Of a stretch of DNA of 64,000 bases, positions 1 through 64,000 are shown piece after piece. Source of the DNA: a virus. The first letter of the stretch is position 1; the number at the start of each line of letters is the position of its first letter. The stretch covers positions 1-64,000 of the IMG/VR virus record IMGVR_UViG_3300000117_000009; one strand, 5' to 3'. Under the pieces are notes generated by a model. It was not told where the DNA came from. It was given only the letters and a program-made list of their open reading frames with translations, and ran no database searches. The position numbers and the translations under genes are program-made.

Positions 1-2679
1 GCATCATCTATAGATGTTTTACCAGACGAAGATGCTATTGAGTTTAAGCAATTGCAAAATATTTCTTTAGTTCATAAGCTAACTTCAGCAATTAAGATGG
101 GTGATAGAGCAGTAGTAACAAATCCAGATGGTGATAGATTAGTTGGTAATGTAGGACAGAAATCTACAGCATTTGAACAAGGTGGCGGTGCTGCTAAGCC
201 TGTAATTAGAGGTTTGTTAATGTCACCTCAAGGTGTTATTCCTGCTATGGAACAAAGTGATGCTGCTTATAACGCATTATCAACAGAAAGACATAAGCAA
301 AGAGTAACACTTAATGATACTACATTTAGAAGTTTTGGTGCAGGTGCAGCGCAAATTGCAGGTTATGAAATTGGTAGTATTGCTGCTGATCAATCGTTTA
401 CTTTAGTTTTAAACGGTTTTAATAGTGAAGAAGAACCAAGTGTTTTGGCATGCTCATTTGATCCTGAAAGCGTTAACTATTTTGCAAAAGTTTTAAATAC
501 AGATCCAGAGCAAATTGAATCTCGCGGACATTATTTATATGCACATTGGGATGTTGATGGAAGAGTTGCAACACCATCAGATGTTGGTGTTCTTAAGCAA
601 GATGGTTCTTTAGCGAATATTTCAGAAGTAGGCTTCTGTTTACACTCTTCAGGTAACCCTAGAGAATCAGCAGCTTCAAAGCCTGACTTTGAGTCATTTG
701 ATACAAGATTTAAAACAGCATGTTCACCATATATTCAATCACAAGGCTTTGGTCAAGGTGGTGCAAAAGAATTTTATGACCTGTTTAAGCTACATGCATT
801 AGATGATGGTGCAGTTGCAAATGATAGATTTAGAGTTTTAATCTCAAACATTATTGCGCCTGCAGTTGAAGGTGACTACGGTTCATTTGACTTAGCATTA
901 GAGAGTTTTTACAGTGACCCAATTCAAGGTGAAGCTTTAATTGCTTGGAAGAGATTGAGTTTAGATCCTGATAGCAAAAACTTTATTGGTCGTATTATTG
1001 GTGATAAGCACATGTATTATGACTTTGATAGAGTGACTAGTAAACAAAGACTTGTTGAAGAAGGTGACTTTGATGTAAAGAACAATTATGTTCGCGTTGA
1101 AGTTAGTGAGCTAGTTAAAAGCAAAGAAGTTCCTTCATCATCTTTACCGTGTGGGTTTAAGAGCTACAGAACGCTAAATACAGAATTAGAGGATTTATTT
1201 AACGAACAAGGTGATAATAACGGAGCTAATAAATTACTTAAGGGTAATATTCTTGACGGGCTTAAGGTTTTACCTTTACCGCTTGTAAAGACAATAACAA
1301 GAGCATCTGGTGATGCTTTTGAGGCATCTGAAGCATTAGCTTGGGGTGTTAAATTTGCTAAGAAGCAAAGTGCTGAAGATCATAAAGAAACTAGCGAGAT
1401 TCGCTTTAACGATAGCATTAGATCTTGGACAAAGTTTTATCCAGGCATGGATGGCGCTAATTCGTTTGCTAAAGATTCATCAGAAAGTTTCTCGTTGGAA
1501 AGTATTGCTGTTGATGATCCTTCAAACATTAGTTGGGGTACATCTGAGTATGTTAGAAGTGGCCAAGACTCTGACTTGCCTTTAACAGATAAAGATGATG
1601 ATGCGCAAGCTAAAAAGGCATTCATTACTTTAAGTGATGCTGCTTCAGTTGGACGTAATGTACGTTATCTTAAGTTTAGATTTATTATGCAAGGCGGCTT
1701 TGACGGCTTAGATATTTTCAATAAAGAAAAAGCAGAAATGAGTTCACTTGCAGCACATCGTGAAGCCAGTGATGAAAACAATAACAATACGTTTACAGGT
1801 GTAACAGTGCAGGCATTTAGAAGAGCAATTGATGTTTTGGCTGACAAGAGCGCGACAGAGTTACAGCTTCTTGCAATTCCTGGTATGCGTGAGCCAGTTG
1901 TAACTGACTATGCAATTACTGCTTGCGAAAGTAGATTTGACGCAATGCTTGTTATGGATATCGAAGAAGTTGATCGAGGAAGTGCGATTATTGTTGATCC
2001 AGCAGTCAAGCCAAGTGTTTCACAGATAATAAACAACTTTGAGACAAGACGTCTAGATACGTCATTTGCTGCAGCATATTTCCCAGATGTTGTTATGCGT
2101 AGAAGTTCTAATGGCTCACCTCTTCAAGTTCCGCCTTCTGTAGGTATGCTTGGTGTTATGAGTTTAAATGATACTTTAGCTGATCCTTGGTTTGCACCAG
2201 CAGGTCTAACACGTGGTCGTTTAAATGCTCTTAACTCTAAAGTTCAAATGAACAGAGATGTTTTAAATGATCTTTATGATGCTGACATTAATCCTATTTA
2301 TGAGCCAGCTGGCCGTGCAGGTGAAGTTTATGCGTTTGGACAAAAGACTTTAATGCAAAGCCAATCTGCACTTGATCGAATTAATGTTCGTAGACTTTTA
2401 ATTAACTTGCGTCGTAAAGTTAAGAATATTGCTAATACTCTCTTGTTTGAGCCAAATAGAGCATCAACTCTTGCAAGATTTAGTTCACTCGTTGAGCCAA
2501 TCATGGCAGAAGTTCAAGCAAGACAAGGTGTTGAAAGATACAAGGTTCAAATTGACACCTCAACAACAACACAGAATGATGTAGAAAACAATACTATTCG
2601 TGGTAAAATTTATCTACAACCTACTAAATCAGTTGAATTTATTTCTCTTGATTTCGTAGTAACTAACTCAATTGACTAA
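1..2679 (+). CDS. Contractile tail sheath protein (5' end outside window)
   Basis: The reading frame is open from the first base, so the true start lies upstream; 892 residues are visible. Sheath subunits polymerise around the tail tube and contract to drive it into the host. The assignment rests on the C-terminal half: a block with GGFDGLDIFN, a segment ending in PGMREPVV, and a C-terminal domain with the sheath-like order PPSVGMLGVM, WFAPAG, INPIYEP, then RRLLINLRRKV. It is followed directly by a tube gene, as in T4 (gp18 then gp19). It is longer than T4 gp18 (about 660 residues), so it probably has extra surface domains. A clear paralog lies at 3300-6626. The family call is firm; which of the two paralogs forms the main sheath is not known. 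Confidence 0.9.
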   Translation, partial: ASSIDVLPDEDAIEFKQLQNISLVHKLTSAIKMGDRAVVTNPDGDRLVGNVGQKSTAFEQGGGAAKPVIRGLLMSPQGVIPAMEQSDAAYNALSTERHKQRVTLNDTTFRSFGAGAAQIAGYEIGSIAADQSFTLVLNGFNSEEEPSVLACSFDPESVNYFAKVLNTDPEQIESRGHYLYAHWDVDGRVATPSDVGVLKQDGSLANISEVGFCLHSSGNPRESAASKPDFESFDTRFKTACSPYIQSQGFGQGGAKEFYDLFKLHALDDGAVANDRFRVLISNIIAPAVEGDYGSFDLALESFYSDPIQGEALIAWKRLSLDPDSKNFIGRIIGDKHMYYDFDRVTSKQRLVEEGDFDVKNNYVRVEVSELVKSKEVPSSSLPCGFKSYRTLNTELEDLFNEQGDNNGANKLLKGNILDGLKVLPLPLVKTITRASGDAFEASEALAWGVKFAKKQSAEDHKETSEIRFNDSIRSWTKFYPGMDGANSFAKDSSESFSLESIAVDDPSNISWGTSEYVRSGQDSDLPLTDKDDDAQAKKAFITLSDAASVGRNVRYLKFRFIMQGGFDGLDIFNKEKAEMSSLAAHREASDENNNNTFTGVTVQAFRRAIDVLADKSATELQLLAIPGMREPVVTDYAITACESRFDAMLVMDIEEVDRGSAIIVDPAVKPSVSQIINNFETRRLDTSFAAAYFPDVVMRRSSNGSPLQVPPSVGMLGVMSLNDTLADPWFAPAGLTRGRLNALNSKVQMNRDVLNDLYDADINPIYEPAGRAGEVYAFGQKTLMQSQSALDRINVRRLLINLRRKVKNIANTLLFEPNRASTLARFSSLVEPIMAEVQARQGVERYKVQIDTSTTTQNDVENNTIRGKIYLQPTKSVEFISLDFVVTNSID

Positions 2680-2716
2680 TATATAGATTATATAATAATT
2701 TTTAGGAGAAAACAAA

Positions 2717-3208
2717 ATGGCAGAGACACTTTCAGTCACGGAAATGATTCCAAATAAGTTTGAGCCGAAGAGAAAGAATCGATGGATCTTTGCGATTGAA
2801 GGTATCGATGCTTTTCTTATTAAAAGTGCTGCAAGACCGCAGTTTACAAGCTCAGCTCAAGAAATTAACTTTATTAATAGCACAAGATATGTAGCAGGTA
2901 AAATGAAGTTTGGTACACTTAGTGTTACTATGCACGATCCAATTGCACCTAGTGGTGCACAGCAAGTTATGGAGTGGGTTCGTACACACTTTGAGTCTGT
3001 TAGTGGTCGCGCAGGCTACGCAGATTTCTACAAAAGAGATTGTCAACTTAAAATGCTTGATCCAGTAGGTACTGTAGTTGAGCTTTGGGATATTAAAGGC
3101 GCACAAATTAATTCTGCAAACTTTGGAGACGTAGGCTACGATGATGAAGGAACTCCAATGGAGATTCAGCTCGAACTTCAATTTGATAACTGTGTACTGC
3201 AATACTAA
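2717..3208 (+). CDS. Tail tube protein, gp19-like
   Basis: A 163-residue protein of the size of T4 gp19 (163 residues), which stacks in rings to form the inner tail tube. The N-terminal part has the tube-type pattern KRKNRWIFAIEGIDAFLIKSA, and the middle has the typical strand order with LSVTMHDPIAP, YADFYKRDCQLKMLDP and VVELWDIKGAQI. A good ribosome site (AGGAG) lies seven bases before the ATG. It sits between two sheath-family genes, which supports the call. Nothing suggests truncation. Confidence 0.92.
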   Translation: MAETLSVTEMIPNKFEPKRKNRWIFAIEGIDAFLIKSAARPQFTSSAQEINFINSTRYVAGKMKFGTLSVTMHDPIAPSGAQQVMEWVRTHFESVSGRAGYADFYKRDCQLKMLDPVGTVVELWDIKGAQINSANFGDVGYDDEGTPMEIQLELQFDNCVLQY

Positions 3209-3264
3209 ATATTAAAGCTACAAAATCTAAATTTAAGATTTTATAAATTTTTTTTAGGCCTATT

Positions 3265-3272
3265 TATAAATA
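3265..3272 (+). promoter_or_regulatory. Candidate late promoter (TATAAATA)
   Basis: An exact TATAAATA box, the T4 late-promoter consensus, lies 27 bases before the ATG of the second sheath gene, with AGGA in between as ribosome site. The region is AT-rich, so a chance match is possible. Confidence 0.45.
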
Positions 3273-3299
3273 AATTAAAAACAATAAATAGGACAGTAT

Positions 3300-6200
3300 A
3301 TGGCTAACATATCAAATGAACCATTATCAGTTAAAATATTAACGCAAAGAGTTTTTAAGACACCTGAGTTTATTAGCTTGTCAGCAGACAATATTGGACT
3401 TGCTGGTCCTTCACAAAAAGGACCAGCATTTGTGCCTCAAACTTTTACATCATTCGAAGAAAGCGAAACTATACTCAATTCTTATGAGAACGTTTTTGGT
3501 AAAATTGATGATTTGTTAGAAGTAAATCAGACTCAGTTTGCTGTCTATGAAAGTTTTAATCAAGGAGCTGAACAAGTTACTTTTGTTAGAGGTCTTGGCG
3601 CTGGTTTAACAGGTATACCAGAAGAAAGTGGCATTGTTAGCGGGAGTGGTTTTTTTGTCGGGAAACAAGTAGTTAGTGGATCATCGACAAATAATATACT
3701 TGGATCTAATAAATTTTCTAGTGGTGACTATGAAGGCAAAGTTAATTTCATATGTACAGCATATCAAAACAACAATATAACAGATATTGATAATAATGAT
3801 GTTCCCACAATATGTTCTTCAAACGATTATCTTGAGCAGATAGGTTATAATAACGATGAAGATATAGGATATCTGATTAATCATGCGATAATGTGTCCAA
3901 GTGGAAGTCGTCTTTTACTTACAGAAGAAATAAACCTAGCTGAAAGAACGAGACTAAGATTTGATGCTGAAAATATAGTTAATGACAACAATGATCTAAA
4001 AAGCTTTTCTACATTTGAAAGACCTGACATATTTGTTGCTAATTTGTTAGAAGTAGAAAGAAATCTTATTTTAGACTATAAACAAGTTACACTTACCAAT
4101 ACAGTTAGAACATATTCAGAAAGCAGCTTTAATTTTAATGTAGCAAACTTTTTGCATAAAGGGCACTTAAACTATGGTGCATTTATTAAAAACAAAAACG
4201 ACGCAAAAATATTAAATACACCTAATAGTCGAAAGCACTTTGTTGCAACAGGAAGTAATGATGCTAATACTCCAGTTTATGAAAACTTTGTAAGTTCTTA
4301 TAAAACAGCAAAAACTCCTTGGATATTATCACAACCCTTAGATAGAAACGGAATTGAAGATAATAGACAGAACATATTTAACAAATGTGTTAAATTATTT
4401 AGATTTCATTCTCTTGACGACGGAGAAGCAGGTAATCATTATAGAATTAGAGTTACACCGCAGAAGCTTGGAGATAATAAAATAAAGCTTTGGTCAAAAT
4501 TTAGTGTTAAGGTGTCTTTTTATAATTTGCAAAAAAATAAATTTAACGATCTCTTTGAATACACAAATTTAAATTTAGACCCTCAGAGTAAAGATTATAT
4601 TGGAAGAGTTTTTGGTACAAAAAGAGAATATTATAATTTTCATACAAAAAAAGTTGAAACAGAAGGCTTGTATGAAAATACAAATAATCATTTAAGAGTT
4701 GAAATAAGTGATGATGTCGAATTTGAGCTTTTAAAGAGCTATGAAGTAATACCTTCAGGATTTATGCCTTATCCTCGATTAAACACAAGCGGATTATCAA
4801 TTAATATTGATGATAATACTGAAAACAATAAAACTCCAAAACAAGTACCTCTAAGTTACAACTGTAATCTACTAAGAGATAATAGCGGTGCTTTACTTGA
4901 AGACAAGTACTGGGGTGTTTGTTTTGACAAGTATGTAAGAAAAAAATTAGACGAAACACTTGCATTAAACGGACAAAATTATGATTTGTTTTATAATCAT
5001 GTTGTAGTTAATAATGTTATTGAATTGTTTAAAAAAGAAATAAAAAATTATTATTTTTATACAAAATATTTTCAAAACACTTACTTAAATAAAGATTTAA
5101 ATTCTTGGGTTACTGATCTTGAAGACAACAACGAAGATATTACGAATGCTCTTTTTCATTTAGAAAAAATATTCTATGCAGATTCACACTTGTCTGAAGT
5201 AAATAATGGTGATGTAGATGAAAATAAAATTTGGAAATTTTCTATTTATAGAAGAGACGGTAAAAAAATCAGTGATATTTCTTCTTTAGGGACTGCTGGC
5301 AATCAATTTAGTTATGTCAATATAGATGAGTTTTTAAGGACAGAAGATGAAAATGATAGTAATCATTCACAATATCTCTCTTTTGATTTTTTTACTTATG
5401 GCGGCTTTGATGGAATAAACATTCTTGATAATGACAAAAGAAAGATGAGTCAAACTGCTTTTGTCAGAGAAAGTGAAGATGAAACAAATAGTCAAATTTA
5501 TTCTGGTCCGACAACGTTTATATACGATACTTTACATGACGTTATTACAGATGATGGTGATTGTGACATACAAGTCTTATCATTTCCAGAAATAGGTCAT
5601 CATAATTTTAACAAAAAAGTTTCTAATAAAGCAGGTGAAGAGCAAAGATATTTAACTGTTCTCAATACTCCGGAGTTTGTAGTTGAAAAAGATGAAAGCA
5701 GTAATATAACAGGCTCAGGGATTCTAAAAGATTATAACTTTTTTATTACTGAGCCTGAAGCTTTGACAATAGACGATCCAAGAAGAAATACATTAGGTAA
5801 TGAAAATATTGGCGAAGAGTTATCTGATGGGATTGCATTAACGCTTTCAGCTTCTTTATCAAAATACTATAACAACAAATTTACAGTTAGCTTTTGTAAT
5901 ACATTAAACTCTGTTATTGAAAATTCACGTAATATTTTAGATACAAAATTTGTTATGATGCCTAGCTATCTTGGAATTAAATTAATAGCTGGAAATATAA
6001 ATAGACCGTTTGACAGTATTGAATCTAGTGACTTAGTAGATAGTAGAGTTAGAATTGATAGCATATTTAATATAACATTTCAAAGTTTATTTAATAATAA
6101 TTTTTCTAGAGTAGTAAAAAATTCTATAAGCACAAATAGCTCTATAAACTATATGGTAGGTCATATTGAGTCTGAAGGTGTGGCAAATATTAAACCAAAT

Positions 6201-6626
6201 TCTTCAAATACAGCTATTTTTAATAGAAATAGTCTTAATAGGTTAAGCCACAATACTAGAATCATGTTAGATATAAAGAAAAAAATTAAATACGCTATTT
6301 TATTAAATGATATGTTATTTAATCAAAATGTAAATCAACAACCTTTAAATAGTAGACTAAATTTTTTACTAAATAATATTTTAACTCAATATAAACAAAG
6401 AAAAATAATAAGTGATTATTTTGTAAGTATAAATCCTGGAACTGATAGTCTTAGTAGAAGAAAAAGATTATTTAATATTTTAAGTACTACAGTCGCAATT
6501 TCTCTTTTTGGAATAAGAGAAGACAATAGCATTCAAGAATTCAAACTTTCAGATATTATTAGAATTGCACAAAATAGTTTAACAGAAACAAGTAATCAAG
6601 ATATAATAGAAGTAAACGTAAGATAA
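3300..6626 (+). CDS. Second, larger tail-sheath-family protein
   Basis: A 1108-residue paralog of the protein at 1-2679. Blocks shared between them are visible by eye: LDPDSKNFIGRIIG there against LDPQSKDYIGRVFG here, then YYDF/YYNF, then GGFDGLDIFN against GGFDGINILD, each followed by a KxxMS motif. The C-terminal part keeps the sheath order but is more diverged, with many Asn- and Lys-rich insertions. It could be a minor sheath variant, a sheath-decorating protein, or a specialised terminal ring. It has its own TATAAATA box and a ribosome site (AGGA). Sheath-family membership is well supported; the exact role is inferred. Confidence 0.82.
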   Translation: MANISNEPLSVKILTQRVFKTPEFISLSADNIGLAGPSQKGPAFVPQTFTSFEESETILNSYENVFGKIDDLLEVNQTQFAVYESFNQGAEQVTFVRGLGAGLTGIPEESGIVSGSGFFVGKQVVSGSSTNNILGSNKFSSGDYEGKVNFICTAYQNNNITDIDNNDVPTICSSNDYLEQIGYNNDEDIGYLINHAIMCPSGSRLLLTEEINLAERTRLRFDAENIVNDNNDLKSFSTFERPDIFVANLLEVERNLILDYKQVTLTNTVRTYSESSFNFNVANFLHKGHLNYGAFIKNKNDAKILNTPNSRKHFVATGSNDANTPVYENFVSSYKTAKTPWILSQPLDRNGIEDNRQNIFNKCVKLFRFHSLDDGEAGNHYRIRVTPQKLGDNKIKLWSKFSVKVSFYNLQKNKFNDLFEYTNLNLDPQSKDYIGRVFGTKREYYNFHTKKVETEGLYENTNNHLRVEISDDVEFELLKSYEVIPSGFMPYPRLNTSGLSINIDDNTENNKTPKQVPLSYNCNLLRDNSGALLEDKYWGVCFDKYVRKKLDETLALNGQNYDLFYNHVVVNNVIELFKKEIKNYYFYTKYFQNTYLNKDLNSWVTDLEDNNEDITNALFHLEKIFYADSHLSEVNNGDVDENKIWKFSIYRRDGKKISDISSLGTAGNQFSYVNIDEFLRTEDENDSNHSQYLSFDFFTYGGFDGINILDNDKRKMSQTAFVRESEDETNSQIYSGPTTFIYDTLHDVITDDGDCDIQVLSFPEIGHHNFNKKVSNKAGEEQRYLTVLNTPEFVVEKDESSNITGSGILKDYNFFITEPEALTIDDPRRNTLGNENIGEELSDGIALTLSASLSKYYNNKFTVSFCNTLNSVIENSRNILDTKFVMMPSYLGIKLIAGNINRPFDSIESSDLVDSRVRIDSIFNITFQSLFNNNFSRVVKNSISTNSSINYMVGHIESEGVANIKPNSSNTAIFNRNSLNRLSHNTRIMLDIKKKIKYAILLNDMLFNQNVNQQPLNSRLNFLLNNILTQYKQRKIISDYFVSINPGTDSLSRRKRLFNILSTTVAISLFGIREDNSIQEFKLSDIIRIAQNSLTETSNQDIIEVNVR

Positions 6627-6647
6627 ATAAATTTGGAGAATTTATAT

Positions 6648-7487
6648 ATGAACAATCTAGATCAGCCAATCGATCACAATGAAGTAACTTCCCAGGGTAT
6701 GCAAAGTTCTAATGTTGCAAAAGACGACTTTGGACTAGAAATACCTACAGAGTTAGTACCTTTGCCTTCAAAAGGCGTAATTTATCCTGTAGAAAGTTCT
6801 CTCCATGGAAAAGAGTCACTTGAAATTCGTCCTATGACAGCTAAAGAAGAAGATATTCTTATGTCGAGAGCTTACATTAAAAAAGGTATTGTAATTGAAA
6901 AATTAATTGAAAGTTGTCTTGTAGACAAGTCAATTAATGCAAACGAATTAATTGCAGGAGATAAGAATGCATTAATGGTTGCGCTAAGAATTACTGGTTA
7001 CGGTGCTGAGTATAATGTTGACATTACATGTCCAAGTTGCGGTGCACAAAATGATCATGTTTTTGACTTATCAACTTTACCAATTAAAACTTTGAGTGTA
7101 GAACCTACAGAGTTTGGTAGCAACTCTTTTGAGATAGTTTTGCCAATGACAAAAAAGCCTGTGGTTGTAAAATTTTTGAACGGCTTTGATGACAAAGAAA
7201 TTGCTACTATCACAGAAAGAAAAAAGAAAAAAGGCATTAGAACAAACTCAACAGTTACTGACCGCTTGAAGTATTCAATAATTTCTGTCGATGGCATTAA
7301 AGATAAAAACAAGATTAGCTTTTTTGTAAAAAATATGCCCGCAAGAGATTCTCTTGCATTAAGGAACTTCTTAGATAAACATGAACCAGGCGTCGAAATG
7401 TCAGGTATGTTTACATGCGATTCATGTTTTGAAGAAAGTGAGGTTAGCATACCTATCACAAGTCAGTTTTTTTGGCCTGACGCCTGA
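6648..7487 (+). CDS. Tail assembly chaperone / baseplate hub protein, gp26-like
   Basis: A 279-residue protein. The ATG at 6648 is chosen over the upstream in-frame TTG at 6633 because GGAG lies just before it. The N-terminal part has VPLPSKGVIYP and IRPMTAKEEDIL. Two CxxC pairs follow, CPSC in the middle and CDSC near the C-terminus, suggesting one zinc site. This pattern fits the T4 gp26-type hub or chaperone family found next to tape-measure genes. The gene ends in a run of seven T (7467-7473), after which the +1 frame stays open to 7695, so a longer fusion product is likely. Placement two genes before the tape measure supports a role in tape-measure folding or hub assembly. Confidence 0.72.
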   Translation: MNNLDQPIDHNEVTSQGMQSSNVAKDDFGLEIPTELVPLPSKGVIYPVESSLHGKESLEIRPMTAKEEDILMSRAYIKKGIVIEKLIESCLVDKSINANELIAGDKNALMVALRITGYGAEYNVDITCPSCGAQNDHVFDLSTLPIKTLSVEPTEFGSNSFEIVLPMTKKPVVVKFLNGFDDKEIATITERKKKKGIRTNSTVTDRLKYSIISVDGIKDKNKISFFVKNMPARDSLALRNFLDKHEPGVEMSGMFTCDSCFEESEVSIPITSQFFWPDA

Positions 7488-7503
7488 TTTTAGACAGTAT
7501 CAA

Positions 7504-7695
7504 ATGGAAGAATTTTATGTTCTAATAAGACAGCTAAATTTTTCCTATAGTGACATTTACATTCTTCCTGTTTGGAAAAGACGCTGGTTTTTAAGAAAGT
7601 TTATGGATGATTTAGAAAAGCAAAGAAATAAACTAAATCAGTCTTCAGCTAAAAATATTCCTTCTCGAAATAACTCTAAAAGAATATTTAAATAA
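7504..7695 (+). CDS. gp51-like small protein or frameshift extension of the upstream gene
   Basis: A 63-residue basic segment with YILPVWKRRWFLRKF followed by a helix; small hub-assembly or chaperone-extension proteins have a similar WKRRW segment. The ATG at 7504 has no recognisable ribosome site. The frame is open leftwards through 7467-7473, a T7 run inside the end of the gp26-like gene, and is +1 (equal to -2) relative to it. Expression by programmed frameshift, as in the phage Mu and lambda tail chaperone pairs, is therefore at least as likely as independent initiation. The match to a named T4 gene is weak. Confidence 0.55.
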   Translation: MEEFYVLIRQLNFSYSDIYILPVWKRRWFLRKFMDDLEKQRNKLNQSSAKNIPSRNNSKRIFK

Positions 7696-7717
7696 ATAGT
7701 TTACAAAGAGGTTTAAA

Positions 7718-10700
7718 ATGTCAGATCCCGATCCAAAAAGTGGAGGTCTTACCCCAGAAGAAGAAAGTAAGTTTGGAAGAAAGGCTAACGAAAGAAGAAA
7801 ACAGTCACAAAGCGAACTAAACAAGAAACTTCAAGACGGCAACGATATTTTAGAAAAGTCTAAAAGAAAAACAAACCAGTGGGCTGACAATATTGACAAT
7901 GCTATTAATAAAACTAAAAAATGGGCTTCTGAGCAAAAAGACATACTAATGGCCTTGACAGCTCTAAATGCAGCTTTGTCTGTTGGCACAAAGCTCTTTA
8001 AGGGCTTTACTTTTGTTTTAAATAAAGTAATATCTACTGCATCTGTTTTTATAAAGTCTATGACTACAATGCCTATTATTATCGGTAATATGGCGGGAAA
8101 GTTAGGGAATACAGTAAGAACAGAAATTACTGAAGTTCTTGGAAATGCTACTGAAGGTTTAAAAGAATTTTTCGACACAGCATCAAACGGAGGCGGTGCT
8201 GTATTAAATTTAGGTAGAATAGCTACGAGTTCACTTGGATCTTTTCAAAGCGTAAACAGTGAGTTAACAAAGCTTTTTGGTTATGGCGCATCAGGTGCTT
8301 CAAACATGATTCAGCAATTAGGTCAAGGTATTAACAGTATGGGAGTATTTGCTGAGCTTTTTGCTGAATCTACAACACAAAGTACACAGTCTATAATTTA
8401 CTTTCAAAAAATGACTAAAGGCTTAGGTATGTCTGCAGAAGATACTAAGTACATTACTTTAGAAGCAGCAAAAAATGGAGAACATTATTTTGATACAATG
8501 TTAAGAGTTAAAAATGCTGCAGATGATGCTAGTAAAAAATTTGGAATTAATAGAAAAAGACTTTCAATGGGATTTTTCGACCTAAGGAAAGACATTGTAA
8601 ATTTTGGGCACTTATCAGAACCCGCATTAATGGCAGTTGTAGGCAAAGCATCACAATTAGGTGTTTCTATGGAATCTCTTAAAGGCGTTTTTTCAAAGTT
8701 TGATACATTTGAAAGTGCTGCTTCTAGTGCAGCTCAATTACAACAAGCTTTTGGTATGAATGTTGACGCTTTAAAACTAATTAAAGCTGAAGATCCTACG
8801 GAAATTGTAGAGATGTTTAGACAGTCGATGTTAATGACGGGAAGATCTTTTGATGACTTAAACAGACATGAAAAATCATTAATGGCATCACATACAGGAA
8901 TGTCAGCTGAAACGCTTAAGTCTGTCATGAATTATAGAACACTAGGCAAGTCTTTTGAAGAAATTAAAAAGATCATGAATGATCAAAAGCCTGAAGAACG
9001 CCATATAAAAGCTATGAAAGATATGAACAGCTCAGTAACTGAAGTCAAAAAAACAATAGAAGGAAAAGGATTTTTTGAAAACTTTGCTGATGGTGTAAAA
9101 ACTACTATAATGTACAATTCAAAACTAGGTAAAAGTTATAGAAATGTTTCTAAAAGAATGGAGCAATTTTATGAAGAAGGCCTTAGTTTAAACAAGGCAC
9201 AGAAAAAAATGCTTAATCAAGCCTTAAGTCCTCTTACAAATATAGTTGATAGTATTATTGGTAAAAACGGCCCCTTCAGCAAAGGAACATTCACTAAATT
9301 TAAAAACCAGGCTCTAAAGCAACTTTCTGAGTTTACAAAAGATGTATTTGGTGATTCAAAAGGGAGAGGAAAAAAAGACATTAGAGACGCTCAATCTAAA
9401 TGGCAAAAAAAATTAAAAAATATTCTTTCTTTTGACAACATAATGAAAGATCAAAGTTTTTTAGGAAAAATATATAGAACGTCAGGAAAAATAATTGGTG
9501 TATTAATTAGAGGCTTAGTCGTCGCAGTACCAGCAGTTGCAAACGCTGTAGGCGAATTTTTTACTCAAGGCCTCTCACGTATTGATGATGTTTTTGACTC
9601 AAACTCAGGCATGGGTCGTAAAATTAAAAAATGGTTAGGCTTTAGCGACGAAGAGGCACCAAAAATATTTGAATCTATTAACACTGCACTTAAAGACATG
9701 AAAGAAACATTTTTAGGAAAGTCTGGCAAAGACGGCGTTATTTCTCGTGCTTTAAATTATTCTTTATCTATTTTTAGAAATTTGGGTAAGTTGATAGTTG
9801 ATGGTATCGTAGACAATAAAGACGTTTTATTTGAACTTTTTGATGATTTAACTTTAGGATTCTTTTCTAATTTTGATAAATATGCGTCTCGATCGTCATT
9901 TTTCTCGATGTTTTATGACGAAGATAAAATGTTAGGAATGGGTAAAAAAGCACTCATGGAGAAAGCAAAAAGAGAAGGTGCAGAAAATGTCATTAACGAA
10001 AAGCTTGCAGAACTAGGTGACAGAGATCAGCAAGAAAGTATAGGGGATTCTGTAGATGAAGGACAGCATTACCTTTTAGGAGAAATTTCTGGTTTAGCAA
10101 GACTAATCTCACGAGGCGACAAAGACAAGCGGCTTGATAAAGCACAAAACGATCTCTTGTTCTCCTTGCAGTCTACTGCAGAGGGCTCTGCTGGGCTGTT
10201 TATTCAAGACATGTTTGAAGGCGGAGAGGATAAATTTGACATTTCAGCAAAAAGTAAAGAAATGGATAAACTCTTTGGAGAAGGATCAGCTAAAGCAATT
10301 AATAAAATGTATAATGATCGTGTCACAGAACTTAACAAATTATTCATAGCCCAAGGAATGAGTGAAGGTGATGCGGCCAAGAGAGCTGGCGACAAAGCTA
10401 AGAATGATGGCGGTAGAATAGGAATGATGATGGAGCTTGTTCAAAAAAGACTAGGTGATATAAGAAGAGAATCTACTATGTCTGATGAACAAATACGTGT
10501 TAGAGATGATCAGAAAATGCTTGACGGCCTTTTTCAAGCAGCCAATAAAAGAGAAAGAGAAGTTGCTGAATTAAATCAAATTAGCCCAGACAATTACTAT
10601 GCAGCAAATTATGACGAAGGCTATCACGGTGAACATACAATTAAAAATGCTAAGACTGGTGAAGCTGTTAAAATGCAAGTTGGTGCTGCTACAGCTGATG

Positions 10701-11071
10701 TATTAATAGGACTTGAGGAAAGTGGAGTTTCTTTAGTAGAAGCAGATAAAAATGCTTTAGATGCTGCACCAATTATAAGAGAAATAGCAGCTTTAACAGG
10801 TCAAACTGGCGATTTAGCTAGATTAACAAAACAAGACGTTGATGCTCTAATGGCAGGACAATCGGAAAGATTTGTTGAATTGCAAGAAAGATTTGCTGAT
10901 TACTTAAGAGATCAGGCAAATGAACAAAAAGTAGTAGTAACAATTGATGGTTATGCAGTAACCGCACATTTATCACAGCTTCAAGCAGACCAGCACGCAA
11001 ATGCAGCATTCGGAAGAGGCAAAGCTACACATAAAGGCCAGAGTCACCCTGGCAGACTTGGAACAACATAA
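7718..11071 (+). CDS. Tape measure protein
   Basis: A 1117-residue protein, mostly helical. The N-terminal 70 residues are charged and coiled-coil-like. Hydrophobic stretches follow near residues 85-130 (with MALTALNAALSVGT) and again near residues 600-625 (GVLIRGLVVAVPAVANAVG), as expected for a protein that lines the tail tube and touches the membrane during DNA entry. The C-terminal part is charged and Asp/Glu/Lys-rich. Position between the chaperone pair and the baseplate genes is the standard one. At about 1.5 Å per residue it would set a tail of roughly 165 nm; that figure is inferred, not measured. Confidence 0.8.
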   Translation: MSDPDPKSGGLTPEEESKFGRKANERRKQSQSELNKKLQDGNDILEKSKRKTNQWADNIDNAINKTKKWASEQKDILMALTALNAALSVGTKLFKGFTFVLNKVISTASVFIKSMTTMPIIIGNMAGKLGNTVRTEITEVLGNATEGLKEFFDTASNGGGAVLNLGRIATSSLGSFQSVNSELTKLFGYGASGASNMIQQLGQGINSMGVFAELFAESTTQSTQSIIYFQKMTKGLGMSAEDTKYITLEAAKNGEHYFDTMLRVKNAADDASKKFGINRKRLSMGFFDLRKDIVNFGHLSEPALMAVVGKASQLGVSMESLKGVFSKFDTFESAASSAAQLQQAFGMNVDALKLIKAEDPTEIVEMFRQSMLMTGRSFDDLNRHEKSLMASHTGMSAETLKSVMNYRTLGKSFEEIKKIMNDQKPEERHIKAMKDMNSSVTEVKKTIEGKGFFENFADGVKTTIMYNSKLGKSYRNVSKRMEQFYEEGLSLNKAQKKMLNQALSPLTNIVDSIIGKNGPFSKGTFTKFKNQALKQLSEFTKDVFGDSKGRGKKDIRDAQSKWQKKLKNILSFDNIMKDQSFLGKIYRTSGKIIGVLIRGLVVAVPAVANAVGEFFTQGLSRIDDVFDSNSGMGRKIKKWLGFSDEEAPKIFESINTALKDMKETFLGKSGKDGVISRALNYSLSIFRNLGKLIVDGIVDNKDVLFELFDDLTLGFFSNFDKYASRSSFFSMFYDEDKMLGMGKKALMEKAKREGAENVINEKLAELGDRDQQESIGDSVDEGQHYLLGEISGLARLISRGDKDKRLDKAQNDLLFSLQSTAEGSAGLFIQDMFEGGEDKFDISAKSKEMDKLFGEGSAKAINKMYNDRVTELNKLFIAQGMSEGDAAKRAGDKAKNDGGRIGMMMELVQKRLGDIRRESTMSDEQIRVRDDQKMLDGLFQAANKREREVAELNQISPDNYYAANYDEGYHGEHTIKNAKTGEAVKMQVGAATADVLIGLEESGVSLVEADKNALDAAPIIREIAALTGQTGDLARLTKQDVDALMAGQSERFVELQERFADYLRDQANEQKVVVTIDGYAVTAHLSQLQADQHANAAFGRGKATHKGQSHPGRLGTT

Positions 11072-11322
11072 TGTATAAACTAGATTTAAAAGACAAAGTT
11101 TTTAATGAATTAAAGTTACCAGAAATATTTGCGTTAGCAATTTCAGAAAAACTTGATAAACCATATGACGAGTGCTTAAAGTTATTAGAAACGTTAACAG
11201 AAGAAAAAATCAAAAGTGTAGAAAAAACTTTTTTTGAGTTAGGCCAGCAAAGCAACATAAGTATAGATAAACCTAAAGATATTGATGATTTTATCAAAGG
11301 TAACGATGTTATAAAAGGATAA
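11071..11322 (+). CDS. Small tail-module protein, unknown
   Basis: An 83-residue, charged, mainly helical protein that I do not recognise. Its ATG overlaps the tape-measure stop codon by one base (TAATG), and the next gene begins immediately after its stop, so it is translationally coupled and belongs to the tail operon. A role in tape-measure or baseplate assembly is inferred from position only. Confidence 0.6.
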   Translation: MYKLDLKDKVFNELKLPEIFALAISEKLDKPYDECLKLLETLTEEKIKSVEKTFFELGQQSNISIDKPKDIDDFIKGNDVIKG

Positions 11323-13965
11323 ATGATGCCTAAGTATGTTCTTTCACCAGACGGATCTATAAAAGATTTAAGTAAGCTCTTGAGCATTAAAAATGATGAA
11401 ATCGCTGAAAAGATAAGTAAACCTATAGTAGCCCAAGGCGGATCACATTATGCAGAAGAAAAAAACTTAGGAGCCATTTCAAATGCAAACTTGCCTTTCC
11501 TTACAGCTGCAGATAGCTTTTTAGAGAGTAATAATAGACTTGGAAGCATTTCTGAATCTATAGCCAGTGGTGAAAAAAAGCATATTATTGGAACTGAAAC
11601 TGTAGATGTAGGTTCTGATAACTTTGTTAGTGGGTCAAGAGACGATAACTTTCTTGCAAATCCTTCGTTTGGCGGTGATGAAAATATACAATATTATAAA
11701 AACTTTAATAACTATTTAGGAGTAAATGAAATATTTGCTTCTGAGTTAGAAATGGCAGCAGGTTTAGAGCTATCTACCTTTGGTTTTAAAGATATTACTA
11801 AACTTATATTTATGTTTGACTATATTCTTGAAGCATCTGTATATATTGCAGCAATTGAAGGCATACTTGCAGTTGAAAATTTTGCTTTTGATGCGGCTGG
11901 TCGCAAAACTACAACAAATATTGAGAATGACTATCAAATGGAGCTAGGCAATTATGGACCAATAAATTATTCAGCTTTAACAAGGTATATACACGAACAC
12001 TTAAGATATCCTAAAGACAAAAGAACAAAGATGGGTTTTGGCGGCATTGCTGAAAGACTGGGTGCTTTTTATGTTGGACTAAGTTTCTATGTTAACTCAG
12101 ATCCGCTATTGTTTATAGAAAAGTTTTCTGGGTACAATCAAGAAAAATTTGGAAACTTAGGCTTTACTAGTGGTTTACTTACAAGCAAAAATGCTTCTCT
12201 AGAGTTACTGTATAATATGGGGTATTATATTGTTGAATCGATATTGAATTTGTCAAGTATTGGGAGTAATAGACTACTTATGCTTGTTAGAAGATTTAAT
12301 CAAAAAAGCGACTGGGTGACAAATAAACTTTATAAAGCAAAATCAAATGCCTCGTTTGCATCAGGTGACAATCCTGTTGAAAAGTTCATGGTTGAATTAA
12401 ATCACTATTATGTGACGTTTATTATTGAAAGAATTAATATTGGATTAAAAGCAAAAAAATATTATAAAAATAATAAAAGCTCAAGATATAAACTTAATAG
12501 ATCAGGCCGCGCAAAAGACAGTATTACAGGTTTTTCAAAAGTCGATGTTTCATATAAAAATGGAATTGAAAAAGTAAATAATATAAAAAAAATTGACGGT
12601 GATAAAAGACTTGAAAAGAAACAGAGCATATCAATATCTGCTTTACCACAAGCTTTTATTATGCCTAAAAGCATGTACAAAAGTTCTGCTTATAACGGTC
12701 TTGGGGAAAAGTTTTTAGAAGAACACGTAAAAAATTATTTTATAAAAACAGAAAAGTCACAGCAAAGACTTTCAAATGAAACTGTTAAAAAGTTTGAAGC
12801 TTTTTATGAAAAAGAGATGGTCCCTTTTTATTTTCAAGACTTGCGAACAAATGAAATCTTAGGCTTTCATGCTTTTGTTGAGTCTTATAGCGATTCTTTT
12901 TCACCACAATATAATGAAACAGCGCCAGGTTACGGCAGAGTTGATAAAGTTTATCACTATATGAATACTTCAAGACAAATACAAGTCTCTTTTATGTTAG
13001 TATCAATGTCAAAAGAAGATCATGACTTAATGTGGTATCAAATCAACAAGCTTGTTTCTATGGTATACCCACAATGGAGTCGAGGTTTTAAAAATACTGA
13101 TTTAGATCCGAATGGAAACCTTGGGTTTGAATATCCATTTACACAAGTTCCAACTGCATCTCCGCTTATTAGAATGAGATTTGGTGATGTTTTTAAATCA
13201 AATTATACAAAACATGCTATAAACAAAATACACGGTATGGGTCAAGGCAAAGAATCTGTAAGTTTAGAAACCAATCGTGAACTTGGTGGTGCTATTGGCG
13301 GTGCTATTGGCGGTGCTATTGGCGGTGCTATTGGCGGTGCTATTGGCGGAATCTTTGACAACGTCGAAATAAAGAGCTATGTGTTACCTGGAGAATACTA
13401 CTGTTCAGAAATAACTGCTGTAACAGAAGATTCTAAAGTCGAAGTTGTTAGAAACTTAGAAGAAATAGAAATTATAGCAGAGACAGATAAAATTGTAACT
13501 TTTAAGATTATAAGTAATCCATCTGAAACTCTCAAGAAAAAGCAATATCAGGCTGATTTAAAAAGTATTGTAAAGTATCACAGTTTGCCGAATAAGATTA
13601 GAGAAGATATAGATACAATTACAGTTGACGCTGAAGCTATAACTGTAAAGAAGCACTTTGAAGACTATGTTGATGCTTTTGATGCCAATGGAAATGTAAA
13701 TAATCCTCTGACGGCAGCTTATGAAACAACGCTAGGTAAAGGTTTAGCAGGATTTATAGGTAACTTAGGAATTCAAGCAACTGATGCTTTGTGGGAAACT
13801 CAAGTTATTGGTTCAAAAGCGCCGATGTCTGTTAAGATAGATATATCGTTTAATCCGATACATGATATTGCTCCTGGCCTTGATGCAGATGGTATGATGA
13901 GAGCACCAGTTTACAATACAGGAAAAATAATTAATTCTTTATACGGCGATGTTTACGAAGATTAG
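11323..13965 (+). CDS. Large baseplate structural protein
   Basis: An 880-residue protein. The region at residues about 505-600 has FYFQDLRTNEILGFHAF, then YGRVDKVYHYMNTSRQI, then MWYQINKLVSMVYPQWS. I associate this set with baseplate or tube-end proteins of large myoviruses. A run of five GAIG repeats near residue 656 is encoded by five perfect 12-bp units (13288-13347) and probably forms a flexible, membrane-like or low-complexity link. The C-terminal 200 residues are strand-rich and end in a part with ISFNPIHDIAPGLDADG. Neighbours are a tail gene and a gp53-like gene. No enzymatic motif is visible. Confidence 0.65.
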   Translation: MMPKYVLSPDGSIKDLSKLLSIKNDEIAEKISKPIVAQGGSHYAEEKNLGAISNANLPFLTAADSFLESNNRLGSISESIASGEKKHIIGTETVDVGSDNFVSGSRDDNFLANPSFGGDENIQYYKNFNNYLGVNEIFASELEMAAGLELSTFGFKDITKLIFMFDYILEASVYIAAIEGILAVENFAFDAAGRKTTTNIENDYQMELGNYGPINYSALTRYIHEHLRYPKDKRTKMGFGGIAERLGAFYVGLSFYVNSDPLLFIEKFSGYNQEKFGNLGFTSGLLTSKNASLELLYNMGYYIVESILNLSSIGSNRLLMLVRRFNQKSDWVTNKLYKAKSNASFASGDNPVEKFMVELNHYYVTFIIERINIGLKAKKYYKNNKSSRYKLNRSGRAKDSITGFSKVDVSYKNGIEKVNNIKKIDGDKRLEKKQSISISALPQAFIMPKSMYKSSAYNGLGEKFLEEHVKNYFIKTEKSQQRLSNETVKKFEAFYEKEMVPFYFQDLRTNEILGFHAFVESYSDSFSPQYNETAPGYGRVDKVYHYMNTSRQIQVSFMLVSMSKEDHDLMWYQINKLVSMVYPQWSRGFKNTDLDPNGNLGFEYPFTQVPTASPLIRMRFGDVFKSNYTKHAINKIHGMGQGKESVSLETNRELGGAIGGAIGGAIGGAIGGAIGGIFDNVEIKSYVLPGEYYCSEITAVTEDSKVEVVRNLEEIEIIAETDKIVTFKIISNPSETLKKKQYQADLKSIVKYHSLPNKIREDIDTITVDAEAITVKKHFEDYVDAFDANGNVNNPLTAAYETTLGKGLAGFIGNLGIQATDALWETQVIGSKAPMSVKIDISFNPIHDIAPGLDADGMMRAPVYNTGKIINSLYGDVYED
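13288..13347 (+). repeat. Five perfect 12-bp tandem repeats inside a baseplate gene
   Basis: The unit GGTGCTATTGGC is repeated five times without a mismatch and in frame, giving a Gly-Ala-Ile-Gly run in the baseplate protein. Perfect identity at the nucleotide level suggests recent slippage expansion. Confidence 0.95.
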
Positions 13966-13995
13966 CAAGGCATTTGCTTAGAAGAGGCTTGAAAA

Positions 13996-14283
13996 ATGGC
14001 AGAAGAAATTAGTAGATTTTATATAAAAGATGGGCAAGAAATAAGTTTAAATTCAAAAATATTTCGTGCTGTTCAAAATAAATCAATACCTTTTAAGGAG
14101 AAAATAACAAAGGTTGGTGATAGACTTGATCACATCGCGTATGAAGCATATGGTAATGCTAAACTTTGGTGGATTATTGCAGCAGCTAGTGGAATAGGCT
14201 GGTGGCTTCAAGTTTCTGATGGGATTGTCTTAAAAATTCCTCTAGATATTGAAGATATTAAAAATTTAGCGGAGAATAACTAA
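13996..14283 (+). CDS. LysM-like baseplate protein, gp53-like
   Basis: A 95-residue protein. Residues about 32-84 fit the LysM-like pattern of phage gpX/gp53 proteins: VGDRLDHIAYEAYGNAKLWW, then a hydrophobic helix, then DGIVLKIP. In T4, gp53 is a baseplate wedge protein that joins wedges around the hub. Here it lies between two large baseplate proteins, which fits. Its stop overlaps the next start by one base. GAGGC lies upstream of the ATG as ribosome site. Confidence 0.75.
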   Translation: MAEEISRFYIKDGQEISLNSKIFRAVQNKSIPFKEKITKVGDRLDHIAYEAYGNAKLWWIIAAASGIGWWLQVSDGIVLKIPLDIEDIKNLAENN

Positions 14284-17200
14284 TGCCTCCTATAAAAAAA
14301 AGTGCTCAAGTTTATGAACAGTCACTCAATGCATTGGCAGCTGCAAATATGCATAAATATGTTGATTCACAAAACCCAGTTGATGTTTTACAAAAACTAT
14401 TAAATGTGCCAAGATTAGACACCATTGACGAAAAAAAACAAAATCAAATTATAAAAGATTTTTTTACGCTAGTAGCAAATCTATTCCAGTCAATAACAAC
14501 AAGAGGACTTTTTACTTATGAAATATTTGATTATATTGTCAAGAAAATAGAACATATTGTACAAAAAGAATTAAAGCTTAGTCCAGAAGCACAAAAAAAA
14601 CAAGGTAAATTATTAGGAGCACTAATTGCAGATTATGTTTGCATTTTTCACAAAGACTACTATTTTGATAGTAAGGCAATAGAACACTTTAAATTAGAAG
14701 AAGGTAATAAGGATACTTTAAGAGGTGCAATATCAAGAGAAGTTTTTAAATCTTTATTTCACTTTAATCAAGGAATTAATAGCACATCGGAACTTGATAG
14801 TAAAAACGAATCTAGATATGGAACGCCGTACGCGGGTGACCTTAAAGATTCAGACGTTATTGTAGGTCGACCACATTTAAGAGTATTACCTAATGTTGCA
14901 TGTTTTTTAAACTTGGAAAAAACAACAAAAAATAATTTAGAACAAAAAGTCTCTGAAATAAATGTTAATAAAAACATAGAGAACCCTACAAAATCAGAAC
15001 CTTCTTTGTCTGTTATACTATTAAATAATAGAAACATAAGATGTGGAACAAAAAATTCTTTAGAACTTTCTGCTTTTTTTAATAGCATTTCAAATTTAGA
15101 ATTTTCTAAAGCTTTTCCTTATTTTAACGTGACTTTTATTTTGCCAAACACTTCTAAACAAGATATCACAAATGTTTTTAAAACTGCAACTTTAAATCAG
15201 TTTATGTTTGGTTCAAGAACTGAAGGCGTAACAGGTAACTACAATAAGTTTGAAGGTAAAATAGTAGAAAGAAATGACAGAATAGGTGTAACAACAAATC
15301 TATCAGTATTTGCAACGCCTCAAACAGCTATTAACATGAATGAAAAAGTAGGGCATAGAGACATATATAATGAAAGTGATAAAAAGTTAAGACTTACATC
15401 TGTGCACAATAAAACTTCTCCTTTTATGACTTTAAAAAGCTTTGAAATTGATATTGCGCCAACAACAGGCCTAATGTCTTTTAAATCAGGTAGAATATCA
15501 ATGGTTCTTCATGATAGAACAAGAATGGGTGATATTGCTCCTTTTATTAAACCTGATCTATTTGGTGCTTTTGGCGCAGAAATATCTGTAGAATATGGCT
15601 GGACTCATCAAGACGCAGGAAAATTAAATGCGCAGAACAGCCCGATTAATCCGATAGGTGACTTTTTAAATTCATCTGTATGTTTAGAAAAATATATGAT
15701 TACAAATTCACAGTTTTCAATAACAGCATCTGGAGAAGTAGAAATTAATCTTTCTATTGCAATGAAAGGTCCTATTGATTTAAGACAAACTGAAGTTGTT
15801 GAATTTACACGAATTTCAATTCAAAGAAACGCGTTTGATGCAGCACAACAAAGATATCTTAGAGCTGTAGGTGATCTTCAAGAAGAATTAGGCACAAATA
15901 GAACAACTCCCTCTTATGACAGGACAATCACAGCATCTGCAAATGGGTTTAACAACTCTTTTACTGGAAGATATACAGAAAAATATAATAAACCTAAAAA
16001 AGGCAAAAAAAAGAAAACATTCACTGAAGAGTATAAAAGGGCTCAAGGTGCTATCAATAAACTTTCATTAATATCTAAAGCTTTATTGTCAATAGAAGAA
16101 GTCGCTTTTAGCGGAACAAGTCAATCCTTTCAATTAGACAGAAAGAAATTTACTAATAATAAAAGATTAAGAGATAAAAAAGCTTATATTGTTGACATAC
16201 GTGATATAGCGGGCTTAGGTGATAGGCTTAGTGAAAAAGGAGTAATAACAGCTGCTAAAACTGTTCAAAGAGCTGATCTTGATGAAAAAATACAGGCTCT
16301 ACAACAACGCGCGGATATTTTAAGAAACGCCGGCAAAGACGCAGACGCGTTTGAAGTCAATGCCCAAATTCAAACGCTGAATCAGCAAGCTTTAAATAGT
16401 GTATCAAGCATATCACGTGACACAATTATTAGCTTAGGTAACGCGATTAGTAATCTTTCTATTCAACTCCAAAAAATCATAGATGACAATGATAAGCTAA
16501 AGAAGCAAATTCAAAGTTATATAAATAATTTAATTGGAGGTTTGCAAATTACTGATCTTTTTTACGATGGTAGTCTAGGTAATGCTTATGAAAGCATACC
16601 ATCATTAAGAAGTATTAGCTTTGAGCCAAAAGATTATATTACATTTGGAAGTTTTTTAGTATCTTTAGCAAGCAGTCATATGATTACTCTTCAAAAATAT
16701 GACGAAATTCAATTTGTTTTTCACAACGTAAATGAAAAAGCTGGATTATGTTCAAGCTTTGGCGCGCCGTCACAAAATTTACTGCAGACCCAAAATCAAC
16801 AGCAAGTTACAGACGAAGAAGCCAGAAGTCAGGGTTTAAGCATAGCATCTTTATTGTTAGAAAAACAAAGGCTTGAGATTTATTTACAAGACTTATTTGA
16901 AAAAAATGCCAAAATTACTGTTGAATCTTTAATTAGTCAAATTATTACAAACTTTGTTGTAACAAAAGATAACCCATGTTATGGATTACAAGATTTCTTT
17001 GAAAGAAAAGATTTTAAGTCTCCTGTAAAGCCTAAAAAAGAAAAAAAAGATGCCAAAATATCATCTAATGCGAGCATGACTCTACGTTTAAATGAGTTTT
17101 ATTATGGTAATAAAAAAAATGCAAAGGTCTTATATGATTCTGAAGGTGTGTTTGTACCACCAACAATCCAGTTGAGTTTTGATGCATTATCAGACGTTAC

Positions 17201-20180
17201 TAATTTAGACAAGACAATTTTAAGAATTAGTGTATATGACAGAAATGATAATCCGTATCAATCAATAAGTAATTGTTTTAATCAAGGTGATGACATAAGT
17301 CATAAAGGCATAAAACAATTACTAAGAACTGCAAAAGAACTTGAAAACAATAAAAAAAGAAAAGACATACTTAAAGGCAAAAAAAAGAGAACAAAATCAC
17401 AGAAAGCTGAGCTTAATACTTTAAACAGTATAATAGATGATCAAACAAAAGTGTCAAAAAAGCTTTATGGAAAAGTAATTGGTAAAGACGGTATTTTTGA
17501 AAGAGTCACTATAGGTGACAAAGAATTATTTAGGTTTAAGTCTGGAAAAGGATTCCTTGATATAAAAAAAAGAACAAGATCTTTAATGCCAACAGCAACA
17601 TTTGCAAGTGAACATAGTGCATTAATAAGTGCATCTGCAGCAACTGTCAATGAAGCAAAGTTAAATACAGTTTATATTACTAATCAAAATAGAAACAATA
17701 CAGCAGAATTAAACGGTAATGTGATCGTTGATATGCCTCTAAGAGTTTTACCTTCGCAAGTATCTATTGAAACTTTTGGTTGTCCATGGGCAAGTTTTGG
17801 TCAATATATTTTTGTTGACTTTGAAACAGGAACAACTTTAGATAATTCTTATGCTGTTACAAGCATTAAGCATACACTTACTCCCGGAAACTTTAAAACA
17901 TCATTGTCTTTGTCTTATGGCGATGTCTTTGGTAAATATGAAGGTTTAGCAGATGGATTTAACAACCTTATTGCTGGCAAGTTTGACTCATTAGCTGATG
18001 AGAGCATAGAAGTTGAAGAACTAAAGGATCAAACTAAAAATCAGAAAGCAGCTGAAGAAACAGAAGCAGAAAGTCAAGCTTTAAAAAATCCTGTTTCTAA
18101 AAATAATCCAAGTGCAGGACAGCCAAAGACTATTACGCCAAGCAGAGCATCGCCAAAAGACAAAGCTAATTTTAAAAAAGCAAAGAAAGTTGAAAAGAAA
18201 TTAAAAAGATCTACAAAACCAACAGCATCAGTAAAAAAGACAAAAACTACAAAAAATATACAAGTATTAGACGTGACTAAAGGTGTTTATACTTTACAAA
18301 AAATATTTAATGTAAACAGCGTTGAGTCTGCTATACAATTTAGTGATAGATATAATATCTGTGTGTATGGATCAAGCGAAAACCATATATTCGATATTTA
18401 CAAAAATCCATATCTTAAAATAAAAAAAGACATTGAAAATTTAAAAAAAATAATTGACAAATTTAAAAGCACAACAGGGTTTGAAAGCGTTCAGATTAGA
18501 GAGCGTATCAGTCATGCGATTCATCTTAGTTTTGATTCTAATTACGACCGTAATTACAAAGAAATAATCAGCAAAATTCTCACACTGACTCGCGAGTCTT
18601 CTGAGCGCTTGCGAGAATTAATTAAAATTTTTCATAACATCAAAGATTTTTTTACTAAACAACATATATTTGATTTTGTTTACTTAAATGATGATAGTTT
18701 AGAGTCTGATAGACAGATAGCAGCTTATTCTATAAATACAAATCCTAAGACGTTTGAAGAAGCAATAAGTAGGCATATTATTAAAACAAAAGGCAACAAT
18801 ATTTCAAATGTTCTATTACGTCTTGGAGTAATTACATCAAGTCTTCATAAAACAATTGATTTTGATAGTTTTTATAGAATATTAAGCGTTAAAGAAAAAA
18901 TACAACCGACACCTTATAAAACTATAATACCTGACGTGGTTAAACAAACGAAAGACTTTTATAGTATATTTGGAATAGTTGTACACAATAAAACGTTGGA
19001 TCATGCATATTTTTATTATGTAAAGATACCAAACTTAGGATTAATTTATGAACTTACATTAAAAGCTGGCACTAATGAATTTTCTATTTCCGAAATTGAG
19101 CGCCTATTTCCTAATGCTCCTTTTGAATTTGTACAAAATCTAAAAAAAACGTACTTGAATTCATCAAATCTTCCTTTAAAAAGTTATATACAAACACAGT
19201 CTATAAAAGATGAAGATATTCTTTCTGAAGCATTCTTAATAAGCGATGCTACAGGAAAAAACACTAATGTTTTTCTTGATGATGGTTTTGTTCTACCCGA
19301 TAATCTAGAACCAGAAAAAGAATTTGACTATGAATTTTATATTAACAATGTTTTTAATAGTACTGAGAGTAAACTTTTTGCTAAATATAGCGACGATAAG
19401 AAGAAATTTTATAACAAAAAGTCTATAGCACATACGCTAAATGATTTTATAAAAAGCGATGAACTTGCTTTACATCTGTACGAATTAAATCTGGATAAAG
19501 CAAAATTTATTAATAACATCTCTAAAAATATAAGTTTAGATAATGAAACTTATGTGGATCCGTTTGAAATTGAAATAGAAAATTTTTATTTTCCAGGCAA
19601 AAATGCGTCGTTTCAAAATAAAAAAAATCGGCGGGACTCAGATTACGATGACAGTATATCTTCTTTGTCTAATAAATTTAGTTTAAGCGACACATTCTAT
19701 AGGGGTTATAATCTAACTGGATCTCATAAGCTTGTATTTCTTTTCAAAGCTGAATACTATAAAGATAAGGCTGATCAAACGCGCTGGGATAACCAAGTAG
19801 GTAATTTCAATTTTTTTAGATGCTATTATACAATATTTATTATTATTGTTGAATATTTTAATATAAATAGAGGAGAAGCTTCTTTAGATGATGATGAGAT
19901 ACTTCCACAATTAAAGAAAGATGAATACGTAGTCTTGAATGAAAAAATAAATGCTTCACATGCTTTGTACATTTATAATATATTATTAGAAAAATTTAAA
20001 TCTAGAATAGATTTTGGGTCCTCTTCTGAAGATGAAGATGAAAATAAGTTAAAGAAACAAACACAACTTGCGGTTAAAATTTTTAAAGAAGTTTGTTTCT
20101 TTACTGATGATAAAAAATACTCATCCGCGCCATTTGAAAACGTGTATAGCTTGATAGAGACTCCTCCGGAAAACCTATAA
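14283..20180 (+). CDS. Very large baseplate hub-like structural protein
   Basis: A 1965-residue protein. Residues about 360-520 hold a strand-rich region with APTTGLMSFKSGRISMVLHD and EISVEYGWTH, and residues about 1135-1225 hold LRVLPSQVSIETFGCPWASF, then YAVTSIKHTLTPGNFKTSLS, which resembles the strand order of hub proteins of the gp27/gpD type. Coiled-coil and Lys/Glu-rich linkers lie between (residues about 560-750 and 1240-1320). The last 650 residues are rich in Asn, Lys and Tyr and resemble nothing I know. Length far exceeds T4 gp27 (391 residues), so this may be a fusion of hub and accessory domains. Structural role is likely; the exact part is inferred. Confidence 0.6.
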   Translation: MPPIKKSAQVYEQSLNALAAANMHKYVDSQNPVDVLQKLLNVPRLDTIDEKKQNQIIKDFFTLVANLFQSITTRGLFTYEIFDYIVKKIEHIVQKELKLSPEAQKKQGKLLGALIADYVCIFHKDYYFDSKAIEHFKLEEGNKDTLRGAISREVFKSLFHFNQGINSTSELDSKNESRYGTPYAGDLKDSDVIVGRPHLRVLPNVACFLNLEKTTKNNLEQKVSEINVNKNIENPTKSEPSLSVILLNNRNIRCGTKNSLELSAFFNSISNLEFSKAFPYFNVTFILPNTSKQDITNVFKTATLNQFMFGSRTEGVTGNYNKFEGKIVERNDRIGVTTNLSVFATPQTAINMNEKVGHRDIYNESDKKLRLTSVHNKTSPFMTLKSFEIDIAPTTGLMSFKSGRISMVLHDRTRMGDIAPFIKPDLFGAFGAEISVEYGWTHQDAGKLNAQNSPINPIGDFLNSSVCLEKYMITNSQFSITASGEVEINLSIAMKGPIDLRQTEVVEFTRISIQRNAFDAAQQRYLRAVGDLQEELGTNRTTPSYDRTITASANGFNNSFTGRYTEKYNKPKKGKKKKTFTEEYKRAQGAINKLSLISKALLSIEEVAFSGTSQSFQLDRKKFTNNKRLRDKKAYIVDIRDIAGLGDRLSEKGVITAAKTVQRADLDEKIQALQQRADILRNAGKDADAFEVNAQIQTLNQQALNSVSSISRDTIISLGNAISNLSIQLQKIIDDNDKLKKQIQSYINNLIGGLQITDLFYDGSLGNAYESIPSLRSISFEPKDYITFGSFLVSLASSHMITLQKYDEIQFVFHNVNEKAGLCSSFGAPSQNLLQTQNQQQVTDEEARSQGLSIASLLLEKQRLEIYLQDLFEKNAKITVESLISQIITNFVVTKDNPCYGLQDFFERKDFKSPVKPKKEKKDAKISSNASMTLRLNEFYYGNKKNAKVLYDSEGVFVPPTIQLSFDALSDVTNLDKTILRISVYDRNDNPYQSISNCFNQGDDISHKGIKQLLRTAKELENNKKRKDILKGKKKRTKSQKAELNTLNSIIDDQTKVSKKLYGKVIGKDGIFERVTIGDKELFRFKSGKGFLDIKKRTRSLMPTATFASEHSALISASAATVNEAKLNTVYITNQNRNNTAELNGNVIVDMPLRVLPSQVSIETFGCPWASFGQYIFVDFETGTTLDNSYAVTSIKHTLTPGNFKTSLSLSYGDVFGKYEGLADGFNNLIAGKFDSLADESIEVEELKDQTKNQKAAEETEAESQALKNPVSKNNPSAGQPKTITPSRASPKDKANFKKAKKVEKKLKRSTKPTASVKKTKTTKNIQVLDVTKGVYTLQKIFNVNSVESAIQFSDRYNICVYGSSENHIFDIYKNPYLKIKKDIENLKKIIDKFKSTTGFESVQIRERISHAIHLSFDSNYDRNYKEIISKILTLTRESSERLRELIKIFHNIKDFFTKQHIFDFVYLNDDSLESDRQIAAYSINTNPKTFEEAISRHIIKTKGNNISNVLLRLGVITSSLHKTIDFDSFYRILSVKEKIQPTPYKTIIPDVVKQTKDFYSIFGIVVHNKTLDHAYFYYVKIPNLGLIYELTLKAGTNEFSISEIERLFPNAPFEFVQNLKKTYLNSSNLPLKSYIQTQSIKDEDILSEAFLISDATGKNTNVFLDDGFVLPDNLEPEKEFDYEFYINNVFNSTESKLFAKYSDDKKKFYNKKSIAHTLNDFIKSDELALHLYELNLDKAKFINNISKNISLDNETYVDPFEIEIENFYFPGKNASFQNKKNRRDSDYDDSISSLSNKFSLSDTFYRGYNLTGSHKLVFLFKAEYYKDKADQTRWDNQVGNFNFFRCYYTIFIIIVEYFNINRGEASLDDDEILPQLKKDEYVVLNEKINASHALYIYNILLEKFKSRIDFGSSSEDEDENKLKKQTQLAVKIFKEVCFFTDDKKYSSAPFENVYSLIETPPENL

Positions 20181-20207
20181 TAGTTTGAAGGCTGGCCGAT
20201 TCCGGAG
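20164..20207 (+). other. Inverted repeat across the end of the baseplate gene
   Basis: CTCCGGAA at 20164-20171 and its exact complement TTCCGGAG at 20200-20207 are separated by 28 bases. They span the stop codon of the large hub-like gene and stand out as GC-rich in an AT-rich region. An RNA hairpin that ends or protects the tail transcript is possible. No T run follows, so a classic terminator is not supported. Confidence 0.4.
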
Positions 20208-20303
20208 AATGATGAAAGGATACCAAAAGCTATAAATAATTCATAATTTATTAGTTTATAATATTATATGTAAATTTATATTTTATTTTATATAGTATAA
20301 TAC
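20181..20303. other. Boundary between the late tail module and the replication module
   Basis: This 123-base gap is one of the longer gaps in the window. It holds the right arm of the inverted repeat, a TATAAATA box at 20231-20238, and a promoter of the early type ending right at the next ATG. No small gene is visible. Confidence 0.6.
20267..20296 (+). promoter_or_regulatory. Early-type promoter, next gene possibly leaderless
   Basis: TATGTAAA at 20267-20274 (one mismatch to the TGTGTAAA family), 16 bases, then TATAGT at 20291-20296. The ATG of the polymerase gene is at 20304, only seven bases after the -10 box, so transcription would start at or next to the ATG. Confidence 0.5.
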
Positions 20304-21377
20304 ATGAACATATTAGAAGAAAAAATATATAAAACTACTTACCTTGATAAGTATAAAAAATACTTTAATTTCATAGATACTATTACAAATTCTTATTGCT
20401 TAGAAGATATACTACCTTTACACACTAAAAGTAGATTTATTAAAGATTTAAGCTTGTTAAAAGAAAAATGTAAGACTCTAGACTTAGAAAGTAATTTTAT
20501 ATCTTTAATACGCAAAAATAATTATTTTTTAGACTCACTCGCTAAGTCTAAAGTTAATATTATAACATACAAAGCATTTTTAGAAATAGAGAAGAATGAA
20601 AGTGTAAAAAATACGCTGAGATCTTTTAAACCAATAAAAGGTTATAGTAAAAAAATTTGCTATAATACACTAAGCAATGTAACAGGAAGATTAACAGTTA
20701 AAGATGGACCTAATATATTAACATTACCTAGAAAATATAGAAGTATACTAGATTCAAGATTTTGTCAAGGCAGCATTATTAGCATTGACTTTTCTTCTCT
20801 TGAGCCTAGACTATGTTTGAAGCTAAATGGTAAAGATGTACATCAAGATTTATATCAAGAAATAAATAATATATTAGATCTAAATTTAAATAGATCTGTT
20901 ATAAAAAGAGCAACAATATCAGTTTTATATGGCGCACATTATACTTCACTAAAAGATATTAGTGAAATAAAGTCTAAAGCTTTGTTTGACTGTATAAAGA
21001 ATTACTTTTGTTTAAACAATATATTAGAAATGTCAAAAAATATTGATAAGCACGGAATAAGAAGAAACTATGAAGGCAGACCTTTATGGAATCTTAAAGA
21101 AGAAAAAGATAATATATTAATAAATAATTACATACAGTCATCTGCTGTTGATATTGCCTTAAAATATTTTAGTAGTCTACCACAAATTTTAGATTTAGAG
21201 AAAGCAGTCCCGCTTTTTGTTCTACACGATGCAATGATATTTGATATACAAAGTAGTTATCTGGAAGAATTTAGACAGATAATTAGTCAAGGTTATGAAC
21301 ACGACAAATTAGGTAATTTTCCTTTAAAGATGGAAATATTTAATAATAAGAACCAAGGACTTGAAAATGAATATTAA
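20304..21377 (+). CDS. Minimal family A (Pol I-type) DNA polymerase
   Basis: A 357-residue protein with the three polymerase motifs in order. Motif A is SIDFSSLEPRL with catalytic Asp162. Motif B is RSVIKRATISVLYG, with Arg197 and Lys201 kept, but Ile205 where the family has Phe or Tyr. Motif C is VLHDAMIF with Asp309, but Ala310 in place of the usual Glu. A preceding GRLTVKDGPN fits the family signature TGRL. There is no 3'-5' or 5'-3' exonuclease domain, and the N-terminal part is only about 110 residues, so this is smaller than the Klenow fragment. Both metal-binding Asp are present, so activity is plausible. It may be a repair or gap-filling enzyme beside the polymerase III alpha encoded at 50671. 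No ribosome site is visible before the ATG. Confidence 0.8.
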   Translation: MNILEEKIYKTTYLDKYKKYFNFIDTITNSYCLEDILPLHTKSRFIKDLSLLKEKCKTLDLESNFISLIRKNNYFLDSLAKSKVNIITYKAFLEIEKNESVKNTLRSFKPIKGYSKKICYNTLSNVTGRLTVKDGPNILTLPRKYRSILDSRFCQGSIISIDFSSLEPRLCLKLNGKDVHQDLYQEINNILDLNLNRSVIKRATISVLYGAHYTSLKDISEIKSKALFDCIKNYFCLNNILEMSKNIDKHGIRRNYEGRPLWNLKEEKDNILINNYIQSSAVDIALKYFSSLPQILDLEKAVPLFVLHDAMIFDIQSSYLEEFRQIISQGYEHDKLGNFPLKMEIFNNKNQGLENEY

Positions 21378-21615
21378 ATCACACGTATTACATCAAATTG
21401 CTGCTAACTACATTATAGGTCAAAATTTAAATGTTGAGATAAAAGGTAATGAAGAGCAAAAAAAATGCTTTAAAAATCTACTCGAAACATCTAGAGAACT
21501 TAAGATTATGTTAGATACGCAAGCCAGTATTAATGAAGTAACAAATTTAATCAACAAAAAGAAAAAACTAACTGAAGAATTTCAAAACTTAACCGGTATT
21601 ACCTGGAAACTTTAA
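21367..21615 (+). CDS. Small helical protein, unknown
   Basis: An 82-residue protein from the ATG at 21367, which is preceded by AAGGA; an in-frame TTG at 21361 is less likely. It overlaps the end of the polymerase gene by 11 bases, so the two are co-translated. It is charged and helical, with no motif I recognise. A role with the polymerase is only suggested by position. Confidence 0.55.
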   Translation: MNIKSHVLHQIAANYIIGQNLNVEIKGNEEQKKCFKNLLETSRELKIMLDTQASINEVTNLINKKKKLTEEFQNLTGITWKL

Positions 21616-21624
21616 AGGAAATAA

Positions 21625-22230
21625 ATGTACAAAGAACGCGACGTTGAATCTTTATGGAAAAAATATAATAACCTACTAAAAGGACTTGAAAACGAAAACG
21701 TAGATAATCTAGTTGAATCCTGGGACCAAAGAATTATTATGTCTTCTTTTTCGCAAAGAGAAAAAGAACCTTTTTGTGGCATCGGTGGTCTAGTAGAATA
21801 TTCGCTAGAACTAGCAAAAGCGTCTAACAATATATCTAAAGCACTAAATTACGATACAAATAAGTCATCTATTATTAAATGCTGCCTCCTATCAACATTA
21901 GGAAGAGTAGGAACTTTAACAGAAGACAGATACGTTGAATGTCAATCAGACTGGCACAAAGAAAAACTCGGCCAGTATTATGACTGGAACGAGTCATGCC
22001 CAAAATATCAAGTAAATGACATGACACTTTTTATTCTTCAGTCATTCAAAGTTTATCTTACTTGGGACGAGTGGCAAGCAATATCTTTAATTAAGGACAT
22101 GACTTCTGAAGACAATAAATTCTATAATATGCATAAAAGTCGTTTGTCTTTAGTTCTACAGCTTGCACATGAATCTGTTATGAAAGATGAAAAAGATAAA
22201 ATAGACGGAGTATATACATCGCCGTTTTAA
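21625..22230 (+). CDS. Putative degenerate HD-fold protein
   Basis: A 201-residue protein. The segment FCGIGGLVEYSLELAKASNN resembles the GGLxEHSL helix of HD-domain hydrolases, but the HD dipeptide and the expected metal-binding His residues are not visible. A later helix, LSLVLQLAHESVM, would match the last HD helix. It may be an inactive or binding-only relative. It follows the polymerase pair closely, within the replication module. Function unknown; the HD link is a weak inference. Confidence 0.4.
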   Translation: MYKERDVESLWKKYNNLLKGLENENVDNLVESWDQRIIMSSFSQREKEPFCGIGGLVEYSLELAKASNNISKALNYDTNKSSIIKCCLLSTLGRVGTLTEDRYVECQSDWHKEKLGQYYDWNESCPKYQVNDMTLFILQSFKVYLTWDEWQAISLIKDMTSEDNKFYNMHKSRLSLVLQLAHESVMKDEKDKIDGVYTSPF

Positions 22231-22260
22231 TAAATATATAATATAAAACAAGGTGGTTGT

Positions 22261-23904
22261 ATGCAAGACATATATCAAAAAGTAATCGAAAAGCTTTTAC
22301 ATGAGTTTAGTTCTATGGGCGGAGGTGCTGTTGGAGGTGTTTCTACTCCTCTTGGCACAGGACCACAAGCTGGTGTAGGTAAAAAAAGCGTGTATAAAAA
22401 GTCTACGGCAACGGATAAAAAACATAGGTCAAAAGGCAAAAAGAAAAAGACAAGAGTAAAGTCAGTCCAGTGGTATCTTAAGCGTGGCGGGGAAAAAGGT
22501 AGAAAAAGATCTTTAAAAGAAAGCTTTAATTTTCTTTTTGAAGCTAGGACACCTCAGCTAGAAAATATTTCTAAAGATCAACTTTTAGCTTTTATAGAAC
22601 ATATGTTAGGTAATGCTGTCGAAGGCTACCAAATAAGTATGACAGAAAAGTTTAGTGGTCAGCACGTTTCAGTTTTAGTAGGTCCAGAGCTTTACAAAAA
22701 AGACAAGAAAACAAATAAAATTATAAATACAGGTCCACAAGTTTTTATTGCGACAAAAAAATCTTTTGACAAAGCAAAGTCTGATAGATTAGAGAAAGGT
22801 TTATCAGTATCCAATGTTGATATTATGAAAACAAAATATAGTGACATCCTTACATACGATGAGTTTAAAACATCTAAATATCGAAGACATGCAGGATATA
22901 ACTGGTATCTATTTTTAAACAGATCAGGCGCTTCTCGTAGCATTTATAATGCATTTAAATATTCTTATCCACACAAAATGCCAAAAGGAACTTACAAATA
23001 TTTTGGAGTTGAATCACTCAAGTCAGATGATAGAAAAGGTGACTATATATCGTACAGCATACCTGGCAGAAAAGAATACGCTGTCGTATATTCAGGAGAC
23101 TTTACTGAGACTGATGCTGTAGCAATGACAAATCCAAAATATAATATTTACTTTATGGGCCCAGAACAAGCTGTAAGACTACCAGAAATTACTCAAGAAT
23201 TTATTGATACACTTTCGACTTTAAAGCAACAAATTCAAGATCATTCGTCTGGTTCATTTAAGAAATTTGTTACAGAAAATATAAAACCACAGTTGACTGA
23301 ATTAATTATGACTTCTTTAAGCGGATCTTTAATTGCACCTAATTCTCCTTTTGAAGGTCTTTTTGTTTCCATTAAAGATCAAACAGGATTTAAAATACCT
23401 AATCCGTCTTATGGTGATTTACAAAGAATTCAAGCACCATTTGCTGCAGCATTTGAGTATAAATCAGTTGATCTTAGATCAGCATCACAAAGTTTACTTG
23501 AAGTTGCTGAAGCAATTAAAATGCAAGATATAACTTTAACTACTAGTGATCAAATAAAAAAGAATTCTACAGGTTACAATATCTTAAATTATGCAGTTAC
23601 ACTTGGTAATATATCATTAAGGTCTGGTTTAAGAGTTTTCTTTACACCTGAAAGCTTTCAGTCATTTACTAACGACATAGTAAGTTTAATAAACAATCCA
23701 AATAAAGGTCTGGCTAGTAAAATTATAAAAACAATGGCATCTTCAGTTCAACGCAATTTTAGCTGGCATGTTGTTAAGTCTGACGACAATTATAACAACC
23801 CAGATATTACAACTATAACGCAAGCTTTTGATGACTTATGTTCTAAGATAGATGTATTAAAAATATATAAAAAACAAAAAGCAAAAGAAGAAATAGAGTT
23901 ATAA
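22261..23904 (+). CDS. Virion-type protein with ligase-like nucleotidyltransferase motifs
   Basis: A 547-residue protein. Residues 1-95 form a leader: a helix with LHE at 13-15, then a Gly-rich part with GGVSTPLGTGP, a Lys/Arg-rich stretch, and NFLFEAR with LFE at 92-94. The rest has motifs that fit the ATP/GTP-dependent ligase superfamily: EKFSGQH with Lys130 (the KxDG-type motif, Ser in place of Asp), FEGLFVSI near Glu365 (motif IV) and GFKI (motif V). Leaders of this kind occur in proteins processed by the prohead protease. So this could be a packaged nucleic-acid end-repair or capping-type enzyme, or a structural relic. The nucleotidyltransferase call is moderate, packaging is inferred. 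Confidence 0.5.
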   Translation: MQDIYQKVIEKLLHEFSSMGGGAVGGVSTPLGTGPQAGVGKKSVYKKSTATDKKHRSKGKKKKTRVKSVQWYLKRGGEKGRKRSLKESFNFLFEARTPQLENISKDQLLAFIEHMLGNAVEGYQISMTEKFSGQHVSVLVGPELYKKDKKTNKIINTGPQVFIATKKSFDKAKSDRLEKGLSVSNVDIMKTKYSDILTYDEFKTSKYRRHAGYNWYLFLNRSGASRSIYNAFKYSYPHKMPKGTYKYFGVESLKSDDRKGDYISYSIPGRKEYAVVYSGDFTETDAVAMTNPKYNIYFMGPEQAVRLPEITQEFIDTLSTLKQQIQDHSSGSFKKFVTENIKPQLTELIMTSLSGSLIAPNSPFEGLFVSIKDQTGFKIPNPSYGDLQRIQAPFAAAFEYKSVDLRSASQSLLEVAEAIKMQDITLTTSDQIKKNSTGYNILNYAVTLGNISLRSGLRVFFTPESFQSFTNDIVSLINNPNKGLASKIIKTMASSVQRNFSWHVVKSDDNYNNPDITTITQAFDDLCSKIDVLKIYKKQKAKEEIEL

Positions 23905-23923
23905 AAATAAAAAATAAATTTGA

Positions 23924-23953
23924 TGTGTAAAAATTAAAAACATATAATATAAT
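23924..23953 (+). promoter_or_regulatory. Early-type promoter for the SSB-RecA-helicase operon
   Basis: TGTGTAAA at 23924-23931, 16 bases, then TATAAT at 23948-23953. It lies about 90 bases before the SSB start and could drive the long plus-strand operon of replication and nucleotide genes that follows. Confidence 0.7.
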
Positions 23954-24042
23954 GGTATCACAATTGGTGATCAAAACAAATTAAAAAAATAACAAATAAC
24001 CAATTAAACATTTAAATAAATACTATGAAAGGTATTAAACAT

Positions 24043-24828
24043 ATGGCTATTGATATGAACGCTATTCGTAAGAAGCTTGGACAACTAAGTGGTCAAAATT
24101 CAAAGAAAAATACAATGTGGCGACCTGAAGAAGGTTCTGAAACAACTGTTCGCTTGCTTGCGTATCCAAACAATGACGGACAGCCTTTTAAGGAACTAAT
24201 GTTTTATTATAACATTGGCAACAACCCGGGTCTTCTTGCACCATACCAGTTTACTAAACCAGACCCTATTCAAGAACTTATTACAAAGTTACGTGATGAA
24301 GGCACTAAAGAATCTTATGAACTAGCAAAGAAGCTCTATCCAAAAATGAGATGTTATGCTCCTGTTATCGTTAGAGGTGAGGAAGAAAAAGGTGTAAGAC
24401 TTTGGGCTTTTGGAAAAACTGTATACCAGACATTACTAAACTATATGCTTGACGAAGACTATGGTGACATTACAGACCCTATTGAAGGACGTGATGTTAG
24501 AATAAGCTGTTCGAAAAATCCAGGACAACAGTGGGCAACAACAGATGTTAGGCCTCGTGGTAAAGACTCACCTCTTTCAGAAGATGCAGATCAAAGCAAG
24601 AAATGGCTTGATAATATTCCTGATGTTAATGATCTTTTTGAGTTAAAGACGTATGAAGAACTTGAAAGCATTGTTAATAACTGGCTCAATGAAGACGAAG
24701 ACGACAGTAAGATAGAAACAACCCGAGGTGGATTTAATAATAACATCAAGACAGATGATTCTCCAGATGCAATCAATGGCAAATACAAGAGTCTTGACGA
24801 TGCGTTCGCTGATTTGGATTCTCTATAA
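24043..24828 (+). CDS. Single-stranded DNA-binding protein, gp32-like
   Basis: A 261-residue protein. The ATG at 24043 is preferred over 24025 because AAAGG then lies about ten bases upstream. The N-terminal part is basic (AIRKKLGQLSGQNSKKNT), as in the T4 gp32 cooperativity domain. The core has ETTVRLLAYPNNDGQPFKEL, YYNIG and KMRCYAPVIVRGEEEKG, then VRLWAFGKTVYQTLL, an order I recognise from phage gp32 homologs. The C-terminal tail is acidic (LNEDEDDS and a final DDAFADLDSL), the usual docking tail for replication partners. The gp32 CxxC/CxxH zinc site is not evident. Its own promoter starts the recombination-replication operon. Confidence 0.88.
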   Translation: MAIDMNAIRKKLGQLSGQNSKKNTMWRPEEGSETTVRLLAYPNNDGQPFKELMFYYNIGNNPGLLAPYQFTKPDPIQELITKLRDEGTKESYELAKKLYPKMRCYAPVIVRGEEEKGVRLWAFGKTVYQTLLNYMLDEDYGDITDPIEGRDVRISCSKNPGQQWATTDVRPRGKDSPLSEDADQSKKWLDNIPDVNDLFELKTYEELESIVNNWLNEDEDDSKIETTRGGFNNNIKTDDSPDAINGKYKSLDDAFADLDSL

Positions 24829-24843
24829 AGAAAGCGTGTATAA

Positions 24844-25347
24844 ATGAAATATTTGTTGTTTACACTACTTTTGTTTTTGAATGCATCATGCGGTTCTTCT
24901 AATGACACTTTAAATATGCCAAAGTGGGTAACTTCTCAGCCTGCTTTATGTGGAGTAGGTATCCATAAGAAAAGAGGCAATTTAGGATCCGACAGGACTT
25001 TTTCTGTTGCTAAAGGTAGACTTGATTTAGGAAAAAAGCTAGAAACAAAAATCATGTCTATGATAAAATTCTATGAAGAAACAGGAGAAGTCGACTCTGA
25101 AAATTTTACAGAAGAACTAGCTAGAGCAACTTCAATAAGTTTATCAAAAACAGTCGTAAATGGTTCTAATCCAGATAGCGTAACTGAAGACAGACTTTAT
25201 GTCTATTCTTTAGTATGTTTAGATGCTAAATCTTTAACAGATGCAATCAGTCAGATGAATACTTTAAGTCAAGAGCAAAAAAAAGCTTTATCAAGAAGGG
25301 CACAATCAGCTCAAAAAGAGTTATCTGAATATATCGAAAATTATTAA
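24844..25347 (+). CDS. Small secreted lipoprotein, LPP20-like
   Basis: A 167-residue protein with an N-terminal signal: Lys, then LLFTLLLFLNASC, a lipobox-like end with Cys16 as the lipid-bearing residue. Asn in the -3 position is unusual, so processing is likely but not certain. After it, PKWVTSQPALCGVGI and a long helix fit the LPP20-type lipoprotein pattern. It would sit in the inner or outer membrane of the host. It lies between SSB and RecA genes, 15 bases after the SSB stop, so it should be made early. A role in surface change or superinfection exclusion is inferred by analogy with phage lipoproteins such as T5 Llp. Confidence 0.6.
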   Translation: MKYLLFTLLLFLNASCGSSNDTLNMPKWVTSQPALCGVGIHKKRGNLGSDRTFSVAKGRLDLGKKLETKIMSMIKFYEETGEVDSENFTEELARATSISLSKTVVNGSNPDSVTEDRLYVYSLVCLDAKSLTDAISQMNTLSQEQKKALSRRAQSAQKELSEYIENY

Positions 25348-25368
25348 TTTAGAAAGTTATTTAACGTA

Positions 25369-26568
25369 ATGGCAAAAGCTAAAAAAAAAGAAGAGCTGGA
25401 TGATTTTACATCTGACTTAATTAAGTCTTTAAACAAGGAAAGAGGCTCTAGAGTAGCTTATAACCTTAGTACAGATGAGTCTCCTACACATGTTAAAAGG
25501 TGGATAAGCACTGGGTCTAAACAGTTAGACTATATTATTTCAAATCAAAAAGATGGTGGTTTACCTGAAGGTCGAATTGTAGAAATATTTGGTCCGCCTT
25601 CTATTGGTAAATCTCACATCGCAACGCAGATTGCAAAGTCTACTCAAAAAATGGGTGGAATTGTAGTTTATATTGATACAGAAAATGCAACGTCAGTAGA
25701 AAATCTTAGAATGCTAGGAGTTGACATTACAAGGAGATTTGTATATGTTGATACACATTGCACAGAAGAAGTACTTTCTATTGCAGAGTCTACCATTATT
25801 AAAGCAAAAGCTATGGATAAAGACGTACCAGTTACCATTATATGGGATTCTGTTGCAGCAACTAGTCCTAAAGCAGAACTAGTAGGTGATTATGATAAGG
25901 AGAGTATTGGACTTCAAGCTAGAGCTATTTCAAAGGGTATGCGAAAAATCACAGGTGTTATTGCTAACGAAAAAGTACTTATGGTTTGCTTAAATCAGAT
26001 TAGGACAAAAGTTGGCGTTTTGTATGGTGATCCAACAACTACTCCAGGAGGAATGGCGATACCGTTTCACAGCTCAGTTAGAATTAAATTAGGCGCTGGC
26101 TCTCAAATTTTAAATAAAGAAAAAGAGCCGATCGGTATTAATGTGTCTGCAAAGACAATCAAAAATAAAGTATCAGCGCCCTTTAGAACATGCAACTTTG
26201 AGATTCATTTTGGTAAAGGTATTAAAGAACATGAACAAATGTTTGATTTGTTAAGAAAACACGGGCCTGAAGAAATTGACAACTATCACATTGAAGTTGC
26301 TGGTAATGGAGCATGGAAGAATTTACAAGTTTCTACGTTAGACTCTGGTGAAGTTATTGTAGATAAAAAGTTTTATAAAGCAGACTTCGATCAAATAGTT
26401 TCTCACCCAGAATTCGGTCAATATGTCAATATGCTGCTAGAAAAAGCAATGATCAGAAAAAACCAGACAGATGAACTTGATATCGATCATGAAAGTTATT
26501 CTGACATTAAAGCAGTGCATGATCATATTATAGAAGCACACTCAGAAGCATTTGAAATGTTAAAGTAA
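25369..26568 (+). CDS. RecA/UvsX recombinase
   Basis: A 399-residue strand-exchange ATPase. The Walker A motif is GPPSIGKSH, the Walker B strand is VTIIWDSVAA, and the RecA signature QIRTKVGVLYGDPTTTPGG is followed by IPFHSSVRIKL, as in bacterial RecA. The N-terminal part carries STGSKQLDYII, typical of the family. It forms filaments on ssDNA coated by the upstream SSB and promotes repair and recombination-dependent replication. The C-terminal part is longer and more diverged than in bacterial RecA. It is 21 bases from the lipoprotein stop and two bases before the exonuclease start, so it is in one operon. Confidence 0.94.
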   Translation: MAKAKKKEELDDFTSDLIKSLNKERGSRVAYNLSTDESPTHVKRWISTGSKQLDYIISNQKDGGLPEGRIVEIFGPPSIGKSHIATQIAKSTQKMGGIVVYIDTENATSVENLRMLGVDITRRFVYVDTHCTEEVLSIAESTIIKAKAMDKDVPVTIIWDSVAATSPKAELVGDYDKESIGLQARAISKGMRKITGVIANEKVLMVCLNQIRTKVGVLYGDPTTTPGGMAIPFHSSVRIKLGAGSQILNKEKEPIGINVSAKTIKNKVSAPFRTCNFEIHFGKGIKEHEQMFDLLRKHGPEEIDNYHIEVAGNGAWKNLQVSTLDSGEVIVDKKFYKADFDQIVSHPEFGQYVNMLLEKAMIRKNQTDELDIDHESYSDIKAVHDHIIEAHSEAFEMLK

Positions 26569-26570
26569 AA

Positions 26571-27536
26571 ATGATAAACAAGCCAATAATTTATATTGAT
26601 GGCTTAAATGTTTTTATGAGACACTTTGCAGCAAACCCGACAAAGTCTTTACACGGTAATCTATGTGGAGGCATTGTCGGGTTTTTGCGTAATATAGAAC
26701 ATTTAGCAGCCAAATTTAAACCACAGAAAATTATAGTTGCTTGGGAAGCAGGAGGCTCTGCTAGGAGAAGAGCAATTGATCCAGACTACAAAGAAGGCAG
26801 AAGACCAGTAAAGCTTAATAGAAGTACATACTACAGTGATATACCAGATACAGCAGAAAACAGAGACAATCAATTAAAAATATTAATTGAAATTCTTTAT
26901 GAAACACCTGTTACACAAGTATATGTAAGTGATTGTGAAGCTGATGATGTAATTGCTTACTTAGTTAAAACACAAAAAAATAATTTTAAAAAAATAATTG
27001 TTACTTCTGATAAAGATTATTACCAATTATTAGATGAAAATACTCAAATTTGGTCGCCTAATAAAAAACAATTAATTGATGAAAAATATGTATTAGACAA
27101 ATGGAGTATTCCATCACAAAACTTTTGTCTTGTAAGATGTTTTGCAGGAGATTCTAGTGATGGAATTAAAGGAATTAAAGGTGCAGGTATAAAATCTATG
27201 CTTAAAAGATTTCCAGAGTTAACACAGAAAGAAGACCTAACAATAAGTGATATAATTAATGAATCAAACAAAAAAGTAAAATCAGGTTGTAAAATAAAGC
27301 TTATTGATAATATAATAAACAATGAAAATCTACTTAAAAAAAATTGGAAATTGATGTATCTGGACTCTGCAATGTTGAGTGCTGATCAAATTAAAAAAAT
27401 AAACTATCAAGTTCAAAACAAAGATTTAAAAACTGATAAACTTAAGCTTCTAAAAATTTTAAATAGAGAAGGCCTTAATTTTTTTAATATACATACTTTT
27501 TTAATATCAATAAAATCATGTCTAAGGAATAACTAA
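26571..27536 (+). CDS. 5'-3' exonuclease / flap endonuclease (PIN-like)
   Basis: A 321-residue nuclease of the FEN/RNase H (T4) or Pol I N-terminal type, which removes RNA primers and flaps. Metal-binding acidic residues are present in order: IYIDGLN near the start, SDCEADDVIAY (about residue 120), then VTSDKDYYQLL, then the helix-hairpin part CFAGDSSDGIKGIKGAGIKS. WEAGGSARRRAIDPDYKEGR fits the DNA-binding arch region. The start is two bases after the RecA stop. It supplies the 5' nuclease that the minimal Pol I at 20304 lacks. Confidence 0.92.
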   Translation: MINKPIIYIDGLNVFMRHFAANPTKSLHGNLCGGIVGFLRNIEHLAAKFKPQKIIVAWEAGGSARRRAIDPDYKEGRRPVKLNRSTYYSDIPDTAENRDNQLKILIEILYETPVTQVYVSDCEADDVIAYLVKTQKNNFKKIIVTSDKDYYQLLDENTQIWSPNKKQLIDEKYVLDKWSIPSQNFCLVRCFAGDSSDGIKGIKGAGIKSMLKRFPELTQKEDLTISDIINESNKKVKSGCKIKLIDNIINNENLLKKNWKLMYLDSAMLSADQIKKINYQVQNKDLKTDKLKLLKILNREGLNFFNIHTFLISIKSCLRNN

Positions 27537-27539
27537 TAA

Positions 27540-28916
27540 ATGAGTCAAGATAGAAATTTTTCTAAATTTGGAAAGCCTTTTCAAGAAAAAGTTTTTCAAA
27601 GTATGCTAACTGATATTAACTGGTCAGCTCAAATGATTGAGGTTGTAAGCCCAGATTATTTTGATCTAAAGTACCTTTCTTTTTTGTGTGGAAAGTATTT
27701 TTCTTATTATCAAAAATATAAGACGTTTCCTACTTTAGCAATTCTTATTACTATTATTAAAGAAGATCTCTCAAGGTCAAAAGATGCTGTTTTAAGAGAT
27801 CAAATTATAGAATATTTACACAGAATGAAAACAAACCCAGATGTTGGTGATCTTCAATATGTAAAAGATAAGTCTCTAGAGTTTTGTAAGCGTCAAGCCT
27901 TTAGGGACGCACTTGAGCAAAGTGTTGAACTAATTCAAACAGAAAAATATGAGTCTGTAATTAAAATTATGAAAGAAGCAATATCAGTAGGAATGCCAAA
28001 TACTGCAGGCCACAATTTCTTTGATGATATTGAAGCAAGATTTGTACAGATTAATCGACAAGTTTGTCCGACAGGACTAGATAGGATTGATGCTCCGGAT
28101 ATTCTTCGAGGAGGACTTGGCCGAGGAGAGTTAGGTGTAGTTGCAGCAAATACAGGTGTAGGCAAATCTCACTTTTTAGTTGCAATGGGCTGTGCAGCAA
28201 TGAGAGCAGGCAAAAACGTAATCCACTATACATTTGAGCTTTCAGAACATGAAACAGGTAAAAGATATGATTCTCATCTTTGTCATATTCCTTCAAACGA
28301 AGTTATTGAAAGAAAAAGTGAAGTTATTAACAAATACAAAGAAATGGATCTTGGGAAGCTTATTATTAAAGAATACGCAACAGGTTCAGCTTCTGTAATG
28401 ACTTTAAGAAACCATATTGAAAAATTAACCTTAAAAGGTTTTAAGCCAAGCCTAGTAACAGTCGACTACGCTGATGTAATGAAGTCGTCAAAAGCATATG
28501 ATTCTTTAAGGCACGAGCTAAAATTAATCTACACAGAACTTAGAAATCTTGCTGTTGATTTGCAAATACCAATTTGGACAGCTTCACAAGCGAACAAAGA
28601 TTCGTCAAAATCTGATATTGTAGGATTAGAAAATTTAGGTGAGTCTTACGGTAAAGCACAAGTTGCTGATGTTGTTTTGTCAATTAGTAGAAAGCCAATG
28701 GAGAAGTCAACTGGCGGAGGCAGAATATTTGTTGCAAAAAATCGTGCAGGTAGAGATGGTTTGCTATTTCCAATAAATATTGACACAGCACGTTCCAAAT
28801 TTGAAATTCTTGATGACACAGAGCTTAGCTTAAATGAAGCTGTGTCACAAGATAATCATACAATGAAAGAAAAGTTAAGAGAAAAATGGAAAGAGGTAAA
28901 TAAAAAAGATGATTGA
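27540..28916 (+). CDS. Replicative DNA helicase, DnaB/gp41-like
   Basis: A 458-residue ring helicase. The C-terminal RecA-like domain has GVVAANTGVGKSHFLV (Walker A), HYTFELSEHETGKRYDSHL (H1a-type region), PSLVTVDYADVM (Walker B) and the sensor-type region IWTASQANK, then RIFVAKNRAGRDG near the C-terminus. The N-terminal 150 residues are helical and match the DnaB-like primase-binding domain only loosely. No separate primase gene is seen in this window. The gene begins three bases after the exonuclease stop, with AGGAA as ribosome site, and overlaps the dUTPase by eight bases. Confidence 0.93.
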   Translation: MSQDRNFSKFGKPFQEKVFQSMLTDINWSAQMIEVVSPDYFDLKYLSFLCGKYFSYYQKYKTFPTLAILITIIKEDLSRSKDAVLRDQIIEYLHRMKTNPDVGDLQYVKDKSLEFCKRQAFRDALEQSVELIQTEKYESVIKIMKEAISVGMPNTAGHNFFDDIEARFVQINRQVCPTGLDRIDAPDILRGGLGRGELGVVAANTGVGKSHFLVAMGCAAMRAGKNVIHYTFELSEHETGKRYDSHLCHIPSNEVIERKSEVINKYKEMDLGKLIIKEYATGSASVMTLRNHIEKLTLKGFKPSLVTVDYADVMKSSKAYDSLRHELKLIYTELRNLAVDLQIPIWTASQANKDSSKSDIVGLENLGESYGKAQVADVVLSISRKPMEKSTGGGRIFVAKNRAGRDGLLFPINIDTARSKFEILDDTELSLNEAVSQDNHTMKEKLREKWKEVNKKDD

Positions 28917-29394
28917 CATTTGTTTAATGGAGAGTTTAAGGTTTTCTTTAAAAGTAAATAATATCAATGTAAAAGATTACATTCCTGCATATAATGGAGA
29001 GAGTGCTGGTCTTGATTTGTTTAACGCCGGTGATAGAATAGTGATTTTACCACAATCAGTTGTTCCTAAAAATAATAAAATTCTTATTGGGACAGGATTG
29101 AAAATGAAAGTTCCAAAAGGATATGTAGCTTTAGTGCAAGAAAGAGGATCAATTACAAAAACCCCTCTAAAAGTAAGAGCAGGAGTTATTGACAGTGGTT
29201 ATACAGGTGAAGTTTTTGTTAATTTAATTAACACGGGCTCTGAAGAATATACACTTGATTCTAATGTCAAACTACCAGTCCAGGTTGTAGTTGTTAAATG
29301 TGATAACGAGTTTGAAATTGTTAGCGAAGAAGAATATTTAAACTTGTCTCGAAATTCTTCAAGAAAAGATGGAAAAGTCGGTAGTTCAGACTAA
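28909..29394 (+). CDS. dut: Trimeric dUTPase
   Basis: A 161-residue enzyme that turns dUTP into dUMP and pyrophosphate, feeding thymidylate synthesis and keeping uracil out of DNA. The five motifs are visible: SAGLDLFN (1), VQERGSITK (2), AGVIDSGYTGEVFVNLIN (3), VQVVVVK (4) and a C-terminal Gly/Ser-rich arm with SSRKDGKVGSS (5). The start at 28909 overlaps the helicase stop and has AGAGG 12 bases away; Met7 is an alternative without a visible ribosome site. A second, unrelated dUTPase-type gene lies at 36861. Confidence 0.93.
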   Translation: MIDICLMESLRFSLKVNNINVKDYIPAYNGESAGLDLFNAGDRIVILPQSVVPKNNKILIGTGLKMKVPKGYVALVQERGSITKTPLKVRAGVIDSGYTGEVFVNLINTGSEEYTLDSNVKLPVQVVVVKCDNEFEIVSEEEYLNLSRNSSRKDGKVGSSD

Positions 29395-29409
29395 AACAAG
29401 GAAATTAAT

Positions 29410-31215
29410 ATGAAAAAAGAATGCTGTGGCATTACTATAGATTTAGGTTACGATAATAATTTAACAGACTTTTCAAAGAAACTTCTTCATGACTACTATA
29501 TGCAAGATCATGAGGAGTCTCCACAAGAAAGTTTTGCTCGTGCTGCAGTAGCATTTTCTTATAACAGCGTAGATCAATCATACGACTTGAGCTTAGCACA
29601 AAGAATATATGATTATGCAGCTAAAGGCTGGTTCATGTTTAGCTCACCAATTTTATCTAATGCCCCTTCACCAGGAGAAACAGAACTTGGTTTACCTATA
29701 TCTTGCTTTTTAACATATGTTGACGATTCCCTAGAAGGATTAATATCCCATTCAGATGAATTGAGATGGATGAGTGTTAAAGGTGGCGGTGTAGGTGGTC
29801 ACTGGAGTTCCATTAGATCAAATAGTAGTATTTCTCCAGGTCCTGTGCCTTTTCTTAAAACAGTTGACAGTGATATGACTGCATATCGTCAAGGTAAAAC
29901 TAGAAAAGGATCATATGCAGCTTATATGGATGTTTCTCATCCTGACATTGTAGAGTTTCTAAGCATCAGACTACCAACAGGTGGTGATGTTAATCGTAAG
30001 TGTTTTAACATTAACAATGCAGTAAATGTTACAGACGAATTTATGGAAGCAGTATCTAAAGGCGATGTCTGGAATTTAATTGATCCTAATGACGGATCTA
30101 TAAGAGATACAATTAGTGCTAGAGAACTGTGGCAAAGAATATTAAAAATAAGATTTAGGACAGGTGAGCCTTACATTAATTTCATTGATGAAGCAAATAG
30201 ACATCTACCACAGTTTCAAAAAGATTTAAATCTTAAAATACACGGATCAAATCTTTGCAACGAAATTCATTTGGCAACATCGCCAGATAGAAGTGCTGTT
30301 TGTTGTTTAAGTTCTTTAAACATTGAAAAGTTTGACGAATGGGAAAATACAGCTATTGTAGAAGACTTAATAGAATACCTTGACAATGTTTTACAGTTTT
30401 TTATAGACAAAGCTCCTGTTCATTTAAATAGAGCAATTAAGTCTGCAAAGCTAGAAAGAAGTCTTGGATTGGGTGCTATGGGTTTCCACGCTTATCTTCA
30501 ATCAAAGAATATCCCGTTTGAATCTGGGATTGCTAAAGCTGCAAATATGAATATATTCTCACTTATACAAGAAAGAGCAAAACAGAAAACAGTGGAGTTG
30601 GCCAGATTAAAAGGAGAATGCCCAGATGCTAACGGGTATGGTGTTAGAAATTCTCATCTTTTGGCAATCGCGCCAAATGCAAATTCTTCAATTATTGCAG
30701 GCACTTCACCCTCTATTGAACCTTGGAAATCAAATGCGTATACTCATAGAACAAGAGTCGGCTCTTATCTTGTTAAAAATCCTCACTTAGAAAAAGTTTT
30801 GTTAGCATACTGTAATGATATTCCAGATGTTAAAAAGAGTGACTGGATTTCTGCACAGTGGAAATCAATCATTTTAACAGAAGGATCTGTTCAACATCTT
30901 GACTATATGTCAGATTGGCACAAACAAGTTTTCAAGACAGCGTTCGAGCTAGATCAGCGATGGATAGTTGATCACGCAGGAGATAGACAAGAGTTTATTT
31001 GTCAAGGTCAGAGTGTTAACTTGTTTTTTCCTGCAGGAACAGAAAAATCTTATGTTAATGCAGTTCATTTAAGAGCTTGGAAAAAGAAGCTAAAAGGTTT
31101 ATACTATCTTAGAACAAATTCAGGTGCTTCAGCAGAAAAAGTAAGTCAAAAAGTAGAGCAGAATAAGCTACAAGACTTCACTGATCCTGATGAGTGTTTG
31201 AGCTGTCAAGGATAA
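29410..31215 (+). CDS. nrdA: Class I ribonucleotide reductase, large subunit
   Basis: A 601-residue catalytic subunit that reduces ribonucleotides to deoxyribonucleotides. Cys in GLPISCFLTYVDDS and Cys in SAVCCLSSLN match the redox pair, and GSNLCNEIHLA carries the Asn-x-Cys-x-Glu catalytic group. The C-terminal DECLSCQG is the mobile CxxC that is recharged by thioredoxin. At 601 residues against about 760 in E. coli it lacks the N-terminal ATP-cone, so overall dATP inhibition is likely lost, as in many phage enzymes. AAGGAA precedes the ATG, and the small subunit and a thioredoxin follow. Confidence 0.95.
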   Translation: MKKECCGITIDLGYDNNLTDFSKKLLHDYYMQDHEESPQESFARAAVAFSYNSVDQSYDLSLAQRIYDYAAKGWFMFSSPILSNAPSPGETELGLPISCFLTYVDDSLEGLISHSDELRWMSVKGGGVGGHWSSIRSNSSISPGPVPFLKTVDSDMTAYRQGKTRKGSYAAYMDVSHPDIVEFLSIRLPTGGDVNRKCFNINNAVNVTDEFMEAVSKGDVWNLIDPNDGSIRDTISARELWQRILKIRFRTGEPYINFIDEANRHLPQFQKDLNLKIHGSNLCNEIHLATSPDRSAVCCLSSLNIEKFDEWENTAIVEDLIEYLDNVLQFFIDKAPVHLNRAIKSAKLERSLGLGAMGFHAYLQSKNIPFESGIAKAANMNIFSLIQERAKQKTVELARLKGECPDANGYGVRNSHLLAIAPNANSSIIAGTSPSIEPWKSNAYTHRTRVGSYLVKNPHLEKVLLAYCNDIPDVKKSDWISAQWKSIILTEGSVQHLDYMSDWHKQVFKTAFELDQRWIVDHAGDRQEFICQGQSVNLFFPAGTEKSYVNAVHLRAWKKKLKGLYYLRTNSGASAEKVSQKVEQNKLQDFTDPDECLSCQG

Positions 31216-31247
31216 TTATTATACAAGGATTATACAAAGGTTAAACA

Positions 31248-32216
31248 ATGTCTTTATTAAAATACAATACAACTTATAAGCCCTTTAAATACGCATGGGC
31301 AATGGAAATAGCTGAATCTCACGAAAAGATTCACTGGGGTAGCTGGGAAGCAAAACTACAAGAAGACGTAAATCAGTGGAAAGGTGGAAAAATCCCTGTT
31401 AAAGAGAAGAATCACATTACACAAATTCTTCGATTATTTACACAAAGTGATGTTCAAGTAGGCGGCAACTATTGTGATTTGTTTATTCCTAAGTTTAAGA
31501 ATAATGAAATTAGGAGTATGCTATTAAGCTTTGCAAATCGTGAAGGTACACATCAACGTAGTTATGCGCTTCTTAATGATACACTAGGATTACCTGAAGA
31601 AGAGTACAGTGCTTTTCTAGAGTATAAAGAAATGTCTGACAAGATTGAATTTATGCAAAAAAACGATGTATCAACAAGAAAAGGCTTAGGTTTAGCGTTA
31701 GCACAATCTGCGTGTAACGAAGGAATGAGTCTATTTTCAGCTTTTGTTATGCTACTTAATTACCAACGATACGGAAAGATGAAAGGAATGTGTGAGATTG
31801 TTGAATGGTCAATTAGAGACGAGACAATGCACGTTCAGGGTATGACACAATTGTTTAGAGAATATCTCAAAGAACACCCAAGAGTTGTTAATGATGATTT
31901 TAAAAAATCAATATACAAAATGTATAGAGAAGCTGTTAAACTTGAAGACAAAGTTATTGACTTAGCATACGAAATGGGTGACATTGAAGGCCTAGACAAG
32001 AAAGAAGTCAAACAATATATAAGATATTTAGCTGATAGGCGACTAATACAGCTTGGTTTAAAACCTAATTTTAAAGTTAAACATAATCCGCTAGACTGGT
32101 TAGACTGGATTATTAATGGAGACAGTTTTAAAAACTTCTTCGAAGGTACTGTCACAGACTACAATGCTGATGGCATGAGTGGCGACAGTTGGGGTTGGGA
32201 AAATATTAAAGATTAA
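31248..32216 (+). CDS. nrdB: Class I ribonucleotide reductase, small subunit
   Basis: A 322-residue diiron-radical subunit. Ligand groups are visible: QSDVQVGGNY with the first acid, REGTHQRSYALL with Glu, His and the radical Tyr in the usual spacing, then a Glu-containing helix (QSACNEGMSLFSAFVM) and WSIRDETMHVQGM with Glu and His. The C-terminal tail ends in WGWENIKD, the part that docks to the large subunit. It follows the large-subunit gene by 32 bases and precedes thioredoxin by eight, forming a full reductase unit. The presence of the radical Tyr suggests class Ia chemistry. Confidence 0.95.
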   Translation: MSLLKYNTTYKPFKYAWAMEIAESHEKIHWGSWEAKLQEDVNQWKGGKIPVKEKNHITQILRLFTQSDVQVGGNYCDLFIPKFKNNEIRSMLLSFANREGTHQRSYALLNDTLGLPEEEYSAFLEYKEMSDKIEFMQKNDVSTRKGLGLALAQSACNEGMSLFSAFVMLLNYQRYGKMKGMCEIVEWSIRDETMHVQGMTQLFREYLKEHPRVVNDDFKKSIYKMYREAVKLEDKVIDLAYEMGDIEGLDKKEVKQYIRYLADRRLIQLGLKPNFKVKHNPLDWLDWIINGDSFKNFFEGTVTDYNADGMSGDSWGWENIKD

Positions 32217-32224
32217 GGAGATTT

Positions 32225-32467
32225 ATGAAAACAGAACTATTATTTTTTAGTGCACCTTGGTGCAGTCCTTGCAAACAAATGAAGAGTATGATTAACGAAA
32301 GCATACAGAATGAATTAAATATAAAAATAATCGATATATCAGAAGATATGGAAACAGCTGCAAAATATCAAGTTATGAATGTACCTACTTTTGTTAAAAT
32401 TCAAGATGGTAAAGTTATTTCTAGAAAAATTGGATCAACAACAATAGATAGATTAAAATTATTGTAA
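32225..32467 (+). CDS. Thioredoxin/glutaredoxin-like protein
   Basis: An 80-residue thioredoxin-fold protein with the active site APWCSPCKQM near residues 10-19, the cis-Pro region NVPTFVKI and a final helix. It is shorter than bacterial thioredoxin (about 105 residues), as is common in phages. It most likely recharges the C-terminal CxxC of the adjacent reductase. The start has AAGGAG a few bases before it. The host reductase that reduces it cannot be told from the sequence. Confidence 0.88.
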   Translation: MKTELLFFSAPWCSPCKQMKSMINESIQNELNIKIIDISEDMETAAKYQVMNVPTFVKIQDGKVISRKIGSTTIDRLKLL

Positions 32468-32515
32468 TAATATTAAAAGTTTATATAATAAAAAAAACAA
32501 AAGAAAGATTAACTA

Positions 32516-33118
32516 ATGAATTTTTTAACTGAGGTTTCTCCACTGATTAAAACTCTAGAGCTCAAGCAAGAACCTGTTATTATCACTATAAATAACTTTG
32601 ACGAAGAATCAGCTTCTGCTTTTTCTGAAGCTGTTAGCATTGCACATAATACAGGACAAAAAGTTATTCCTGTTATTATTGACTCTTACGGCGGTCAAGC
32701 TTACTCTTTACTCTCGATGATTTCAACTATTAAGTCTTCAACGATTCCTGTTGCAACGATCATTAGAGGTAAAGCTATGTCTTGTGGATCAATCTTAGCA
32801 TGTTTTGGTGACGACGGCCTTAGATTTATGGATAAAGACGCAACACTTATGATTCACGATGTTGCATCAACAGCTTTTGGAAAAGTTGAAGAGCTTAAAG
32901 CAGATGCAAGAGAAGCTGATCGACTTAATAAAAAAGTCTATAAAATGATGGCAAGAAATTGCGGCAAAGCAGATGACTACTTTTTAAATCTTATTCACGA
33001 TAAAGGTCACGCAGATTGGTTTTTAGATGCTGAAGAAGCAAAAGAACATAATTTGGTACAACATTTAAGAGTACCCAATCTAAAAGGAAAAGTTACAGTT
33101 ACAATCGATTTAGAATAA
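32516..33118 (+). CDS. ClpP-like serine protease
   Basis: A 200-residue protein of the ClpP/crotonase-like fold. The catalytic order fits: Ser in RGKAMSCGSILA, His in TLMIHDVAST, and Asp in HADWFLDAEEAKEHNL, the last matching the family's EEAxxxGL helix. Glycine-rich IDSYGGQAYS matches the oxyanion strand. No Clp ATPase is seen, so it may use the host's, act alone, or serve as a phage maturation protease; position among nucleotide genes and near a probable virion gene does not decide this. The N-terminal loops that contact ClpX/ClpA are not clear. Confidence 0.82.
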   Translation: MNFLTEVSPLIKTLELKQEPVIITINNFDEESASAFSEAVSIAHNTGQKVIPVIIDSYGGQAYSLLSMISTIKSSTIPVATIIRGKAMSCGSILACFGDDGLRFMDKDATLMIHDVASTAFGKVEELKADAREADRLNKKVYKMMARNCGKADDYFLNLIHDKGHADWFLDAEEAKEHNLVQHLRVPNLKGKVTVTIDLE

Positions 33119-33150
33119 TATTTATCTATATAAAAAAGAAAGATAAACGC

Positions 33151-33630
33151 ATGACAGATCGTCTATTAAAAAAATACATTAAAAATCACATTTACTTTCA
33201 CAATAAATCAAAAAACTTATTTGAGACATTCTTTCGCAGACATAATAACTTAAACAACAGAAGTCTAATGGAAATTAGTGAAAAAACAATTTCTCAAGAC
33301 TTCCAAATCGCGAAAGAATTTATCAGTAAAGCTGTAAAAACAGAGAAGTCAGCTTTTTATTGTTTAAACTTATTAATAGAAAATCTTTCTTCCTATACAG
33401 CGTACTTAGAAATTCCTAGCAAATCATCAAATAACAACATAGAATTTGCTCTTAAAAAAAGCTTTTCAAACAAAGGAGAAGAAGAACTAACTGATGATAA
33501 TGTAAGATCTTTTATTACATTTACTCTTCAATGCCTTGAACTTCTTTTAAAGACTAAGCCAAGTATTACATCTGATTATAAGTCCCGAGAAGAAAAAATT
33601 ATTAAAAAAATAAAGCAAGAAAATACATGA
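33151..33630 (+). CDS. Unknown protein with capsid-targeting-like N-terminus
   Basis: A 159-residue, mainly helical protein that I do not recognise. The first 25 residues are basic and amphipathic (RLLKKYIKNHIYFHNKSKN) and end in LFE at 23-25, as seen in several other genes of this window. AAGAAAG precedes the ATG. It lies between the ClpP-like gene and another gene with the same kind of N-terminus. Packaging into the head is inferred from that shared pattern. Confidence 0.55.
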   Translation: MTDRLLKKYIKNHIYFHNKSKNLFETFFRRHNNLNNRSLMEISEKTISQDFQIAKEFISKAVKTEKSAFYCLNLLIENLSSYTAYLEIPSKSSNNNIEFALKKSFSNKGEEELTDDNVRSFITFTLQCLELLLKTKPSITSDYKSREEKIIKKIKQENT

Positions 33631-33682
33631 CATAATTTTATATTCTTAATAATATATATTTTTATAATAAAAGAGGTTAACT

Positions 33683-34654
33683 TTGAAAAATAAATTAGAA
33701 AATTATATATACGAGCAGATTTTGATACTAGAGCAACGCCAGCTTATTAATGAAAATAAAGTATTAAAAGGACTAACTGCAGCCGGCCTATCAGCTGCAA
33801 TTTATTTTGCAACTATTTTTTTACAGAATAATGATGTCATACCAGATGAAGTTGCAGACAAAGCTGAGCAAAGCGCAACTTTGACACAAAGTCAATTAGA
33901 TCAAATTCAAAAAGGTGCTGAAGAAGCCCAGCGATTAATAGATCAAGGTACTGATCCTAAAAACATAATTATACATCAAAAAGAACCTGGTGTAGCCATA
34001 GCTTTTAAAACTTTGTTTATGAATTCTGATCAACCAACAGACGCTGAACTAGAAAACTTAGCGCCCGGCGAAAAAATACCTATTGCAAGTGTAGAAGAAG
34101 TTACGCAAGAACACATAGAACATGTGTTCAAGTATACACCAGAACAAATAAAAGAATATTTGAATACAGAGTCTGCAAGAGATGCTTTAACTATAGACTT
34201 CGGTGAAGAAGAAATTTGTCTTTTAGATATCGGTCAAAGTGAATTATCAGAAATAATGAATAATCCAAACAGTAAAGCTTTTAAGCATGTCTCAAAAGAA
34301 GTTCTTTCTAGAAGAATACAAGCCCGCGATGCAACATGGGATGCAATTGAAGCTTTTAGTGAAGACTATGAAAATACTTGGGATCAAAACGAAGCTGTCA
34401 AAAATATTAAGAGCGGATCAAGAGATAGCATTGGTGTAGGTAAAGCAATTGAAGCTTATATGAAAAATAAAAATGCAGATGCTTATCTCGATATTGTTAT
34501 TGATGCGTTTAACAACGGTAAAGTTCAAGATCAAAGTCAAGTTGACCAGTTTATTGATAATACAGACTTAGATGACTTTTCTAGTGAAGATTCTGAAGAC
34601 GATCGTGATATTTATAGAGACACAGAAGAAGTAATAGACTTTTTGGCAAACTAA
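33683..34654 (+). CDS. Unknown protein, one hydrophobic segment, virion-type N-terminus
   Basis: A 323-residue protein that starts with TTG; AGAGG lies seven bases before it. The first 24 residues form a helix with ILE and then INE at 22-24. A hydrophobic segment follows at about residues 31-50 (GLTAAGLSAAIYFATIFLQ), which could cross a membrane. The rest is acidic and helical, ending in an Asp/Glu-rich tail. I do not recognise a family. It precedes the amidase by 22 bases, so a role in lysis or DNA entry is possible but unsupported. Confidence 0.5.
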   Translation: MKNKLENYIYEQILILEQRQLINENKVLKGLTAAGLSAAIYFATIFLQNNDVIPDEVADKAEQSATLTQSQLDQIQKGAEEAQRLIDQGTDPKNIIIHQKEPGVAIAFKTLFMNSDQPTDAELENLAPGEKIPIASVEEVTQEHIEHVFKYTPEQIKEYLNTESARDALTIDFGEEEICLLDIGQSELSEIMNNPNSKAFKHVSKEVLSRRIQARDATWDAIEAFSEDYENTWDQNEAVKNIKSGSRDSIGVGKAIEAYMKNKNADAYLDIVIDAFNNGKVQDQSQVDQFIDNTDLDDFSSEDSEDDRDIYRDTEEVIDFLAN

Positions 34655-34676
34655 TTTTATACTATAGGATTTTATA

Positions 34677-35471
34677 ATGGAACAGTTTACAACATTAAAC
34701 AAAAACAAAGACTACGTTATCTCACTGCAACAAGAAGTTGGTGTTAAAGCTGATGGCGTTTATGGACCTAACACACATAAAGCTGTAAAAAACTATTTTG
34801 GCATGCCAATTATCATGCATATGGGTAAAGTTATTCCTATTGACTCTCCTTTAGAAATCGACTGGTCAGCACCTCTTTATGAATTAGACGACGGTACAAA
34901 AAATTGGTATAAAAGAAAAACTGATCCTTCTACTATATGTGTTCACTGGGGAGGACTTAATAGCAGACACTGTTATAATGTATTTAACATGGCAAGAGGG
35001 CGTCACGTTTCTTCTCACTTTTTAATTGGTAAAAATCATAAAACAGGCGAGTTTGAAATTTTACAGTGCCTAGATACAGGTCTGGCTGCTTATCATGCTG
35101 GCAAATTTAATAAATATTCAATAGGCATTGATATATGCATGCACCCAGATTTACGTTATTGGGACAAGACGCGAAAGTGGTACCCAGATGCTTACAGAGA
35201 AGTAATGGAAAATATTGACCCAAGAGTAGATGGTAAAGAGATAGCTATGATTGGCGACGACTTTTCAGATCTATGTCGCCAATTTTTACAATCTTTAAGA
35301 GAAGCAACTAACTTAGATGAAAAGCCTGTATGTGAATCTTTTGATGTAATGTCTGTCAAGGAAGCTTCGAAATATAGCATAGTAGGACACCACAACATAT
35401 CAGCTAAAAAATGGGATGTTATACCTTGGGCAGAAAAGCTTTATTACGGATTAGATGAAGATATTGTTTAA
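34677..35471 (+). CDS. N-acetylmuramoyl-L-alanine amidase (endolysin) with peptidoglycan-binding domain
   Basis: A 264-residue enzyme that cuts the bond between muramic acid and the peptide stem. Residues about 10-42 form a small wall-binding domain (VISLQQEVGVKADGVYGPNT, then a helix). The amidase_2 domain follows: zinc ligands His in TICVHWGGL, His in YSIVGHHNIS and Asp in KKWDVIPW. SSHFLIGK and IGIDICMH are also family-typical. There is no signal peptide, so release would need a holin, or the enzyme acts from the virion. No holin gene is recognised next to it. Confidence 0.88.
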   Translation: MEQFTTLNKNKDYVISLQQEVGVKADGVYGPNTHKAVKNYFGMPIIMHMGKVIPIDSPLEIDWSAPLYELDDGTKNWYKRKTDPSTICVHWGGLNSRHCYNVFNMARGRHVSSHFLIGKNHKTGEFEILQCLDTGLAAYHAGKFNKYSIGIDICMHPDLRYWDKTRKWYPDAYREVMENIDPRVDGKEIAMIGDDFSDLCRQFLQSLREATNLDEKPVCESFDVMSVKEASKYSIVGHHNISAKKWDVIPWAEKLYYGLDEDIV

Positions 35472-35498
35472 TTAATCTTTAAAATTATATTTATTGTA

Positions 35499-35528
35499 TG
35501 TGTAAATTTCATATATTTGTCATATAAT
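35499..35528 (+). promoter_or_regulatory. Early-type promoter for the first ThyX gene
   Basis: TGTGTAAA at 35499-35506, 16 bases, then TATAAT at 35523-35528. AAAAGG follows 24 bases before the ThyX ATG, so the expected RNA start leaves room for a ribosome site. Confidence 0.72.
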
Positions 35529-35552
35529 CTTAATATAAAAAAAAGGTTTTAA

Positions 35553-36266
35553 ATGACAAATATACACTATCTTTATGACGACAATATAGGTAAAGTTGAA
35601 TTGGTCCAACATATGGGCGAAGACATAACAGTTGTTAACTCTGCTAGAGTATCTTTTGGAGTGCAAAAAGACAATCTAGATATAAAAGATCAGAAACTAA
35701 TTAACTATTTAATTAAGCATAGACACACTTCTACGTTAGAACATAATATTGCAACATTTAGAATTAAAGTGCCGCTATTCGTAAGGTCACAACATCATAG
35801 ACACAGAACATGGTCTTATAATGAAATAAGTAGAAGATATACTGATTCTGATATTAAGTTTTATGAGCCCGTTAGATTTAGAACACAACATAAAAGTAAC
35901 AGACAGGCTTCAAATCTAGAAGACACAATTAATCCTTTAATTAACTATAAAACAGACTATAGCTCACAACTTTATAAAAAAACAGCTTCAGACGCTATTT
36001 GTGATCACCATAAAATCTCACTCAAGCTTTTTGATGACCTATTAGCTTCAGGTATTTGTAGAGAGCAAGCTAGAGGCATTTTACCACAGAATCTCTATAC
36101 AGAATATTATGCAACGGCTAATTTAAATAATATACTAAAGTTTATTAATTTAAGATCACATGAAGGTGCACAGTGGGAAATACAAAGACTATCTGATAGC
36201 ATGTTATCTATTGTAAAAGAACTTTGGCCTGTAACTGTTAATAGTTTTATTAATAACCATAAATAG
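35553..36266 (+). CDS. thyX: Flavin-dependent thymidylate synthase
   Basis: A 237-residue enzyme that methylates dUMP to dTMP with methylene-tetrahydrofolate, FAD and NADPH. The ThyX signature RHRTWSYNEISRRYT is complete (family pattern RHRxxSxNExSxRY). TSTLEHNIATFRIKVPLFVR precedes it as usual, and CREQARGILPQNLYTEYYAT supplies the conserved Arg that binds dUMP. HEGAQWEIQRL fits the last substrate-binding helix. It has its own promoter. A second, diverged homolog lies at 37335. Confidence 0.95.
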   Translation: MTNIHYLYDDNIGKVELVQHMGEDITVVNSARVSFGVQKDNLDIKDQKLINYLIKHRHTSTLEHNIATFRIKVPLFVRSQHHRHRTWSYNEISRRYTDSDIKFYEPVRFRTQHKSNRQASNLEDTINPLINYKTDYSSQLYKKTASDAICDHHKISLKLFDDLLASGICREQARGILPQNLYTEYYATANLNNILKFINLRSHEGAQWEIQRLSDSMLSIVKELWPVTVNSFINNHK

Positions 36267-36297
36267 ACAATAATTACTATGTTTAGAAGGAGTCAAC

Positions 36298-36660
36298 ATG
36301 AAAACAAAAATTCTCTTAGAAAGACATAATGATTTAGTTAATACTCTTATAAGATGTCGTATAAAAATTGAAGATCGAGAAGATCCAACCGTCTTAGATA
36401 TAATGACAGATATGAGAGCATTACCAGGAGTTGTAACTGTTAGACAGACAAGACCCATATCAGACACGGTTACGTCTTACGGACACAGACTAATAGAGCT
36501 TAATGTGTCTTATATTCCTGCTTTTATTGAAGATAGTGATCCTTTTATGACAATGATCAGATCTTTAAAAAAAGTTGAAGGTATTGATATGATTAAGGTA
36601 ATGGAACACGACGAACAATCAATTAATGTAAAAATACAGAAAACACCACTAATTATTTGA
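36298..36660 (+). CDS. Conserved small phage protein, unknown
   Basis: A 120-residue protein with a good ribosome site (AAGGAG). Its centre reads LDIMTDMRALPGVVTVRQ, then a strand-rich part and IRSLKKVEGIDMIKVM. The pattern of two similar strand-helix halves suggests a ferredoxin-like or ACT-like fold, but that is inference. I have a general sense that this family recurs in marine myoviruses, without a known role. It follows ThyX by 31 bases. Confidence 0.55.
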   Translation: MKTKILLERHNDLVNTLIRCRIKIEDREDPTVLDIMTDMRALPGVVTVRQTRPISDTVTSYGHRLIELNVSYIPAFIEDSDPFMTMIRSLKKVEGIDMIKVMEHDEQSINVKIQKTPLII

Positions 36661-36670
36661 AAGGAAAAAA

Positions 36671-36895
36671 ATGAATTTAAACGATACAACAATTGCGCAA
36701 ATTGTTAGACTGATACAGATGGCACTTCTTACTGGAACTGATATTGTTGATCACTTAAGAATGTTAATGCTAGAAGTAGATGAAAACCAAAAGCTAGTAA
36801 TTAATAGTGAGTACGAAAGAGTCTTTAATGAGTCACTTGAAAAAATGATGTCTAATATAAGTGAAAGAGAAAGTGAACCTGTTGCAAAAGACTAG
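36671..36895 (+). CDS. Small conserved helical protein, unknown
   Basis: A 74-residue protein with GAAAGGA before its ATG. It is helical, with AQIVRLIQMALLTGTDIVDHL as its clearest stretch, and an acidic C-terminus. No motif points to a function. The next gene begins inside its last codons. Confidence 0.55.
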   Translation: MNLNDTTIAQIVRLIQMALLTGTDIVDHLRMLMLEVDENQKLVINSEYERVFNESLEKMMSNISERESEPVAKD

Positions 36896-37268
36896 CTTAG
36901 ATAAACTTGATATTCTCTTTGATAAAAGAGAGACTTTTATGGAACTTATCAAGAAAAAATACCCAGACTCATACAAAGATTGGCCTTTAGACATTTCAGA
37001 GAAAAGTAGTCAAGTTTTACTTAGAGACACTGCGCTCAAAGGCGTCGAAGAAATGTTTGAAGCACTAGGACATTTAAAGAACTGGAAGCCTCATAGAGAT
37101 ACTGATATGCCTGAGATTGATAGAGAAGAATTCTTAGAAGAAATAGTTGATGCCTTTAATTACTTCTTTTCTTTAATAATTTTAATGGGTGTTGATGTTA
37201 ATGAATTTTATAATGCTTTTAATAAAAAAGACGAGATAATAAGAAATAGAATTAAAAGCAACTATTGA
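36861..37268 (+). CDS. Dimeric dUTPase-2 / MazG-like nucleotide pyrophosphohydrolase
   Basis: Up to 135 residues from a GTG at 36861; a TTG at 36882 is an equally good start, and both overlap the previous gene. The all-alpha NTP pyrophosphatase pattern is visible: GVEEMFEALGHLKNWKPHRD (ExxE helix with a Lys-Trp following) and EEFLEEIVDAFNYFFSLIIL (ExxD metal site), then KKDEIIRNRIKSNY near the C-terminus, as in dimeric dUTPases. It would remove pyrophosphate from dUTP or dCTP. It lies between the two ThyX-family genes, which fits a dUMP-supply role. Confidence 0.78.
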   Translation: MKEKVNLLQKTSLDKLDILFDKRETFMELIKKKYPDSYKDWPLDISEKSSQVLLRDTALKGVEEMFEALGHLKNWKPHRDTDMPEIDREEFLEEIVDAFNYFFSLIILMGVDVNEFYNAFNKKDEIIRNRIKSNY

Positions 37269-37276
37269 TTTATTTA

Positions 37277-37306
37277 CGTGTAAATATTAAATTTATAAAT
37301 TATAAT
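37277..37306 (+). promoter_or_regulatory. Early-type promoter for the second ThyX-family gene
   Basis: CGTGTAAA at 37277-37284 (one mismatch to the family), 16 bases, then TATAAT at 37301-37306, 28 bases before the TTG start. AAAGGAG follows as ribosome site. Confidence 0.7.
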
Positions 37307-37334
37307 AAATTGGTAATAATAAAGGAGATAAATT

Positions 37335-38306
37335 TTGCCAATTAATAATGATCTTAAACAAGTCACTCTTCCAATGGAACTTAAGTTTGACCAAGTTCCT
37401 GTAACTAACTACATTAACAATCTAGAATCACTTAACATTGAACTAATTGATGGCCCTACTAGAGAACAAGCACAAAAAATTGCTTGGCACATGACAAAAG
37501 CAACATGGGCTGATACGCCTGCAGAAACTGCATTTGAAAACTCTACACCTGAAGAGGCTTCTCTTAATCTTCAAGATGTTCTTAATTTTAGAGCTCTTCC
37601 GACGCCGATGGAATGTTTAGGTTTTACTTTTAAAATTAGCGGAATTGATACACAAACAGTAACACATTTAATTAGACATAGAGCAGGTTCTTTTGCAGCA
37701 CAATGTACTGGCGATAGAGACCTTAGAAACGATAATGTTTTAGTTCCTGAGTCTGTTGAAAATTCAGACTTTCATCATCGATTTATTGAAGTTGCTGCTG
37801 CAGCAAAACAACTTTATTCTGATATGGTTGACTCACGTGCTGTATCACTTATGGACGCAAGAGTTATTCTACCTAAAGCATTAGAAACTTTTTATGTTGC
37901 AAGATTTAATCTTAAAGACTTAATTGGTTTTATTCGTCAACGTCAAGATGTACAAATTCAGCCAGAAGTAGACAATATTATTGCAACTCGTATTGCAAAA
38001 ATTGTTTGTACATCAATTCCTGAAGTTTCTACTTGCTTAAACTTTGAAAAACCAGACATGCATTATGTTCGAACTTTCCGTGTTGAATTACCTGACGGTA
38101 CATTTACATCTCGTGGAACAAATCTTTATTATCCAGAGCCTAAAAACGACTTGTTTGAGTTTAACGAAAAAGACGCTATTTATTCATGTCGTCGTGAAGA
38201 AATTAATGGAAACAAGAAAGGTGAAGAAAAAATCTTTACTAGAATGTGGAACGATGATGTTAAAGCTGTAAGACAAATTAGACAAAATTTAGACAGCGAG
38301 TTTTAA
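37335..38306 (+). CDS. Divergent ThyX-family protein, altered signature
   Basis: A 323-residue protein from a TTG start with GGAG before it. ThyX order is clear: LIRHRAGSFAAQCTGDRDLR sits where ThyX has RHRxxSxNExSxRY; the two Arg and the Ser are kept, but Asn-Glu is replaced and the end differs. DARVILPKALETFYVARFN keeps the dUMP-binding Arg, and FIRQRQDVQIQPEVDNI matches the last helix. The N-terminus is longer by about 50 residues than ThyX and the C-terminus by about 80. A change of substrate or transferred group is possible, such as hydroxymethylation, but is inference. With a normal ThyX one kilobase away, simple redundancy is unlikely. Confidence 0.75.
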   Translation: MPINNDLKQVTLPMELKFDQVPVTNYINNLESLNIELIDGPTREQAQKIAWHMTKATWADTPAETAFENSTPEEASLNLQDVLNFRALPTPMECLGFTFKISGIDTQTVTHLIRHRAGSFAAQCTGDRDLRNDNVLVPESVENSDFHHRFIEVAAAAKQLYSDMVDSRAVSLMDARVILPKALETFYVARFNLKDLIGFIRQRQDVQIQPEVDNIIATRIAKIVCTSIPEVSTCLNFEKPDMHYVRTFRVELPDGTFTSRGTNLYYPEPKNDLFEFNEKDAIYSCRREEINGNKKGEEKIFTRMWNDDVKAVRQIRQNLDSEF

Positions 38307-38334
38307 TATAAAACTGTTACAGAAAACAAACTTC

Positions 38335-38364
38335 TGTGTAAAACAATTAAAAACATGGTAATTT
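38335..38364 (+). promoter_or_regulatory. Early-type promoter before the deoxyribosyltransferase-like gene
   Basis: TGTGTAAA at 38335-38342, 16 bases, then TAATTT at 38359-38364, a weak -10 box. AAAAGGA precedes the ATG at 38386. Confidence 0.5.
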
Positions 38365-38385
38365 ATTTATAAAAGGAACAATTTA

Positions 38386-38835
38386 ATGAAAAAGATTTAT
38401 CTTGCAAGTGGTTGGTTTAATCCAGTTCAAGCAGAAGAACTTACTAATTTAGAGAATATTTTTGATGCAAGATCTGATCATTTTGATCTTGCATCACCTA
38501 GAAGAATTTTTGTTTGTCCTCCTAATGCGCCAAAGGAAGTTCAGGATGAAACTTTTACTGGTAACTTGCACCATATTGAAACAGCAGACTTTTTACTAGT
38601 TAATACTCGCGACAAAGATATTGGCACAATTTGGGAGGCTGGCTATGCATTTGCATTTAAAAAGCCAATTATCTATTTTTGCGCAGGTCTTCCAGAAGGT
38701 GCTAAATTTAATCTTATGTTAGCAAGAAGTGGTATTAAGGTCTGCACATCTTTTGAGCAGCTTGAAGAATACTTGGATAGAGTAATATCTACAGGCGAGC
38801 TACCTAATGAACCTTATGCAGCCGCAATTGAATAA
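38386..38835 (+). CDS. Nucleoside 2-deoxyribosyltransferase-like protein
   Basis: A 149-residue protein of the Rossmann-like NDT family, which moves deoxyribose between bases or hydrolyses (deoxy)nucleoside monophosphates. KIYLASGWFNPVQ at the start matches the family's first strand and loop, HIETADFLLVN matches the Asp-containing strand, and DKDIGTIWEAGYAFA matches DxGTxxExGxA with the Glu nucleophile. It is close to both ThyX-family genes, the MazG-like gene and dUTPase functions, so base salvage or removal of an unwanted nucleotide is likely. Confidence 0.8.
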   Translation: MKKIYLASGWFNPVQAEELTNLENIFDARSDHFDLASPRRIFVCPPNAPKEVQDETFTGNLHHIETADFLLVNTRDKDIGTIWEAGYAFAFKKPIIYFCAGLPEGAKFNLMLARSGIKVCTSFEQLEEYLDRVISTGELPNEPYAAAIE

Positions 38836-39094
38836 AAAGTTTTGGTCTTTCAAAGACACAAAAACTCACAAAAGAGTAAAAGAAAAATACTTAATTAAGC
38901 AAGTAATAAGGCTTTTTATTTTTGACAAAAGTTTTTTATTGCAAGTAAAGTGCAAAGAAGACAGAAATAAATTACAATATGTAATACCTTATAAGTTTAT
39001 GTCAAACATATGGCCACGAGGTTTTTACTCCGGCATTTCAGACAGTGGCATTGTTCATTTTACTGACAGTGACATTATACGAGTAATAGGATAA
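38807..39094 (+). CDS. Small basic protein, unknown
   Basis: Up to 95 residues, overlapping the preceding gene by 29 bases; Met4 at 38816 is another possible start. The protein is Lys-rich with strands near the C-terminus (GFYSGISDSGIVHFTDSD). No family is recognised. Confidence 0.45.
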   Translation: MNLMQPQLNKKFWSFKDTKTHKRVKEKYLIKQVIRLFIFDKSFLLQVKCKEDRNKLQYVIPYKFMSNIWPRGFYSGISDSGIVHFTDSDIIRVIG

Positions 39095-39099
39095 TATAA

Positions 39100-39315
39100 A
39101 TGGCAAAATATAAAAAAATATTTAGAACATACTTCTTTCATAACATGTTTGGACATCCAATTATGGAAATTCTAAACAGTATAGGCAAAAGAGACTGGGC
39201 AGATTATGTTCACGATTATACTTTACCTAAAGAAGGTATTGATAAAAAAAGTACAGCAAATACAAAAGATGACGCGCCAGAAGTAAATAGAACAATTCGA
39301 CCAACAAAGGATTAA
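39100..39315 (+). CDS. Small basic protein, unknown
   Basis: A 71-residue protein with AGGA before its ATG. The N-terminal part is basic and aromatic (KKIFRTYFFHNMFGHPIMEI), followed by a charged, probably disordered tail. It is five bases before the DNA glycosylase gene. No known family. Confidence 0.5.
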   Translation: MAKYKKIFRTYFFHNMFGHPIMEILNSIGKRDWADYVHDYTLPKEGIDKKSTANTKDDAPEVNRTIRPTKD

Positions 39316-39319
39316 CGTT

Positions 39320-40138
39320 TTGCCAGAAGGACCTGAAGTAAAACTTTTTACTGAAAGACTTAATCAAAATTTTCGATATTACATGATTAAGTCTGTTGAA
39401 GTGCTAAGTGGTAGATACATTAAAAAGCCAATACAAAATCTAGAAGCACTAAACGGAAAAGAAATCAAAAGCTTTAATTGTAAAGGAAAGTTTATCTGGT
39501 TTGATTTAGACGATGTAATTGTTTTTAATACTTTAGGAATGACAGGCAGCTGGTCTAGACACAAAACAAAACATTCAAGAATAGCAATTAAATTTTACGA
39601 AAATGATACCGTATACTTTAACGATACAAGAAGCTTTGGTACGTTTCAGATTAAGTCTAGACAAGAACTTTCAAAAAAGTTAAAAAGCTTAGGCCCCGAT
39701 ATGTTGTCTAAGCCACCTGATACTGCAGAATTTATTCCTATATTTAGAAAGAAAAACAACAAAGACATATGCAGTGTTTTAATGAATCAAAACATTATTT
39801 CTGGAGTTGGCAATTATATCAAGGCTGAGTCTTTGTGGTATTCTAAAATTAATCCTCATGCTTTGATAAAAGATTTAACAGACGAAAATTTAGAAACTCT
39901 TAGGAAAGCAATATTGTTTGTTGTAAATAAGTCGTATCAAGAACAAGGTGCTTCAATAAAAGACTATTATACGTTTGATGAAGAAGAAGGCACAGCGACT
40001 GCTGGCTTTGTTGTGTACGGTAAGTCTAAAGATTACAACGGCCACAATGTAATAAAAGAGGAAACACTTGATAAGAGAGCAACTCATTGGGTTAAAGAAA
40101 GACAGATTTATGGAGTTAATCGACCTAAAACCAGGTGA
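39320..40138 (+). CDS. Fpg/Nei-family DNA glycosylase without zinc-finger cysteines
   Basis: A 272-residue base-excision enzyme that removes oxidised bases and cuts the abasic site. The start is TTG, fixed by the invariant N-terminus MPEGPEV in which Pro2 is the nucleophile and Glu3 is catalytic. GKFIWFDL carries the conserved Lys, and GVGNYIKAESLW the DNA-contact Asn. The C-terminal hairpin keeps the Arg in DKRATHWVKERQ, but all four zinc Cys are replaced, giving a zincless finger as in NEIL1. It may protect phage DNA from oxidation or remove modified bases. Confidence 0.9.
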   Translation: MPEGPEVKLFTERLNQNFRYYMIKSVEVLSGRYIKKPIQNLEALNGKEIKSFNCKGKFIWFDLDDVIVFNTLGMTGSWSRHKTKHSRIAIKFYENDTVYFNDTRSFGTFQIKSRQELSKKLKSLGPDMLSKPPDTAEFIPIFRKKNNKDICSVLMNQNIISGVGNYIKAESLWYSKINPHALIKDLTDENLETLRKAILFVVNKSYQEQGASIKDYYTFDEEEGTATAGFVVYGKSKDYNGHNVIKEETLDKRATHWVKERQIYGVNRPKTR

Positions 40139-40301
40139 CTGCATTAAATACAATTTTTTGTATTCTAATGAAGAAGAGAAAATTGGATTAGTTACAAAAA
40201 TTAAAAAAGATAATAACTTTGCTTTCATGATCTATTTAGTTGACAATAAAGGTGCTATTGATGTTATACCGTTCAATATCATGGAGTATGAAAAAATATG
40301 A
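40110..40301 (+). CDS. Small strand-rich protein, unknown
   Basis: A 63-residue protein from the ATG at 40110, which is preceded by AAAGAAAG; an earlier in-frame TTG would only extend it into the glycosylase gene. It overlaps that gene by 29 bases. The pattern LKPGDCIKYN, then IGLVTKIKKDNNFAFMIYLV suggests a small SH3-like barrel, as does the gene at 44318. Function unknown. Confidence 0.5.
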   Translation: MELIDLKPGDCIKYNFLYSNEEEKIGLVTKIKKDNNFAFMIYLVDNKGAIDVIPFNIMEYEKI

Positions 40302-40846
40302 ATATATTTGTATTGGATAAATCTGCTAAAAAGGCAGCTGAGTATCATTGCGACAAGCATGTAGTCAAAATGATTCTTGAGTCTGCACAAATGAAGTCGA
40401 CTGCACACTGGCTGCACTTGTTGTGGAGCAATAATAAGAATTTAAAAGATTTTAAAAGAGTTAGAGACGCTAAATTGTGGTTGCTGGAAAATACTAATCC
40501 GGCACTTCATCCGCCATACTCAATGACACACGTTAGACATCCATGCACTATATGGGTTTCTTCAACAGTACAAAATTATATGTGGCATTATGATTTGCTG
40601 TTTTATCTTTGCAAAGAGTATACGAAAAGATATGGTAAAATACATAAAACAGCAAATTATTTAAGCTGGTTTAAAAACAATATCCCGCAAGGTATGAAAA
40701 GCAGTAGTCTGGAAGACTTTGCAATTTGCATGAGAGAAGACTTTAAAATAAACAAAGATGCTGTTGCTTCTTATAGAAACTATTACAAAAAAGATAAAGT
40801 AAGGTTTGCTAAGTGGAAACTAAACAATACACCTATATGGTTTTAA
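40298..40846 (+). CDS. Conserved phage protein with His/Cys-rich N-terminus, unknown
   Basis: A 182-residue protein whose start MNIFVLDKSAKKAAEYHCDK, followed by HVVKMILE, I recognise as a family common in large phages, with no role known to me. Conserved-looking polar groups include YHCDKHVVK, PPYSMTHVRHPCTIW and YLSWFKNNIP. The His and Cys could bind a metal or form an active site. Its ATG overlaps the previous stop (ATGA), so the two are coupled. Confidence 0.65.
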   Translation: MNIFVLDKSAKKAAEYHCDKHVVKMILESAQMKSTAHWLHLLWSNNKNLKDFKRVRDAKLWLLENTNPALHPPYSMTHVRHPCTIWVSSTVQNYMWHYDLLFYLCKEYTKRYGKIHKTANYLSWFKNNIPQGMKSSSLEDFAICMREDFKINKDAVASYRNYYKKDKVRFAKWKLNNTPIWF

Positions 40847-41095
40847 ATGTCTTATGTAAAAGTAAATCATAACTATTTTTTAGATGATGAAGATATAGGA
40901 AAACTTATAAGTGTAAAATTTATGAATTACTATTATAATACTAAAGAAGAAATAAAATACTCTTTAATATTATCTTTTAAATATAAAAAAAACATTAGGC
41001 CTACACATATGATAATTCTTAAACCTGACTGTAGTCTTAAAAAAATACGTTTAGACTATAGCAGTCTTAATATTGAAATAAACTTTTTAAGTTAA
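40847..41095 (+). CDS. Small lysine-rich protein, unknown
   Basis: An 82-residue protein that begins directly after the previous stop. It is strand-rich and contains many Lys, Ile and Tyr. A promoter-like site lies inside the gene (40910-40939). No family recognised. Confidence 0.5.
   Translation: MSYVKVNHNYFLDDEDIGKLISVKFMNYYYNTKEEIKYSLILSFKYKKNIRPTHMIILKPDCSLKKIRLDYSSLNIEINFLS
40910..40939 (+). promoter_or_regulatory. Early-type promoter inside a small gene
   Basis: AGTGTAAA at 40910-40917, 16 bases, then TATAAT at 40934-40939. Spacing is exactly that of the other sites. It could drive the following small gene and the epimerase. Because it is within coding DNA, chance must be considered. 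Confidence 0.5.
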
Positions 41096-41104
41096 GGAAT
41101 TTAA

Positions 41105-41353
41105 ATGTCATCTTACTCAAAAGGATTAGAAGTTTCTGATCTCGTAACATTTATGCACAAAATTTTTAATAACCAATTTTCAGGCCCACGCACTGCGCTA
41201 GTCTTAAATAGAGAATATCTTTTTGAAAACAAAACAGAATATGGCATTAAAAAGTTTTTTGACTATAAAATGCTAGATACACAAAGTAACAAAGTATATA
41301 ACGTTAAAACAAGAGACATAAAAGTCGTTAAAATTTTAAAAGGAAGCAATTAA
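41105..41353 (+). CDS. Small protein, unknown
   Basis: An 82-residue protein with AAGGA before its ATG. LEVSDLVTFMHKIFNNQFSG and RTALVLNREYLF suggest an SH3-like strand arrangement similar to other small genes here. Its stop overlaps the epimerase start by one base. Confidence 0.5.
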   Translation: MSSYSKGLEVSDLVTFMHKIFNNQFSGPRTALVLNREYLFENKTEYGIKKFFDYKMLDTQSNKVYNVKTRDIKVVKILKGSN

Positions 41354-42339
41354 TGAGAATAGGCATCACTGGTGAAAAAGGTTTTATTGCAACTAACTTG
41401 TCGAAAGAAATTATCAATCAAGGGCATGAATTTGTATCTATTGATAAGTCAGATTACGCTAAGACTCTGATGATATACACAGAAACTGATGAAGTCTGCG
41501 TATATTCTAATAATGCTGAATCCTGGATTCAATTGTTTAAAAGCCTAAATCTTGACTGCATTGTGCATAATGCAGCTGTTGTGGGAACTGATGTTGTTGC
41601 TTTAAATCCTGAGCATTCTATCAACACGAATATTTTAGGCACACAGACAATTGTTGAAGCTGCAAATAGTTGTGACATGCTAATTGTATACACAGGCACA
41701 ACAGTTATTTATGACACGTATAAGTATCAAGAATTTGATATTTTTGAAAATAGTGAAATATTCCCCAGGACAAATTATGCTGTCCAGAAATACGCTGGTG
41801 AGATGCTAGTAAGGAATAATGCAAAAGAGTGGCTTGTTACACGACCTTTATTTGCTTACGGCGGCATTGGTGATATGAACTCTTTAATTGCGAAGTCTTT
41901 ATTTGGCGTTAAAAATGGAATAGAAAACATTGACATATTTTTAGATCCACAAAAAATTAAAGATTATATGCATGTAGAGGACTTTTGTAATAGTGTTGTA
42001 AGGCTAATCGACTCTAGTGTTAGAAATGAAGACTTTAACATTACAGCTAGCAATCCACATAATACTTTAGAAATAGTTTCTATTATAGAAGAAGTTACCG
42101 GTTCAACCTTGGAAATTGTAGTTAAGTGGCACCCAGAAACAGACTATCTAGGAAATCATAGACTGTCTAATCAAAAGTTTGTTGACTTTATGGGCTTTGC
42201 AAATGTTCGAACACTCAGGGAAGGCATTAATCAGTCATGGCAGTCAATAAAAGATGCGAGTGAAAGTTACAATCCCTTAAAATACTTAGATCAAGCTAAG
42301 GCTCAAGATGTCGACTTAAAACAATTTTTTCCTAAGTAG
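41353..42339 (+). CDS. NAD-dependent epimerase/dehydratase-like protein
   Basis: A 328-residue extended short-chain dehydrogenase. The N-terminal GITGEKGFIAT fits the GxxGxxG nucleotide loop, IVHNAAVVG the third strand, YTGTTVIYD the Ser/Thr region, and NYAVQKYAGE the YxxxK catalytic pair. RPLFAYGGIG and DYMHVEDFC are typical of nucleotide-sugar enzymes. It could make a sugar for DNA glycosylation or for the host surface; no glycosyltransferase is visible in this window, so the product is unknown. Confidence 0.85.
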   Translation: MRIGITGEKGFIATNLSKEIINQGHEFVSIDKSDYAKTLMIYTETDEVCVYSNNAESWIQLFKSLNLDCIVHNAAVVGTDVVALNPEHSINTNILGTQTIVEAANSCDMLIVYTGTTVIYDTYKYQEFDIFENSEIFPRTNYAVQKYAGEMLVRNNAKEWLVTRPLFAYGGIGDMNSLIAKSLFGVKNGIENIDIFLDPQKIKDYMHVEDFCNSVVRLIDSSVRNEDFNITASNPHNTLEIVSIIEEVTGSTLEIVVKWHPETDYLGNHRLSNQKFVDFMGFANVRTLREGINQSWQSIKDASESYNPLKYLDQAKAQDVDLKQFFPK

Positions 42340-42350
42340 TTTACTCAGGG

Positions 42351-42364
42351 TTTCAACCCTAAGG
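42351..42364. other. Short perfect hairpin between epimerase and nuclease genes
   Basis: AGGGTTTCAACCCT forms a 6-bp stem with a 2-base gap (or 5-bp stem with a 4-base loop). There is no T run after it. It could be a weak terminator or processing site. Confidence 0.35.
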
Positions 42365-42389
42365 CATACTTATTTAAAAAGGAGTAAGT

Positions 42390-43160
42390 ATGCCAAGAAC
42401 ATCAACCCAAGTGACATTAGTTTGTGAAACCTGCAACGCTGAATATAAAAAGCCTCAATCGAGAGCAAAGACTTCAAAGTATTGTTCAAAAGAATGTAAA
42501 AACAAAGCAAGCGCCAAATATGAAATTAAAAAGTGCGAAGTTTGTGGAATTGAGTTTAAGTCTAAAAGAGGAAAATCTTATTGTTCTAGAGAATGCTATT
42601 TGAAAAAGAACAAGCGCGAAAGAGTTACTCTTAAATGTGAATATTGCGGTATAGAGTATCAAAAGCCCAAAGGCAGAGAAACAAAGTATTGTAGTAAAGA
42701 CTGCCAGAATAAAGCGCAGAGTAGTGGCTTGCACGAAATACCTTCTAACGGTAGGATGGGATTTCGATATGATTTGCCTAATAACTACTTTTTTAAGTCT
42801 TCACTTGAAGCTGACTATGCTAGATGGTGTGAAGCAACAAACAAGTCATATGTATATGAGCACAAAACATTTACAGTCCAGTATGACGGAAGAGACAAGC
42901 AATACACACCTGACTTTTACCATCCTGATGAAAACAAATATGTAGAGCTTAAAGCAATACGTAGAGATAGAAAATTTAATTCAAATCTTTTAGCTGCAGA
43001 TCTTTTAAAACAACAGGGCGTCAACATCGATGTTTTGTTAATGCATGAGTTTTATACTCAGATTAAACAAAGTAATCACTATTGGAATATAGACAATATA
43101 GAAAATAAAAACTACAATGGAACAAAACATCTTATATACCTTAAAAAATCAGAAAAGTAA
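42390..43160 (+). CDS. Zinc-finger protein with PD-(D/E)XK-type nuclease domain
   Basis: A 256-residue protein. The first 115 residues hold three similar Cys clusters, each a CxxC followed by YCSxxC (CETC, CEVC, CEYC), which probably form treble-clef DNA-binding fingers. The C-terminal part fits a PD-(D/E)XK nuclease: SSLEADYARWCE (Glu helix), YTPDFYHPDENKYVELKA (PD and ExK), then a helix. Such fusions occur as phage homing-type or DNA-repair endonucleases. GGAG precedes the ATG. It follows a hairpin and overlaps the VWA gene by 44 bases. Confidence 0.7.
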   Translation: MPRTSTQVTLVCETCNAEYKKPQSRAKTSKYCSKECKNKASAKYEIKKCEVCGIEFKSKRGKSYCSRECYLKKNKRERVTLKCEYCGIEYQKPKGRETKYCSKDCQNKAQSSGLHEIPSNGRMGFRYDLPNNYFFKSSLEADYARWCEATNKSYVYEHKTFTVQYDGRDKQYTPDFYHPDENKYVELKAIRRDRKFNSNLLAADLLKQQGVNIDVLLMHEFYTQIKQSNHYWNIDNIENKNYNGTKHLIYLKKSEK

Positions 43161-44328
43161 AGGATTTGCAGCGCTGACAGTTGTTTTATTAGCAGGAGTT
43201 TTGGCTAGCATTTCCTTTATAGTAATTCAATACGGCAGAATATCTTTAAACGTAATGTATGAAAAACAACTTCTTGATACGTGTAGTATTAATGCAGGCA
43301 ATGGCATAAACTATACAAATGATATTAATACTATTTGTTCAAGCAACTATTTAAATCAATGCGGTTTGGAACTTGATTCCCCGGAGCCTAGCTTTTCTTG
43401 TGAAGACTTAGGACTCGAATGCAATGCAGAAAATCAGTGCAAGAGGAAATTTAAAATTACATCTACCTACGATCCAGGCAGAGGCCACGTTTCAAAAGAA
43501 AACTTTGTCGAAGTAAACGAGGAAGTTCATGACATACAACTTGTTGATACTGCTGTTATACTTCTGCTTGACTTTAGTGGTTCTATGCAAGGTAATAGAA
43601 TAAATCAATTAAAAACAACTGTAAGACAATTTGTAAATGCTGATTATAATCTAAGCTATTCTGTCATTCTTTACAATGATAGTGTAATAACAGAGACATC
43701 TATCGATAAAGGTCCGCAACATAAACAAAACGTTTTGTCTATTTTAAACACTCATAATGCAGGAGGAGGAACTAACTTTCTTTCTCCTCTGAGAAGTTCG
43801 CTCTCTAAGATTACGAGTTCTGACTATGAATCTTATTATATTGTTTTAATTAGCGATGGCTCGCCGAATGAAGGCATTGAACCTTCGAGAAACTTTGTTG
43901 AAAATAATATATTTAACATTAATCCAAACAACTGCAGACAAACAACTAGCCAGAATCCTTGTATAACGACTTATACATTAGGAGTAGATAATGCAAACGT
44001 AGCAGCTTTGCAAAGTGTTAGTGGTAACGTATTAAATCAAAACTCTATTGATTACAACTATATTGTTAATACACAACAAGTTAATGGTGCATTTAATGCA
44101 ATAATTGAAGAGATAATGTGCAAGATTGGTCCAGTTTTAGCAGAATATCCGGCAAACATATTTAATGGTTTAGACCTCCTTGAGGAAAACGTTGATTACA
44201 CTTACAATGATGAAGAAAAAATATTTAAGTTCTACGATGCTGCACCTTTATATGCTTGCACTGAAATGTTAAATAGTAATGCACAAATTACTTTACGTTG
44301 GGGAAAGACTAAAATAAATGTCCAGTAA
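43117..44328 (+). CDS. Membrane-anchored or secreted VWA-domain protein with pilin-like N-terminus
   Basis: A 403-residue protein. Residues 13-40 read like a type III (prepilin-type) signal: KSKG, then a hydrophobic helix FAALTVVLLAGVLASISFIV, as in Tad/PilX minor pilins, although the usual Glu at +5 is Thr. Several Cys follow, which suggests an oxidising location outside the cytoplasm. A VWA domain spans about residues 146-350 with a full MIDAS: DFSGS (Asp152), the Thr in GGGTNF and Asp in ISDGSPNEG. Such domains bind protein partners through a metal ion. The start overlaps the nuclease gene and has only a weak ribosome site. A surface or adhesion role is inferred. Confidence 0.72.
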   Translation: MEQNILYTLKNQKSKGFAALTVVLLAGVLASISFIVIQYGRISLNVMYEKQLLDTCSINAGNGINYTNDINTICSSNYLNQCGLELDSPEPSFSCEDLGLECNAENQCKRKFKITSTYDPGRGHVSKENFVEVNEEVHDIQLVDTAVILLLDFSGSMQGNRINQLKTTVRQFVNADYNLSYSVILYNDSVITETSIDKGPQHKQNVLSILNTHNAGGGTNFLSPLRSSLSKITSSDYESYYIVLISDGSPNEGIEPSRNFVENNIFNINPNNCRQTTSQNPCITTYTLGVDNANVAALQSVSGNVLNQNSIDYNYIVNTQQVNGAFNAIIEEIMCKIGPVLAEYPANIFNGLDLLEENVDYTYNDEEKIFKFYDAAPLYACTEMLNSNAQITLRWGKTKINVQ

Positions 44329-44548
44329 GCATGAAAAAGAAATAAGACTAGTTTCACAGTTAAAAGAAGGTGACATGATTGACATGTTTTATTATGGTAA
44401 AAAAATAAAGAATAACTGCTTAATTGTAGAGATTATTCAAGATCATTATTTTGTAAAAGGTTTAATCGTCTATTTAAACGGCACTTCTAGAGAAACAATA
44501 GATTTAGAAAACAATGAGGGGCTTTGGGTTGAAAAGTCTAAAACTTAG
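44318..44548 (+). CDS. Small strand-rich protein, unknown
   Basis: A 76-residue protein whose ATG overlaps the VWA stop by 11 bases. VSQLKEGDMIDMFYYG and NNCLIVEIIQDHYFVKGLIV suggest a small SH3-like barrel, similar to the protein at 40110-40301. No role is known. Confidence 0.5.
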   Translation: MSSKHEKEIRLVSQLKEGDMIDMFYYGKKIKNNCLIVEIIQDHYFVKGLIVYLNGTSRETIDLENNEGLWVEKSKT

Positions 44549-44559
44549 TATATTCCATG

Positions 44560-46743
44560 TTACTTTCCTGCGACAACATAATTGTATGCTCTAGATAAAT
44601 TCTTTTTTATTATATCACTCTTTGGGTGATGATTTTCTAAATAAGGCAAGCCGACTTTTATTAAATCAAACTCTTGCTCATCTTGATCTTCATCCCAGTC
44701 TTCCTCGTTCTCGCTATCCCAAGAATCTTCTATTAGATATTGAAAAATATTTACTTCTTTTTCTAATGTAACGCCTAAAACATCAAATATTTCGCGACTA
44801 AAGTTTACATTGTATACTAAACTTTTTATCGCCAATTTTGCGTAAAAACTAGACCGGCTATTATCTTCATAAGAGTTCAGGCCAAAATTAGCTAACTTAA
44901 GAACTGGTTTGATTAGTCGACAAAGCTCAATAAGTTCATCTTTACTAACAGTTCTATTATTAAAAAATTGAATTGATGAAATTATAATATTCTGAATTTC
45001 TTTCTTATCTTTCTGAAGTATGTCTTCATCGCCCAAAGAGCTTTTGATTTTCTCATGCATAATTTCACTAACAGGTGCATATACATTGTTTTTTATTTGT
45101 ATGTTTTCGTAGCCAAACTTATCAATCATTCTGTCACAAATATCTTTATCCAAAAACTTAGAGCCTGCTAGGTATAAGATTGCATTGCTGGTACCTGTCG
45201 AGATTTTTGGAACTTTAGTGTTATCTATAATGTCTAGCATTATTGATTTTGGCAAAGATGAGCTTTTTAAAAAATATGATATATTATTGTCTAAAGCAGA
45301 ATAAGTGTCAGCAAATTTTGATCCTCTCAATATCTCAGGCTTAATATTCTTTTCATAAAAACTTTCTATATATTCTTCACTGACTGTTTTGTTTTTATTA
45401 GATAACAACAAAGAAAAAATGGTACTCGAAAAGAAAGGTTTGTTTTCTAGATTGTTAAAGTTTTTGCATATAAACAAAGCTACATCTTTATTTTTAGTGC
45501 CAACAGCAGTATCTCTTACAAAACGAAGTAATTTATTGTTGTCCTTTATTTGATTTACTATAGACTTAAATGACTTTAGACTTAAGTTTTTAAAATCATA
45601 GCTATATGCTTCACTACCATATTCTGGTTGCCAATTAACTAAATCATTATCTACTAATCCTTTTAGTATTTCGTTAAATTTAGTTTTATGTTTACCTGTT
45701 TTATTCTTAAAGACATTTACGAAAGTCCCAATAGGTTTTATTGTATTACCTGAAAAGTCAAACGATACAGCCTGCTCAGGCTCGTTCCCATGAATAGTTG
45801 ACGTACCCGCGTCAGCAATACCTTGAATACCTACAGCTTTTAACAATATTGAATAATACTGTCCTCTACTTGTTTTATTTATTTCTGCGATAGCAGAAGA
45901 TATATTTCCTGCCGCTTCTTTTAAAATAACAAAAAACGAATATTGTTTGCTAACGTTTTTCGTGTGACGACCAAATCTTTTAAAACTCAATTTCATGTAT
46001 TCATACATTGCATCAGCAATTTCAAACTTATAAATATTAACTAAACTTTGTTTTTCATCAATTTTTTCTTCATCAACTTTACCGACTAAATGACTATATT
46101 TTTTAAAGATTGAGGTGAAATAATAATTGTCATATGAGGCATTGCTTTTAAGACTTTTAATGTCTTTTTCTAAGTCTTTATAGTCTTGCAAAACAGCATC
46201 TTCAGATTCTCTATGCGTAATTAAACCTGTTGAAAGTCGTATGCATTCTGCTATGTCATCAATTACAGCCTGCTTGCTTGTGTATTTGCCTGAAATTAAT
46301 TTTTGTTCTTCATTGTCTTTTGTAACATTGGCTGTTTTTGACTTGTCAATTCTGTATAAATGAAAAAAACTAGCATTAGTTGCAAAACTAGCGCTTGTTG
46401 GTGATCCAGAATTAACAAGATTTTCTAAGTTTGTCTGGTCTAAAGGGTAACCGTATATTCCATGAGGTGTATGGTATTTTACTTTTGGACTTACTTCAAA
46501 CTTTGGTATTTCAATATCACCAAACTTCTCTACGAATCTAATATATGTCGATGAATCTGCCGAAAGTATTAGCTCTTCTAAGACTCCTTCTAACGAAAGA
46601 CTTGTTTTATCTATTGTTTCAATCTTTGTCAATTCTCTTTGCTGATCAGCTGCTGATCCTTTGCGCGAGAGTCTTTCTGGCGAAGACATAATTTCTCTGC
46701 CTAGAGACTCTTTAATGTATTTTTTAAGTAGTCTAATTTTCAT
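44560..46743 (-). CDS. Large unknown protein, probable virion cargo
   Basis: A 727-residue protein on the minus strand. Residues 1-18 are basic and helical with IKE at 10-12, the capsid-targeting-like pattern of this window. At about residues 87-125, YHTPHGIYGYPLDQTNLENL and ATNASFFHLYRID resemble a conserved phage domain; its GIYxYP core might belong to an ADP-ribosyltransferase-like fold, but this is weak. The C-terminal 400 residues look like helical repeats, ending in an acidic stretch. AACAAGG precedes the ATG, exactly as in the next gene. Function unknown. Confidence 0.5.
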   Translation of the reverse strand: MKIRLLKKYIKESLGREIMSSPERLSRKGSAADQQRELTKIETIDKTSLSLEGVLEELILSADSSTYIRFVEKFGDIEIPKFEVSPKVKYHTPHGIYGYPLDQTNLENLVNSGSPTSASFATNASFFHLYRIDKSKTANVTKDNEEQKLISGKYTSKQAVIDDIAECIRLSTGLITHRESEDAVLQDYKDLEKDIKSLKSNASYDNYYFTSIFKKYSHLVGKVDEEKIDEKQSLVNIYKFEIADAMYEYMKLSFKRFGRHTKNVSKQYSFFVILKEAAGNISSAIAEINKTSRGQYYSILLKAVGIQGIADAGTSTIHGNEPEQAVSFDFSGNTIKPIGTFVNVFKNKTGKHKTKFNEILKGLVDNDLVNWQPEYGSEAYSYDFKNLSLKSFKSIVNQIKDNNKLLRFVRDTAVGTKNKDVALFICKNFNNLENKPFFSSTIFSLLLSNKNKTVSEEYIESFYEKNIKPEILRGSKFADTYSALDNNISYFLKSSSLPKSIMLDIIDNTKVPKISTGTSNAILYLAGSKFLDKDICDRMIDKFGYENIQIKNNVYAPVSEIMHEKIKSSLGDEDILQKDKKEIQNIIISSIQFFNNRTVSKDELIELCRLIKPVLKLANFGLNSYEDNSRSSFYAKLAIKSLVYNVNFSREIFDVLGVTLEKEVNIFQYLIEDSWDSENEEDWDEDQDEQEFDLIKVGLPYLENHHPKSDIIKKNLSRAYNYVVAGK

Positions 46744-46789
46744 TATAAACCTTGTTTGTTTTAATAAATATTTTAATCACATCTAGATT

Positions 46790-49555
46790 TTAAGAAAGCA
46801 TTAAAGAAATGTATTTTTTAATTAGCGATTCATTTGATTCTTGCGGAGATTGAGGGTTTTGTTTTTGTTGAAGTAATTGTCTAGTATCACTAATTAATTT
46901 AAGCATAGATCCTTTACTGAACATTTTTTCTATATAATCTATTACAATTTCAATACCTTCTTCGGGTAAATATAAATTGGCGTCAGGTGCAAGTGTTACT
47001 GCATAATTGACGCTTTGATGTATTCCCTTAACAATTTTAAGAACTTGCATCTGACTCATCCCACTAAAAAACAATGATAGCTGACTAGAATTATTTGCAA
47101 CCTGTTCAAATAATTCGTTGTCACCTTCTGTATAATGTATTCTACCTAGATCTAAACTATTCATGTGAGATTCTGGTATTGTTTTTAGCAGAGCAATAGT
47201 CTCAAGATATTGTTCTACACCTTTCGTAGATCTTAACAAAAGCATTAAAAGATCATTAAAATGTTTTTTGTTGTTTGGCTTAATATCAATATAGCTAAAA
47301 CAAGCTTTACATAAAGAGATGAGAGACTGGAATGGTATCTTTATGTCATAACTAATCCGTCTTAAATACATATGGAGATTGCTAATATCTGGAGGAATAT
47401 CACCTGAAATTATTCCTGAAACCAATGCTTCAGCGTACTCTTTATTTTTTGTATCAATTTTTCTATTGTTTTTTAGTATTAATCGAGTTTCTGCAGGTGT
47501 CTGAGATTGTTTGAGTTCATCAATTAAAGGACTCCAGTTGTTTGCGACTTCAAACCTTTGATTAACAAACTGATGATATTTTTGGTTTGTAATTTGACTT
47601 TTAATGTTTTCATCGTTAATGTTTAATAAATTTTGTTCAACATTCTTTCTAGCTTTTGCGCCTAATCTATCGATGTCTTCAAAAATTATATCAATTATTT
47701 TATTTAAAAGATCAATTCTAACACTACTTATTGTTTGCGGCTGAAATAAGGAAAAAACACCGCGAGACATATTATCAATAGAACCAGCAATTTGTGCTGA
47801 AGAAATCGTATCAAGCTCTTTAAACAGAAACTGCTGAATTTCAGGTAATTCTGTAAAGTATTCTCTTTCCCAAGGAAGCATGCAAATAGTTGTTTTATAG
47901 TCTCTGTTTTTTGTTGGAAAGTAAAAAGAAAGCATTTTTACTAAAACATTGAGTATATCTTGGCCAGTAAGATTATCTAAGCGACTTCGATACCTTGCTA
48001 ATTGAGAAATTTGAGTTAATCCTACATTCATCATTAAGCGGTTATTGTCAAGCCTGTTTAGCTTATCTAGAGACTTTCTAGAAAATAACATATCATTTAC
48101 AGATGAGCTGCCGCTATATTGTATGTTACCAAAAACCAGCATGCCATAACTGACTTTGTCTGCGTTTTCTATGTAAATATCAACAAACTTTTCAAAGTCT
48201 TCTTTTGTTACACTTTGTTTGTTTATTGGAGAAGTTAGTATATCCAAAAATTTTGGAAAATAATAATTGACGTCATTGTCTGCAAAATAGTTTATTTTTT
48301 TGCAAAGTTCTGTTATTAAGTCTAAACATTCTAAGTGAATATTTTCTATATTACTCTTGTCAACCCTTAAAGCAAACATTGGATTGCCAGATGCACCAAC
48401 AGCTTTATTTATTTTGTTTTTTGTATTTGAAAACAAAACGTGGTTGATAAACATATTTTCTATTTGTAAGTTATCATTAACAACTAGATCATAGACCTTC
48501 TGTACAGTTTCGTATGTTAAATCAGCAGAATCAGCAACTTTATTGATTTCATTACACCAATAAAGTGTAGGTAAAAGTCCTTCTACTTTTTGAAGTTGAT
48601 CTTGCTTGAAGTCTTCTTCGTCAACATCGTTTTCTTGTGCAATATCGTTTAATGTTTCAAAGTCTATGTCTAATGCTAACTTTTGGTCTGGAAAAAAGCT
48701 TGCAATATTTGAATGCCATTCTACATCTTTGCCTACGACTCTTCCTAGTTCTACGACTTTTGCTTTTCTCTGCGGATTGTAAACAACACAAACCGGTCCA
48801 TCATGGTCACCTCTAAATATGATACCGTCTATAACAGAAGTTAAATATTTGTGTGTATAATTCCCCATGACATATCTAGTAAAATCAAAAGCAGAACCAG
48901 AAGTTAGTTGTTTATTGCTAGGATCATCGACTAAATAACTAGTCCCAGATATTCGTTGTGTCAATGAAGTGCAATGTTGTTTTAAGTCTTCTTTTGTTTT
49001 TGCAAACAATTCGTCTTTTACAAGAGAAGAAAACTTTTCATCAAACAACTTTTCTATCTGGTCTTCTATTTTCCATTTATCACCGTGAATTTGTTTAGCC
49101 AGATCTTCAAAAAATATAATATAGTTGCTGATGTCAACTTCAAATTTAAAACATATATCCCCATACAAATGAACAATAGAAGGGTTAAAGTCATAACATG
49201 TATATAATCCTGGGCCGTACATATCTCCGTGACCAGGTGTAAACCCAGTTCCCACTGTATATGGGTCTGATAGTAGTTCTGTAATTCCTTGAAGCTCTAT
49301 GTCACTTTTACTTTGCGTGGTTGTACCACTCCTGGCTTTGTCGTAAGTAACTCTATTGATAATGTTTCTAGCACGATCTTTGACTTTTCTTGGTTTACTA
49401 GGCTTAAAGGGCTTTTCTGTATCTTTTACATAAGATGAATAATCTTTAAACTTTTTTGAACCTGTTAAGTGATAAACTGAAAGTTTGTTTCCTTTTAGTT
49501 CTATTCCTTTATTTTCTTTAATGAGAAAATTTTCTTTTAAACTATACTTCGCCAT
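46790..49555 (-). CDS. Large protein with ADP-ribosyltransferase-like N-terminal domain
   Basis: A 921-residue protein from the ATG at 49553-49555, chosen because ACAAGG lies just upstream; an earlier in-frame start would add 22 hydrophobic residues without a ribosome site. Residues 1-14 fit the targeting-like leader (FLIKE). At about residues 27-155 the order LSVYHLTGSKKF, then TGFTPGHGDMYGPGLYTCYD, then YGDICFKFEVDI resembles the His / Tyr motifs of diphtheria-toxin/PARP-type ADP-ribosyltransferases (YHxT and GxGxY). The remaining 700 residues are helical repeats. T4 Alt, also head-packaged, is the known analogue. Activity is inferred; the third catalytic residue was not identified. Confidence 0.5.
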   Translation of the reverse strand: MAKYSLKENFLIKENKGIELKGNKLSVYHLTGSKKFKDYSSYVKDTEKPFKPSKPRKVKDRARNIINRVTYDKARSGTTTQSKSDIELQGITELLSDPYTVGTGFTPGHGDMYGPGLYTCYDFNPSIVHLYGDICFKFEVDISNYIIFFEDLAKQIHGDKWKIEDQIEKLFDEKFSSLVKDELFAKTKEDLKQHCTSLTQRISGTSYLVDDPSNKQLTSGSAFDFTRYVMGNYTHKYLTSVIDGIIFRGDHDGPVCVVYNPQRKAKVVELGRVVGKDVEWHSNIASFFPDQKLALDIDFETLNDIAQENDVDEEDFKQDQLQKVEGLLPTLYWCNEINKVADSADLTYETVQKVYDLVVNDNLQIENMFINHVLFSNTKNKINKAVGASGNPMFALRVDKSNIENIHLECLDLITELCKKINYFADNDVNYYFPKFLDILTSPINKQSVTKEDFEKFVDIYIENADKVSYGMLVFGNIQYSGSSSVNDMLFSRKSLDKLNRLDNNRLMMNVGLTQISQLARYRSRLDNLTGQDILNVLVKMLSFYFPTKNRDYKTTICMLPWEREYFTELPEIQQFLFKELDTISSAQIAGSIDNMSRGVFSLFQPQTISSVRIDLLNKIIDIIFEDIDRLGAKARKNVEQNLLNINDENIKSQITNQKYHQFVNQRFEVANNWSPLIDELKQSQTPAETRLILKNNRKIDTKNKEYAEALVSGIISGDIPPDISNLHMYLRRISYDIKIPFQSLISLCKACFSYIDIKPNNKKHFNDLLMLLLRSTKGVEQYLETIALLKTIPESHMNSLDLGRIHYTEGDNELFEQVANNSSQLSLFFSGMSQMQVLKIVKGIHQSVNYAVTLAPDANLYLPEEGIEIVIDYIEKMFSKGSMLKLISDTRQLLQQKQNPQSPQESNESLIKKYISLMLS

Positions 49556-49577
49556 TATAAACCTTGTTGTATCTTTT

Positions 49578-49641
49578 ATGTGTAAATATAAATATAATGT
49601 TGATATAATAAATAAAAACAAGAAAGGTATATAATTTGTCT
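49578..49641 (+). repeat. 64-bp direct repeat, copy A (promoter region)
   Basis: Matches copy B at 50613-50676 over 64 bases with two mismatches. It carries the whole early promoter, a ribosome site (AAGAAAGG) and TTGTCT, the first two codons of the polymerase III gene in copy B. Here the frame stops after 13 codons (49636-49674), so it is a remnant start. Confidence 0.92.
49579..49609 (+). promoter_or_regulatory. Early-type promoter in repeat copy A
   Basis: TGTGTAAA at 49579-49586, 17 bases, then TATAAT at 49604-49609, pointing right. Its transcript would run antisense through the 49684-50589 gene toward polymerase III. A TATAAATA box (49587-49594) lies within the spacer. Confidence 0.65.
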
Positions 49642-49683
49642 AAATGTCTGATTATTATAAGATCACAGATTTAGAAAAAATAA

Positions 49684-50589
49684 TTACACTATTCCTAATG
49701 TAATTGTTTTATTTTTGCTTAAAATCTTTTTTGTCAAGATATTACAAATATGTTTGTTGATTTGCTTTATTAGTGTTACAAGACTTTCAATATTAATAAA
49801 AGTCTCTTCTTTTAAGTAGTATGGATATTCATCTTTGGTTATAAAGTCTGCTAAATTAAAATTTTGTAAATCAATTTTTAATTTTTCAATATTCTGGTTT
49901 GATTTTTCAATATCGAAGACCTTGGTTTTTTCATCAAACTCTATAATAAAAAGATATAAAAACGCAAAAAGAGAAGGCTCGCTATCTTCAAAATCAAAAT
50001 AGTGTGGGTAATCTTTTGAAGAAAGAGCTTGCATTATAAATTCATGAAATAAATAAATATCGTTTTGTTCAAATTTAGTCTGTATGTTAAATTGTATTTC
50101 TTCTTCTAAATATACATGATATAGGTCGTGTATTGACCATATTGTATTACCAACGTGATCTTTGTTTATTTTTGATGATACATCTCCGAATTCTGGTACA
50201 ATAACAATATCTACTTCTGAAGATAATACAATCTGATTGTATTTTTTACTGTCAATAAGATCTACATCATTTAACGCGTTAGCAACTTTAGCTCTATTTT
50301 CTTTGTTGTTTTGTAAAACTATCTTTAAATTGTTGTTTTTATTTTTGTTTATACTTTTCATTATGTCTTTAAATAACGTGTTTTCTTTGTTACTTTTAGT
50401 TATAACATACGTAATAGGAAAGATAACGGGTCTTCTATCTCTCAGAGAATTAAAATCTACTCTTTTAGATTTGATATGTTTGCTAATTTTTTCACTAGGC
50501 AATCCTCTTTCTAAGATTGCTTTTTTAATAAAGTTTTGTTTCCACTCGATTAATAACTCTTTAAATTCTCTTCTACGCAACTTGCTCAT
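49684..50589 (-). CDS. Unknown protein inserted between duplicated promoters, virion-type N-terminus
   Basis: A 301-residue protein from the ATG at 50587-50589; AAAGGA lies six bases upstream, and an earlier TTG is less likely. The N-terminus SKLRRREFKELLIEWKQNF is a strongly basic helix with LIE at 13-15, a form I associate with virion proteins of marine phages. The centre has a strand and WSIHDLYHVYLEEE, which could be a metal-binding helix. No firm family. It lies between two 64-bp promoter repeats, so it looks like a single-gene insertion. Confidence 0.5.
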   Translation of the reverse strand: MSKLRRREFKELLIEWKQNFIKKAILERGLPSEKISKHIKSKRVDFNSLRDRRPVIFPITYVITKSNKENTLFKDIMKSINKNKNNNLKIVLQNNKENRAKVANALNDVDLIDSKKYNQIVLSSEVDIVIVPEFGDVSSKINKDHVGNTIWSIHDLYHVYLEEEIQFNIQTKFEQNDIYLFHEFIMQALSSKDYPHYFDFEDSEPSLFAFLYLFIIEFDEKTKVFDIEKSNQNIEKLKIDLQNFNLADFITKDEYPYYLKEETFINIESLVTLIKQINKHICNILTKKILSKNKTITLGIV

Positions 50590-50612
50590 TTGCAATCCTT
50601 TGTAATATTAAT

Positions 50613-50676
50613 ATGTGTAAATATAAATATAATATTGTTATAATAAATAAAAACAAGAAAGGTATATAATTTGTCT
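50613..50676 (+). repeat. 64-bp direct repeat, copy B (promoter region)
   Basis: Second copy of the repeat at 49578-49641, two mismatches. It ends inside the first two codons of the polymerase III gene and is the working copy. Confidence 0.92.
50614..50644 (+). promoter_or_regulatory. Early-type promoter for polymerase III alpha
   Basis: TGTGTAAA at 50614-50621, 17 bases, then TATAAT at 50639-50644, 26 bases before the TTG start. AAGAAAGG follows as ribosome site. Confidence 0.7.
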
Positions 50677-53600
50677 ATTGATTTAATAACTCCACCAGAC
50701 AGGTTTGTTTCTCTTCATTCACACTCAACTTTTAGCACTTTTGATGGATTAGGATACCCATCAGATCATATAGACTTTGTTCTTTCTGAATCTCAAGGAA
50801 TGGATGCCTGGGGACTAACAGATCATGGCAATGGTAACGGTCTTGCTCATGCACATTCTCATGCTGTTAAAATGCAAAAGGCAGGCAAAAACTTTCGTCA
50901 AGTTTACGGTGTAGAGTTTTATTTTGTCCCCTCACTAGATCAATGGACTGATGATTATGCTGCACATCGTCAAGCTATTAAAGACGCAAAGACAGCTGCT
51001 GCTGCTGAAAAGAAAGGCAAAGAAAATATTGTCATTGACGCTGATGATGAAAGTGGCGGACTAGTTATAGAGGACGAAGATGAATCTAAAAAAATCGACA
51101 TTCTCAAAGACGAGTGGAAACGCCGATACCACTTAGTCATCACAGCAAGAAACAGAAAAGGCCTTAATAATCTATTTACACTTGTAAAGAAGTCGTATAA
51201 AGACGGATTCTATAGATACCCACGTGTTGACTTTAAAATGATTAAAGAACATGGAGAAGGCCTTCATATATCAACTGCATGTTTAGGCGGCATCTACAGC
51301 AACCGTATTCTTCGCGGTGTTGCACATGACAAATCACGTGACGAAATTCAAAAAGATCTACAAAACCTATCAGACAGATTTACAGACGCTGTTGGTATTG
51401 AAAACTTTAAATTAGAACTACAATTCAATAAGCTTAATAAACAGCATGTTGTTAATGACTACCTCATAGAACATCACAAACTAACTGGCATTCCTCTTAT
51501 TTCAACAGCAGATTCTCACTACCCGAGTAATGATAAGTGGCAAGCGAGAGAGTTGTATAAGAAGCTTGGATGGTTAGGCAAGAAGGATGGCATGACGCTA
51601 CCTGCTTTTGAAGATCTTAAGTGTGAGTTGTATCCTAAGAATGCTCAACAAATGTGGGATGAATTCTTAGAAGGCTATAAAGAACACGACTTCTACAAAG
51701 GGAATGAGCAACTTGTTAAAGAGTCGATAGAAAGAACACACGACATTGTCTGGAATGACTTTGAAGATACTTGGATAGATGTAAGTGCTAAACTCCCAAC
51801 AATATCAATACCTAACAAGACACCTTTCAAACACCTGTCAGATCTAGTTAAGAATGCTTTGGTTAGCGAAGGGTTGCATACTAATAAAGAGTATGTAGAT
51901 AGAGCTAAGTATGAATTGTCTGACATTAAGTATCTTGGGCACGAAGCTTACTTCATTACAATGTATGAGATCTTTAAAAAAGCAGAAACAAAGACATTAT
52001 TTGGGCCTGCGCGCGGGAGTGGCGGAGGCTCGTTAGTTAACTACTTATTAGGCATTACACAGCTTGACCCTATTCCTTATAACTTGCTTTGGAGTAGATT
52101 TTTAGGTAGGCATCGTGTTTCTTGGCCTGATATTGACACAGACGCTGGTGATCGAGATGAACTCATCAATGCAGCAAAGGAATTGTATGGCGATGATGCT
52201 GTTATTCCAGTATCAAACTTTAATACGCTTAAACTTAAATCACTTGTAAAAGACATTGCAAAGTTTTATGATATTCCGTTTGACGAAGTAAACAAAGTAA
52301 CTGGGCCTCTTCAAGATCAAGTTATGCAAAAAGCAATGGACAAGAATCAAGAAAAGTCTGTATTCGTTCTTAAACATGAAGACTGTATGAAATACTCACC
52401 AGAGTATAATGAATTTATGACAGAATATCCTGAGGTCGCTGAACATGTTGAGACTTTGTTTATGCAGAATAGAGCTATCGGTAGACACGCAGGCGGTGTA
52501 ATAATAGCTGATGCTGATTCTCTTGCAGAGTCAATGCCAATTGTTGGTGTTCGTGGAGAACTACAAACTCCCTGGACAGAAGGCATGAACTTTAGAAATC
52601 TTGAAGATAATGGTTTTCTTAAGTTTGATTTCTTAGGCTTAACATTGCTTAAAGACGTAGAAAACTGCATCTATAGGATTCTCAAAAAGCAAGGAAATAA
52701 TAATCCTACATTCACAGATGCAAGAGCATTCTTTGATAAACATTTAAACTGTAGGTTTGTTAAACAAAATGATCCTAAAGTTTGGGAACATGTATACAAA
52801 GACGGAAAGTTTTGTGGAATATTTCAATTTACAGCGCCTGGTGCTAGAAACTTTGCAAAGGAAGCAGAACCTGATTCTATTGAAGAACTAGCAGCTTTAA
52901 CAGCTATATACAGACCCGGTCCACTTAAAGCAAATGTGCATAAGAAGTATGTTAAAGCAAAAAGAAACGCTTCAGAAATTAAGTATGATCACCCTATTAT
53001 TGAAAAGATATTAGGGCCTACGTTTAACTACGTAGTTTTTCAAGAGCAGTTTATGCTACTAGCACAGGAGCTAAGTGGATTTGACCCAGGCGAAGCTGAT
53101 AAGCTTAGAAAAACTCTGGTTAAGAAGTCACTAGATACACTTCATTCTAAAGGTTCAGAAAAAGCAATTGCTAGAGAAAAGTTTATCAAGGGTGCTAAAG
53201 AATTAAACGATGTTCCGGAGTCAGTATCATCTAAGTTATGGGAAGACATAGAAAATTTTGCTGTTTACGGCTTTAACAAGTCTCACGCAGTTGCATATGC
53301 TATTGGTTCATATTACGCAGCTTGGTTGCATACGCATCACGAGACTGAGTGGCTGGCTGCAATATTACAGTCTGAAAATGGTAATCCTAAAGGCATGTCA
53401 AAAGCCATTTCAGAGATTAAGTCGTTTGGGTATGAGATTGCTGCAATAGATATAAATCACTCTGAAGCAGAATGGGAATATTCTGAAGTGTTGAAAGCTT
53501 TTGTTCCGCCACTAACATCGCTCAAAGGAGTAGGAGATAAAGCTGTTGAAGAAGTATTTGCGAATAGACCATACAAAAATTTAAATACTCTATTTTATGA

Positions 53601-54246
53601 TGCAGAAGGAGTATGGAAACATTCCAAGTTAAACAAGACAGCTTTTTCTTCGCTAGCGAAGATGGAAGCATTTAAGTCTCTTGACGAGTTTAAAACTGAC
53701 GAATTGGATAATCACAAGCAACTCCATGATTTAATACTTGATAACTATACTACTCTCAAGAAAGGTTATTGGGGAATGACAAAAACTGCAGTAAAAAGAG
53801 CAAAAAAGAATCAAGAAGAAATTGTTCCAATTGTTGAAGATTTATTGACAAAGTATCGAGTTGTTTCTGACTGGAATAGATCAGAAAAAATTAGGAATTA
53901 TTTTGATCTCAGCAATGATGCAAGTGACGACCTCCTGTTTCCACCAAGTTTAATTAAAAAGTTAAACGACAAGCAAATCAACAGCGTCTTTGATATACCT
54001 GCAGGTGAAAGAGGAATTGGCTGGTTTACAGTGACAGAAGTTATTCATAAGACAACAAAAAACAACAAGGCGTTTATGCGATGGAAGTGTGTTGACTCAG
54101 ATAATCGTAGCGGATGGTTAAGAGTTTGGGGTAGTGTTGAAGATGGTGTTGAGTTTAGTACATGGCTTGCTGACGTAAAGAATGATGCTGGATGGGGTAT
54201 GTCATCTACACTTGCTAAACTTAAAAAGATTAATGCGTTTGATTAA
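50671..54246 (+). CDS. dnaE: DNA polymerase III alpha subunit (family C, DnaE-type) with PHP domain
   Basis: A 1191-residue replicative polymerase, about the length of bacterial DnaE. The start is TTG with AAAGG upstream. The N-terminal PHP domain keeps its metal residues: LHSHSTFSTFDG (His16, His18, Asp25), LTDHGN, YGVEFYF, YHLVITARN, STACLGG and TADSHYP. The palm carries GPARGSGGGSLVNYLLGI and the catalytic PDIDTD (Asp487, Asp489, with Asp491). The fingers include RAIGRHAGGVIIA, and YGFNKSHAVAYA is family-typical. The C-terminal part has an OB fold (GWFTVTEVIHKTTKNNKAFM). An acidic insertion at about residues 110-145 breaks the PHP domain. No sliding clamp or loader is seen in the window. 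Confidence 0.95.
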   Translation: MSIDLITPPDRFVSLHSHSTFSTFDGLGYPSDHIDFVLSESQGMDAWGLTDHGNGNGLAHAHSHAVKMQKAGKNFRQVYGVEFYFVPSLDQWTDDYAAHRQAIKDAKTAAAAEKKGKENIVIDADDESGGLVIEDEDESKKIDILKDEWKRRYHLVITARNRKGLNNLFTLVKKSYKDGFYRYPRVDFKMIKEHGEGLHISTACLGGIYSNRILRGVAHDKSRDEIQKDLQNLSDRFTDAVGIENFKLELQFNKLNKQHVVNDYLIEHHKLTGIPLISTADSHYPSNDKWQARELYKKLGWLGKKDGMTLPAFEDLKCELYPKNAQQMWDEFLEGYKEHDFYKGNEQLVKESIERTHDIVWNDFEDTWIDVSAKLPTISIPNKTPFKHLSDLVKNALVSEGLHTNKEYVDRAKYELSDIKYLGHEAYFITMYEIFKKAETKTLFGPARGSGGGSLVNYLLGITQLDPIPYNLLWSRFLGRHRVSWPDIDTDAGDRDELINAAKELYGDDAVIPVSNFNTLKLKSLVKDIAKFYDIPFDEVNKVTGPLQDQVMQKAMDKNQEKSVFVLKHEDCMKYSPEYNEFMTEYPEVAEHVETLFMQNRAIGRHAGGVIIADADSLAESMPIVGVRGELQTPWTEGMNFRNLEDNGFLKFDFLGLTLLKDVENCIYRILKKQGNNNPTFTDARAFFDKHLNCRFVKQNDPKVWEHVYKDGKFCGIFQFTAPGARNFAKEAEPDSIEELAALTAIYRPGPLKANVHKKYVKAKRNASEIKYDHPIIEKILGPTFNYVVFQEQFMLLAQELSGFDPGEADKLRKTLVKKSLDTLHSKGSEKAIAREKFIKGAKELNDVPESVSSKLWEDIENFAVYGFNKSHAVAYAIGSYYAAWLHTHHETEWLAAILQSENGNPKGMSKAISEIKSFGYEIAAIDINHSEAEWEYSEVLKAFVPPLTSLKGVGDKAVEEVFANRPYKNLNTLFYDAEGVWKHSKLNKTAFSSLAKMEAFKSLDEFKTDELDNHKQLHDLILDNYTTLKKGYWGMTKTAVKRAKKNQEEIVPIVEDLLTKYRVVSDWNRSEKIRNYFDLSNDASDDLLFPPSLIKKLNDKQINSVFDIPAGERGIGWFTVTEVIHKTTKNNKAFMRWKCVDSDNRSGWLRVWGSVEDGVEFSTWLADVKNDAGWGMSSTLAKLKKINAFD

Positions 54247-54258
54247 ACGTATTAGATG

Positions 54259-54570
54259 CTAGAATGACATCATTTCTATAGGTGTTACTCCAAGCTTTAA
54301 TAGCTTTTCTTTATACATCGATTTAAATTTTAATTTCATCTCATGTCTTAGTTTATTGTCGTTTATTTCGTCTGCTTTTTGCATATTCAACCTGTACATT
54401 GCTAGTAAAGTTTCTTTATCTGCAGTTTCACTATTATTAGGTCCAGGCCCTAAAGCTTGAATAGGATCTGAACCCATGTGTCCATGACCACCTGACAGGT
54501 CGTCGCTATAGTGAGATTCTTTTATAGCACTTCTAATGATTGAGCGTAAACGTCTTTCTGTGATTTTCAT
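54259..54570 (-). CDS. Small protein with capsid-targeting-like N-terminus
   Basis: A 103-residue protein with a strong AGGAG ribosome site. The N-terminus KITERRLRSIIRSAIKE ends at IKE 16-18. The middle is Gly/Pro-rich with HGHMGSDPIQALGPGP, and the C-terminal 50 residues are a charged helix. A TATAAATA box on the minus strand lies about 50 bases upstream, so late expression fits. It is convergent with the polymerase gene. Packaging is inferred. Confidence 0.55.
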   Translation of the reverse strand: MKITERRLRSIIRSAIKESHYSDDLSGGHGHMGSDPIQALGPGPNNSETADKETLLAMYRLNMQKADEINDNKLRHEMKLKFKSMYKEKLLKLGVTPIEMMSF

Positions 54571-54621
54571 ATTTGTTTTCTCCTAAAATATGTTTTTAAA
54601 TATGATAAAATTTTATATTTT

Positions 54622-54629
54622 TATTTATA
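54622..54629 (-). promoter_or_regulatory. Candidate late promoter (TATAAATA, minus strand)
   Basis: TATTTATA on the plus strand is TATAAATA on the minus strand, 51 bases before the ATG of the 103-residue virion-type gene. AT-rich context makes chance possible. Confidence 0.4.
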
Positions 54630-54652
54630 ATATAAAATAAAAAAGGTTTTAA

Positions 54653-55543
54653 ATGAGATTTTTCAATATTAATATCGAAGGCCCTGATTGCAGTGGCAAA
54701 ACAACTTTATACAGTCAGCTGCACAAAGAAACTAATTTTAAATATAACATTCAAGACAGAAGTTGTATGTCTATGTTTGTTTATGCAAAGATGTATGGAA
54801 GAGAAGATGCATCACTTTGGTTTGATAAAATTTTAGACGACCTTAAGCGACTAGACACACTTTACATACTTCTTTTACCTTCAGAAAAAACAATTCTTAA
54901 TAGACTACAAAAAAGAGGCGATGATTTTCAAGATAAAGACAGCATTTTAAAAGTAAGAAGTTATTTTAGAAATATTGCAAAAATGGGTTTTGGTTCCTAT
55001 CCTAACGTTTTAGTTTTAGAAGAAGATGATTTAGAAACAAATATAAACAAAACATTACAGTTTATAAACGCTCTAAACGAAATGCCTGGTCAAGAACTAA
55101 TCAAGTCTTTAGTGTTTAGCAGTGGTAGAAATGAATTGATTGATGTACAATGTAAAGAAGAAGTTAATAGAAATCATTTGGATTTAACTGTATTAGACTT
55201 TCCTCAAGAAAAAGAGTATTACGAAAAAATTGAGTTTGAGTTTTTTAATAAAATTTTTAGAGAGTTTGTTGGACTAAACGAACGCAATCAAGCACAAAAG
55301 CATGATAGCAGAAGATTTATCTATACTAGTGATAGTTGTATATCAATGATTCACGTTTTATGGCGCCAAAATAAATTAAATGTATTGGCAACCCTAAGAT
55401 CTTCAAACGTATCAAAAACTTTATGGGCTGATTATGAATTTCTTAAGATACTTAGTGTTAAAACTGCCAAAGAAATGTCTTTACCTGAAGATTGTGTTAT
55501 AAAACTTACAGTTGATATTCGATCGGCACATATAGTACCTTAG
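54653..55543 (+). CDS. Fusion of dNMP-kinase-like P-loop domain and thymidylate-synthase-like domain
   Basis: A 296-residue protein. Residues 1-145 are a thymidylate-kinase-like P-loop domain: INIEGPDCSGKTTLYSQL, then LYILLLPSEKTILNRLQKRG as the lid-like region. Residues about 165-296 resemble the C-terminal core of thymidylate synthase: ISMIHVLWRQNKLNVLATLR, then SSNVSKTLWADYEFLKIL, and IKLTVDIRSAHI, which lines up with the family's RSxD and DxHxY segments. The catalytic Cys of thymidylate synthase is not visible, so this half may only bind nucleotide. It sits directly before thymidine kinase. A role in phosphorylating a normal or modified pyrimidine nucleotide is inferred. Confidence 0.6.
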   Translation: MRFFNINIEGPDCSGKTTLYSQLHKETNFKYNIQDRSCMSMFVYAKMYGREDASLWFDKILDDLKRLDTLYILLLPSEKTILNRLQKRGDDFQDKDSILKVRSYFRNIAKMGFGSYPNVLVLEEDDLETNINKTLQFINALNEMPGQELIKSLVFSSGRNELIDVQCKEEVNRNHLDLTVLDFPQEKEYYEKIEFEFFNKIFREFVGLNERNQAQKHDSRRFIYTSDSCISMIHVLWRQNKLNVLATLRSSNVSKTLWADYEFLKILSVKTAKEMSLPEDCVIKLTVDIRSAHIVP

Positions 55544-55552
55544 AGAATTTTT

Positions 55553-56125
55553 ATGAACCCACAATTTATAATTTATACTGGCCCGATGTTTGGGTCAAAA
55601 ACAACAAGATTAATGTCTGATATCGATCGATCCTTATATAAAGGTCGTAAAGTAATAGCTTTCAAAGCTAAAAAAGACAATAGATATACAAAAGAAACAA
55701 TTAGTACACATACTGGTGCAACATATCCAGCATTTTGCATAAACCATGCTGAAGAGATATTGTGTTATGTAAACGAAGACATACATAATTCAAACACAAT
55801 AGTCGCTGTTGACGAAGCTTTTATGATTCAGGATATTGACTCTGTTTTGATTTCTTTATATCGTAAAGGTGTTAATATAATTGTGTCATCAATTCAATTA
55901 GACGCAAACGAGATACCTTTTGAGAACATAAAAAACATGATGCCTTGGGCGACAAAAATCGAAATTTGTCCAGCTGTCTGTACGATCTGTGACCAGGATG
56001 CATATTTTACAGAAGCTATGTTTGATATTAACAGTGCAACACAAGAAGAAAGAATTGGCTCGTTTGGAATGTATGAGCCAAGATGTGCAACCCACTACAC
56101 TAGTTTTAGAGAGACTAAAGATTGA
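55553..56125 (+). CDS. tdk: Thymidine kinase (TK1 type)
   Basis: A 190-residue kinase that phosphorylates thymidine to dTMP. The P-loop is YTGPMFGSKTTRLM, VAVDEAFMI carries the Asp-Glu that binds magnesium, and a zinc site is formed by CTICDQDAYF and PRCATH near the C-terminus. It sits between the kinase-TS fusion and the ART-like gene with nine bases and a four-base overlap, so all three are one transcript. It completes thymidine salvage beside ThyX. Confidence 0.93.
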   Translation: MNPQFIIYTGPMFGSKTTRLMSDIDRSLYKGRKVIAFKAKKDNRYTKETISTHTGATYPAFCINHAEEILCYVNEDIHNSNTIVAVDEAFMIQDIDSVLISLYRKGVNIIVSSIQLDANEIPFENIKNMMPWATKIEICPAVCTICDQDAYFTEAMFDINSATQEERIGSFGMYEPRCATHYTSFRETKD

Positions 56126-57015
56126 AAAAAATTAATGTACCAATTATTCCGAAAGATTTAGGCACAAGGTTCAAGTCGTCAGATATCTGGTTTGTTTGTC
56201 AAACAAACAAATTTGTAAAATCAATTAGACCGCCAAAGTATTCTAGCTTATATAACGGTAAAGCTCATCAAAGATTTGAAGAAGCTTATAGAAAGCATAT
56301 TAAAAATTATCCTGACAATATGTCATTTGTAAAAGCAAGCCTCTTTAATGCGACTAACATTGTAACGCCTAAGCAGATCTTGTTAAATCAAGGTTACACT
56401 TACTATTTTAAACTTTTACCTGAGCAAATCGAAAAATGCCTATTTTCAGTCACTATAGATGGTGAAAATGCTTTAGTAAAAGGTATTCAGGGTTTTGCAG
56501 GAGTATATAAGGTATGGAATGAGAGAAAAGACACATGTACTGAAGTAACATCTTATAGTGACAAGCCAAGTGATAATATTGAAGTTATTATTCCATTTAA
56601 AGTTAAACCTCAATATTACATACCAGAAGTCAAAAAAAGGACTTTTTATCACGGAAGTTTACAAAGATTTAGTTCTTTAAACAAGTTTTCTTACGTAACA
56701 CCTTACAAAGAAGACGCGATTAAATTTGCAATACCTTGGTCATCAGACGAGTTGCTTATAAAAGACAGAGAAATGTCAGATTTAGGTCGGCCGCCTAAGT
56801 GCCTTTACTTTAAAAGAGATATAGAAATAGAAGATAGTAAAGTTTATTTATACGCTATAAAAGGTATTGACACAATTAGCTCTGGAACAAATACAGGAAA
56901 AATCTTTCCTTGGAATAGAATAACATTAAAAGAAGCGTCTGAAGAAGATAAAAGTCTTAAACTTGAAAAGAAGATTATGTCTTGGAAAAAAGTGTTATCA
57001 GCTATTAACATTTAA
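56122..57015 (+). CDS. Putative ADP-ribosyltransferase-like protein
   Basis: A 297-residue protein that starts with TTG, overlapping the thymidine kinase stop by four bases. Residues about 172-205 read RTFYHGSLQRFSSLNKF, then YVTPYKEDAIKFA, a pattern I associate with ADP-ribosyltransferase-like folds (YHGS, then a Tyr/Phe-Thr-Pro strand and an AxxFA helix). The final catalytic Glu or Gln is not placed with confidence. The N-terminal 130 residues are of unknown type. Unlike the 46790 gene, it lacks a clear targeting-like leader. It could modify a host protein or nucleic acid. Confidence 0.45.
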   Translation: MKKINVPIIPKDLGTRFKSSDIWFVCQTNKFVKSIRPPKYSSLYNGKAHQRFEEAYRKHIKNYPDNMSFVKASLFNATNIVTPKQILLNQGYTYYFKLLPEQIEKCLFSVTIDGENALVKGIQGFAGVYKVWNERKDTCTEVTSYSDKPSDNIEVIIPFKVKPQYYIPEVKKRTFYHGSLQRFSSLNKFSYVTPYKEDAIKFAIPWSSDELLIKDREMSDLGRPPKCLYFKRDIEIEDSKVYLYAIKGIDTISSGTNTGKIFPWNRITLKEASEEDKSLKLEKKIMSWKKVLSAINI

Positions 57016-57469
57016 CAGGCGTATATTCTATATTACTGTCATGTTTTTTTAGATCAATTCTAACTTGCTCTAACGTATCTTCCCTGTCATCCCAAAACTT
57101 AACGTAAGTTATATTATCATTTGCACATATTTCATCTAATATTACATGAGACTTATAAATTGGTGCTCTTTCTTTTCTGTAAGCAGACTTAAAGTAACAT
57201 TGATCAAAATCGTTTAAAGACATATTGTTTTGATTTAAAAGCTCTTCTGTTGACATTATATATTCAGATTTATTTGTTCTTGCTGTGCAAAGTATTACTC
57301 TTGTTTGAGAATTACCTAGAGAGTTTTGAAGTTCAGCAACAATATTTTCTATCCAATCTTCTTTTTTATGATCGTATAACGTCATATCAAAGTCATAAAT
57401 ATGTAATGTATTTATTGGTTCTTTTTTTATAATATACTTTATGTAGTTTTCCAGTAGTAAATTAGACAT
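57005..57469 (-). CDS. HAD-family phosphatase
   Basis: A 154-residue protein from the ATG at 57467-57469, preceded by GAGG. HAD motifs are visible: YDFDMTLYD (DxDxT) near residue 23, VILCTAR (motif II), a Lys in the middle and KFWDDRED (motif IV). Small phage proteins of this kind include 5'-nucleotidases and polynucleotide 3'-phosphatases. Position between the ART-like gene and dCMP deaminase favours a nucleotide substrate. It overlaps the ART-like gene end to end by 11 bases. Confidence 0.78.
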   Translation of the reverse strand: MSNLLLENYIKYIIKKEPINTLHIYDFDMTLYDHKKEDWIENIVAELQNSLGNSQTRVILCTARTNKSEYIMSTEELLNQNNMSLNDFDQCYFKSAYRKERAPIYKSHVILDEICANDNITYVKFWDDREDTLEQVRIDLKKHDSNIEYTPVKC

Positions 57470-57488
57470 AAAACCTCGGAGTAATTTA

Positions 57489-57908
57489 ATGGTAGATATA
57501 AATAGGCCTTCATGGGACAAAATTTGGATGCAAATGGCAGAAACTATTGCTCAACGTAGCCATCACCCAACTTTTAAAGTAGGTGCACTTATAGTAACGT
57601 CAGATAATACGCAAGTTCTTTCCTTAGGATATAATGGTCGCGCAGCAGGAATGTCAAACGTACCTCAATCTGATGAACCTGGGTGTAGTGGTTTATTGCA
57701 TGCTGAAATTAATGCGTTGCTTAAACTTGACTATAATAATCCTAAAGATAAGGTAATGTACATTACACTAAGCCCTTGCGAAAATTGTGCAATGGCAATT
57801 ATAAATAGCGGCATAAAAAAAGTAGTGTACAAAGATGAGTATAGAGACATGTCAGGTGTAGATTTATTGAGAAAAGCAAATATTACTGTTAATAATATAT
57901 ATTTATAG
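57489..57908 (+). CDS. dCMP deaminase
   Basis: A 139-residue zinc deaminase that turns dCMP into dUMP for thymidylate synthesis. The active site is LLHAEINALL (His and catalytic Glu) and LSPCENCAMAI (two zinc Cys). FKVGALIV and NGRAAGMSN match the family. GGAG precedes the ATG. It diverges from the HAD gene with only 19 bases between the start codons. Confidence 0.93.
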   Translation: MVDINRPSWDKIWMQMAETIAQRSHHPTFKVGALIVTSDNTQVLSLGYNGRAAGMSNVPQSDEPGCSGLLHAEINALLKLDYNNPKDKVMYITLSPCENCAMAIINSGIKKVVYKDEYRDMSGVDLLRKANITVNNIYL

Positions 57909-57933
57909 TAAAACAATATATAAAGAGGAAAGT

Positions 57934-60900
57934 ATGCAACATAGTTTATCAAAAATGCTTTTTGAAGATCAAGATCCTGCAAAAGATCTTATGGTTGATA
58001 TTACTAAAGCACGTGCCGTTTTAAAAGAAAATCGTCATATATTAAAAGAAAACTACGATTATTCAGATGAAGAAATTAATTGTCTAATTGAATCAGGAAG
58101 GCTTGATGAGATTGTGCCTCTTTTGGCTGCAATTCCTGGCGCGTTAGCTACTGCAGGTAGAGTAGCAGGTGCTGCTGCAAACACTGGTATTAAAATTGCA
58201 GCCAATGCAGCAAAATCAACAGCACAAGCTGCAGCTACTGGTGTTAGAATTGCTGCTCAAACTACAGTAAAAGCTGCTAAAGAAGTAGGAAAGCAGGCAG
58301 GCAAAACAATTATAAAAAAAGGTAAAAATATGGCGGTTGATGCAGCATCTAATTTAAAAGATAAAATCTCTTCTGAAGAAGAAGAAGAAGAATCAACTAG
58401 TGAGGCTATAGAAGAAGCGTTAAAAACTTTTAGTTTAAAAGGTGTAAATATTTTAAATGAAGAAAATATTTCTTCTTCTGCAAGTCAAGGTGACAAAGAA
58501 GGTGATCAAAAAGATGCTGAAGAAGGTGATCAAAAAGATGCTGAAGAAACAAAAAAGTCTGACGAAGAGAAAAAGTCTGACGAAGAGAAAAAGTCTGACG
58601 AAGAGAAAAAAGTTGGTGATACATTAGACATTAGCGATTTAATAGCAGAAAAATCCATTTCACATGCAAATATAATTAAAATAGCTAAAAGATCATTGGA
58701 AAATATTAAAAATCAACAAAACATTGTTAATATGAGAAAAGAATTTTCTCGTTATGATATTGAAAATCTAAGTGAAGAGGAAACAGAAAAACTTAAAGAA
58801 TATATTGAAAAGCTACAAGACGATCATCCAGAAGGAATGATAGATAGATCAAACTTTAAAAGCTTTTTAACTAAGCCACACCCTCAACCTGTTATTGGAA
58901 AAGCCATTATTAATCCTTTACAAATGAGATCAGGAGCAGATCAAAAAATAGCAGTTGATCCAGCAGATATTAAATTTTATCAAAAAAATAAAATTATACC
59001 TTTCATGATTAATTATCAAACGCAAGAGGGTCTGCAGACATTATCAGGACACTCACAAAAAAATGATTATGTTGTTGTTTTTATTGCACCAGCATTTGGT
59101 GCTTTATTAAATGAAAAAGATGTAGAAACATATAAAGCTTTTTTCCCAAACTATTCAGCTGAAGTTAATTTAGGTGAAGGACATGTAGTAATAGACTGTG
59201 ATGAAATTGCTTTTATGTATGTTGATCCAGTAAAAGAATTGCCAAAGCTTCAAACTTCTTTTATGTCTAAAGCACAAGAAATATTAAATAGAACTGAGAC
59301 TAGGAAAAGTGATGGTAAACCTAGTGAACAAGCCGTTAGTCAAGAAACACAAGATTCTTCTAGCGGAAAAACAAACGAAAGTATTTATAACAAGTTTATC
59401 TATCAAGGTGGAATATCACAGCTTTTAAATGAAAAAAATTCTTCGCTAGATGTTTTAAAATTTGTAAACGTAGCTAAGAACGAAAAGCCTCAGGATTTTG
59501 ATGAAGCAAGCTATCAATCTAGCTGGGAAAATTCAATGCTTGCCGAAAAATCAATTAATGTTATAAGAGACAGTTATTCTTCTTATTTACAAGTTCAAAA
59601 AGAAGAATACGAAGAAAAACAAGATAAAGACTCTCAAGAAAAAGCTGGTATGATTGGTAACTTTATACAAGCAGGCGGGAATATAACAAAAGGTTCAACA
59701 CAAGCATTTGGTTTATATGCTACAATTGGTAGCATTCCAGGTATTGGCGCTATAGGTGCAGGTGCTGCAGGTACAGCAGCACTGACTATGCTGCCTTATG
59801 TTATAGGTCTTTCTGTAGCAATGCCTGCCTTAACTAAAGGTGCATCTCTAGGTGCAAAAGCTTACACTTCATTTACATCAAGAAAAAGAGAAAAAGAGTT
59901 AAACAAATCAGAGCTAGATGATCAAATAAAAATAGTTCTTAAGCAACAAACGCAAGACGTTGGTTTCAACAGTATAGGGGACGAAGTTCAGAAGCTTGAT
60001 ACAGTTTTTAGTAGTATAAAACAAAAATTTACTAATGAAAAATATTACGCTGAAGATGGAAAAGGCGTTGACTCTGACTCTGAAGACTATCATAAGATCT
60101 CGACACGAGACTTTATGAAAGTATGTAACAAAAAACAATTATCATTTACTGAAATTAGCGACTTTTCAGGGTCAGAAAAAAAACAATCGGTGTTTACTGA
60201 CTTTTTAATTGGTTGTAACAAAGCTTTAAATGTAATTGATATTGAAATTGACGAAGTTGCAGGTATGGAAATTCAGACAAAAACAGGTAAAGATAATTTA
60301 TTGCAACGCGAAATTGATTTTGATAACAAACCTATTTTGAAAGAAGTAGTTGAGACAATGATGAAAGAGGTTGAAAAATTTCCAGCAGTTACTTTTAGAG
60401 ATCGAATGATGAAATCAGGTATTATTGCTAGACTTAAGTTAGGCGAGCTAGAGGCAGCTCAAAAAATGATAGAAGATCTTCAATCGTCTAGGTGGTCTGC
60501 AAGGTCCGAAAAGGTTTTAAAACCAAAAGAAAACGAAACAGAAGAAGAAGTATTGTCAGATATGTCTGAATTTTTAAATATACCAAAAGAAAATATTGCA
60601 AACGAATTTGAGTCTTCAAGAATAATGCCTATTACAAGCAGTATGATTGAAGCAATAATTGCTCTTCAAAGTGTTGTTTATAAAAATATGCGTTTAAGCC
60701 TTTCCAAACCCTTAGACGAACAAAATTTTAAAATTGATCAAGATATAAAGATTGTTGACTCCATTGAAAAAGAAAAGCAAAATACAGTTATGTGGAATGG
60801 TGCTGAAAAAATTGCATATATGATTTTACCTAAAAATGATTTTGAAATTCCTAAAGGTTTGAATCTCAAAGGTGATAACGCTCAATCGTTTCAAGATTTA

Positions 60901-61179
60901 TATTACGTAATGCTGCATAATGTAATCATATGTACTTTTTCTGATGGTGATCCAGATGAATTTGAAACTGTTTTAAATTTTATCATCAATGACATTGATG
61001 ATAAAACAAATTTAAAAGCAATGGAAGCATTTGTTATGAACAATTATAAAACATTAATGACTGCAGCAGCAAACGTTAAGAGTAAACTTAAAATTGAAAA
61101 TAAAGAAGTTTTTTATAAAAATAGTCTAGCAAGACTTTTGTTTGAAATGTCATGCAGTGAACTAAACTTTAATAATTAA
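57934..61179 (+). CDS. Large charged virion-type protein with membrane segment
   Basis: A 1081-residue protein with LFE at 9-11 after a short basic start. Residues about 68-135 are Ala-rich helices. Residues about 150-230 are Glu/Lys-rich with short tandem repeats. A hydrophobic region at about residues 590-640 (GSIPGIGAIGAGAAGTAALT and following) could insert in a membrane. [L/I]xE sites recur (ILNEEN, QLLNEK, RLLFEM). These features fit a head-packaged or ejected protein. AGAGGAAAG precedes the ATG. No catalytic motif is visible and no family is recognised. Confidence 0.5.
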   Translation: MQHSLSKMLFEDQDPAKDLMVDITKARAVLKENRHILKENYDYSDEEINCLIESGRLDEIVPLLAAIPGALATAGRVAGAAANTGIKIAANAAKSTAQAAATGVRIAAQTTVKAAKEVGKQAGKTIIKKGKNMAVDAASNLKDKISSEEEEEESTSEAIEEALKTFSLKGVNILNEENISSSASQGDKEGDQKDAEEGDQKDAEETKKSDEEKKSDEEKKSDEEKKVGDTLDISDLIAEKSISHANIIKIAKRSLENIKNQQNIVNMRKEFSRYDIENLSEEETEKLKEYIEKLQDDHPEGMIDRSNFKSFLTKPHPQPVIGKAIINPLQMRSGADQKIAVDPADIKFYQKNKIIPFMINYQTQEGLQTLSGHSQKNDYVVVFIAPAFGALLNEKDVETYKAFFPNYSAEVNLGEGHVVIDCDEIAFMYVDPVKELPKLQTSFMSKAQEILNRTETRKSDGKPSEQAVSQETQDSSSGKTNESIYNKFIYQGGISQLLNEKNSSLDVLKFVNVAKNEKPQDFDEASYQSSWENSMLAEKSINVIRDSYSSYLQVQKEEYEEKQDKDSQEKAGMIGNFIQAGGNITKGSTQAFGLYATIGSIPGIGAIGAGAAGTAALTMLPYVIGLSVAMPALTKGASLGAKAYTSFTSRKREKELNKSELDDQIKIVLKQQTQDVGFNSIGDEVQKLDTVFSSIKQKFTNEKYYAEDGKGVDSDSEDYHKISTRDFMKVCNKKQLSFTEISDFSGSEKKQSVFTDFLIGCNKALNVIDIEIDEVAGMEIQTKTGKDNLLQREIDFDNKPILKEVVETMMKEVEKFPAVTFRDRMMKSGIIARLKLGELEAAQKMIEDLQSSRWSARSEKVLKPKENETEEEVLSDMSEFLNIPKENIANEFESSRIMPITSSMIEAIIALQSVVYKNMRLSLSKPLDEQNFKIDQDIKIVDSIEKEKQNTVMWNGAEKIAYMILPKNDFEIPKGLNLKGDNAQSFQDLYYVMLHNVIICTFSDGDPDEFETVLNFIINDIDDKTNLKAMEAFVMNNYKTLMTAAANVKSKLKIENKEVFYKNSLARLLFEMSCSELNFNN
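58498..58605 (+). repeat. Short in-frame tandem repeats in the large virion-type gene
   Basis: Two perfect 24-bp copies at 58498-58521 and 58522-58545 code EGDQKDAE twice. Three perfect 18-bp copies at 58552-58569, 58570-58587 and 58588-58605 code the KKSDEE repeat. They extend an acidic linker, probably by slippage. Confidence 0.93.
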
Positions 61180-61222
61180 ACAGTACTTCTATAATTAGTG
61201 TGTATATTAGGAGATTAAAATT

Positions 61223-61771
61223 ATGAAACTTGACAGCAAGTTAATGCTAAAGCTTTTAAAAGAAGAATACGACAAAAGAATAAACTACTATCTTGGTGAA
61301 GTTGAAACTAGAGCTAAACATAGTCAAGAAGACGGTGAATTGGTGCAAAATGCGAGTGGCTTAAAAGTTAAAGATAGAGCAGGAAACGTGTTTGTAATTG
61401 ATAGACTTGAAGAGCCAGAAGGAGGTGAAATATTAGTTTATTTAATTCCTCCAGGTAGAGAAGATTCAAACTTAAAAATACAAACACCTTCAGCGCCTAT
61501 GAATGATGTTAGAGAGGATAATCTAAGCCAAACTTATAGCTCATTAGAAGTTAATGAAAAAGAAGAAAACGAAAAAGAAGGCAAAAGAAAAATCGATGAT
61601 AAAAAGCCCGATCCTATGAAAAGCGGAGAAATAATCAAGCCAAACCCAAAAGCTAAGACTAAAAAAAGCTTTGACATAAAATCAAATGTTGAAAGCATAG
61701 ACTCTTATGAAGAGGTTAACGGGAGAATAGTTATAACATTAAAACAACTAGATAAGGACTTTACACTATGA
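61223..61771 (+). CDS. Unknown virion-type protein
   Basis: A 182-residue protein with AGGAG before its ATG. The leader has LKE at 12-14 and LGE at 24-26. A small strand-rich part (GNVFVIDRLEEPEGGEILVY) follows, then a Lys/Glu-rich, probably disordered region. Its stop overlaps the dismutase start (ATGA), so the two are co-translated. No family recognised. Confidence 0.5.
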   Translation: MKLDSKLMLKLLKEEYDKRINYYLGEVETRAKHSQEDGELVQNASGLKVKDRAGNVFVIDRLEEPEGGEILVYLIPPGREDSNLKIQTPSAPMNDVREDNLSQTYSSLEVNEKEENEKEGKRKIDDKKPDPMKSGEIIKPNPKAKTKKSFDIKSNVESIDSYEEVNGRIVITLKQLDKDFTL

Positions 61772-62484
61772 ATAAACTAGAAGATATAATCAGTAAAGCT
61801 GTGAGTGATACTTTGCAAGAAAAAGGTGTTAACAATCATCATAATAAAAAGATAGAAAACCTTAATGAATCATATGTAACGCAAGTTGGAAGCTTTAATT
61901 TGCAAACTGAACTTCTTTCTTCAAAAACTAAAAAAGCACATCAACAACTTTTAAAAGGCTATGTAGAAACATTAAACAAAATTTCAGCAAGTTTAGACGG
62001 TGTTGACAAGTCTTCAGCAAACTTAAACATGTCTGCTTTTCGATCTCTTAAGATAGATGAAACATACAATCATAATGCTGCTTTTCTTCATGGTTTGTAT
62101 TTTGAAAACATTAGCGACTTAAGCAGTAATATTTCTGTTGACTCTTTGGCTTATATGCGACTTTCAAGAGACTTTGGCAGCTTTGATGCTTGGCAAGAAG
62201 ATTTTGTTGCTTGTTGCTTGTCAGCTAGAAACGGTTGGGCAATAACTGCATATAATACTCATTTGCAAAGATTTGTTAATACAGTTGTTGACTTACATAG
62301 TTTAAATGTAATGACTGGTATTTATCCAGTTATTATTATGGATTGTTGGGAACATAGCTATTATAGAGACTATTTAAAAGATAGAAAATCATATGTTTTT
62401 GGTATGATGAAAGAATTAAACTGGGAAGTAATAGAAAATAGAATTAAAAAAGCTGATGCGATAGCAAAAATAATTAAAGGTTAA
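61768..62484 (+). CDS. sod: Fe/Mn superoxide dismutase with N-terminal extension
   Basis: A 238-residue enzyme that converts superoxide to oxygen and peroxide. The four metal ligands are visible: His58 in KKAHQQLL, His108 in FLHGLYFENI, and Asp and His in IIMDCWEHSYYRDY. FGSFDAWQEDF, NGWAITAYN and a final NWEVIENR are also family features. The first 45 residues are an extra leader with LQE at 16-18 and LNE at 32-34, missing in host-type enzymes, that matches the targeting-like pattern. The start overlaps the preceding gene by four bases. An extension of this kind suggests packaging in the virion, but that is inferred. Confidence 0.9.
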   Translation: MNKLEDIISKAVSDTLQEKGVNNHHNKKIENLNESYVTQVGSFNLQTELLSSKTKKAHQQLLKGYVETLNKISASLDGVDKSSANLNMSAFRSLKIDETYNHNAAFLHGLYFENISDLSSNISVDSLAYMRLSRDFGSFDAWQEDFVACCLSARNGWAITAYNTHLQRFVNTVVDLHSLNVMTGIYPVIIMDCWEHSYYRDYLKDRKSYVFGMMKELNWEVIENRIKKADAIAKIIKG

Positions 62485-62487
62485 AAA

Positions 62488-63315
62488 ATGAAGAAGTCAT
62501 ATAGTAATAAAGTAACGCAAGGACTTAGAAAAAATAAAATTAATTTATCAATTTTATTCGAAGAAGATGACAAAGACGAAAAAAAAGGTGATGACACAGG
62601 TGATCTTTTTAGTGACGACAGCTTTAAAGATGATGAAAACAAAGAAGATAGTGCTGATGATGTCTCTAAAGATGATGCTGATCCTAAAGAAAAGCCTGAA
62701 GGTGATGAAAAAGATCCAGAGCAGGATACTGCAGAGCTGGATGAAGAAAATTTAAACAATCTTAGCGATCAAGTTTCTTATATGAAAAACTTTTTTGAAA
62801 AAATAAAAAAAGACGACGGCACGTCTTCAGTTGAAAACTATATTTCTTCAGCAGTTGCTTCAAACATTAATGCATCAGCACTAGCAAAATTAACAGCAAG
62901 TTTTTTACGTAAAGGAAAAAGCATTTCAAGTTTCTTAATGTTTGAAGAAAAAGCAGACAAAGAATTAGAAAAAGTTGAAGCTGAGCTGGATGATATTGAT
63001 CGAGTCCTTACTAAGGGTAGCGAAATTGTTGATAAATTCAAAAAGGGCAAAGATATTGACATACAAGGTTATGTTGACGCTGCTGTTAATGCTTATAAAA
63101 ACTTTGACAGCTTATTTGCAAAAGAATTAATTGTCAAACAAGCAACAATCAATGTTTTAATATTGAATAGTGGCGCAAAAGCTGAAATGAACATTAGAGA
63201 ATTTGAAGAGCTTTTTCATGAGGAGTTACATAAGCAATTCAATATTGAATACGAAGAGCATGCTTTAATAACACAAAAAAATGACACAGCTGCAGGAGCC
63301 AAGTCACAATCTTAA
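62488..63315 (+). CDS. Acidic virion-type protein, unknown
   Basis: A 275-residue protein. The leader is basic with LFE at 23-25, followed by a very acidic stretch to about residue 90. The rest is helical, with a second LMFEE near residue 152. It begins three bases after the dismutase stop, so the group from 61223 to 63315 is one operon. No known family. A scaffold or core role is possible. Confidence 0.5.
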   Translation: MKKSYSNKVTQGLRKNKINLSILFEEDDKDEKKGDDTGDLFSDDSFKDDENKEDSADDVSKDDADPKEKPEGDEKDPEQDTAELDEENLNNLSDQVSYMKNFFEKIKKDDGTSSVENYISSAVASNINASALAKLTASFLRKGKSISSFLMFEEKADKELEKVEAELDDIDRVLTKGSEIVDKFKKGKDIDIQGYVDAAVNAYKNFDSLFAKELIVKQATINVLILNSGAKAEMNIREFEELFHEELHKQFNIEYEEHALITQKNDTAAGAKSQS

Positions 63316-63330
63316 TTTAGAAACTATTTT

Positions 63331-63627
63331 ATGAGAAAAAACAATAAACAAGTAAATAAAATTGTCAACAATAAAACTGTCCATGTCGAGCTACCTGGGC
63401 AAGTTCATAAAAAACTCAGAGCACTATTATTTTTAAATGAGTTGTCAATGCAGAAATTTTTTACTTTAATGGCAGAAAAATATGTTTTAAACGACAATTA
63501 TTTACATGATTTAGTCAATAAAAGAGTTGATGAAATCAAAGAAAATAATTTAAATAAACTTAGAAATATAGACGAGAAAGACTTGTATGATGCTATTGAA
63601 GAAAATTCTCCCTTTAAAAGCAATTAA
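63331..63627 (+). CDS. Putative ribbon-helix-helix protein
   Basis: A 98-residue protein. Residues about 16-52 read VHVELPGQVHKKLRALLFLN, then LSMQKFFTLMAEKYV: one strand and two helices like CopG/Arc DNA-binding proteins. The C-terminal helix is charged. It may be a small regulator. The ribosome site is weak. Confidence 0.5.
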   Translation: MRKNNKQVNKIVNNKTVHVELPGQVHKKLRALLFLNELSMQKFFTLMAEKYVLNDNYLHDLVNKRVDEIKENNLNKLRNIDEKDLYDAIEENSPFKSN

Positions 63628-63874
63628 AAAAATAATAAATCAAAATATTGTTTTTAAAGACCAGATTGATAAACTTGAAGATGATCAAGTAAGAAGCAAT
63701 GTAGAAATTATTAATTTAAAAGAAAAAATTTTACTTCTTGAAAATCATAACAAACATGTTGTTGCAGATACTTTAATACTAGCACAAAATTTAGCAACAA
63801 TATATTCAGTACTTAACGAGCATAATGAAATCATAAAAGACACTGAAATAGTAAAAAAGATAACATATCACTAG
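63587..63874 (+). CDS. Small coiled-coil protein, unknown
   Basis: Up to 95 residues, overlapping the preceding gene by 41 bases. From about residue 20 on there is a clear coiled-coil pattern (KDQIDKLEDDQVRSNVEI and following). The exact start is uncertain because no good ribosome site is seen. Confidence 0.45.
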   Translation: MMLLKKILPLKAIKKIINQNIVFKDQIDKLEDDQVRSNVEIINLKEKILLLENHNKHVVADTLILAQNLATIYSVLNEHNEIIKDTEIVKKITYH

Positions 63875-63898
63875 CTTAATTGCATTCAATATAATATT

Positions 63899-63906
63899 TA
63901 TAAATA
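63899..63906 (+). promoter_or_regulatory. Candidate late promoter (TATAAATA)
   Basis: An exact TATAAATA box lies 16 bases before the ATG of a virion-type gene, with AGG in between. The leader would be very short. Confidence 0.45.
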
Positions 63907-63922
63907 AAACGTAGGCGCAATT

Positions 63923-64000
63923 ATGAAATTAGTTAAAAAAGACGATCTTAGAAGATTAGCAAAGTATTCTTTGTTTGAAAACAATATTAATGAATTAAGA
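63923..64000 (+). CDS. Start of a virion-type gene (3' end outside window)
   Basis: Only 26 residues are visible, beginning KLVKKDDLRRLAKYSLFE with LFE at 17-19, again the targeting-like leader, then a second NEL. The body is beyond the window. Confidence 0.55.
   Translation, partial: MKLVKKDDLRRLAKYSLFENNINELR

What the first reader, a model, noticed from the sequence alone, without database searches (positions are those of the whole stretch)
35553..38306. Two ThyX-family proteins, one with a changed signature
A normal ThyX (RHRTWSYNEISRRYT) and a homolog with RHRAGSFAAQCTGDRD in the same place are one kilobase apart, each with its own early promoter. The second keeps the dUMP-binding Arg but not the Asn-Glu and has long extensions. 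A different one-carbon product or a different acceptor is possible, such as a modified uracil.
Basis: partly seen in the sequence, partly recalled or inferred. Interest (0 to 1): 0.75.

Follow-up and report, generated by a model that had tools for sequence, protein, structure and literature searches.

The report
Rebuilt ThyX-like enzyme with deoxyribosyltransferase partner
A marine phage carries, beside an ordinary thymidylate-making enzyme, a second, strongly conserved relative whose substrate-gripping loop has been rebuilt and which is almost always encoded next to a base-swapping enzyme, suggesting that these phages make an unusual DNA building block; this has not been tested at the bench.

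Summary
ThyX1 (35553-36266) is an ordinary flavin-dependent thymidylate synthase. ThyX2 (37335-38306) belongs to the same Pfam family but falls below the curated thymidylate-synthase cut-off. It keeps the RHR flavin motif and two nucleotide-binding arginines. The canonical NE-S-R-Y loop is replaced by QCTGDR, which 127 of 128 distinct relatives retain. The gene is under strong purifying selection (dN/dS about 0.05), so it is a working enzyme and not a relic. It travels with a MazG-like pyrophosphohydrolase and with either an NT5C or a YfbR/DatZ-like 5'-nucleotidase, never both. Bacillus phage SP-15, whose DNA contains a hypermodified uracil, encodes a parallel set: canonical ThyX, divergent ThyX, NDT and YfbR. 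Best reading: a cassette that makes a modified pyrimidine deoxynucleotide for DNA and removes the normal competitor. Uracil versus cytosine and the exact product are unresolved. The main rival is ordinary pyrimidine supply. Geobacillus phage GR1 encodes the same enzyme and partners and is a cultured phage, so the claim can be tested by LC-MS.

The parts
35500..35528 (+). promoter-like box GTGTAAA-N16-TATAAT before ThyX1
   Evidence: 7 such boxes in the window vs 0.32 expected
35553..36266 (+). ThyX1, canonical flavin-dependent thymidylate synthase
   Evidence: PF02511 2.8e-46; TIGR02170 169.6 bits, above cut-off 87.9
36861..37268 (+). MazG-like all-alpha nucleotide pyrophosphohydrolase (GTG start as listed)
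   Evidence: phrog_12184 1.4e-16; weak PF08761; near ThyX2 in 27 of 33 clusters
37278..37306 (+). promoter-like box GTGTAAA-N16-TATAAT before ThyX2
   Evidence: same box in 52 of 56 relatives
37335..38306 (+). ThyX2, divergent Thy1-family enzyme, 323 aa
   Evidence: PF02511 2e-19; TIGR02170 53.4 bits, below cut-off; AF2 pLDDT 92.4, ThyX fold
37674..37718 (+). codons of the motif RHRAGSFAAQCTGDR (residues 114-128)
   Evidence: QCTGDR in 127 of 128 distinct relatives
38336..38364 (+). promoter-like box GTGTAAA-N16-TAATTT before the NDT gene
38386..38835 (+). NDT-family nucleoside 2-deoxyribosyltransferase, partner of ThyX2; nucleophile Glu84 by alignment
   Evidence: PF05014 3.8e-12; phrog_7995 1.6e-27; Foldseek top hit 6evs; adjacent to ThyX2 in 76 of 80 loci
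39320..40138 (+). Fpg/Nei-like DNA glycosylase, recurrent neighbour
   Evidence: PF01149 1e-19; 11 of 33 clusters
41353..42339 (+). nucleotide-sugar epimerase-like protein, recurrent neighbour
   Evidence: phrog_540 1e-43; 14 of 33 clusters
50615..50644 (+). promoter-like box before the Pol III gene
50671..54246 (+). family-C DNA polymerase (PHP + Pol III alpha), recurrent neighbour
   Evidence: PF07733 2.1e-53; 15 of 33 clusters within 10 kb
54653..55543 (+). dNK/TMPK-like kinase
   Evidence: phrog_761 5.8e-18
55553..56125 (+). thymidine kinase-like
   Evidence: PF00265 3.8e-32
57489..57908 (+). dCMP deaminase-like
   Evidence: PF00383 7.8e-25

Best explanation
ThyX2 is a catalytically active, phage-specific member of the Thy1 fold whose flavin side is kept and whose nucleotide side has been rebuilt. 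It most likely uses the ThyX one-carbon chemistry (CH2-folate or formaldehyde, via reduced FAD) on a pyrimidine deoxynucleoside monophosphate to make something other than dTMP, most plausibly a 5-hydroxymethyl-type dUMP or dCMP. A kinase and the phage polymerase would then deliver it to phage DNA. The MazG-like enzyme (dNTP to dNMP), a 5'-nucleotidase (NT5C or YfbR/DatZ-like; dNMP to dN) and the NDT (exchange or removal of the base) would form the arm that drains the competing normal nucleotide, as MazZ, DatZ and DmtZ do in Z-genome phages. Shown: the sequences, family membership, fold, motif invariance, purifying selection, gene linkage, exclusive alternation of nucleotidases and the SP-15 parallel. 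Inferred: flavin use, the dNMP substrate, the product, its destination in DNA and the role of the NDT.
For: Invariant [QD]C[TS]GD[RK] loop in 128 distinct proteins and dN/dS about 0.05. The AF2 model (pLDDT 92.4) matches ThyX structures, with TM up to 0.77 on T. maritima; hhalign probability 95%. Kept by alignment: R78/H79/R80, the R147 equivalent (R176) and the R174 equivalent (R203), both invariant. Lost: H53, E86, S88, R90, Y91. In PolB and ThyX the loop residues among these bind the phosphate, read O4 or act as acids (PMC5003785; PMC8316439 and PMC11940539). NDT within 600 bp in 76 of 80 loci, in 31 of 33 clusters and on 34 of 35 long contigs; reciprocally 64 of 68 NDT loci carry a ThyX-like gene, the other 4 having the NDT at or near a contig end. 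MazG-like in 27 of 33 clusters. NT5C fusion and YfbR/HD never co-occur (23, 3 and 0 of 36 contigs). YfbR-like DatZ, MazZ and NDT-family DmtZ work in Z-DNA phages (PMC12884076). SP-15, with hypermodified uracil, has gp9 canonical Thy1, gp130 divergent Thy1, gp127 NDT and gp90 YfbR. GR1 carries ThyX2, NDT, a YfbR/DatZ-type HD protein and an alpha-glucosyltransferase. A shared promoter-like box links ThyX1, ThyX2, NDT and Pol III.
Against: No product, no modified base and no assay exist for any QCTGDR protein. SP-15 gp130 is of a different divergent type (no RHR, no QCTGDR), so the parallel is of module and not of orthologue. Sugar-transfer genes expected after hydroxymethylation were found only in the GR1 group (1 of 36 contigs). 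The window itself lacks the nucleotidase. ThyX1 still makes dTMP in 22 of 36 contigs, so thymine is not simply replaced. Haloarchaeal tailed viruses carry ThyX, NDT, MazG, 5'-nucleotidase and Tmk and were read as pyrimidine synthesis (PMC8651126).
Confidence: 0.5

Rival explanations
1. ThyX2 is just a second thymidylate synthase, and the NDT, MazG and nucleotidase are ordinary pyrimidine supply and salvage for fast phage DNA synthesis.
For: Both are Thy1 family. NDT, ThyX, MazG, 5'-nucleotidase and Tmk were described as pyrimidine metabolism in haloarchaeal viruses (PMC8651126). RNR, dUTPase, dCMP deaminase and TK are also in the window.
Against: 22 of 36 long contigs carry a good ThyX as well. 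ThyX2 lacks S88, R90 and Y91, whose alanine mutants are badly impaired. It fails the TIGR02170 cut-off. A pathway that degrades dNMPs beside a dTMP maker is wasteful.
Confidence: 0.2
2. ThyX2 has lost catalysis and serves as a structural, regulatory or decoy subunit, for example a mixed tetramer with ThyX1.
For: Loss of S88, R90, Y91 and H53 equivalents.
Against: RHR, R147 and R174 equivalents are kept, the new loop is invariant, and selection is strong. 14 of 36 contigs show no canonical ThyX, although contigs may be incomplete.
Confidence: 0.1
3. The ThyX2-NDT pair acts in phage-host conflict, for example removing or altering a host nucleotide signal or starving the host of a nucleotide, and not in phage DNA.
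For: NDT-like hydrolases destroy nucleotides (DNPH1 and MilB families, cited in PMC12884076). The cassette is phage-only in our searches.
Against: Shared promoter-like box with Pol III and a neighbourhood of DNA-precursor genes. No defence context was noticed.
Confidence: 0.1
4. ThyX2 acts at base or nucleoside level: the NDT supplies or consumes free bases and ThyX2 modifies a nucleoside, or attaches an amino acid- or amine-borne carbon as MnmEG does.
For: The NDT keeps the Asp that binds 5'-OH in deoxyribosyltransferases where DNPH1 has Ser. ThyX2 loses the R74 equivalent and SRP phosphate ligands.
Against: The phosphate-binding R147 equivalent (R176) is invariant and the PolB His83 equivalent (H111) is kept.
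Confidence: 0.1

Closest known systems
ThyX / flavin-dependent thymidylate synthase (TIGR02170, PF02511)
   Same: Fold, RHR motif, R147 and R174 equivalents, Pfam family
   Different: SRP loop QCTGDR instead of NExSxRY; H53 lost; conserved N- and C-terminal extensions; below TIGR02170 cut-off
SP-15 gp130 (proposed hydroxymethyluridylate synthase, PMC5977210) with gp127 NDT
   Same: Second, divergent Thy1 beside an NDT in a phage that also has a canonical Thy1 and a YfbR; fold match E 2.6e-5
   Different: gp130 lacks RHR and QCTGDR; its own clade with GXN1; gp127 appears to have two NDT domains; gp130 activity itself untested
PolB UMP/dUMP methylase (PMC5003785)
   Same: A Thy1-fold enzyme with shifted substrate choice
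   Different: PolB keeps NEESARY; ThyX2 does not; PolB is in an antibiotic pathway
Z-genome cassette PurZ/MazZ/DatZ/DmtZ (PMC12884076)
   Same: NDT-family enzyme plus dNTP pyrophosphohydrolase plus YfbR-like enzyme around a nucleotide-modifying enzyme
   Different: No PurZ; the maker is Thy1-like; nucleotidase often NT5C; polymerase family C
T4 td/gp42/gp56 logic (5-hydroxymethyl-dCMP; own knowledge, cf. PMC8670742)
   Same: Thymidylate synthase plus a paralogous pyrimidine hydroxymethylase plus a pyrophosphatase
   Different: T4 enzymes are ThyA-fold; here ThyX-fold, product unknown

Membership tests
ThyX thymidylate synthase | Pfam Thy1 above gathering score | tested here: met
   70.6 bits against 24.8
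ThyX thymidylate synthase | NCBIfam equivalog TIGR02170 above cut-off | tested here: not met
   53.4 bits against 87.9
ThyX thymidylate synthase | signature RHRxxSxNExSxRY | tested here: not met
   RHRAGSFAAQCTGD: RHR and first S kept, N-E, S88, R90, Y91 replaced
ThyX thymidylate synthase | R147 and R174 equivalents | tested here: met
   R176 and R203 invariant in 30 diverse sequences
ThyX thymidylate synthase | ThyX fold | tested here: met
   Foldseek to PDB E 1.8e-10, TM on target up to 0.77
ThyX thymidylate synthase | dUMP to dTMP activity, FAD | not testable with these tools
   needs purified protein
Nucleoside 2-deoxyribosyltransferase (NDT) | PF05014 and fold | tested here: met
   46.8 bits against 28.8; AF2 pLDDT 95, top PDB hits all NDTs, DNPH1 from rank 38
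Nucleoside 2-deoxyribosyltransferase (NDT) | Tyr, Asp (5'-OH site) and catalytic Glu | tested here: met
   Y5, D78, E84 invariant in 22 sequences; the Asp matching L. leichmannii D72 varies
Z-genome (2-aminoadenine) cassette | PurZ | tested here: not met
   the PurA-like protein fits purA (310.9 bits) better than PurZ (128.4 against cut-off 300); PurA in only 9 of 35 contigs
Base-modification cassette in phage DNA | modified base in virion DNA | not testable with these tools
   known for SP-15 only, from the literature

The most novel reading that the evidence does not exclude
A flavin-dependent pyrimidine dNMP (hydroxy)methylase of a new catalytic type is widespread in marine phages. The invariant loop Cys, at or next to the Ser88 position, and the Asp, at or next to the Arg90 position, would replace the uracil-specific chemistry. 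Asp could read the cytosine amino group, as N177D does in ThyA, and Cys could activate C6. Coupled to an NDT/nucleotidase drain, it would install a modified cytosine or uracil in phage DNA.
Probability: 0.3. Interest if true: 0.85.

Novelty: new variant of a known kind. Interest (0 to 1): 0.6.

Why it matters
It would extend DNA-base modification from the ThyA fold (T4, SPO1) to the ThyX fold in large marine phages. It links the 2018 proposal for SP-15 gp130, which no paper I found has tested, to a recurring gene module (ThyX-like, NDT, pyrophosphatase, nucleotidase). It also names a cultured phage, GR1, in which the question can be settled. It shows that genes annotated 'FAD-dependent thymidylate synthase' in these phages, including GR1's, may be misnamed.

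Tried and rejected
Z-genome idea: rejected, no PurZ. Recent duplication of ThyX1: rejected by the tree. Pseudogene: rejected by dN/dS and invariance. Cellular origin: two scans of 84,980 genomes gave one true hit, a MAG contig that also carries a Pol III. XP12 (5-methylcytosine) link: its accession guess was not held, and the XcP1 ThyX has a different loop. STSV1 ThyX is canonical-like. Standard sigma-70 and terminator scans gave nothing above chance. A ThyA alternative was found in only 1 of 35 contigs. Superposition on solved ThyX complexes was not possible because coordinates are not on hand, so the loop register stays open: Cys at 88 and Asp at 91 without a gap, or Thr at 88 and Asp at 90 with a one-residue insertion. 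Local model confidence is lowest there (pLDDT about 79).

Full report
WHAT IS THERE. The window is part of a 107,300-base virus record, with 31-36% G+C in this region. ThyX1 (35553-36266) and ThyX2 (37335-38306) are both Thy1 family, but only ThyX1 passes the thymidylate-synthase equivalog. They have no significant BLASTP similarity. In a maximum-likelihood tree they fall in separate groups (98/88 and 99/99), so ThyX2 is not a recent copy of ThyX1; long branches make the deeper order unsure.

A REAL, CONSERVED FAMILY. ThyX2 finds more than 100 relatives in viral contigs. Of 128 distinct sequences, 127 keep QCTGDR and one reads DCSGDK. Close pairs give dN 0.03-0.07 against dS 0.6-1.0. Two scans of 84,980 bacterial and archaeal genomes gave one true match, on a contig of an archaeal MAG that also carries NDT, YfbR and Pol III genes. 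The isolate with the best match in the phage collection is Geobacillus phage GR1, 42.6% identical over residues 1-287.

ANATOMY OF THE ENZYME. The AF2 model has pLDDT 92.4 and matches solved ThyX structures. Profile comparison agrees, probability 95%. Mapping onto T. maritima numbering: R78-H79-R80 are kept; R147 and R174 are kept and invariant (R176, R203); Q75 becomes His111, as in PolB His83; H53 becomes Leu88. The substrate-recognition loop N85-E86-x-S88-x-R90-Y91 becomes A-A-Q-C-T-G-D. In PolB the loop residues and R166' bind the phosphate, R98' reads O4 and R193 reads O2 (PMC5003785). In ThyX, S88 and Y91 are proposed to act as acids, and S88A, R90A and Y91A are badly impaired (PMC8316439; PMC11940539). 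So the flavin side and part of the nucleotide grip look intact, while the part that reads the base edge and assists carbon transfer is new. The exact loop register is uncertain by one residue.

THE PARTNERS. An NDT gene follows ThyX2 within 600 bp in 76 of 80 loci. Among 33 clusters at 80% identity, the NDT is near in 31, a MazG-like enzyme in 27, an NT5C-bearing fusion in 21, a YfbR/HD enzyme in 5 and Pol III in 15. NT5C and HD never occur together. On 35-36 long contigs: NDT 34 of 35, NT5C 23 of 36, YfbR 3 of 36, none with both. Starting from the NDT, 64 of 68 loci carry a ThyX-like gene, and in the other four the NDT lies at or near a contig end. Four of those 64 (L347, L349, L356, L363) carry another divergent ThyX with RGRxGWAY in place of RHR. 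In L179 the NDT is fused to a thymidylate kinase-like domain. The NDT model is closest to true deoxyribosyltransferases and keeps the Asp that DNPH1-type hydrolases replace with Ser. The window itself has MazG but no NT5C or YfbR; its close relative L001 has a MazG-HAD (NT5C-like) fusion next to ThyX2.

REGULATION. GTGTAAA-N15-17-TAWWWT occurs 7 times in the window against 0.32 expected, before ThyX1, ThyX2, NDT, Pol III and the gene at 24025. The box before ThyX2 is kept in 52 of 56 relatives. The cassette is therefore probably expressed with replication genes (inference).

PARALLELS. Bacillus phage SP-15, whose DNA carries dihydroxypentyluracil, has a canonical Thy1 (gp9) and a divergent Thy1 (gp130). 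Its authors proposed, without a test, that gp130 is the hydroxymethyluridylate synthase (PMC5977210). I find an NDT (gp127) three genes before gp130 and a YfbR (gp90). Streptococcus phage GXN1 has NDT, YfbR and a gp130 homologue (40% identity) in a row. In Z-DNA phages an NDT-family enzyme (DmtZ), YfbR-like DatZ and pyrophosphohydrolases drain the competing nucleotide (PMC12884076). The two HD proteins tested from ThyX2 loci best match the phrog named dATP triphosphohydrolase. GR1 also carries an alpha-glucosyltransferase-family gene in the cassette.

MECHANISM. Most likely the cassette makes a modified pyrimidine dNMP and removes its normal competitor. Uracil is favoured by the SP-15 parallel and by the pyrimidine 5'-nucleotidase. 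Cytosine is favoured by the coexistence with a working ThyX1, by T4 logic and by the new Asp and Cys in the loop. I put about 0.5 on 'modified pyrimidine for DNA', split roughly 0.28 uracil and 0.22 cytosine; 0.2 on ordinary thymidylate supply; 0.1 each on a dead subunit, a conflict role and base-level chemistry.

LIMITS. No modified base has been shown in any phage with this enzyme. The SP-15 enzyme is a different divergent type. Many loci are related, which is why clusters are counted. Contigs are often fragments.

Noticed in passing
L347 1512-2459; L349 3879-4877; L356 2113-3054; L363 2150-3112: A further divergent ThyX type with RGR(V/I)GWAY in place of RHR, also near the same kind of NDT.
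   Followed up: partly
KT624200 113729-116910 (L370) and PQ819873 around 29288-31631 (L296): SP-15 and Streptococcus phage GXN1 carry NDT genes beside a gp130-type Thy1; the NDT beside SP-15 gp130 is not mentioned in the SP-15 paper's main text.
   Followed up: partly
L084 11441-14916 (G000 95441-98916): IMPDH/GMP reductase-like, PurA-like and PurB-like genes in a row in the same phage; PurA in 9 of 35 relatives.
   Followed up: partly
window 55553-56125: Thymidine kinase with Walker A GPMFGSKTT instead of the usual FSGK order; relatives show GSK, GAK or GGK.
   Followed up: no
L083 8015-9652 (G000 72015-73652): A GroEL-like chaperonin, read by eye from the translation.
   Followed up: no
window 23925, 35500, 37278, 38336, 40911, 49580, 50615 and G000 101081, 102254: Phage promoter-like box GTGTAAA-N15-17-TAWWWT, strongly enriched.
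   Followed up: partly
L179 4551-5501; L217 2283-3233; L001 5003-5926: Fusions: thymidylate kinase-like with NDT; dUTPase_2/MazG-like with an NT5C or similar HAD domain.
   Followed up: yes
window 46790-49621 and L084 4775-10371: Large (about 920-945 aa) proteins, those in L084 in tandem and alike at their N-termini, function unknown.
   Followed up: no
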